Assembly: GCA_903959175.1 (NCBI GenBank)
Contig: CAJBVW010000196.1
Coordinates: forward strand, 1-34,035
Origin: an uncultured Pseudomonadota bacterium
GTDB lineage: Bacteria > Myxococcota_A > UBA796 > SXON01
Reading direction: 5' to 3'
Length of the DNA stretch: 34,035 bases
Below are positions 1 to 34,035 of the stretch, piece after piece; position 1 is the stretch's first letter; every line of letters starts with the position of its first letter. Made by a program: the position numbers and the translations under genes. The notes beneath the pieces are model-generated. The model was not told the DNA's origin. It saw only the letters and a program-made list of their open reading frames with translations, and ran no database searches.

Positions 1-160
1 CCGCCCCCGGGTGCACGCTCGCATCCGCGTCGTCGCAGTCCACGCTGGCCAGGTAGCCGTCGCGGTCCTGGTCGGTGCCCTCTCCCGAGAGGCCGGTTTC
101 ATCGCCGATAACGACGCTCGAACCCGAGCAGGCGAGCAGGGAGAGGAGGAGCAGGATCAC
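1..160 (-). CDS. Lipoprotein with MopE-like metal-binding repeat, partial (3' end outside window)
   Basis: Minus strand reads VILLLLSLLACSGSSVVIGDETGLSGEGTDQDRDGYLASVDCDDADASVHPGA: lipobox LLAC followed by DxDxDGY..DCDDxxxxxxPGA. GAGG lies upstream of the GTG at 160. Confidence 0.75.
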   Translation of the reverse strand, partial: MILLLLSLLACSGSSVVIGDETGLSGEGTDQDRDGYLASVDCDDADASVHPGA

Positions 161-285
161 GGAGAACCTCGGGGGTGTACGGGTGTAGTGCCGCCACCCG
201 TATCGTTCTCTCAGTGAGTCTCGCTCGACGAGGGCGGAACGCGAGCGGCGTGCCCGGCGCCCGTCGCGTGTTTAGACTCGTCGCC

Positions 286-1140
286 GTGGACCCCCTGCTC
301 CTCCTCGTGCCGCTCGTGGTCGTCGCCCCCGCGATCGGCATCGGCGTGTACCTGCTCGGCGCCGCGCTCCGATGGCGGGCGTACTACCAGCATAAGGGCG
401 TCGAGGCGCCCGCGCTGCCCGTGGGTGCCTTCGTGCGGTACGCGCTCGGGGAGGGCGTCGCGATGGTCACGCTCATGTGGTGGCGCGTGCGCGCCGCGCT
501 GGCCGACGCCCTTCGGGAGCCAGAGGGCCCCGTGAGCGGGCCGCCGGTGTTGTGCGTCCACGGCATCACCCAGAACGGCACGAACTTCCTCCGCTTGCGC
601 CGCACCCTCGAGCGCCGCGGCCGCCCCACGCGCGCCGTCTCCCTCGGCGTCCCCGGCCGCCCGCTCGCCGCCTACGTCCCGCCGCTCGAGCGGGCCCTCC
701 GCGAGCTCATCGCCGTCGCGCCCGGCGGCACCGTCGACGTCGTCGCGCACTCCATGGGCGGCGTCGTGTTGCGCATGGCGCTCGCCGCGCACCCCGACCT
801 CGCGCCGCACCTCCGCCGCATCGTCACCGTCGCCAGCCCGCACGCCGGCACCGCCGCCGGCCGCGGCTTCCCCATCGCGGGCGCGGTGCGAAGCCTCGGC
901 CGCCGCTCGCCGCTCCTCCAGGACCTCCCCGGCTTCCCGAGCAGCGCCCACCTCACGACGATCGCCGCCCGGCACGACCTCATCGTCTACCCCCAGGAGA
1001 CGTGCCACCTCCCCGGCGCGCGCACCATCGAGCTCGACGATGTCGGCCATGTGGGCCTCCTCACGCGCCGCGCCGCCGTCACCCGCATCGTCGAGGCCGT
1101 GTGTGACGACGAGCCCGCCGCGATCGTGTCGCCGGCGTAG
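286..1140 (+). CDS. Alpha/beta hydrolase, lipase-like
   Basis: VLCVHGITQNGTNF, AHSMGG nucleophile elbow, TVASPHAGT; N-terminal hydrophobic segment; GTG start at 286 in frame with the listed ORF. Confidence 0.85.
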   Translation: MDPLLLLVPLVVVAPAIGIGVYLLGAALRWRAYYQHKGVEAPALPVGAFVRYALGEGVAMVTLMWWRVRAALADALREPEGPVSGPPVLCVHGITQNGTNFLRLRRTLERRGRPTRAVSLGVPGRPLAAYVPPLERALRELIAVAPGGTVDVVAHSMGGVVLRMALAAHPDLAPHLRRIVTVASPHAGTAAGRGFPIAGAVRSLGRRSPLLQDLPGFPSSAHLTTIAARHDLIVYPQETCHLPGARTIELDDVGHVGLLTRRAAVTRIVEAVCDDEPAAIVSPA

Positions 1141-1158
1141 CGCCCCCCGAGGTAAGCC

Positions 1159-3118
1159 GTGCAGATGCGGCTGCGCGGCACGATCGGCTGGCTCGTCCTC
1201 GCGGGGGTGCCGCGGTGGCGGCGCCGCCCCCCCCGTCGACGCCCCGGCGCCCGCCGTCGAGCGCCCCGGCGTCCTCCGGATCGGCCCGCCCGCCCCCGCC
1301 GTCGGCATCTACGGCATCGCCGCGCCCCGCCCCGACGGCGAGCCCCGCGCGCGCCGCGTGTACGTCTCCAGCCTCCACGTGCCCTTCCTCACCGTGCTGG
1401 ACGCCGACACCGGCGCCTGGCTCGACGCGGTCGACCTGCGCGACGGGTGCGGGGATCACGCCTTCTTCCCACGCCTCTTCGCGGTCGGGACCGTGCTCTG
1501 GGTGACCGACACGGAGGCCGGGCGCTTGTGCCGTTACGACACCGCCACCGATACCTGGCTCGACCCGGTCGCGGTCGAGGGCCTCGGCGGCGGCGTCGCC
1601 GTGAGCGGGAACGACCTCTGGGTCGCGACGCGCACCGAGCTGCTCCGGCACGACGGCACCGACGTCGTCGAGCGCGTGCCGGCCCCCGGGTGGGCGAGCG
1701 CCCTCGACGTCGACGGCGACACCTTCGCCGTGCTCATGGGCCCCGACGCACGCGTGGCCCTCGTGGCGCGCGACGGCACCGTGACCTGGGAAGCGGAGGT
1801 GGCGGGGGCGCGGCTCAACGACGTCGCGCTCCTCGACGGGCGCGTGTTCGTCACCGATCGCGTCGAAGGCGACGTGATCGCGCTGGCCGACGGCGCCGAG
1901 GTCGGCCGCGTGCACACCGGCTCCGACACCTTCGCGGTGGACCGCCGCGGCGACACCCTCCTCGTCACCAACCGCCAGGGCGCCGCGCTCCCGGACTCGG
2001 GCGCGTACGAGGGCGGCCCCTCGCTGGTCACCGCGTTCGCCGCCGATCTCTCGGTACGGTGGCGCGCTCAGCTCGACAAGACCATCCACTTCCTCGCGGA
2101 CGACGGCGAGCGGCTGTGGGCCGCCAACGAGGACGCCCTCCGCGTCTCCGCGATCGACCCCGAGACCGGCGAGGAGCTGCTACGGACGGAGCCCCTCGGC
2201 CTCAGCGTCGACCACCTCGCCGAGTCCGACGGTGCCGTGTTCTTCGGCAGTCACCTCACCGACGAAGTGTGGCGCATCGGTCCCGACGGCGCCGCCACCG
2301 TCGCGTCCGTGTGCGGGTGGCCCTTCGTCACCGTCCCCACCGACGCCGGGCTCGTCGTGCCGTGCCAGGAGGACGGCGAGGTGTGGACGCTCGACCCCGC
2401 GACGCTCGACGTGCGCGCCACCCAGGACGTGGCGGACACGCTCTTCCCCGCCTGCGCGGACGGGCTCTGCACCGGCCACGACACGCTCGTCTCCGCCGCC
2501 GCGGACGGCGAAACCGTCGTCTTCACCGATCCGCACGTCGGCGCCCTCCGCTGGACCGACGGCCGCACGGTCGACCTCGGTGACTTCCCCACGCCGGGCG
2601 CCCTCCACCACTTCGACGTCGCCGCGCTCGACGGGGCGGTGGTCGCCTACGAGCCGCGCACCGCCTCGCTCTACGCGGTCCCCGGCGCCGCGCCGCTGCC
2701 CGTCGCGGAGGACACCGCGCCCTTCGCGCTCGTCCCGGACGGGGACCGCGTGTGGGTCGGCGCGCACGCCCGCGACACGACGCTCGTCGCCGTCGCGGAG
2801 CTGCCCGAGGGCTTCGTCGTGCACGCGGCGGGGGAGGGGTGGATCGTCGCGGTGGAGGGCGAGGACCTCGTCGTGCTCGAGGGCGACACCCTCGTCGAGG
2901 CCGGCCGCCTCGCGATCGAGGGCCTGCGCGTGCCGCCGTGGCGCGCCATCGCTGGGGGGCTCGGGCCGCTGCGTCTCCGCGTCGTCGGCGCGGAGCTGCT
3001 CGTCGCGAACACGATGCGGGGGACACTGGAGCGGCGCGCGCTCCCCGACCTCGCGGCCCTCGGGGACGACACGCCGGTCGCCGTCGGGCGCTGGGCCGAC
3101 CTCCCCGGCGTCCGGTAG
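1159..3118 (+). CDS. Beta-propeller (YncE-like) lipoprotein; signal peptide and body in different frames
   Basis: Frame of the 1040..3118 ORF has repeats such as LWVTDTEAGRLCRYDTATDTWLDPV and DLWVATRTELLRHDG. The signal peptide MRLRGTIGWLVLAG with a GAGG ribosome site is in frame of 1159. A 1-nt shift at the G5 run 1203-1207 joins them. Confidence 0.7.
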
Positions 3119-3149
3119 GCTACGCTCCCGCCACCCCCGGAAGCCCGCC

Positions 3150-4256
3150 GTGAAGCCCCTCAGTCTCCTCGCCTCGCGCGCCGCCCTCCTCCTGGCGCTC
3201 GGCGTCGCCGGCGTCGCGTGCGCGGATGGCGCTTCGCTCGCCCAGGGGCAGTCCGGCCCGCAGGTGCAGCCGACCCCGCCGACCCCGCCCACGGGCCCCG
3301 GCACGACGTCCACCCCGCCGACCCCGCCCACCGGCGCCCAGCCCGGCGCCCAGCCCGGCACGAAGGGGGGCGGCGGCGAGCCCGCGCGCAACAACGATGT
3401 GTACGCGGCCGTCATCGACCGGAGCGGCAACGCGCGCGACGTGCGCAAGGTGTTCGCCAAGGGTGAGTCGCCGGAGGGCATCCGCCTCGCCCGGGACGTG
3501 GGCCCGCTCCAGAAGGGGAACATCCTCCTCTACTTCATGGACTTCACCAACTGGGCGTCCCAGGGGCAGGACGCGACGGCGGTCGTCACCGGCTCCACCG
3601 ACGGCGTGGTGTGGTCCACCCCGCGGCCCGTGCGCCTCGACGACGCCCCGCTCGAACGCAAGAGCTTCGTGGACGTGTCCGTCGTCCAGCTCGACGACGG
3701 TCGGCTCCGCATGTACTTCATGGCCCGCAAGGAGGCCTACGAGACGACGGTGCCCATCCGCTCGGCGCTCTCGACCGACGGTGTCAACTTCGCCGTCGAG
3801 CCCGGCGTCCGCATCGCGAGCACCGACAACGTCGAGGTCGCGCGGGCCGGGGCCACCTGGGTGATGTTCATGTCGGACTACCCGAAGGGCACGAGCGGCG
3901 TCGCCACCTCCACGGACGGCCTCGCGTGGCTCGCCGCGGATCGCGTGGTGCCCGGCGTCGGCATCGGCGCCTACGAGGCGAACGGCGGGCTCGCCTACCT
4001 CACGCACGGCGGCTCGGGCCTCCTGGGCTACGGCTTCGACGCGCGCGGCCGCACCGCGAGCAAGGACCACAGCTACGCGGTGGAGGCCGGGGGCGGCCTC
4101 GCGGACGCCTCGCCCGTCGTGATGTCGGACGGCTCGCTCCTGGTCTTCTTCAAGCGCATGGGCGGCGGGATGAAGCCCGCGCCGCGCGCCTCGGGGGCAC
4201 CGCCGCAGCGCAGCTCGCCGCAGCAACACAAGGAGCGCCCGCCCTCCGCGAGATAG
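3150..4256 (+). CDS. Lipoprotein with Pro-rich linker and sialidase/glycosidase-like beta-propeller repeats
   Basis: Signal MKPLSLLASRAALLLALGVAGVAC; linker PTPPTPPTG; repeats TGSTDGVVWSTPRPV, ALSTDGVNFAVEPGVRI, ATSTDGLAWLAADRVVPG. Confidence 0.75.
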   Translation: MKPLSLLASRAALLLALGVAGVACADGASLAQGQSGPQVQPTPPTPPTGPGTTSTPPTPPTGAQPGAQPGTKGGGGEPARNNDVYAAVIDRSGNARDVRKVFAKGESPEGIRLARDVGPLQKGNILLYFMDFTNWASQGQDATAVVTGSTDGVVWSTPRPVRLDDAPLERKSFVDVSVVQLDDGRLRMYFMARKEAYETTVPIRSALSTDGVNFAVEPGVRIASTDNVEVARAGATWVMFMSDYPKGTSGVATSTDGLAWLAADRVVPGVGIGAYEANGGLAYLTHGGSGLLGYGFDARGRTASKDHSYAVEAGGGLADASPVVMSDGSLLVFFKRMGGGMKPAPRASGAPPQRSSPQQHKERPPSAR

Positions 4257-4281
4257 GGAGGGGCGCCCCCCGGAGCTCCCC

Positions 4282-5802
4282 GTGCCCCTCCTGACCCGCG
4301 CCGAAGCGACCCGCTACGCCGAGACCTCCCTCCACGCCGACGTGATGGCGTTCGTCGCCGGCCTCGCCGCGCGGAACGACCCGCGCCTGCACGTCAGCTC
4401 GTTCGGGACCAGCCCGCAGGGCCGGGATCTCCCCCTCCTCGTCGTCTCCGCGCACGGCGTTCGCACCCCCGAGGCGTCTCGCCGCCTGGGCCTCCCCGTG
4501 GTGCTCGTCCTCAACGGCATCCACGCCGGCGAGGTCGAGGGCAAGGAGGCGAGCCTCATGCTCGTGCGGGATCTATTGGATGGCACGCTCGGTACGGCGG
4601 GCGCCGAGCTGCTCGCCCACGTCACGCTCGTCGTGGTCCCCCTCTTCAACCCCGACGGCAACGACGCGGTCGACCCCGCCAACCGCCGCCTCCACCTCCC
4701 CAAGTTGGAGGGGCAGATCGGGCCCATGTTGGTCGGCACGCGTGTCAACGCGTCGGGCATCAACCTGAACCGCGACTACATGCGGCAGGAGGCGCCGGAG
4801 ATGCGGGTGCTCCAGGAGCGCGTCGCGCAGGTGTGGGAGCCCGAGCTCACCATCGACAACCACGCCACCAACGGCTCGATCCACCGCTTCTCGATGACCT
4901 ACGACGTGCCCCACACGATCGAGAGCGGCCGCGCCGAGCCCATCCGGTACGTGCGGGATCGCCTCCTCCCGCCGGTCACCGCCGCGATGAAGGCCAATCA
5001 CGGCATCGACGCCGGGTGGTACGGCAACTTCGTGGAGGACGAACGTGTCCTCGACGCCAACGGCGAGGCCGATCCGGAGAGCATCGTGCGCGAGGGGTGG
5101 ATGACCTACCCGCACCACCCCCGGTTTGGGAGCAACTATCGGGGGTTGACCAGCCGGATGGATCTCCTGTTGGAGTGTTACTCCTACATCCCCTTCGCCG
5201 AGCGCGTCCGCACCGCGTATGCGTTCGTGCTCGAGTCGCTCCGCTACGTCGCCGCCCACGCGGAGGACATCCTGCAGACCGTCGCCGCGAGCCGCACCCC
5301 GCGCGACCGCATCGCCGTCCGCTACCGGTTGGACGCCGGCGCCCCCGTCGAGATCCTCACCCGCAGCCCACGCACGCTCGACGGCGCCCCGATCGCGCTG
5401 ATGATGCCCTACTTCGACCGCTTCGTCGGCACCACCGTCGTCGACCGCCCCGCCGCCTACCTCGTGCCCCCCGCCGTCGCGACGCACCTGCGTCGTCACG
5501 GCCTCGCCGTCACCGAGGCCACCGGCCGCCACGACGTCGAGGTCGCGACCATCGAGGGCGAGGCGACCGAGGGCGGGCGCAAGATCCTCGAGGCCGCCAA
5601 GGTCGGCGAATTGCGTGTCACTTGGGCGTCCGACGGCCGCAGCCCGCCGGCCGGGTGGGGCCGTGTTGACACGAATCAGCCGCTCGGCGCCATCGCGGTG
5701 TACCTGTGTGAGCCCGAGAGCGACGACGGGGCCGTTGAGAACGGCCTCGTAGCGGTGCCGGGGGCGGGGGAGGAGTACCCGATCTGGCGGGTGAGGGGAT
5801 AA
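4282..5802 (+). CDS. M14 family zinc carboxypeptidase
   Basis: VLNGIHAGEVEGKEA (HxxE), NLNRDYMR, IDNHATNGS; continuous 506-aa ORF. Confidence 0.88.
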   Translation: MPLLTRAEATRYAETSLHADVMAFVAGLAARNDPRLHVSSFGTSPQGRDLPLLVVSAHGVRTPEASRRLGLPVVLVLNGIHAGEVEGKEASLMLVRDLLDGTLGTAGAELLAHVTLVVVPLFNPDGNDAVDPANRRLHLPKLEGQIGPMLVGTRVNASGINLNRDYMRQEAPEMRVLQERVAQVWEPELTIDNHATNGSIHRFSMTYDVPHTIESGRAEPIRYVRDRLLPPVTAAMKANHGIDAGWYGNFVEDERVLDANGEADPESIVREGWMTYPHHPRFGSNYRGLTSRMDLLLECYSYIPFAERVRTAYAFVLESLRYVAAHAEDILQTVAASRTPRDRIAVRYRLDAGAPVEILTRSPRTLDGAPIALMMPYFDRFVGTTVVDRPAAYLVPPAVATHLRRHGLAVTEATGRHDVEVATIEGEATEGGRKILEAAKVGELRVTWASDGRSPPAGWGRVDTNQPLGAIAVYLCEPESDDGAVENGLVAVPGAGEEYPIWRVRG

Positions 5803-5811
5803 CGGTCCCCC

Positions 5812-6495
5812 GTGCCCACCGTCCTCACGCTCACCCCGGCCTTCGGCGGCGCCCGCTACGGGCCCTTCACCAGCGGCAATGTCTCCATCGGGAGCGACCC
5901 GCAGTGCCAGGTCCTGGTCGACGCGCAGCGCGGCGTCCTCCCGCTCCACGCCTGGGTCACCGAGCGCCCCGGCGGCTGGACCCTTCACCCCGGCGTCCCC
6001 GACGCGAAGCTCTGCGTCTCCCGGCGCGGCGCGCGCCCCTCGCCCGTCTCCGGCCCGGTCGACCTGTCGGAGGGGGACGGCTTCACGTTGGGGGACCGCA
6101 CGGGCGTCGCCTTCCTCGTGAGCAGCGCCGGGAGCAGCGCCGCCTCCACGATCCGCACGCCGCCTGCGTCTCCGGGCCGCCCCTCCTCCGCGTCGACGGG
6201 CCGCCCCACCGTCTCCGGCCCGGTCGCCTCCAGCGCGCCACCCCGCCGCACCGCCTCCGGCCCGCGAAACCGCATGCCGACGGCCGACGCCTTCGCGGAC
6301 GAGGCGATGCGGATGGCCGAGGTCGAGCTCATGCGCCGCGGCCCCTTCCAGCAGGTGCGCCAGCTCGCCTACCGCTACCGCACCGGGGCGCTCTTCCAGC
6401 CCCGGTTCATCCTGCTCACGCTCTTCGCCGTGGTCAGCGGGAGCTTCGTCACCTGCTCGGGGATCGCGGCGTCGTTGTGGGCGTTCCTGCACTGA
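5812..6495 (+). CDS. FHA-domain-like protein with C-terminal transmembrane helix
   Basis: N-terminal ARYGPFTSGNVSIGSDPQCQVLVDAQRGVLPLHAWVT resembles FHA; C-terminal ILLTLFAVVSGSFVTCSGIAASLWAFL is hydrophobic. Confidence 0.6.
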   Translation: MPTVLTLTPAFGGARYGPFTSGNVSIGSDPQCQVLVDAQRGVLPLHAWVTERPGGWTLHPGVPDAKLCVSRRGARPSPVSGPVDLSEGDGFTLGDRTGVAFLVSSAGSSAASTIRTPPASPGRPSSASTGRPTVSGPVASSAPPRRTASGPRNRMPTADAFADEAMRMAEVELMRRGPFQQVRQLAYRYRTGALFQPRFILLTLFAVVSGSFVTCSGIAASLWAFLH

Positions 6496-6532
6496 TACAT
6501 CGATGGTTCGACTGATACATCGACACATCGAG
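6492..6532. repeat. CGATGTATCAG-family repeat at the FHA/fhs convergent junction
   Basis: Minus strand TCGATGTGTCGATGTATCAGTCGAACCATCGATGTATCAG. Confidence 0.8.
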
Positions 6533-6537
6533 CCCGC

Positions 6538-8127
6538 TCACCCCTCCTGCATCAACCCACGGATCTTCCCGCTCGCGTCCACATGGATGCGCTTGGCGGC
6601 GGGCTCTTTCGGCAGGCCGGGCATGGTCTGGATGTCGCCCGCGAGCGCCACGACAAAACCCGCGCCGGCGTGGAGGCGCAGCTCGCGCACGTGCAGCGTG
6701 TGGTCGGTCACGAGGCCCTTGCGCTTTGGGTCGTCGGTGATGGAGAGCGGCGTCTTCGCGACACACACCGGGAGCGCGCCGCCGCCGAGCGCGGTGACGC
6801 GGGCGAGGTCCTTCTTGGCGGACTCCTCGAGGACGACGCCGTTCGCGCCGTACAGATCGCGGGCGAGGGTGCCGAGCTTGTCGGGGATGGGCATGTCGAG
6901 CGGGTAGAGCCAGCGGGGCGTCGGGGGAGGGGAGCCGAGCGGGGGGAGGCCGTCCAGCACCACATCCGCGGCCTCGAGGGCGCCCTCGCCGCCGTGGGCG
7001 AAGCCGTCGCAGGGGGCGAAGGCGGCGCCGCGCTCGGCGCAGTAGGCGCGCACGCGGTCGACGTCGGCGGCGGTGTCGTCCGGGAAGCGGTTGAGGACGA
7101 CGACGGGGTCGAGATCGAAGCGCGCCACGCCGGCGAGGTGGTGGCCGAGGAGGGCGAGGCCGCGGTCGAGGTCTCCCTCGCCGTGCCAGAGGAGCGCGCG
7201 GCGGGTCACGACGAGCACGACCTTGCTGGGCCAGAGCCCGGGGGCGCGCGCCTTGATGTCGAGGAACTTCTCGCCGCCGAGGTCGAAGGCGAAGCCGGCC
7301 TCGGAGAGCACGATGTCGCTGTGGGCGAGCGCCATGCGCGTCGCGATGCGGGAGTTGCAGCCGTGCGCGATGTTCGCGAAGGGGCCGCCGTGGACGAACG
7401 CGGGGCCGCCCTCCGCGGTCTGGACGAGCGTGGGGAGGAGGGCCTCGGCGAGCAATGCGGACATGCCGCCGACGGCGTTCAGATCCGCGGCGGTGACCGG
7501 GGTGTTGTCGGTGGTCTCGCCCACGATGAGCCGGGCGAGGCGGGCCTCGAGGTCGGCGCGGTTTTCGGCGAGGCAGAGGATGGCCATCACCTCGCTCGCG
7601 GCGGTGATGTCGAAGCCGGACTCGCGGGGGACGCAGTCGAGGCCGACCATCACCCGACGCAACGCGCGATCGTTCATGTCGAGGACGCGGCGCCACCGTG
7701 TCTTGCGGGTGTCGAGGCCGGTGCGGTGCTCCAGGGCGTGGTCCACGAGGGCGGCGAGGAGGTTGTGCGCGCTGGTGATCGCGTGCATGTCGCCGGTGCA
7801 GTGGAGGTTGATCGCGTCGGACGGCTCGATCGTAGCGCGCCCGCCGCCGGTGCCGCCGCCCTTGCGCCCGAACACCGGCCCGATCGAAGGCTCGCGCAGG
7901 GCGAGCCCGACGCGCTGCTCGCGCTGGCGCAGGCCCATCGCGAGCGAGATCGCCATCGTGGTCTTGCCCTCTCCCGACGGGGTCGGCGTGATCGCGGAGA
8001 CGAGCACGAGGCGGCCCTTCGGCGGGCCCGCAGCGTCGAGCGAGACCTTGGCCCGGCCGGGGCCCCAGGGGTGGACGTGGTCGCGGGAGAGGCCGAGCTC
8101 GTCGGCAACTTCGATGATGGGGCGCAT
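6538..8127 (-). CDS. fhs: Formate--tetrahydrofolate ligase
   Basis: ITPTPSGEGKTTMAISLAMGL, LREPSIGPVFGRKGGGTGGG, DINLHCTGDMHAIT-like segment, NGVVLEESAKKDL, GDIQTMPGLPKEPAA. ATG at 8127 gives 529 aa; the longer six-frame extension upstream is spurious. Confidence 0.97.
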   Translation of the reverse strand: MRPIIEVADELGLSRDHVHPWGPGRAKVSLDAAGPPKGRLVLVSAITPTPSGEGKTTMAISLAMGLRQREQRVGLALREPSIGPVFGRKGGGTGGGRATIEPSDAINLHCTGDMHAITSAHNLLAALVDHALEHRTGLDTRKTRWRRVLDMNDRALRRVMVGLDCVPRESGFDITAASEVMAILCLAENRADLEARLARLIVGETTDNTPVTAADLNAVGGMSALLAEALLPTLVQTAEGGPAFVHGGPFANIAHGCNSRIATRMALAHSDIVLSEAGFAFDLGGEKFLDIKARAPGLWPSKVVLVVTRRALLWHGEGDLDRGLALLGHHLAGVARFDLDPVVVLNRFPDDTAADVDRVRAYCAERGAAFAPCDGFAHGGEGALEAADVVLDGLPPLGSPPPTPRWLYPLDMPIPDKLGTLARDLYGANGVVLEESAKKDLARVTALGGGALPVCVAKTPLSITDDPKRKGLVTDHTLHVRELRLHAGAGFVVALAGDIQTMPGLPKEPAAKRIHVDASGKIRGLMQEG

Positions 8128-8205
8128 GGCGGGGCGCTTATCGCCCGCGCGAGGAGGGGGCCCGGCCCGTGAGCGGTTAGGATCCGCGGCCGCCGGAGCC
8201 TGCCC

Positions 8206-9867
8206 GTGAGCCGTGTGTCCACCGTCGCCGACCTCGTCCACGATCGCGCCGAACGTGCGCCCGACATCGTGGCGTTCCGCTTCCTCGGCGCCCGCGACGG
8301 CGACCAGGAGGACATCTCCGCGTCCGGCCTCTACGCGCGCGCCCTCGCCCTCGCGTCCCGCCTCGACGTCGCCCCGGGGGACCGCGTCCTCATCCTCCAC
8401 CCGCCGGGCCTCGGCTACATCGCGGCGTTCTTCGGGTGTCTCCTCGCGGGCGCGGTGCCGGTTCCGGCCTACCCGCCGCGGATGAACCGCAACCTCGAGC
8501 GCATCCAGGCGATCATGGCCGATTGTGGCGCCTCGGTGGCCGTCACGACCGCCGTGATGGCCGCGCGCCTCGCCCCCGAGGCCGAGCTCGCCGGGCTGCG
8601 GTGGGTCGCGGAGGACGCGCCGGAGGCCGCGGGCCCGTTCACCCCCGTCGCGGTCGATCCTAGCTCCCTGGCGTTCCTCCAGTACACGTCGGGCTCCACC
8701 GGCACGCCCAAGGGCGTGATGGTGACGCACGCGAACCTCCTCGCCAACCTCGCAGCCATCAACGAGCGCTTTCGCCTCGGCGAGCAGAGCCGCGGCGTCA
8801 TCTGGCTCCCGCCCTTCCACGACATGGGCCTCATCGGCGGCATCCTCGCCCCGATGTCCGCGCGCTTCACCTGCGTGCTCCTCGCGCCGACCACCTTCCT
8901 CGTGCGGCCCTCCGCGTGGATCACGGCCGTCTCCCGCGAGCACGCCACCGTCAGCGGCGGGCCCGACTTCGCGTGGGCGCTCGCGACGCGCCGCGTCTCC
9001 GAGGCCGTTCGCGCCACCCTCGATCTGTCCACGTGGGACGCTGCCTTCACCGGCGCCGAGCCCGTGCGCCCCGCCACCCTCGCCCGCTTCACCGAGGCCT
9101 TCGCCCCGTGCGGCTTCCGCGCCACCTCGTTCCTGCCCTGCTACGGCCTCGCCGAGGGCACGCTCCTCGTCAGCGGCGTCGCCCAGCGCGCCGGCGCCAG
9201 CACCCTCGCGCTCTCGCCCGAGGCCCTCGCCCGCATGGAGGTCGCGCCCCCCACCGCGGAGGCCGGCACCGTCGAGGTCGTGAGCTGCGGCCCCGCCGCC
9301 CTCGCCACGGAGCTCCGCATCGCCCACCCGGAGACCGGCGCCCCGCTCGCCGCGAACGAGGTCGGCGAGATCCTCGCGCGCGGCCCGAGCATCGCTGCCG
9401 GCTACTGGAACCGCCCCGAGGTCACCGCCGAGGGCTTCCGCGACGGCTGGCTCCACACGGGTGACCTTGGTTTTCTCGCCGACGGCCAGCTCTACGTCAC
9501 CGGCCGCAAGAAGGACCTCGTCCTGTTGCGCGGCCGCAACCTCTACCCGCAGGACCTCGAGGTCGCCGCCGAGGCCGCCCACTCCGACGTGCGCGGCAAC
9601 TCCAGCGCCGCCTTCGGCGTCGAGGTTGACGGCGAGGAGCGCCTCGTGCTCGTCCTCGAGGTGGACGGCCGCAAGGTGCCCGACCCGGGCCCCATCACGG
9701 ACGCCGTGACCGCCGCCATCGCGCAGGCCTTCGACGCGACGGTGTACGCGGTGACGCTCCTCCCGGCGGGCGGCATCCCGCGCACGAGCAGCGGCAAGGT
9801 GCGCCGCGCGGCGACCCGGCTGGCGTGGTTGGCGGGGACGCTCACGGGCGCGGGGGACGAGGGCTGA
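8206..9867 (+). CDS. Fatty acyl-AMP ligase (AMP-dependent synthetase family)
   Basis: LQYTSGSTGTPKGVMVTHANL, GVIWLPPFHDMGLIGG, PVPAYPPRMNRNLERIQAI, GWLHTGDLGFLADGQLYVTGRKKDLVLLRGRNLYPQDLE. Confidence 0.93.
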   Translation: MSRVSTVADLVHDRAERAPDIVAFRFLGARDGDQEDISASGLYARALALASRLDVAPGDRVLILHPPGLGYIAAFFGCLLAGAVPVPAYPPRMNRNLERIQAIMADCGASVAVTTAVMAARLAPEAELAGLRWVAEDAPEAAGPFTPVAVDPSSLAFLQYTSGSTGTPKGVMVTHANLLANLAAINERFRLGEQSRGVIWLPPFHDMGLIGGILAPMSARFTCVLLAPTTFLVRPSAWITAVSREHATVSGGPDFAWALATRRVSEAVRATLDLSTWDAAFTGAEPVRPATLARFTEAFAPCGFRATSFLPCYGLAEGTLLVSGVAQRAGASTLALSPEALARMEVAPPTAEAGTVEVVSCGPAALATELRIAHPETGAPLAANEVGEILARGPSIAAGYWNRPEVTAEGFRDGWLHTGDLGFLADGQLYVTGRKKDLVLLRGRNLYPQDLEVAAEAAHSDVRGNSSAAFGVEVDGEERLVLVLEVDGRKVPDPGPITDAVTAAIAQAFDATVYAVTLLPAGGIPRTSSGKVRRAATRLAWLAGTLTGAGDEG

Positions 9868-9877
9868 TACCCGGCGG

Positions 9878-9940
9878 GGTGTGTCAGGTGTATCAGATGT
9901 ATCGGGCGGCCCCGATGTATCAGATGTGTCGGATGTATCA
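9878..9940. repeat. 9-bp tandem repeat, seven units (one divergent)
   Basis: GGTGTGTCA GGTGTATCA GATGTATCG GGCGGCCCC GATGTATCA GATGTGTCG GATGTATCA. Confidence 0.9.
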
Positions 9941-10205
9941 GTCGCGCGAGCCCCGGCCACCCGAAGCCCCACGCGCGGCCGCCGACCTCGATTTTGTCGG
10001 TGACGCCGACGTGTACGCCGGTCCCGAGCTGCACCCACGGCAGCGGGGTCTCCTGCTCCTCGCGGAGGCCCGCGCGCAGGACCGTGCCCTCCATGCCGCC
10101 GGACCACCGGACCTCGCCGGGGTCGAGCGTGGTCGCGCGGCCGAGGTCCATGGCGGAGGCGCAGCCCGCGAGCGCGAGGGCGCACCCGAGGAGGAGGCTC
10201 CTCAC
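9941..10205 (-). pseudogene. Lipoprotein / outer-membrane-like protein, apparently 3'-truncated at the 9-bp array
   Basis: MRSLLLGCALALAGCASAMDLGRATTLDPGEVRWSGGMEGTVLRAG..LGTGVHVGVTDKIEVGGRAWGFGWPG, then frame enters repeat-encoded LIHPTHLIH and FAAL antisense. GTG overlaps the upstream gene stop by 4 nt (GTGA). Confidence 0.6.
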
Positions 10206-11500
10206 TCGGCGACCGGCGTGAAGGAGAGGAAGGCCGCGCACATGTCCTGGTCGTTCTCGCCCCAGGCGATGTCGCGGGGCGCTCCGCCGTCCGGCTGGTT
10301 GGCCGCGGAGTTGTCGAAGCGACACTCGATGTAGAGCTGATCTTCGGGGTCGAAGCGGATCGGCTCGGCGAACCAGTAGGGCTGCTCCCAGCCGAAGTCC
10401 CATTGCGGGATCTCGAGCAGGCACTCGGTCGCGCCGTCCGGCTTGACGGCGAGGACGCGCATCCGGCTGGCGTAGCGGTGCATGTGCGGGGTGACACCCT
10501 GCAGATCCACTGGTTTGCCGCCGGTGAAGAGGATCGGCCGGAACTCGTACCAGAAGCCGACGTCGGGATCGCCGGCGGGGACACGCATGCCCTCGCCCAC
10601 CATCCACCCGAGGTTGGCGATGGCGATGCTGCCGGCGTCTACCGCGGTGGCGTCGAGGCGGAAGTCGAGCGAGGTCTGGTCGGCGGGCGGGGCGTCGCTC
10701 GTGGTGCTGTAGTGGATCTGGAGGAGGATGCGCGAGCCGGGGGCGACGACGTTGCCGATGCCGCGCGGGTAGTCGCCGCCGAGGAGGCTGCCGCCGAGCG
10801 GGACCGCGGTGGGGAACTCGCCGAGGCCGCCGCCGCAGTCGAAGCCGGCCCCGTCGTCGGCGGCATCACGGCGCTCGATCGCCGGCACGTCTTCTTCGCC
10901 GACCGCGGCGACGATGAGGTGGTGGACCACGTCGCGCGCGCCGGGGCGCGGGGCGAGGCCGGTGATGCGGACCTCGTCCTTCACGGGCCAGTCGAGGAGG
11001 AAGCACCGGTTCTCGTCGAGGGTGCCGTCGGGCGGGGAGGGGGTGTAGGGCTCCGGCATGGTGAGCGTGAGGTCGACGCGGGAGACGCCGCCGATGGGCG
11101 GGAGCGACTCGCCCTCTTCCTCCATGTTCCCCTCGGGCGCGCCCGCGTCGATCCAGCCCACGAGGATGGCGCGCTCGGCGTCGGTGAGGCCGAAGTCCTG
11201 GAACCACTCCGTACAACACTGTGCCGCGAGCCACGGCGGCATCCGCTTGTCCACCACGGCGTCCCGCACGAGCGCCTGCGCGGCCGCGACCTGCTCGTAG
11301 ATCTCGAAGGTGAGCGGCGCGTGGGCGTCCGCGCCGTGGCAGCGCAGGCACTTCTGGTCGACGATGGGTTTTACGTCGGTCCACCACGTCACCGCGTCGG
11401 TGATCGCGGGGGTGCCGGTGTCGGCGTCGCCGCACCAGGGCGCGCCGAGCGGCTCGCCCTTGCAGGCGGCGAGGAGCAGGCAGAGCGACAAGACGCGCAT
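10202..11500 (-). CDS. Lipoprotein with CxxCH heme motif and copper type II monooxygenase-like domain
   Basis: MRVLSLCLLLAACKG; VDQKCLRCHGADAHAPLTF; DVVHHLIVAAV, ILLQIHYSTTSDAPPADQT, GVTPHMHRYASRMRVLAV. Confidence 0.85.
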   Translation of the reverse strand: MRVLSLCLLLAACKGEPLGAPWCGDADTGTPAITDAVTWWTDVKPIVDQKCLRCHGADAHAPLTFEIYEQVAAAQALVRDAVVDKRMPPWLAAQCCTEWFQDFGLTDAERAILVGWIDAGAPEGNMEEEGESLPPIGGVSRVDLTLTMPEPYTPSPPDGTLDENRCFLLDWPVKDEVRITGLAPRPGARDVVHHLIVAAVGEEDVPAIERRDAADDGAGFDCGGGLGEFPTAVPLGGSLLGGDYPRGIGNVVAPGSRILLQIHYSTTSDAPPADQTSLDFRLDATAVDAGSIAIANLGWMVGEGMRVPAGDPDVGFWYEFRPILFTGGKPVDLQGVTPHMHRYASRMRVLAVKPDGATECLLEIPQWDFGWEQPYWFAEPIRFDPEDQLYIECRFDNSAANQPDGGAPRDIAWGENDQDMCAAFLSFTPVAE

Positions 11501-11587
11501 GGAGACCCTCGGGGAGATGGAACCACGAGCCGCGTGCGGATGAAACGCCACCTCGACGAATCTTCGGGCCCCCGGTACAACGGCGGC

Positions 11588-12511
11588 ATGTCCCTCCCCG
11601 TGTCCGTCGAAGGCGTCTGTGATGTCACCGTGATCCGCGGCGCGGCGGCCGACCCCGCGCGGGTGCCCGACCTCGTCGTCGAGCTCCCCCACGGCGCCAC
11701 CCGCACCGCCGACTACGACCGGATGCGCGCGCGCCTCGCCGGCGCTTACGACGCTGACCTCGTCGACTTCTTCCATGTGAACACCGACATCGGCTCGCCG
11801 GAGCTCGCGCACACGCTCGCCGCCGCGCTGGTCGCTGCGCGCCCGGCCTTCGCCGTCGCCGTGGTCCAGAGCCGCATCCCGCGCACCTTCGTGGACTGCA
11901 ACCGCGTCATCGACGCCGCGCCCGAGGCCTTCCGCGAGGGCAAGGTCACCCCCGGGGTCCCGCCCTGGATCCGCCACCCGGACGACCTCGCGTGGCTCCA
12001 GGAGCAGCACGCCGCCTACGTCTCCGTGGCCCGCGCCGTGATCGACGCCGTGTGTGGCAGCGGCGGCGTCGCCCTCCTCCTCCACACCTACGCGCCCCGC
12101 AGCGTGGACGTCGAGGTGAGCGACCGCATCGTCGCCGATCTACGTGCCGCCTACCTCCCCGAGACCGTGGGGACCTGGCCGCTGCGCCCGATGGTGGACG
12201 TGATCGGGCGCACCCTCGCCGGCGAGTCGATGGTCGACGTGCAGCTCCACGCCGACCTCGTGAGCGGCTACGGCGCCCTCGACATTGACGTCGCCGACGG
12301 CCGCACCTACCCCCTCCATCCGAGCACCTGGGGCTTCCACCACGCCGCGCGTTGGCCGGGGCGCACCCTCTGCGTCGAGGTCCGCCGCGATCTGCTCGCC
12401 GACCCCTGGGACCCCTTCGTCGAGATGGTCATCTCGCCGACGCACACCGCGCGTCTCGCCGCCCCGCTGGCGGCCGCGATCGGCGCCTGGCACGCGCGCA
12501 CGCAGACGTAG
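11588..12511 (+). CDS. N-formylglutamate amidohydrolase family protein
   Basis: LVVELPHGATRTADYD, VDCNRVID, LLLHTYAPRSVDVE. Confidence 0.78.
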   Translation: MSLPVSVEGVCDVTVIRGAAADPARVPDLVVELPHGATRTADYDRMRARLAGAYDADLVDFFHVNTDIGSPELAHTLAAALVAARPAFAVAVVQSRIPRTFVDCNRVIDAAPEAFREGKVTPGVPPWIRHPDDLAWLQEQHAAYVSVARAVIDAVCGSGGVALLLHTYAPRSVDVEVSDRIVADLRAAYLPETVGTWPLRPMVDVIGRTLAGESMVDVQLHADLVSGYGALDIDVADGRTYPLHPSTWGFHHAARWPGRTLCVEVRRDLLADPWDPFVEMVISPTHTARLAAPLAAAIGAWHARTQT

Positions 12512-12559
12512 GCGCGCGGCGGGGTCGACACGCCCGGGATCCTCGGTCATTGTGGCGGC

Positions 12560-13573
12560 ATGCTCTTCCTCGGCAATTCGTACACCTTCATGGGCGCGCT
12601 GGACGACGTGACGGAGGCCCTCTTCGTGGCCGCCGGAGAGGAGGTCACCGCCAACCGGCTCGCCGAGCCGGGCTGGACCTTCCCGCAGCACGTCGAGGCC
12701 ATCGAGACGGACGGCACCGCGTGGCATGTGGCGTTCGACGCGCCGAACGACTGGGTGATCCTCCAGGACCAGAGCCAGATCCCCGGCTTCCCGGACGGCC
12801 AGCCCGACCGCGTGGCGAGCCAGGCCGCGGCGGTCGTCCTGGACGGCTACGCCGCCGGCACCGGCGCCCAGACGATGTTCCTGATGACGTGGGGCCGGCG
12901 CGCGGGCGACGAGCAGAACCCCGAGATCTACCCCGACTACGACACGATGCAGACCGCCCTGACCGCGGGCTACCTCGACTACGCCGCGCTCGCCTCCGAG
13001 GACGGCACCCCCGCGTGGGTCGCGCCCGCCGGGCTCGCGTGGCGCCGGGTGTACGACGACGTCGTGGCCGGTGGCGGTGACCCCCTCGACCCCACCAGCG
13101 CCTTCTACGGGCTCTACATCGCGGACGGCAGCCACCCCTCCGAGCGCGGGACCTACCTCGCCGCGTGCGTCATCTACGCGAGCGTCACCGGGCTCACGCC
13201 GGTCGGCCTCGGCGCGCCGGAGAGCGTCGCGGACGCCGGCTACCTCCAGGGCGTCGCGTCCGCGGTCGTACTCGAGGGCGGGGGGATCGCGTACCCGTGG
13301 CAGGTGGGCACCGACACCGGCGGGACCGACACCGGCACCGACGACACCGACACCGACACCGACACCACAGACGACCCGGCCGACACCGCCGATGGGTCGG
13401 GCTGCGGGTGCACCGCGGCCCCTGACGGCGCGGGCGGCTGGGTGCTCGGGTTCGCCCTGCTCGCCGTCCGTCGCCGCCGTGGGTGCGCTACCCGCCCGCC
13501 GTCCAGCCCTGGCCGTCCCAGTGGTACTCCACGGTGTAGGCTTCGTCGTCAGCGGGGGCCACCTGCCGCTTGA
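12560..13573 (+). CDS. SGNH hydrolase-like (DUF4886-like) protein with MYXO-CTERM-like tail
   Basis: LFLGNSYTFMGALDDVT, WVILQDQSQIPGFP, YIADGSHPSERGTYLAACVIY; Thr/Asp-rich linker, then GCGCTAAPDGAGGWVLGFALLAVRRRR. Confidence 0.75.
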   Translation: MLFLGNSYTFMGALDDVTEALFVAAGEEVTANRLAEPGWTFPQHVEAIETDGTAWHVAFDAPNDWVILQDQSQIPGFPDGQPDRVASQAAAVVLDGYAAGTGAQTMFLMTWGRRAGDEQNPEIYPDYDTMQTALTAGYLDYAALASEDGTPAWVAPAGLAWRRVYDDVVAGGGDPLDPTSAFYGLYIADGSHPSERGTYLAACVIYASVTGLTPVGLGAPESVADAGYLQGVASAVVLEGGGIAYPWQVGTDTGGTDTGTDDTDTDTDTTDDPADTADGSGCGCTAAPDGAGGWVLGFALLAVRRRRGCATRPPSSPGRPSGTPRCRLRRQRGPPAA

Positions 13574-14012
13574 TGCCGCCGTCGGTGAAGGTGAACTTCT
13601 CGTCCCACTTCTCGTCGCGGTCGAGGTCGACCTTGGCCCGGTTCGCCGTCGTCTTGCCGGCGTCCTGGTACACGTTCATCTTCCACGGCTTGCCCGCGCC
13701 CACGTCCTTGAGCTTGTCCGCGCCGAGGTCCTTCCCCAGGTAGGTGAGCAGCGTCGTGTCGATGTCGCGCGCGCCGGGGGCAGCCGCGGCGTTCAGCGCG
13801 TCAACCGCGAGGGCCTCGGGGCCGGGCACCGCGCTCGGCGGTGGGGTGGCGGGGAGCGCGGGGACGACGACGGGCGGCGTGGCGGCGATCGCCGGCGGGG
13901 GGGCCGCAGGCTCCATCGTGAACGTGGCGAAGGCGAAGCCGGCGGCGCCGCAGACGCCCCCGACGACGAGCACGGAGAGGAACGTGGAGAGCTTCATCTT
14001 GCCGGCGAGCAT
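13488..14012 (-). CDS. Small secreted or membrane-anchored protein, last gene of the radical SAM operon
   Basis: MLAGKMKLSTFLSVLVVGGVCGAAGFAFATF signal/TM, Pro/Ala linker, conserved-looking C-terminal domain. Start ATG overlaps upstream stop (TGATG). Confidence 0.72.
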   Translation of the reverse strand: MLAGKMKLSTFLSVLVVGGVCGAAGFAFATFTMEPAAPPPAIAATPPVVVPALPATPPPSAVPGPEALAVDALNAAAAPGARDIDTTLLTYLGKDLGADKLKDVGAGKPWKMNVYQDAGKTTANRAKVDLDRDEKWDEKFTFTDGGIKRQVAPADDEAYTVEYHWDGQGWTAGG

Positions 14013-14869
14013 CAGGCGCTCCGATGCGGGAGGGGAGAGGGGAGCACCATGCCGCGTTCGCGCGGGATCGTGCAGTTGCAGTAGCTATACCGACACGGCT
14101 CGGGCGCAAAGCGCGGGCGGAAGGTGCCGTCGAGCAGGTTGCCCAGGCGCTCGGTGCGGGCGCGGCGCGCGGGGTAGCAACGCCAGGCGTCGCCGCGGTC
14201 GTCCACGATGAGGTAGCGGGCGCCGGCCCAACACATCCGGCCCTCGTAGGTCGGCGCGAGCGCGCCGGTGCCGTTGTGGCCGCCGAGGGCGAGGAGCGCG
14301 TCCTGCTCGTCCTGGCCGTAGTCGATGACGTCGCGGTCCTGCTTCTCGGGTTGAACCTTGAAGGAGAGCGGCGCGAAGGCCTCCCGCAGCGCGGCGAGGC
14401 GTGGCAGGTTGGCGCGCGTGGCGACGCAGGTGACACAGGTGCGCCCGGCGTGCGCGGCGGCGACGCGCAGGAGCTTCTCGCGAAAGGCGTCGGGATCGGC
14501 GTACTCGAGGTGGAGGGACGCGGAGAGCACGCCGGGGCGGGCCGCGGTGAGGGCGGCGTAGCGGAGGAGGACGTCCTCCTTCGCGGAGAGGTTGGTCACG
14601 ACGCTGACGCGCCGGCCCTGGGCGGCGAGGGCGCCGACGAGGTCGAGGAAGCGGGGGTGGAGGAAGGGCTCACCGCCGGAGAGCTTGATCTCCCAGTCGC
14701 CGGGGAGCCGCGCGAAGGCCGCGATGAACGCGGGGAGATCCTTGGCCCAGCGCGTACGGTCGTCGAGGAAGCGCTGGGTGCAGTAGGTGCACCGGTAGTT
14801 GCACGTCGTGTTCATGTTCCACGACACCACTCCCTCGAGCGGGTACTCCGGCGCCTCTTCCGCGCTCAC
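14012..14869 (-). CDS. Radical SAM protein with C-terminal Cys cluster (1)
   Basis: CNYRCTYC (Cx3Cx2C); IKLSGGEPFLHP; C-terminal CWAGARYLIVDDRGDAWRC plus CRYSYCNC; GTGA overlap with upstream gene. Confidence 0.9.
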   Translation of the reverse strand: MSAEEAPEYPLEGVVSWNMNTTCNYRCTYCTQRFLDDRTRWAKDLPAFIAAFARLPGDWEIKLSGGEPFLHPRFLDLVGALAAQGRRVSVVTNLSAKEDVLLRYAALTAARPGVLSASLHLEYADPDAFREKLLRVAAAHAGRTCVTCVATRANLPRLAALREAFAPLSFKVQPEKQDRDVIDYGQDEQDALLALGGHNGTGALAPTYEGRMCWAGARYLIVDDRGDAWRCYPARRARTERLGNLLDGTFRPRFAPEPCRYSYCNCTIPRERGMVLPSPLPHRSA

Positions 14870-15762
14870 GCCTCCGCCTCGGCGAGCGTCGATCCGGCGC
14901 CGACCCCCTCGATCATCCCGCGATTGGCGGGCACGGTGCACGGGCAGATCTCCCAGGGGCACGTCCGCGGCGCGTCGCGGAGCCGGAGGGTGCCCTCGTA
15001 GAGGTTGCCCATGCGCCCCGCAGCGTTCCGTTTGGCCGTGCGGCAGGACCACGCGGCGCCGTCCTTGTCGACGGTGAAGTAGTCCACGCCCGCCCAGCAG
15101 CGGCGGCCGCGGTAGCTCGGCGCGAGGTTGGCCTGCCGTGGGTCGGGGGCGTCTCCGATGAGGGCGCGGAGCGCGACGGGGTCGGGGTACTCCGCCACGC
15201 CGCCCTTGGTCTTGAACAGCTGGGGGAACCAGCGCAAGCCCGCCCCCTCGACGGCGGCACGGCACGCCGCGGCCTCGGCTTCCCGGCCGGGGAGCACGAC
15301 CTGGTTCACGACGAAGCGCACGTCCGGGTCGAGGCCGTCCACCAGCCACCGCGCCTTGTCGACGAAGGCGCCGACGGCGGCGAACTCGAGGTGGAGCGAC
15401 GCGGAGAAGACGCGGAGGCGGCCGCGGGTGAGGGTGGTGAAGCGGGAGAGGTCCTCCCGCGAGGCGGAGAAGTTGGTGAGCACGGAGAGGGCGTGGGGCG
15501 TCTCCGCCATGAGGCCGGGCACGATGCGGTCGAGGAAGAGGGGGTGGGCGAAGGCCTCGCCGCCGGAGCACTTGATCTCCCACACCCCGGGGAGCGCCGC
15601 GAAGCTCGCGAGGGCGCGCTCCACCTGCTCGGGATCCGGCCGCCCCCGCCGGTACTTCGGCGACTGGATGCAGTAGGAGCAGTCGTAGTTACAGGCGCCG
15701 GCGACCTGCCACTCGACCGTCCGCTGGCGCGGCGCCGCTGTCAGGGGTGGGCCCCGCGTCAC
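14866..15762 (-). CDS. Radical SAM protein with C-terminal Cys cluster (2), paralogue of (1)
   Basis: CNYDCSYC; IKCSGGEAFAHP; CWAGVDYFTVDKDGAAWSC plus CPWEICPC; GTGA overlap with upstream gene. Confidence 0.9.
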   Translation of the reverse strand: MTRGPPLTAAPRQRTVEWQVAGACNYDCSYCIQSPKYRRGRPDPEQVERALASFAALPGVWEIKCSGGEAFAHPLFLDRIVPGLMAETPHALSVLTNFSASREDLSRFTTLTRGRLRVFSASLHLEFAAVGAFVDKARWLVDGLDPDVRFVVNQVVLPGREAEAAACRAAVEGAGLRWFPQLFKTKGGVAEYPDPVALRALIGDAPDPRQANLAPSYRGRRCWAGVDYFTVDKDGAAWSCRTAKRNAAGRMGNLYEGTLRLRDAPRTCPWEICPCTVPANRGMIEGVGAGSTLAEAEA

Positions 15763-16814
15763 CCCGGCCCCGCGAGGCGCTCGGCCCACTTCACGTTCTG
15801 CTCGAACTTGCCGCAGCGCTCGCAGCCGCGGAGGTAGCGCCCGGCGCCGAGCTCGTCCCGGAGCGCGTTCCAGCGGGGGCCGGTCCACAAGGCGGCGAGG
15901 TCGGCGTCGCGAAGGGAACCGACGTGGACGTTGGTGTTGCAACAATACAATACGTCTTCGTCCACCGTCACGCGGGTGTAGACGTACCCCATCCAGCACC
16001 CCACCTCCGCGATGGGGACGGTCACCAGCGCGGCCTCGGGCTCGGCGCTCGCGCGCACCTGCCGCTCGAACAGGTCGAGGTTGGTCGGCACGCGCCCCTC
16101 CGTCGCGATGCGGCGGGCCTCGGGGATGCCCTCGGCGAGCAGCCACGCGCGCTGCTCGTCCGTCATCGCGCAGCCCTCCGTCCCGTCCGCGAGGCTCGCG
16201 AGCTTGAAGTTGACGCGGTCGGCGCCGAACAGCTTGCCGAAGCGCACCATCGCCGGCACCTCCGGCGCGGTGTCGCGGTTGATGACCTGCACATGGCGCA
16301 CGCGCGTCCCCACCCGCGCGAGCGCCCGCAAGTGGGCGCACATCTTGAAGAAGTGGTCCTCCGTCCAGCCGGGGTGGAAGGCCATGTGGGTGGTCGGGCT
16401 GGCGCCCTGGACGCCCACGAGCACCTGGTCGATCCCGATGGGCGCGAGGCGCTCGATGTCGGCGGCGACGAGGTTGGTCATCAACGTGAGGCCCCAGCCC
16501 TGCGCCTTGACCGCGGCGAGCATCTCGTAGATGTCGGGGTGGGTGAGGGGCTCGCCCATGCCGGAGACGACGACGGACTCGACCGACCCGAAGGCGGCGA
16601 GGCTGGCGAGGAGCGCGTGGAAGCGAGCGATCGGTAGGCGGCGGCGCTTCCACGCGGCGGGGCGCCCCTCGGTCAGGAGCGGCGAGTGGTCCCAACACGT
16701 GACGCACGCGGCGTTGCACGTGTTGGTCACGTCGATGTGGACGTGGAGGGGCCCGGTGGCCGGACGCCCGGCGCGCATCCCGGCGAGCACGGCGTCGAGG
16801 CGGGCGCCCTTCAT
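15759..16814 (-). CDS. Radical SAM/SPASM-like protein
   Basis: DVTNTCNAACVTCW; VSGMGEPLTHPD; C-terminal VGCWMGYVYTRVTVDEDVLYCCN and GCERCGKFEQN; ATGA overlap with upstream gene. Confidence 0.9.
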   Translation of the reverse strand: MKGARLDAVLAGMRAGRPATGPLHVHIDVTNTCNAACVTCWDHSPLLTEGRPAAWKRRRLPIARFHALLASLAAFGSVESVVVSGMGEPLTHPDIYEMLAAVKAQGWGLTLMTNLVAADIERLAPIGIDQVLVGVQGASPTTHMAFHPGWTEDHFFKMCAHLRALARVGTRVRHVQVINRDTAPEVPAMVRFGKLFGADRVNFKLASLADGTEGCAMTDEQRAWLLAEGIPEARRIATEGRVPTNLDLFERQVRASAEPEAALVTVPIAEVGCWMGYVYTRVTVDEDVLYCCNTNVHVGSLRDADLAALWTGPRWNALRDELGAGRYLRGCERCGKFEQNVKWAERLAGPG

Positions 16815-18388
16815 CGCGGGCCCGCCATCTTCAGCACCTCGGCGAGGGGCCGCGCGCCGCCGCCCTCGAGCGAGTGGAGGTGCTTGAGCGCGACGTAGGG
16901 ATCCTCCGCGTCGGCGAGCCAGCGGGCGAGCGCGGGGGCGCACGCGGCGAGCGAATACTCGCGTTGGACGGGGATCGAACGGAGGAGCGAGAGCACGCCC
17001 ATCCAGTCCTGCCAGCGGCCGAACAGGTGAAACAAGGTGATACATGCGTCGAGCACGTCGCGGGGGCCGGCGGCGGGGAAGCGCCGCGCGAGCGCCTCTG
17101 CGACGGGTACCGCCTGGCTCACGTCCACGCCGACTTCGCCGCACAGCGCCACGAAGCGGGCGACGGACGCGCCGGCGGGCGCACGGAGGTCCGGAACGTC
17201 GACGCCGCGGTCGCGCAGCTCGGCGATGACGGCGCGGCGGCGGGCCCCGGCGCCGGGGAGCTCCGCCCCGAAGAGGCGGAGGAGCGCGAGGCCCTTGTCG
17301 CCGTCGAGGCCAGCGGCGAGGAGGGCGCCCAGCGTGTCGTCGTCCCAGCGCGCGAGGGAGGCGGCGACGTCGGCGGGATCGAGGGCGAGGGAGAGGACGG
17401 CCGCGGCGGCTGCGCGGGCGCCGTTGGTGCCGGCGGGCGCGACGGGGGCGAGCGCGTCGAGGAGGCCGGGGATGTCCTGGACGCGGCGGGCGACGGGCCC
17501 GAGCGCGGCGCCGAGGGCGCGGGCGGCCTGGTCGTCCGCGAGCTTCTCTTGCGGGAGGAACACGGTGGGGACGCCGACGAAGCGCAGCTCGTGCACGCTA
17601 TTGTAGCCCCCGGCGGACACCGCGGCGTCCGCGCCGGGGAGGAGCTCCATCGCGGCGTAGCGGTCCAGCCAGGTGATGCCCTCGCCGCGCCGCTCGGGGC
17701 CCTGGTAGAGCGGCCCCGCGGCCACGACCGCGTGCCAGCCGGCGCCGCGCACGGCGTCCACCACGCGGGGGAGCACGGTCGCGGTGCTCGGGTCCCCGCC
17801 GCCGCCGAGGGCCACCCAACATGCTCGCTTCCCGTCGGGTACGCCGAGGGCGGCGCGCGCCGCGGCGCGGGAGTGCAGCTCGGGGCGCTCGCGCAGCAGG
17901 ATGGGGGAGGCGACCTCGTCCGGGACGATCACGCGGTCGTAGAGCGGCAGCAGCGCGTCGAACGCGGCCTCCTTCTCGGCCTCGGGCTTCATGGCGCGCC
18001 GCACCAGCACGCGGCGCCGCACCAGCTCCAGCGCCGCCGCGAGCTCGCCGAAGCTGCCCGCGGGGAAGGTGTCGACCACGAGCACGTCGGGCTGGAGCGT
18101 CGCGACCGCCTGGAGCACCCACGCGCGCGCGACGGCGAGGTAGCGGGCGGGCTCCAGCCCCGCGTCCCGCATCATCGACTTCGACGGGATCTTGATCGAC
18201 GGGATGCCCTCCCGCCGCGCGAGGGTGTCGGCCTCGGAGGAGGTGAGCACCCAGCACTCCGCCTTGACGCCCGCGGCGCCCGCGAGCCGCCGCACCCAGC
18301 GCAGGATCGCGAGCTGACGTGTCAGGTGGCCCATCCCGCGGCCGTTGATGGCGTAGCCGAGCACGCGGACGGTCTTCATCGGGGGCAC
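16811..18388 (-). CDS. MurG/GT28-like glycosyltransferase with C-terminal helical extension
   Basis: VLGYAINGRGMGHLTRQLAI, ACWVALGGGGDPSTATVL, AAVSAGGYNSVHELRFVGVPTVFLPQEKLADDQAARA. Confidence 0.85.
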   Translation of the reverse strand: MPPMKTVRVLGYAINGRGMGHLTRQLAILRWVRRLAGAAGVKAECWVLTSSEADTLARREGIPSIKIPSKSMMRDAGLEPARYLAVARAWVLQAVATLQPDVLVVDTFPAGSFGELAAALELVRRRVLVRRAMKPEAEKEAAFDALLPLYDRVIVPDEVASPILLRERPELHSRAAARAALGVPDGKRACWVALGGGGDPSTATVLPRVVDAVRGAGWHAVVAAGPLYQGPERRGEGITWLDRYAAMELLPGADAAVSAGGYNSVHELRFVGVPTVFLPQEKLADDQAARALGAALGPVARRVQDIPGLLDALAPVAPAGTNGARAAAAAVLSLALDPADVAASLARWDDDTLGALLAAGLDGDKGLALLRLFGAELPGAGARRRAVIAELRDRGVDVPDLRAPAGASVARFVALCGEVGVDVSQAVPVAEALARRFPAAGPRDVLDACITLFHLFGRWQDWMGVLSLLRSIPVQREYSLAACAPALARWLADAEDPYVALKHLHSLEGGGARPLAEVLKMAGPR

Positions 18389-18458
18389 GCACGGAGCATC
18401 GGTACGACCTAAGTCGCGTCCGGGCGCCGGGCACCCTACGGCGCGGCGTGGTCAGCGC

Positions 18459-18529
18459 GGGCCCGAGCGGCTAAGCCGCCGGGGCCCGGATCTCCGGGCG
18501 CGATCGGAAGGGAGGCCCGCTCTGGCGGG
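18459..18529 (+). other. Three consecutive strong hairpins in the leader of the tdh-like gene
   Basis: GGGCCCgaGCGGCTaAGCCGCcggGGCCC, CCCGGA-TC-TCCGGG, GCCCGC-TCTG-GCGGGC. Confidence 0.5.
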
Positions 18530-18569
18530 CTCGAAGGCCCTGCCGGCGTACGGTCTCACGGAGGCGATC

Positions 18570-19562
18570 TTGGCGCGAGTCCTGGTGATTGGGGTAGGGC
18601 AGATCGGGTCGGAGCTCGGCCCGGCGTTGGTGGAGCAGGGGCACGAGGTGGTCCTCGCGGATCGCCTGCCGCCCGAGGAGACCGCCGGCTGGGACGTGCT
18701 CCAGAAGGGCCTCGGCGCGGACGGCGTGCGCAAGCGCTGGCACCGGCTCGACGTCTCGGACACCCCCGCGCTCACCGGGCTCCTCCGCGAGCTGCGCCCC
18801 GACGTGACCTACCACCTCGCCGCCCTCCTCTCGGCCACCGGCGAGAAGAACCCCGACCTCTGCTGGCGCATCAACGTCGACACGACGCGGGAGGTCATCT
18901 CGACCCTCTCGTCGTTCAACGCCGCCGTCGCCCCGCGCCTCGTCGTGCCCTCCTCCATCGCCGCGTTCGGCCCCCTCCCTGGGGAGGAGATCCCGGCCGT
19001 CACGCCCGACCTCTACCCGATGATGCCCACGTCCATGTACGGCATCACCAAGGTCGCCGGCGAGCTCCTCGGCGCCTACGCCGCGGCCAAGCAGAACGTC
19101 GACTTCCGCGGCCTCCGCTTCCCCGGCCTGCTCAACACGGCGCCCCCGGGCGGCGGCTCGTCCGACTTCGCGAACATGATGTACTTCGCCGCGGCCGCGG
19201 GTAAGCACGAGGTCGAGGTGTTCTGCCGTCCCGACACGCGCATCCCGTTCATGTACATGCCGGACGCCGTCAAGGCCATCATCGAGGTCGCCATGGCCCC
19301 CGCCGCGCGCCTCTCCCGCCGCACCTACAACGTCGCCGCCATGTCGCCCTCCGCCGCCGACATCGCCGCTGCCCTCCGTGCCCGCGTCGGCCGCTTCGAC
19401 GTGCGCTACGTCCCCGACTTCCGCCAGGCCATCCTCGACTCCTGGCCCCGCGCCCTCGAGGACTCCCCCGCCCGCGCCGATTGGGACTGGAAGCCCACCT
19501 GGGACCTCGAGTCCATGACCGACGACCTCCTCGCGCAGCTCGGCTGGAATAAGCCCGCGTAG
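18570..19562 (+). CDS. tdh: NAD-dependent epimerase, L-threonine 3-dehydrogenase type
   Basis: VIGVGQIGSELGPAL, YGITKVAGELL, DFRGLRFPGLLNT, RPDTRIPFMYMPDAVKA, YVPDFRQAILDSWPRALEDSPARADWDW. TTG start. Confidence 0.85.
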   Translation: MARVLVIGVGQIGSELGPALVEQGHEVVLADRLPPEETAGWDVLQKGLGADGVRKRWHRLDVSDTPALTGLLRELRPDVTYHLAALLSATGEKNPDLCWRINVDTTREVISTLSSFNAAVAPRLVVPSSIAAFGPLPGEEIPAVTPDLYPMMPTSMYGITKVAGELLGAYAAAKQNVDFRGLRFPGLLNTAPPGGGSSDFANMMYFAAAAGKHEVEVFCRPDTRIPFMYMPDAVKAIIEVAMAPAARLSRRTYNVAAMSPSAADIAAALRARVGRFDVRYVPDFRQAILDSWPRALEDSPARADWDWKPTWDLESMTDDLLAQLGWNKPA

Positions 19563-19568
19563 ACCCTC

Positions 19569-19608
19569 GGATGTATCAGGCCTGTATCACGATGTATCAG
19601 GCCTGATC
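19569..19608. repeat. GATGTATCA repeats with ATCAGGCCTGAT palindrome at a convergent junction
   Basis: gatgtatcaggcctgtatcacgatgtatcaggcctgatc. Confidence 0.8.
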
Positions 19609-19625
19609 CCCGCCCCGTCGCGCCC

Positions 19626-20900
19626 CTACGAGATGTCGCCCACGTCCGCGAGCACCTGCGTCGCGGCCAGGGCGTCGCCGCGGTCGTGCTCCCAGCGCGG
19701 GTCGGTCACGACGACCACGTCCGGGTTGCGGTCGTACCAGCCGCGCAGGCGGGGCGTGAAGATGCCCGGGCGGTGGTTGTCGTTCATCAGCAGCCACCAC
19801 ATCTCGGGGGGCTGCGCGAGGTCGAAGCGGTCGTAGTCGTCGTAGCGGACGATGCGGTGCACCGTGGCGCGGGCCTTGTCGCGGCGGGCGCGCTGCGCGA
19901 GCAGCTTCTGCTCCACCTGGTCCGGCATCGTCACCTGGAGGTGCGCCTTCTTGGGGCGCGCCAGCTTCTGCGCCTTGGCCGAATACTTGTGCCGGGCGCC
20001 CACCAGCGCCTCCCGCGACGGGACCAGCCACGCCGTCTCCATCTCGTTCAGCGCGTCGATCTTCGCGGAGAGGCCGGACAGCCGCTTGAGGTGGACGAGC
20101 ACGCCGCGGTCGTCTCCCGCCCAGCTCGCGAGGAGCGGGATGTCCGCGCGCTCCAGGTGCGTGGCGAGCACGCCCTGGCACTCCTCCAGGTAGATCGTGG
20201 CGAGGTTGGCGAGGCGCCACGCGGCCTGATCGTGCTTGCGGACGTGGTCGTGCACCGCGCCGATGCCCTGCTGGATGCGCGCGACCTCCTCCCGCCACTT
20301 GTCCCGCGGGCCCCGCGCGGCCTCGTAGGCGGGCAGCACGTCGTCGCCGAAGTCGTCCAGGCCGAGGGTGGCGCAGATGCGGTCACCCGCAGCCCAGTGC
20401 CGCCAGTAGCTGGGCTGCCACCAGCGCTCCTCGAAGCCGGGCGTGTCGTAGCCGAGCTCGACCAGCTCGGTGAAGCCCTCCAGGTGCTCGAAGCGCTCGG
20501 CCTCGCGCTCCCAGGGCTCCAGCAGGTCCTTCGCCTCGGCGAGCGAGCGCGTGAGGCTGCCGTACGGCCCGACGAGCTGCTCGCGCTTCGCCCACTTCTC
20601 GTCGCCCACGAGCTTCGCGACCTGCGCCTGGAGCTTCTTCTCCTCGCGGGCCAACGCGTCCAGCGGGCGCCGCGTCGTGAACCCGCGGAACCCCGTGCGC
20701 CGCTCCGCCTCGGCGAAGGCGGCCTCGGTCAGCTCGGGCAGGTACACCTTCGCGAGCGTGTTCGCCAGGGAAGACCGCTCCTTCTCCAGGGCGGTGACGG
20801 CGCTCCCGATCTCCCCGGTGAGCGTGCCGATATCCGAGAGCTCGTCCTCCGCGAGGGAGGCGTAGCGAGAGAATTCCGAGGCGGCGTCGCGACCGAGCAT
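19626..20900 (-). CDS. Hypothetical protein with charged helical N-terminal half
   Basis: Continuous ORF from ATG 20900 (MLGRDAASEFSRYASLAEDELSDIG...), no motif recognised. Confidence 0.7.
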   Translation of the reverse strand: MLGRDAASEFSRYASLAEDELSDIGTLTGEIGSAVTALEKERSSLANTLAKVYLPELTEAAFAEAERRTGFRGFTTRRPLDALAREEKKLQAQVAKLVGDEKWAKREQLVGPYGSLTRSLAEAKDLLEPWEREAERFEHLEGFTELVELGYDTPGFEERWWQPSYWRHWAAGDRICATLGLDDFGDDVLPAYEAARGPRDKWREEVARIQQGIGAVHDHVRKHDQAAWRLANLATIYLEECQGVLATHLERADIPLLASWAGDDRGVLVHLKRLSGLSAKIDALNEMETAWLVPSREALVGARHKYSAKAQKLARPKKAHLQVTMPDQVEQKLLAQRARRDKARATVHRIVRYDDYDRFDLAQPPEMWWLLMNDNHRPGIFTPRLRGWYDRNPDVVVVTDPRWEHDRGDALAATQVLADVGDIS

Positions 20901-21038
20901 GGCGGGGATGTATCGGGGGGCGGGGGTGGGGGCGAGGGTGCGGGAGCGACGGGGGGTGGCGTCGACGAGGTGCATGAAGTCGGGGCAGGTGGCGATGCAT
21001 CATCGACGTGGGGAGGGGTGAGGGTAGCGACCGTGCGG

Positions 21039-21163
21039 CTACCCCCGCGTCAGGGTGGCCACGCGGCGAGTTCGCACCCGCCCGATGAGCTCGCCGAAGT
21101 CCTTGTCGTCCGTGAGGAGCACCTGACGGCGGGGTCGGCGGTGATGCGCGCGAGGTCGGCCAT
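21039..21163 (-). pseudogene. Remnant of DUF5615/PIN-like toxin
   Basis: Minus strand QVLLTDDKDFGELIGRVRTRRVATLTRG*; upstream MADLARITADP is in another frame. Confidence 0.45.
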
Positions 21164-21243
21164 GAGCAGCTACAACCGGTAGTCTGCTCGCGGTTCGAGC
21201 CGAGGGCGACCCTTGCGCGTCGTCCTCGCCGCCTGCACCCTCG

Positions 21244-21386
21244 CGGCTACCTCCTCAACCACAGGAGGTGGGGCCACTTGCGCGCGGTCGAGGCGCGGAG
21301 ACCTCCATGCACGTGGCCCACCCTCGGTTTATCCGGCGTGACCCCTCAGGCGGGCCGTCGGGTGCTTGGTGACGAAACGGGGGCTC
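21244..21386 (-). repeat. Degenerate copy of the approx. 142-bp inverted-repeat element
   Basis: Minus strand CCCCCGTTTCGTCACCAAGCACCCGACGGCCCGCCTGAGGGGTCA aligns without gaps to the 32856-32899 copy; far end only weakly matches. Confidence 0.5.
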
Positions 21387-22916
21387 GTCCTTCAGTGCGT
21401 ACTGGACGTGAGCCCCGCCCTCGTCGAGGGTGACGCGTTCGAGCAGGCGGTCGAGCGCCTCGCGGCGTAGTTCGAGGGGCTTGTCGGTCCAAGCCTGGAG
21501 CACCCGGGCGCGGAACTTCTCCGGGTCGGCCTTCTCGGCCGCGGGCAGCTCGCGGCGCTGAGGCATCGACGCCAGCTTCAGTTGGGCGGTCTCGCGCTGG
21601 GCGATCATCGGGGCGTTCAGCGCCTTCGCGTCGGCCGGCGCGATGATGCCGTCGATGACCGACTGACCGACTACGCGGACCTTGCGGTCGAGCTCGGCGA
21701 TGGTGGCCTCCAGCGCGGCGCGGTCCTGCGCGATGGAGTCGGGCGCATCGGCCAGCTCGACGAGCGAGCGGTCGATGAGAGCGCTGACGTTCTGCTTCGT
21801 GAGCACCTCGCTGGCGATGTAGTCGAGCAGGCCCGGGTCCATCACATCGCCACGGACCGTCAGCCCGAGGCAGTTCTCCTTGTTCTCCTGTCGCGTCGCG
21901 CAGACGTAGTAGTAATAGTCGGCCTTTCCCGAGCGTCCGCCGACGGTGACACACACCCGCCCGCCACACGTCCCGCACCGCAGCCAGGGCGTGAACAGGC
22001 CGTGCTCGCCAAGCCGAATCGGGTTGTGACCGTTGCTCCCTTCGGTCTTGGCACGCTCACGGAGCTTGCGGATCGCGGCGACCCGCACGAAGTCGTCGTC
22101 GGTGACCGCCGCGGGATGGGCATCCCTCGCCACGATCTCGCCGTCGTAGACGACGTGGCCTGCGTACACCCGGCTTGTGAGCAGCTGTTGGATGTGCTTG
22201 CGCCGCCAAGTTCCGCCGTGGCGCTCGCGGGGGAGGTCGGCGCGGCCGGGCGGATTGACCCCTTCGCGGGTCAGCTTCTCGGCGAGGCGCTTTCCGCCGT
22301 CGCGGCCGTCGAGGTACTCGGCGAACACGCGCTTCACCGTCTCGAAGTCGGCGCGGGTCTGGTCGGTGACGACGAGGCGGCCGCCGACGAGGGCGTAGCC
22401 GAAGGGGGCGTGTCCGTACTGCCACTGGCCCTTCTCCGCCTGGCTGCGCATCCCGCGCTGGACGTTGCGGGAGAGCTCCTCCGAGTAGCGCTCGGCCAGC
22501 CACGCGAGGATCGGGCGGATCAGCTTGCGGAACGACTTGTCGCCGGCGTCGGGCTCGGTGAGCGAGATCACGTCGACGTCAGCCTCGTCGAGGGTCGCGA
22601 GCGCGCGCAGGCAGTCGAACATGTTGCGAGCGACGCGCGAGAAGGCCCACACATAGAGCCGGTCGATCCTTTGGAAAGGGACCGCGCGCTTCTGCTTGGC
22701 GTCCCGCTGTGCCTCCGCGCGACGGAGGAGGGCCTGGTACGCCGCGCGCTTCTTCGCGGTGCGTCCGCTGATCCCCTCGTCGATGAACCACAGATCGTCG
22801 GGGATGGTGACACCATCGGCGGCGGCGCGACGGGAGATTTCTTCGCGTTGTTGCTCGATGCTCTTGTCCTGGCGGGGGTCCGAGCAGCGAAGGTAGGCGG
22901 CGCCGATGACGGGCAT
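21255..22916 (-). CDS. Large serine recombinase
   Basis: AAYLRCSDPRQDKSIEQQREEI, FSRVARNMFDCL, ELSRNVQRGMRSQAEKGQWQYGHAPFGY, zinc ribbon CGTCGGRV...YYYYVCATRQENKENC. Confidence 0.95.
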   Translation of the reverse strand: MPVIGAAYLRCSDPRQDKSIEQQREEISRRAAADGVTIPDDLWFIDEGISGRTAKKRAAYQALLRRAEAQRDAKQKRAVPFQRIDRLYVWAFSRVARNMFDCLRALATLDEADVDVISLTEPDAGDKSFRKLIRPILAWLAERYSEELSRNVQRGMRSQAEKGQWQYGHAPFGYALVGGRLVVTDQTRADFETVKRVFAEYLDGRDGGKRLAEKLTREGVNPPGRADLPRERHGGTWRRKHIQQLLTSRVYAGHVVYDGEIVARDAHPAAVTDDDFVRVAAIRKLRERAKTEGSNGHNPIRLGEHGLFTPWLRCGTCGGRVCVTVGGRSGKADYYYYVCATRQENKENCLGLTVRGDVMDPGLLDYIASEVLTKQNVSALIDRSLVELADAPDSIAQDRAALEATIAELDRKVRVVGQSVIDGIIAPADAKALNAPMIAQRETAQLKLASMPQRRELPAAEKADPEKFRARVLQAWTDKPLELRREALDRLLERVTLDEGGAHVQYALKDEPPFRHQAPDGPPEGSRRINRGWATCMEVSAPRPRASGPTSCG

Positions 22917-22962
22917 GGGGGAGGCTCTTGGGTGGGAGGTCAGTTGGACATAATTACGGCGG

Positions 22963-23463
22963 CTATGCGACTGCCCGGACGAAGGATTCTTCGAGGTCGC
23001 CGAGGCCGAGGCACGAGACGAAGGCCGGCAGGGACGGGATACCGGACGACGTGAACGACGGGCCCACCACGGGAACGCGGGGACGAAGCCGCGGCGCGTG
23101 GTCGCGGATGGTCGCGAGGAGCGCGAGGACGACCTTGTACTCATCCCCGACGAGGGGCCTGGCGCGCTCGGCGACGACATCCAGCGCCGCGGGGAAGTTC
23201 CGGTTCGCGGCGGCCACGGCGAGCGGGCGCGACTGCGACCCCGGCGACCACAGGCGCACGGTGGGGACCGGCGCGGTGAGGAAGTCGTCGCTTCCCCCGA
23301 TCATCCCGCGCGGACCCATGACCTCGAGGCGCGTGCTCGTGCCGTCCTCGCGATCGAAGGCGTAGAACAGGGAGCGCCCCTTGGACAGCGAGTTCCGCAG
23401 GAAGGCGACGTGCTTGGCGATGTACCGCTCCTCGCGGGCGGCGACGGCGGATGCGAGCCTCAT
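22963..23463 (-). CDS. Hypothetical protein downstream of XRE regulator
   Basis: ATG overlaps regulator stop (ATGA); 166-aa ORF MRLASAVAAREERYIAKHVAFLRNSLSKG... Confidence 0.65.
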   Translation of the reverse strand: MRLASAVAAREERYIAKHVAFLRNSLSKGRSLFYAFDREDGTSTRLEVMGPRGMIGGSDDFLTAPVPTVRLWSPGSQSRPLAVAAANRNFPAALDVVAERARPLVGDEYKVVLALLATIRDHAPRLRPRVPVVGPSFTSSGIPSLPAFVSCLGLGDLEESFVRAVA

Positions 23464-24047
23464 TGCCGTGCCTTCCGGGGCGAGAAGATCGCCGCGATCG
23501 TCGGTCCGTCGGCGCGTGCATTCGCGTCGACCTTCTTCGCGAAGTCCACGACGAAGCTCCAGACGGCGGGCGGAAACTTGGCGATGTCGTCCTCGGTGAA
23601 CCCGTCGGGCCGGAACAGCTCGTGGAGCATCAGCCGGTTGAACCGCCGCTCGTGCAGGTTCGCCAGCTCCTCGGCCACCTCCTCGGGCAGCTCGTACCGG
23701 ATGCCGACCTCGTGGAGCATCTGCCGCTCGTCCACCTCGTAGAGCCGCGCAAGCTTGCGCAGCAGCGTGACGTCCGGCATCGACCGGAGGTCGTACTGTT
23801 CCATCTGCGCGAGGTAGGTGTGGGAGATCCCGACCTTTCCCGCGGCGGCACGCAGCGAGAGGTTCGCGTCCTCGCGGGCCTGGGCGAGGTAGCCGCCGAA
23901 CGCCGGATTGGAGCCCCACAGGAGGCGGATCAGGCCACTCTTGCCCTCGGCGTCGGGGTCGTTGGGGACGGCGCCGGCCGTGAGGGCGAGCGGGGAGACG
24001 ATGCGGGGGTGCGGACGGGGCACGGGGGACCTCTCGGGTGGCGACAC
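23460..24047 (-). CDS. XRE-family transcriptional regulator (cI-like position)
   Basis: GGYLAQAREDANLSLRAAAGKVGISHTYLAQMEQYDLRSMPDVTLLRKLARLYEV. Confidence 0.85.
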   Translation of the reverse strand: MSPPERSPVPRPHPRIVSPLALTAGAVPNDPDAEGKSGLIRLLWGSNPAFGGYLAQAREDANLSLRAAAGKVGISHTYLAQMEQYDLRSMPDVTLLRKLARLYEVDERQMLHEVGIRYELPEEVAEELANLHERRFNRLMLHELFRPDGFTEDDIAKFPPAVWSFVVDFAKKVDANARADGPTIAAIFSPRKARQ

Positions 24048-24055
24048 ATATAGGA

Positions 24056-24124
24056 CACCGAACTGGAGTCGTCAAGTTGCCATAGGCTGGTCGCGCGAGT
24101 AAAGGATCGCTGTCCACTTCGGAG
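24056..24124. promoter_or_regulatory. Divergent regulatory region with imperfect inverted repeat
   Basis: CACCGAACTGGA (24056-24067) and TCCACTTCGGAG (24113-24124), 10/12 complementary, between divergent HTH genes. Confidence 0.4.
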
Positions 24125-24131
24125 CCTAACC

Positions 24132-24380
24132 GTGACCACTCACCCCTTCGCCATCTACCTCCGGCCCACCGCCATCGCGGCCGTCCTGTTCCGCCACCAC
24201 CTCTGCCAGGAGGGCTTCGCCTCGGAGATCGGCGTCTCCCGCCAGCACTGGTCGAGCCTGTTCAACCGGCGCCGCGCGCTCTCGCCGAAGGTGCGCCGCG
24301 CGTTGCTCGCGAACCCGCGGCTCGCCGGCGTTCCCGAGGCCGAGCTGTTCGAGGTCGTGGCCCTCCCCGCCGCCGCCTGA
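24132..24380 (+). CDS. Small Cro-like HTH protein
   Basis: QEGFASEIGVSRQHWSSLFNRRRALSPKVRRALL, divergent from the XRE regulator. Confidence 0.7.
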   Translation: MTTHPFAIYLRPTAIAAVLFRHHLCQEGFASEIGVSRQHWSSLFNRRRALSPKVRRALLANPRLAGVPEAELFEVVALPAAA

Positions 24381-24433
24381 CCTGACCCTCCCCCCGCGTC
24401 CGCCGAGCGTCCGTCCGGGCGCCTGGCGGAGCC

Positions 24434-25720
24434 ATGTCCGCCAAAAGCCACCCAGGAACCACGCCCATGAAGCCCACGCCCTCCACCATCAAGCCCACCG
24501 TCGCCGAACAGATCACCCGGGTCACCCCGCTGGACCCGCCCGACGACGACGTGCTCGGCGCCCTCGGCCTCGCACCGGGCAAGAAGCCCCGCGCGACCCG
24601 GCGCACGCTGCTCACGATCCTCCGTCTCGACCCGCGCTGGACCGGCCGCATCCGGCTCGATCGCTTCCGCGACGCCATCCTCGTGGACGGCGACGGCATC
24701 ACCGATCGCGACCTGACGCACATCGCCTGCTGGTTGGAGGAGGTCTACGAGGTCAACCCGTCGAAGGACCTCATGGTGGAGTGCTTGTCCGCCGTGGCGG
24801 CCGAGAACAGCTACCACCCGGTGATCGACTGGGCGGCGACGCTCGCGTGGGACGGCATCGAGCGGCTCCCGTCGATGCTGACGACGTACTTCGGAGCGCC
24901 TGATGACGAGCTGACGCGCGAGATGTCGCGTGCCTGGCTGGTCGGCGGCGCCGCGCGGGTCAGGAAGCCGGGCTGCAAGCTCGACACCGTGCTCGTCCTG
25001 GTCGGCGAGCAGGGCGTCGGCAAGTCGTCGGCGTGCAAGGCGCTCATGCCGAACGCCAGCTTCTTCGCGGACACGCCGCTGGACCTCCGCTCGAAGGACT
25101 GCATGCAGAACCTCGACGGCGTGTGGCTTTACGAGCTCGCCGAGCTGGAGGGCCTGCGCGGGCGCAACCCGCAGCGCGTGAAGGCGTTCCTGACGAGCGC
25201 GGTGGACACGTACCGGGCTCCGTACGGGCGGCTTCCCGGCGCGCATCCCCGACAGTGCTTCTTCGTCGCCACGACCAACGAGCCCGAATTTCTCGTCGAC
25301 GCTTCCGGTGCGCGGCGCTTCTGGCCCGTCCCGGTACGCCGGATCGACGTGGCCGGGCTCGCCGCCGCCCGCGACCAGCTCTGGGCGGAGGCGTTCGCCC
25401 GCGTCGATCGCGGCGAGGACTGGCACCTTCCGTTCCGGCTGGAGAAGGCGCAGCGCGCGGCCGCCGAGATCTACGAGCAGACCGACCCGCTCGCCGAGCG
25501 GCTCGGCATCTGGGTCGCGGGCGTGGGCCGGGCGTTCACCATCGAGGAGGCCGTCGGCTGCGGGCTCGGGATCGCCGTCGAGAAGGTCGACAAGGCGCTG
25601 TCGATGAAGCTCGGCGGGATGCTCCACCGGCTGGGCTGCACCAAGTTCCGGCCCAGGCAGGGCGGGAAGCACCGGCCCTACCTCTGGGAGCCGGCCCAGC
25701 CCCGGTCCGAAGTTTCCTGA
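24434..25720 (+). CDS. VapE/VirE-family primase-helicase-like protein
   Basis: LVLVGEQGVGKSSACKAL (Walker A), WLYELAELEGLRGRNPQRVKAFLTSAVDTYRAPYGR, CFFVATTNEPEFLVDASGARRFWPVPV. Confidence 0.93.
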   Translation: MSAKSHPGTTPMKPTPSTIKPTVAEQITRVTPLDPPDDDVLGALGLAPGKKPRATRRTLLTILRLDPRWTGRIRLDRFRDAILVDGDGITDRDLTHIACWLEEVYEVNPSKDLMVECLSAVAAENSYHPVIDWAATLAWDGIERLPSMLTTYFGAPDDELTREMSRAWLVGGAARVRKPGCKLDTVLVLVGEQGVGKSSACKALMPNASFFADTPLDLRSKDCMQNLDGVWLYELAELEGLRGRNPQRVKAFLTSAVDTYRAPYGRLPGAHPRQCFFVATTNEPEFLVDASGARRFWPVPVRRIDVAGLAAARDQLWAEAFARVDRGEDWHLPFRLEKAQRAAAEIYEQTDPLAERLGIWVAGVGRAFTIEEAVGCGLGIAVEKVDKALSMKLGGMLHRLGCTKFRPRQGGKHRPYLWEPAQPRSEVS

Positions 25721-25818
25721 TCGAGGTTGGGCCAGGTTGGGCCAGCAAATACCGAGCGTTCAAGCGGCGCGATTCAGTGGCCTAACCTGGCCCAACCTCA
25801 AGTTGAGAAGTTCGGACC
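25704..25818. repeat. 40-bp imperfect inverted repeat (32/40) with 35-bp loop; includes GGTTGGGCCA tandem repeats
   Basis: Left arm 25704-25743, right arm 25779-25818; AGGTTGGGCCAGGTT core perfectly complementary. Confidence 0.85.
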
Positions 25819-25860
25819 ACGCGCGGACCATCGAAACCACCACCACCACGAGGGGACAAC

Positions 25861-26898
25861 ATGAGCAGGTTTCACGAGTACAACAACGAGTTCGACGAGG
25901 ACGATGACGGCGAGGACCTGGAGATCACCGACGAGGAGGAGGCCGCGTCCGACGACGAGGGCCGCGAGCAGGCCGCGCTGCTGATGGCGCACTGCGAGTC
26001 GATCGTCGGGAACAGGAAGGTTCACGAGGATCAGCGGCGGATGTGGTTCCGGATGGCGAAGCAGGCGCTTGCCGAGGGGGCGGAGCGGCGGGAGGCCGTG
26101 GAGGCGGAGGAGCGGGCCGAGCGGGAGCAGGAGGAGGCCGCCGAGCGGGCGCGGGGCAAGGCGGAGCGGGCCGCGAAGCATGACCGCGAGCTGATCGAGC
26201 GCGTGGACCGGGACGCCGCGATCCGGCGGCAGAACGCAGAATCTGCGAGGATCGAGGCGGAGGCGGCGTGGATGGCGGCGCAGGCGAGGCCGGTGGCGAG
26301 GAGTGTCGTGGTGGCTTCCCCGACGCCGGTGCCGGCGAGCGCCCCGCGGCGAGTCGAGGCACCGCGCAATGCCCCACCCAGGCTCACGAATCCAGCGTCC
26401 AGGGCGCCGTCGTCCTCGCCCGCGAGCCCTTCGCGGCCACACCAGCCCCCGCAGGCGACGGCTCAACCACCTTCGGCGCCGACGACGAGCGGGAACCGCG
26501 CGGTGCTCTCGGTGCCCGCGGCATCGCCCGCTCGTCGGGTGGCGCCGCCGCGCCCGATGCACGCGCCCTCGGGACCGCGCCCGCTCGTCTCCCGGACCCC
26601 CGCGCCCATCAGGTCGCCGCCGTTCGCGGCGCGAATGCCCGCGACCGTGACGGCGCCGGTCCCGCCGCCCACGGCCGTTCCGATGCCGACGGCGCCGCCG
26701 GCTCAGGAGCCGCCCCCGTTCACCGGAACGGATCTCGCTGCCTACCGCCGCTCGACCGGGCTCACGCAGGCGGTGTTCGCGCAGCACCTCGGCGTGACGC
26801 AGGGGACCGTGTCGAAGGCGGAGAGCAACCCGCGTGCGGTCCTCGGGCCGTCGCTGAGGCTCGCGATGTGGCAGCGCGAGCGGAATGATTCCGGATAG
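25861..26898 (+). CDS. Acidic/coiled-coil, Pro-rich protein with C-terminal XRE HTH
   Basis: N-term EFDEDDDGEDLEITDEEEAASDDE, Glu/Arg coil, Pro/Ala linker, C-term LAAYRRSTGLTQAVFAQHLGVTQGTVSKAES. Confidence 0.85.
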   Translation: MSRFHEYNNEFDEDDDGEDLEITDEEEAASDDEGREQAALLMAHCESIVGNRKVHEDQRRMWFRMAKQALAEGAERREAVEAEERAEREQEEAAERARGKAERAAKHDRELIERVDRDAAIRRQNAESARIEAEAAWMAAQARPVARSVVVASPTPVPASAPRRVEAPRNAPPRLTNPASRAPSSSPASPSRPHQPPQATAQPPSAPTTSGNRAVLSVPAASPARRVAPPRPMHAPSGPRPLVSRTPAPIRSPPFAARMPATVTAPVPPPTAVPMPTAPPAQEPPPFTGTDLAAYRRSTGLTQAVFAQHLGVTQGTVSKAESNPRAVLGPSLRLAMWQRERNDSG

Positions 26899-26942
26899 CT
26901 ATTCCTGATATTCGTTGGGCATAGCATCACTATTCCGGAATC
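26887..26942. repeat. Inverted repeat GATTCCGGATAG / CTATTCCGGAATC
   Basis: Arms 26887-26898 and 26930-26942, spanning the HTH gene stop codon. Confidence 0.7.
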
Positions 26943-27031
26943 TCTGGACCGACACCGCGCCACGTTCCGCCGCGTGGTCGCTGTCTCGCGGGGTGCCGAG
27001 TCGAGGGAGGATCCGCCGCGGCGCCGACTGG

Positions 27032-27376
27032 TCATCCGCCATCGGCGATGTACGTGACCGCGGAACCAGCCTCGACGTACCCGTACACGCGAAAGCCGTC
27101 GCCCGTTTCCTCTCCGGGCACATGCACTCGGATCAGGACGCCGAGGACCGCACGGCGTTGTTCCGCAGACCCGACCGCGACCTCGACCCATTCGATCGTC
27201 CGGTACCCGCCGACCCGGAAGTGGTAGTACCAGTCACCATCCCAGGCACTCAGATAGCCTGTGTCAAGGTCGCGAGTTCGCCAGCGTGGCCGGAGCGCAC
27301 CGAGTGCGTGCATCCCAAGACGGACCTCGTCCCACTTGGTATCGTTCATCAACGGGATCGGCGGCGGCGTCTGCAT
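27032..27376 (-). CDS. DUF6678-like protein
   Basis: PLMNDTKWDEVRLGMHALG...RWRTRDLDTGYLSAWDGDWYYHFRVGGYRTIEWVEVAV. Confidence 0.65.
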   Translation of the reverse strand: MQTPPPIPLMNDTKWDEVRLGMHALGALRPRWRTRDLDTGYLSAWDGDWYYHFRVGGYRTIEWVEVAVGSAEQRRAVLGVLIRVHVPGEETGDGFRVYGYVEAGSAVTYIADGG

Positions 27377-27511
27377 CGGCCAAGCAGGGTAGCTGACTCC
27401 GACGACGATGGCTTCTCCCGGGCGGCCGCGACGACGGCGTCGCGGGTCGACACCGGCTCTCTCCCGTCTCGCACCCGGAATAGAGGGTCCACCACGCCGC
27501 CTGGAGACCGA

Positions 27512-28621
27512 ATGCCGCCTGGGAAGAGGACATACCGCATCGACGGTGAGGAGCGGATCGAGGGCACGTGGCGCCACGTCTTCATCCACAACGGCCCCGC
27601 CTTCTACCTGGCAGACCTGATCGTGTATGCCGACGGCGCGGTGGACTGCTGGGGGCTCGTGCCGTTCCCGACCTTCGTCGAGAAGGTGCGGAACGGCTGG
27701 GTGGCCACGAACATTCCTGACGGGGCGGCGGGGAGTGCCCACCACGTCGGAGCCTGGACGTTCACGAACCCGAGAAACGCCGTGTCGCCGGAGATGTTGA
27801 TCGGGGAGGTCGCTGACGAGATCGCCCAGCTTCAAGGACAGCCGACCAGCGACCGACGCTGCGAGGCTGCGCTCGACACGTACCTCTCAGAGCCGACGGA
27901 GGAAAACCGGGTGCGCCTCGCGGCTGCCTACGAAGAGATCCCCGCTCACATGCGGCGCTACGTCCTCGGGGACCAGGACAACAAGGATGCGCCGCTGCGG
28001 ATCCTACTTGCCCGCGTGGGCGAGCGGTACGGCCACGAAGGAGGCGCGGAAGGTCGGGTGGTGACCCCGGAAGTGCACGAGCGGGCATTGGCGTACTTCG
28101 CTGACCGGAAGGCCCGAAGGCTGACGCCCGAACAGCGAGATGCAACCGACGATCCGGACAACGCTGGCGCTCCAGCGTCGAGCGTCCTCCGGTTCGACAA
28201 GCACGACGGCGGATTGCCGTTCCTCGCCAGCGGCGCCGACCGGGAGTTCGAGTACCGCGGCGTGACCTATCGCACCGTCGACCATGCCTATTGGTCGCTG
28301 TCCACGGACGACGAGACTGCACGCTCGGCCATCCGCGTCGCCCCAACTGCGTACGAAGCATCGAAGCTCGGGAAGGCCGCGTCGCGACGTCCCGGGTGGC
28401 CGTCCATGCGGCTAGCGGTGATGCTCGAACTCCTTCGGGCGAAGTACCACCAGCATGCCGACCTGGCGGAGCTGCTCCTCCAGACCGGCGACGCGAGACT
28501 TTCGAACGGGGTCGATTTCTCGACCTACTGGGGCACGAATGGGCAGAGGGGCAGAAATTGGCTGGGCCGGCTTCTGGAGGTCGTCCGCTCCGAGCTTTGG
28601 ATCGAGCGCCATGGAAAATAG
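27512..28621 (+). CDS. NADAR-domain protein with additional N-terminal domain
   Basis: C-term EFEYRGVTYRTVDHAYWSLSTDD...KLGKAASRRPGWPSMRLAVMLELLRAKYHQHADLAELLLQTGDARLSNGVDFSTYWGTNGQRGRNWLGRLLEVVR. Confidence 0.8.
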   Translation: MPPGKRTYRIDGEERIEGTWRHVFIHNGPAFYLADLIVYADGAVDCWGLVPFPTFVEKVRNGWVATNIPDGAAGSAHHVGAWTFTNPRNAVSPEMLIGEVADEIAQLQGQPTSDRRCEAALDTYLSEPTEENRVRLAAAYEEIPAHMRRYVLGDQDNKDAPLRILLARVGERYGHEGGAEGRVVTPEVHERALAYFADRKARRLTPEQRDATDDPDNAGAPASSVLRFDKHDGGLPFLASGADREFEYRGVTYRTVDHAYWSLSTDDETARSAIRVAPTAYEASKLGKAASRRPGWPSMRLAVMLELLRAKYHQHADLAELLLQTGDARLSNGVDFSTYWGTNGQRGRNWLGRLLEVVRSELWIERHGK

Positions 28622-28705
28622 CCGACACCCCGGGATTGCTCGCCGGCTCGTCGGCAGGTCGGGCGACGCCTCCTCCGGTCCACAGATCACCGCCACGAGG
28701 CGCCG

Positions 28706-29353
28706 ATGAGCGAGTTGCAGGAGTCGTGGGCACGCACGGGTCGGCATCTACGGCTGGCGGCTGCCATGCTCGCGGGCGACGACCTCCACGAATTCCACGA
28801 GTATCTGGACCAGCACAACGAGCTCGAACTTGCCGCGGACGTACTTTTCGAGTTCGGCACAAGGCACGAGGAACTCCCCGCCTCGTTCTGGGAGGCGATG
28901 CTCCATGCGTACGAGAACATGGGCCTCCCGGACCAGGCCACGATGTGCCGCTTCCGCATCTACGAGGCCAAATTCGGCTTCCTTGAGGCGCGGCTGACTT
29001 TGTTCACAGCGAGCGACGGCGGGCGCTCCAGGCCGATCTTCACCGACTACCGACCTGACTGGAACATCGGAAATCGCTTTGAGTCTGGGGAAGTGGAGAT
29101 CAACGGCGCCCGCGTGAGTCTTGAGGACGCGAAGTCGATCGCGCCGGGCGAATCCGGCGTCGTACGCCTGCACCCGACCCTGCCCGAGGCGTGGCGGAAG
29201 GTACAGGTGGGCGCCGAGATCAACATGCACGAGGGCCCGCACGTCGTGGGCAAGGCCAGGGTGCTGCGCGTTGCTTTGCGCCTGGACGGCACTAACGACC
29301 CACAAGGAAGTACCAACGCGGGAAGCCCGCAAGCTCCGACGGGTGACCCTTGA
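28706..29353 (+). CDS. MafI-like helical domain plus EF-Tu domain-3-like domain
   Basis: N-term LHEFHEYLDQHNELELAADVLFEFG...PASFWEAMLHAYENMGL; C-term GGRSRPIFTDYRPDWNIGN...APGESGVVRLHPTLPEAW..VQVGAEINMHEGPHVVGKARVLRV. Confidence 0.65.
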   Translation: MSELQESWARTGRHLRLAAAMLAGDDLHEFHEYLDQHNELELAADVLFEFGTRHEELPASFWEAMLHAYENMGLPDQATMCRFRIYEAKFGFLEARLTLFTASDGGRSRPIFTDYRPDWNIGNRFESGEVEINGARVSLEDAKSIAPGESGVVRLHPTLPEAWRKVQVGAEINMHEGPHVVGKARVLRVALRLDGTNDPQGSTNAGSPQAPTGDP

Positions 29354-30276
29354 CCTTCGTTACCGGCGCAGCACTGGCGGGGCTCGGAGACGCACCCTGC
29401 CCATGCGGTAGCGGCAGGGTGGATCACGGCTGCTGCCTCGACAACGACGGTCGCTGGTCGCCGAGGAGGCTCACTGTCCGCGAGCCAGGCGGCCGCACTG
29501 GGAAGCGAGTGAACCGCTGCTACGCAGCTTCTCTCGGCGACTGCGACGGTGTGCTCTCTCGGGAGCATTACGTCTCCGACTGCGTCCTCCGCTCGGTCGC
29601 GGAGTCGCCCGTGCTGGAGGGCATCCGAGGTGCCGGCCGAATCGAGGGCGCGAGCAACATGGTGGCGCGGGTGCTCTGCGAGCGGCACAACAACATGCTG
29701 TCGCCGCTCGACGTGCTCGCCCGGCGCTTCACCGAGGTGGTTCGCGGCTCCTTCCCCGGGATGCCGCGGTCGACGTTTACGCCGGGCAACCAGACTTTCC
29801 TCTTCCATGCCGGCGATGTGTCGAGGGTGCTGCTGAAGTCTCTGTGTGCCACCGAGTCGGCCGGTGCGCTTGGAGGAGCGACGCCGAGCCCGCGCGGCTG
29901 GACGCCCCCGGAATCGTGGTTGAACATACTCTTTGATGACGGTCCATGGCCGGCCGGGTGGGGCCTGTATGTGCCTGTGCTTCGGGGCGGCGACGCCGAG
30001 CACGCCGAGCGAATCACCTTCAGCCGGCGCGTGGACCAGGAAGGCAGGATCGTCGGCGCCGAGTACGTCGTCGGCGGGCTTCCGTTCATCCTCCTGATGG
30101 CGGACCTCCGCGACGTCACGAACTGGCACGAGTCAGATTTCCAGTCGGTCCACGCCCACCCAAGTCGCGTGGTCGTTCACGTTGCCGGTTCGACGAGGAC
30201 CCTGGAGTTCGGTCGGCGGGTCGATGGACGCGACCTCACGATCAACCACAGAGTCGCCGGCGGGAGACTCGCTTGA
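29350..30276 (+). CDS. SEC-C motif / HNH-like protein
   Basis: APCPCGSGRVDHGCC (SEC-C) and CYAASLGDCDGVLSREHYVSDCVL...VLCERHNNMLSPLD; TTGA overlap with previous gene. Confidence 0.68.
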   Translation: MTFVTGAALAGLGDAPCPCGSGRVDHGCCLDNDGRWSPRRLTVREPGGRTGKRVNRCYAASLGDCDGVLSREHYVSDCVLRSVAESPVLEGIRGAGRIEGASNMVARVLCERHNNMLSPLDVLARRFTEVVRGSFPGMPRSTFTPGNQTFLFHAGDVSRVLLKSLCATESAGALGGATPSPRGWTPPESWLNILFDDGPWPAGWGLYVPVLRGGDAEHAERITFSRRVDQEGRIVGAEYVVGGLPFILLMADLRDVTNWHESDFQSVHAHPSRVVVHVAGSTRTLEFGRRVDGRDLTINHRVAGGRLA

Positions 30277-31033
30277 ACGGGCCCTTTTGTGGCGCACCGC
30301 TCGTGCCAACGGGACTCGTTTGCCCCCTCCTTCGATACTCGCGATCGCTGATCCCGCGGAGGCCCTCTTGCCTGTAGTCGTTCGCAAGCAAGATGGCGAC
30401 AAGTTCGAGAACCTGGTGGAACTCGCGGGGGAGGAGTGGTACCTACCCCAGCAGATATCAGCGTTGGAAGAGTGGTTGTCGGCCAATGAGGGTAGCCTCG
30501 ACCCGACGTTCACCTGGGTTGCGGACGTCGGGTTTGTGGGCCGTCCGGACGCCGGCGGCGGGGGCCCGGTACTTACTCGGGAGTTCATGGAGCGTTGCGT
30601 AAGAGTGAACCTGGAGATCTGGCTCTCCGAGTACCGTGATGGCGACGCGGGGCGCTACGGGAAGGTCGTCGACGCCCTGCTCGGCCGCGACTGCTCAGCG
30701 ACTCTCGCGACGAACTCCATCAAGCTGGCGTTCGGAGACGGGCAGAAGGGTTGCCCCTACATCTGGATCGATCCCCCTTGGCGCCTCGAGCACGAAGGCC
30801 GGTGCGTGATGGCGTCGTCGGACTACGCGGAGCATGCCTTCAAGGCGTGGGGTGGGCTCCTCGCCCCTCTGCGCACCGCAACACTCTCGGCGTGGGACGA
30901 CGAAGGGGGCACGACGAGCTTCAGCTTCGCGGGCGGCCAGCGCTTGGTCGTGCTCTGGGACGGCTGCGACGTCAGCGACGAGTCTTGGTACTCGCACTGG
31001 TACGCCACGCCGGGACGGCGCGGGATTACGTGA
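30224..31033 (+). CDS. Hypothetical cargo protein
   Basis: Continuous ORF; start uncertain (ATG 30224 or TTG 30368). Confidence 0.6.
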   Translation: MDATSRSTTESPAGDSLERALLWRTARANGTRLPPPSILAIADPAEALLPVVVRKQDGDKFENLVELAGEEWYLPQQISALEEWLSANEGSLDPTFTWVADVGFVGRPDAGGGGPVLTREFMERCVRVNLEIWLSEYRDGDAGRYGKVVDALLGRDCSATLATNSIKLAFGDGQKGCPYIWIDPPWRLEHEGRCVMASSDYAEHAFKAWGGLLAPLRTATLSAWDDEGGTTSFSFAGGQRLVVLWDGCDVSDESWYSHWYATPGRRGIT

Positions 31034-31490
31034 AGCGAGCCGTAGCCCCCGTCTCGGGCGCACCCGCGCCTGCGATGATGACGGACACGCCAAACGGTAT
31101 CTCCAATACTCTGAACATTTCAAGCGACGGGTGCGGCACCTCAAATCCGGCATGGTCACAGTTCGAGCGATACCCGAGGAAGACGTCGACCTTGGCCGAC
31201 TGTTTGAGCCCAGTAAGAAATGTGGACGATGGCCGGACCCTTTCCCAAAGCGAATCGATGTGCCGATGGAGTGCCTCGGTTTCCGCTAGCCCTGACTCCA
31301 AAAACCACATGTCATCCTTGAATGGAGCCGAGCGCGGCCCTCTCCTGTCGCCCCTGCGGTGGGTGTGGGTGGGTTGCACGCCGAGCCCCCTGGACACGAG
31401 GGCGAAGTCCAGCACCGGCGCCGAAATGCGCAGGGTGGCGGAGTAGGCGAAGTAGACGGGCTCGTTCAGGGGTCGGATATCCTGCAGAGC
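31026..31490 (-). CDS. DUF4279-like protein, start codon unclear
   Basis: NEPVYFAYSATLRISAPVLDFALVSRGLGVQPTHTHRRGD...WFLESGLAETEALHRHIDSLWERVRP...; no ATG/GTG in the expected N-terminal position. Confidence 0.55.
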   Translation of the reverse strand, partial: ALQDIRPLNEPVYFAYSATLRISAPVLDFALVSRGLGVQPTHTHRRGDRRGPRSAPFKDDMWFLESGLAETEALHRHIDSLWERVRPSSTFLTGLKQSAKVDVFLGYRSNCDHAGFEVPHPSLEMFRVLEIPFGVSVIIAGAGAPETGATARFT

Positions 31491-31596
31491 AGTGTATCTC
31501 AGCGATGGAGGCCCCTGCGTGCGGCACTCCGGCGCGTTCTACCGAACGGCAGCCGCCGCCCGAGCCCTCGGCCTCCCCACCCTCTCGCACTTCCAC

Positions 31597-31738
31597 CAGC
31601 CACAGTTTCGCGGACAAGCACCCGACGGCGGAGCAAACGGGTCACGACAACCGGCGGAAAGCGAGCCTTCGTCCTTGGCCAGGACGCCAACCGGACCGTG
31701 TTCGACCCTGACGGTGCTTGTCCGCGAAACGGTGGCTG
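31597..31738. repeat. 142-bp element with 26-bp terminal inverted repeats (25/26)
   Basis: Left CAGCCACAGTTTCGCGGACAAGCACC; right end reverse complement CAGCCACCGTTTCGCGGACAAGCACC. Confidence 0.9.
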
Positions 31739-31816
31739 ACCGCCTTCGCCGCGGGACATCGCTGCGAATATTGCGACTACGCCGAACGGGGACTATACTC
31801 CGTCGAGGAGTCCACG

Positions 31817-32245
31817 ATGCTCGACGTCACCACCCCCGACACCTCCCGAGCGGCGGGCGAGGCGCTTCGTTCGATCTCGAACCATGTGCCAGCGGGCCTC
31901 GTCCTGAAAGTTCGCGACGGCGAAGAGGAGTCCGAGGTGCAGATCCCGGCGGAGGTTCTGCCGTTCCTCGTCGACATCCTCGGCCAGCTGGCCAACGGGA
32001 ACGGCGTTCGCGTCGTTCCCGTCCACGCGGAGCTGACGACCCAGCAGGCGGCCGACCTGTTGAACACCTCCCGGCCCTACCTGATCAAGGTGCTGGAGGC
32101 GGGTGGAATCCCGTTCAGCCTCGTGGGCACCCATCGGCGAATCAAGCTCGGAGACCTGCTTGCCTACAAGCGAGCGCGCGACGCCGATCGTCGGGCGATT
32201 CTCGACGAACTGAGCGTTGAGGGTCAGGAGCAGGATCTCGGGTGA
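31817..32245 (+). CDS. Antitoxin with excisionase-type HTH
   Basis: HAELTTQQAADLLNTSRPYLIKVLEAGGIPFSLVGTHRRIKLGDLLAYK; GTGA overlap with toxin. Confidence 0.85.
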   Translation: MLDVTTPDTSRAAGEALRSISNHVPAGLVLKVRDGEEESEVQIPAEVLPFLVDILGQLANGNGVRVVPVHAELTTQQAADLLNTSRPYLIKVLEAGGIPFSLVGTHRRIKLGDLLAYKRARDADRRAILDELSVEGQEQDLG

Positions 32246-32811
32246 GCAGAGTCGCAGTCTACGACGCCTGCGTCCTGTTTCCCGCCACGCTTCGCGATCT
32301 GATGCTGCGCTTGGCGGCGGCAGATCTCGTTCAGCCACGGTGGTCAGATCGGATTCTCGACGAGTGCTTCCGCAACATCCTCCTCAAACGGCCTGAGTTG
32401 TCGGTCGAGGCCCTCGCGCGGACGCGGATGAAGATGTGCGCCGCGTTCCCGGATGCGATGGTCACCGATGACGTTCCGGTAGGTTCGGTGTTCGGCCTCC
32501 CCGATCCGGACGATGTCCATGTGGTCGAGGCGGCGATCCGGGCCGACGCGGCGTCCATCGTCACGTTCAACCTTCGTGACTTCCCGGAACGAGTCCTCGA
32601 GCCATTTCGGATCGGGGCGATCCATCCCGATGACCTCGTCCTCGCCATGCTCGACGAGGCACCCGGGCGCGTGTGCTCGGTGGTTGAGGGTCAGGCGCTC
32701 GCGCTCAAGAAGCCGACGACGACGCTGACCGACCTCGTGGACCGGATCCGGAATCAGGGCCTCCCGCGATCGGCCGCACGACTTACGGACTTGTTTGGTT
32801 CAAGTTCCTGA
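32242..32811 (+). CDS. PIN-domain toxin
   Basis: VAVYDACVLFPATLRDLMLRLA, LPDPDDVHVVEAAIRADAASIVTFNLRDFP. Confidence 0.87.
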   Translation: MSRVAVYDACVLFPATLRDLMLRLAAADLVQPRWSDRILDECFRNILLKRPELSVEALARTRMKMCAAFPDAMVTDDVPVGSVFGLPDPDDVHVVEAAIRADAASIVTFNLRDFPERVLEPFRIGAIHPDDLVLAMLDEAPGRVCSVVEGQALALKKPTTTLTDLVDRIRNQGLPRSAARLTDLFGSSS

Positions 32812-32851
32812 TCTTCGCCCCCTCGGCCTCCCCACCCGCCCACACGCCCAC

Positions 32852-32993
32852 CAACCCCCGTTTCGCGCGCAAGCAACCGCTGGCGGGCCTGAGGGGTCAG
32901 TGTAGCTAAAAACACAGGTTGACGGATGTACACCCAGCGTCGGTTTCGTGAGCAAGCAGGCGTCGGGCAGCGTTCTCCGCGAAACGGTGGCTC
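32852..32993. repeat. Second 142-bp copy of the inverted-repeat element
   Basis: Same length as the 31597 copy; GTTTCGCG at left offset 8, CGCGAAACGGTGGCT at right; shared CCTCGGCCTCCCCACCC 31 bp upstream in both copies. Confidence 0.8.
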
Positions 32994-33070
32994 ATCGCGG
33001 TTCGTCATCGCCACCCCGACTCGCCCGCGGAACCCTTGCCGTCGCGCATCGCCGGGGCTACCGGGAGGGA

Positions 33071-33298
33071 ATGGAACCCGTCCACCTCGCTCTCCCCGCC
33101 GACCTCGCTCACGATCTCGCTGGCCTCGCGGCAGCCGATGGTCGGTCGGTGTCCGAGGAGGGCCTGTTGCTCCTGCGGCGCGCCGTCGCCGGGCGCCAGC
33201 TCCGCGAGGTGCTCACGCATTGTGGTAGTGACCTCGATCCCGACCAGGCCATGAAGATCGCGCTCGACGAGCAGCGGGCGCACCGCCGCTCGCGTTGA
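33071..33298 (+). CDS. Small antitoxin (ribbon-helix-helix-like)
   Basis: MEPVHLALPADLAHDLAGLAAADGRSVSEEGLLLLRRAVAGRQL; TTGA overlap with following PIN ORF. Confidence 0.65.
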   Translation: MEPVHLALPADLAHDLAGLAAADGRSVSEEGLLLLRRAVAGRQLREVLTHCGSDLDPDQAMKIALDEQRAHRRSR

Positions 33299-33675
33299 GG
33301 TTCATACTCGACACAAACGTGGTGATGAGCGCGCTGATCTCGCGGGTCGCGACGGCGCCTCCCCGGATTTTGCTTGAGGCCTTGGCCGACGCCCACTTCG
33401 ACTCCGTCGTTTCTGCGGCGTTGGTGCTTGAATGGCGGGAAGTCTCCCAGCGCCCGAAGTTGCGCCGGTACTTCCGACTGGACGCCGCAGGCGTCGAGTT
33501 CGCCCTCACGCGTATCGAACAGCTGTCCGACATGATCGACGCCCCGCAGACCGTCGAGGACGCCGCTCACCTCGGCTCGCAGACGAGCGCGACGGCGCCG
33601 TCCGCGTATTCGACCTGCCGAACTGCGTGGGCGGGTGTCACAGGTGCAGGCGCGTTCCGGTCGAACGCGTCATAG
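33295..33675 (+). pseudogene. PIN-domain toxin, C-terminus apparently lost
   Basis: MRFILDTNVVMSALISRVATAPPRILLEALADAHFDSVVSAALVLEWREVSQRPKLRRYF; expected C-terminal acidic RDPDDD-like motif absent. Confidence 0.6.
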
Positions 33676-33935
33676 GGAATCCGCAACGGCTCGCTTGGCT
33701 TCGCAGACCGAGCTCCGAGAGGCCGGGCGCCGCTAGGTGTCAGGAGGAAGTTCCGGTCGCGACGCCTGGGTGTCACGCCTTCCGCCACGGCCGGATCGGC
33801 GCTCACGCGCTCCGCGTCGTACGCCGCCTGCATCTCCAAGAACCACAATGCCGGTACCTGGAAGTAGCGGCCAAGCCGAGCCGCCATGGCGGGCGTAAGG
33901 GCTCGCCGCTCAATAAACGGTGCATTCGGCCGCCC
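33567..33935 (-). pseudogene. HigA-like antitoxin fragment, HTH missing
   Basis: GRPNAPFIERRALTPAMAARLGRYFQVPALWFLEMQAAYDAE resembles the C-terminal half of HigA; no HTH upstream. Confidence 0.5.
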
Positions 33936-34035
33936 CGGGACTCGCGTGCGCGGCGTCGCTCATCGGTCACATGCCAGGGGCATGCTCCCTCTTCGCTCCT
34001 TGCGCCCGCGGCCCCGGGTCGACCTCGGTGCTACC

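Follow-up and report, generated by a model that had tools for sequence, protein, structure and literature searches.

A conserved cassette of three radical SAM enzymes and a glycosyltransferase with a membrane-anchored protein as its possible substrate

Three radical SAM enzymes (RS1, RS2, and RS3), a glycosyltransferase (GT), and a small protein with a membrane segment (SEC) are encoded by adjacent genes on the minus strand of the window, the 34,035-nucleotide stretch of DNA analyzed here. That these five genes make up one pathway, as a sequence-only reading of the same DNA had proposed, is strongly supported by their fixed order in 66/66 loci, their joint presence or absence, and their joint retention in split cassettes. 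With slightly better than even confidence, we regard the cassette as a protein-modification pathway that produces one modified, membrane-anchored surface protein, with SEC as the substrate.

All five minus-strand genes with overlapping starts and stops were found where the sequence-only reading had placed them. The GT ORF (16811-18388; GT-B glycosyltransferase) begins with GTG; ATG at 18379 is an alternative start. It is followed by RS1 (15759-16814; radical SAM and SPASM, 351 aa, ATG start), RS2 (14866-15762; radical SAM, 298 aa, GTG start), RS3 (14012-14869; radical SAM, 285 aa, GTG start), and SEC (13488-14012; 174 aa, ATG start). The stop/start overlaps along this series are, in order, ATGA, GTGA, GTGA, and TGATG. 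Each ORF is backed by positional G+C in its coding frame, and comparison with a congener gave dN/dS values that span 0.14-0.21 among the four enzymes and reach 0.41 in SEC. Thus, the five ORFs are genuine genes. The span of 13488-18388 given earlier is too short, however. The earlier gene list was right for these five and missed a sixth member, S6, an optional seventh, S7, and the occurrence of the SEC domain in up to four copies.

S6 (19626-20975, minus strand; 449 aa) was assigned by homology and position. Its predicted structure is all-helical (pLDDT 94). Another 45 loci carry the gene. Outside the window it mostly sits immediately upstream of GT; in the window, a divergent epimerase gene separates the two. 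This epimerase was rejected as a member, because among the loci first compared only the congener shares it. No consistent match to Pfam or NCBIfam was obtained over 43 S6 entries, and S7 matched neither database. A fold search of the PDB with the S6 model gave no match at E <= 0.001, only generic coiled coils.

Neighbor clustering over 67 loci revealed no recurrent exporter, peptidase, synthetase, or sugar-nucleotide gene in or beside the cassette, and no recurrent lipid, cell-wall, nucleotide kinase, or other defense gene beside it. The largest recurrent cluster of outside neighbors links 8/67 loci. Such clusters were rejected as members; they consist of generic readable genes (a protein-kinase-like frame, an ABC ATPase) or of shadow frames and close-relative synteny.

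The order (S7)-S6-GT-RS1-RS2-RS3-SEC is kept in every locus bearing the cassette. These loci are scattered patchily among bacteria of the Myxococcota, Acidobacteriota, and Cyanobacteriota, and apparently of three further phyla; one lies in a cyanobacterial chromosome record. The acidobacterial carriers appear to include the phototroph Chloracidobacterium, a cultured genus, and in three genomes (G504, G546, and G477) parts of the locus share 76-86% DNA identity with Chloracidobacterium sp. CP2_5A; in this genus the cassette seems to lie on the chromosome of ~1.0 Mb. Of the 52 loci that include SEC, 51 have it as the next cassette gene behind RS3; the other has an RS2-RS3 fusion, with SEC behind the fused gene. 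Among 378 genomes, 34 contain both SEC and the enzymes, 1 contains RS1 only, 3 contain SEC only, and 340 contain neither (Fisher p = 8.5e-44, uncorrected for kinship). For one of the three SEC-only genomes, the cassette was found at a contig end. Within the Acidobacteriota, the same 8/396 genomes hold SEC and RS2/RS3. In split cassettes, no part is lost from the genome, and RS3 and SEC keep their adjacency. The genes are therefore found together elsewhere, and the single-pathway proposal withstands this comparison. One genome, G322, encodes SEC-like proteins without the enzymes. As is typical of RiPP cassettes, a small putative precursor gene, SEC, lies beside a putative maturase gene, RS3, and is co-inherited with it; a peptidase and/or exporter, common but not universal in such cassettes, does not recur here.

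The radical SAM cofactor motif CxxxCxxC is invariant in the homologue alignments of RS1, RS2, and RS3. For the Pfam profile Radical_SAM (PF04055, cut-off 29.5), the scores were 52.3 for RS1, 42.5 for RS3, and, just below the cut-off, 26.9 for RS2. RS1 also passed SPASM (PF13186; 29.4 versus 21.5), in agreement with the earlier assignment of one SPASM-like protein. Its cysteines include the cluster motif C33/C37/C40 and C273, C291, C292, C331, and C334. RS2 and RS3 are paralogous, as had been supposed, with 42% identity. Neither matched the SPASM profile, though five auxiliary cysteines are kept in each (C222, C240, C268, C273, and C275 in RS2, next to the motif C24/C28/C31; C213, C231, C259, C264, and C266 in RS3, next to C23/C27/C30). 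A PDB sequence search placed BtrN and cytosylglucuronate decarboxylase among the remote solved relatives of RS1. GT is of the GT-B type, with invariant G17-H18, a glycine-rich stretch at 192-195, E264, D282, and Q284. Like MurG (GT28) and YjiC-type (GT1) enzymes, it has a GT-B C-terminal sugar-nucleotide region, but its C-terminus is extended by about 150 aa. Of the earlier description as MurG-like, the GT-B fold type and the MurG/YjiC-type match stand; the match is nevertheless remote (4e-8 to 1e-5), and the score for MurG TIGR01133 (18.7) is far below the cut-off of 250.25.

SEC consists of an N-terminal MKLSTF motif, a membrane segment, a Pro/Ala-rich linker, and one beta domain of ~80 aa (residues about 96-174; 13491-13728, minus strand). 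The signal ascribed to this protein earlier corresponds to a single hydrophobic segment near the N-terminus, which we read as a membrane segment or anchor. In the family, the N-terminal motif takes the form K-x-[KRTSN]-[TSHN]-F or M[FY][IL][KRS][FY], and the beta domain is present in 1-4 copies per protein. AlphaFold2 gave a pLDDT of about 81-95 across residues 91-174. Over 59 SEC entries, no consistent match to Pfam or NCBIfam exceeded the cut-offs, and a fold search with the SEC model found nothing in the PDB at E <= 0.001, only weak single-sheet proteins such as OspA.

We compared 75 cassette-linked SEC domains with 6 domains encoded outside cassettes; the latter come from four genomes, and two belong to one protein. 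K102, K111, N113, Y115, and K127 are near-invariant in the cassette-linked domains: K102 and K127 are kept in 74/75, and K111 is Lys in 75/75, never Arg, in genomes that are mostly G+C-rich. Outside cassettes, K102 is kept in none of the six domains and the other four residues in one each; K111 is replaced by Arg in three. The domain that keeps K111, N113, and Y115 stems from an incomplete genome (G046). In contrast, D103, D129, R132, and D137 are kept in all six. From these patterns, the five cassette-linked residues are a candidate site of action, and the four generally kept ones are candidate fold residues or a Ca2+-like loop. Thioether chemistry on SEC is unlikely, because nearly all members have no cysteine in this domain.

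The residue patterns favor a role of SEC as substrate over one as carrier, and we infer the following course. SEC would be synthesized in the cytoplasm and modified there by RS1, RS2, and RS3, with lysines 102, 111, and 127 of the beta domain, together with Tyr115 and Asn113, as likely targets. GT would add a sugar to the modified domain. The SEC N-terminal motif may act as a docking signal, and S6, with S7 if present, probably holds enzymes and substrate together. The membrane segment would then place the domain outside the cytoplasm. One to four domain copies are as expected of a multi-site substrate, and the lack of a recurrent exporter, peptidase, or sugar-nucleotide gene fits a protein exported by its own membrane segment. 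The usual substrates of radical SAM peptide maturases are short and flexible peptides. Against SEC as a substrate stand its well-folded predicted domain, the SEC-like proteins of G322, and the sugar-acting enzymes among the RS1 relatives; moreover, binding of the pathway product by SEC would likewise lead to the joint loss of these residues. A bolder form of the proposal, a new kind of protein modification, is possible, though doubtful: that three radical SAM enzymes and GT turn conserved Lys, with Tyr and Asn, on the surface of a folded, anchored, repeatable SEC beta domain into an extracytoplasmic, glycosylated, radical-derived group in at least three phyla.

As the main alternative, we considered that RS1-RS3 and GT make a small glycosylated molecule or glycan, with SEC as an anchored carrier, receptor, or immunity-like partner whose Lys/Asn/Tyr patch binds the product. 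BtrN and cytosylglucuronate decarboxylase act on sugars or cyclitols; the SEC patch is polar and, judging from the hydrophobic/polar alternation on the strands, predicted to be exposed; and loss of a ligand would explain the residue loss outside cassettes equally well. However, the cassette is not accompanied by a recurrent exporter, synthetase, or sugar-nucleotide gene, and RS3-SEC adjacency survives even in split cassettes. Strict Lys at position 111, rather than Lys or Arg, exceeds the need of charge alone, and the conserved SEC N-terminus before the membrane segment is left unexplained. We judge this reading unlikely, though far from negligible. Less probable still is that a different envelope component, such as a glycolipid, is modified by the cassette and recruited or sensed by SEC. 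MurG/YjiC-type families include glycolipid- and small-molecule-transferring enzymes, so the type of GT, like the membrane anchor of SEC, agrees with such a role; yet no lipid or cell-wall gene recurs nearby, and joint presence or absence is specifically with SEC in the two phyla tested.

An anti-phage or nucleotide-based defense island with viperin-like RS2/RS3 would suit the patchy distribution, and RS3 has weak matches to PADLOC and NCBIfam viperin models (3.3e-15 and 9e-13). The scores of RS2 (25.9) and RS3 (48.0) nonetheless fall far short of the prokaryotic viperin cut-off (NF038283, 180), and the RS3 match spans only the first ~80-100 residues, the region of the shared radical SAM motif. 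The cassette also has no recurrent nucleotide kinase or other defense gene beside it, and an outer protein with a membrane anchor would be out of place in such an island. With the viperin matches confined to the shared radical SAM core, we rejected this highly improbable reading.

Searches of Pfam, NCBIfam, PADLOC, and PDB sequences returned, beyond radical SAM/SPASM, only generic or sub-threshold matches, and a literature search for the whole gene set found no paper describing the cassette. Within these searches, this bears out the earlier reading, in which the gene set was not recognized as a described pathway. The best full-length profile for RS2 (1e-12) and RS3 (5e-16) was the STM4011 family NF038073, with scores of 47.9 and 58.9 below its cut-off of 200; a literature search on this family found no paper. 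SynChlorMet and other multi-radical-SAM cassettes (ScmE/ScmF) hold several radical SAM/SPASM proteins each, across phyla, but RS1 scored only 39 (ScmF) and 24 (ScmE) against 400, and the gene content differs. Streptide/darobactin-type RiPP cassettes likewise pair radical SAM enzymes that carry cysteines for auxiliary clusters with an adjacent small protein in which Lys, Trp, and Tyr are conserved, and radical SAM/SPASM RiPP enzymes can form Lys-Trp bonds (PMC9055067). In contrast to these, the present cassette combines three radical SAM enzymes with GT and a helical partner, its small protein joins a membrane segment to one to four copies of a domain predicted to be folded, and it includes no peptidase or exporter. 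Mycofactocin (MftA-F) shares with it a radical SAM enzyme, a small ribosomal precursor, and a glycosyltransferase, and its product is glycosylated (PMC7491314). Here, however, SEC is anchored and repeated, no other mycofactocin-type gene recurs beside the cassette, and the maturase profile TIGR03962 (cut-off 265) gave scores of 25, 14, and 23 for RS1, RS2, and RS3.

SEC, S6, and S7, three of the seven families, belong to no named family, yet the gene order of the cassette is conserved across phyla. The residue comparison points to the exact SEC side chains for inspection. If SEC is the substrate, the cassette would be a multi-enzyme route to lysine or tyrosine chemistry and would show that radical SAM modification reaches beyond short peptides to a folded surface domain.

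The sequence-only reading proposed a translationally coupled minus-strand operon, and its five open reading frames were all found at the positions claimed: GT, encoding a GT-B glycosyltransferase (16811-18388); RS1, a radical SAM protein with a SPASM domain (15759-16814); RS2 and RS3, two paralogous radical SAM proteins (14866-15762 and 14012-14869); and SEC, a 174-amino-acid (aa) protein with an N-terminal membrane segment (13488-14012). The overlaps ATGA, GTGA, GTGA and TGATG, which join the genes in this order, were also as described. All five reading frames were backed by codon-position G+C. The dN/dS values against the nearest relative, the congener G001, were 0.19 (GT), 0.19 (RS1), 0.14 (RS2), 0.21 (RS3) and 0.41 (SEC), indicating that all five genes are retained by selection. 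The end of SEC is overlapped by a convergent plus-strand gene (12560-13573) encoding a MYXO-CTERM-like tail; its sole homologue among the loci first fetched, 68% identical, lies elsewhere in the G001 locus.

A search of one genome per GTDB species yielded 79 loci, 66 of them with the cassette. The order (S7)-S6-GT-RS1-RS2-RS3-SEC on a single strand was kept in all 66. All six core genes lay within the fetched stretch at 36 of these loci, and contig ends cut many of the others. S6 (~430 aa) is directly upstream of GT in most other loci; its homologue in the window, assigned by homology and position (19626-20975, minus strand), does not adjoin GT, as a divergent epimerase gene lies in between. 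This NAD-dependent epimerase gene (18570-19562, plus strand) was, among the loci first fetched, common only to the window and G001. S6 was confidently modeled by AlphaFold2 as all-helical (pLDDT 94), and the model had no significant match in the PDB. S7 (~112 aa) precedes S6 in 20 of the 66 loci and was not found in the window. The region at 21255-33300 is lower in G+C and encodes a large serine recombinase, an HTH regulator, a VapE-like protein and a NADAR-domain protein; it has the appearance of an integrated mobile element whose end lies near S6.

Radical_SAM and SPASM were the only curated families whose cut-offs were reached by cassette proteins: RS1 exceeded both in Pfam, RS3 exceeded that for Radical_SAM, and RS2 was slightly under it. 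SEC, S6 and S7 matched no curated family. The CxxxCxxC motif is invariant among aligned homologues of RS1, RS2 and RS3, each of which has additional conserved cysteines that would suit auxiliary Fe-S clusters. RS2 and RS3 are 42% identical and form a single fused protein at locus L110, a fusion also seen in genome G245. The sugar-nucleotide region of GT remotely resembles YjiC and MurG. An Elusimicrobia locus (L120:202-12452) has about 10 consecutive radical SAM genes, seven of them RS3-like, without other cassette genes.

Among 378 genomes of the window's phylum, RS1 was present in 35, not counting two genomes that carry only 29-35% identical paralogues, the SEC domain in 37 and both in 34 (Fisher p = 8.5e-44, kinship ignored). 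As to the exceptions, the G319 contig stops just past RS3, the cassette is in fact present at a contig end in G290, G046 is 78% complete and its contig is short, and two SEC-like genes occur in G322, which has no RS3 above paralogue level. In Acidobacteriota, SEC and RS2/RS3 occurred in the identical 8 of 396 genomes, one of which (G444) showed an RS3-type match only. The cassette is split into GT-RS1 and RS2-RS3-SEC in G041 and into S6-GT-RS1-RS2 and RS3-SEC in G048, and S6-GT is on a different contig in the genome of L087. Since split cassettes retain their parts, a joint function beyond linkage is indicated, with RS3-SEC as the closest pair. A 366-aa gene follows RS2 in G040 and G048 (L020:7373-8473 and L023:3950-5050), the two genomes with displaced RS3-SEC; the L020 copy weakly resembles DUF4241. 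At the Acidobacteriota locus L087, a 276-aa protein with a repeated coiled-coil motif is encoded between RS1 and RS2 (8110-8940).

Close to the N-terminus, 51 of 53 SEC proteins have a strongly hydrophobic stretch; the protein starts with a motif of the K-x-[KRTSN]-[TSHN]-F type in 41 and with M[FY][IL][KRS][FY] in 10. A single copy of the ~80-aa domain is present in 33 proteins and two copies in 17, with three and four copies in one protein each. AlphaFold2 predicted six strands for residues 91-174 (pLDDT about 81-95). Two of these, K111-M-N113-V-Y115 and R125-A-K127-V-D129, show an alternation of hydrophobic and polar residues, so K111, N113, Y115, R125, K127 and D129 probably share the exposed face. 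The DxDRDxxWDE stretch resembles a Ca2+-binding loop.

Fifteen positions are conserved at 85% or more in 75 cassette-linked domains. We compared these, post hoc, with six domains outside cassettes from four genomes (L134, from an incomplete genome, L135, L137, L138 with two, and L140). All six retain D103, D129, R132 and D137, and four or five retain W170, W136 and E138. None retains K102; K111, N113, Y115, K127 and K139 are each kept in a single domain, K100 is kept in two and R125 in three. Position 111 is Lys, never Arg, in 75/75 linked copies, but three of the six domains outside cassettes have Arg there; thus, the amine seems to matter here, not charge alone. We regard the pattern as a lead, not as proof. 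The SEC-like proteins of G322 (L138:8710-9504 and L137:9173-9673) have lost the cassette-linked lysines, and RS3 is not detectable in that genome.

The best-supported reading is that the cassette is a protein-modification system with SEC as its substrate. SEC would be modified prior to export, with RS3 as its nearest enzyme partner, and GT would add a sugar; substrate, sites, chemistry and sugar are what we infer, as are the roles of S6 and S7, whereas the genes with their order and co-occurrence, the motifs, the membrane segment and the residue pattern were observed directly. Joining of Lys to Trp in peptides by radical SAM enzymes is known (PMC9055067). Mycofactocin similarly combines a radical SAM enzyme, a ribosomal precursor and a glycosyltransferase (PMC7491314), but RS1 scored 25 with the mycofactocin maturase model, far below the cut-off of 265. 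The main alternative is that SEC serves as carrier or receptor in a small-molecule or glycan pathway. No exporter, peptidase or sugar-nucleotide gene was recurrent beside the cassette, which favours modification of SEC and leaves such a pathway as the less likely account. No published description of this gene set was found in the open-licence literature.

By record title, which can be wrong for metagenome bins, cassette loci are mostly from Myxococcota or unplaced proteobacteria and also from Acidobacteriota, Cyanobacteriota (L089, L115), Planctomycetota, Spirochaetota and Bdellovibrionota; the firmest are the cyanobacterial chromosome (L089, a 3.16-Mb record) and the Acidobacteriota set. In a tree of RS1, RS2 and RS3, two Acidobacteriota loci are nested in a Myxococcota-rich part (support 96-99), which fits inter-phylum transfer but does not prove it. 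Three Acidobacteriota genomes have the complete cassette on a 1.00-1.08 Mb replicon. Axenic Chloracidobacterium isolates carry one chromosome of about 2.7 Mb and a second of about 1.0 Mb (PMC8245765), and the three genomes fit this genus. If they are Chloracidobacterium, a cultured organism would be at hand for direct mass spectrometry of SEC.
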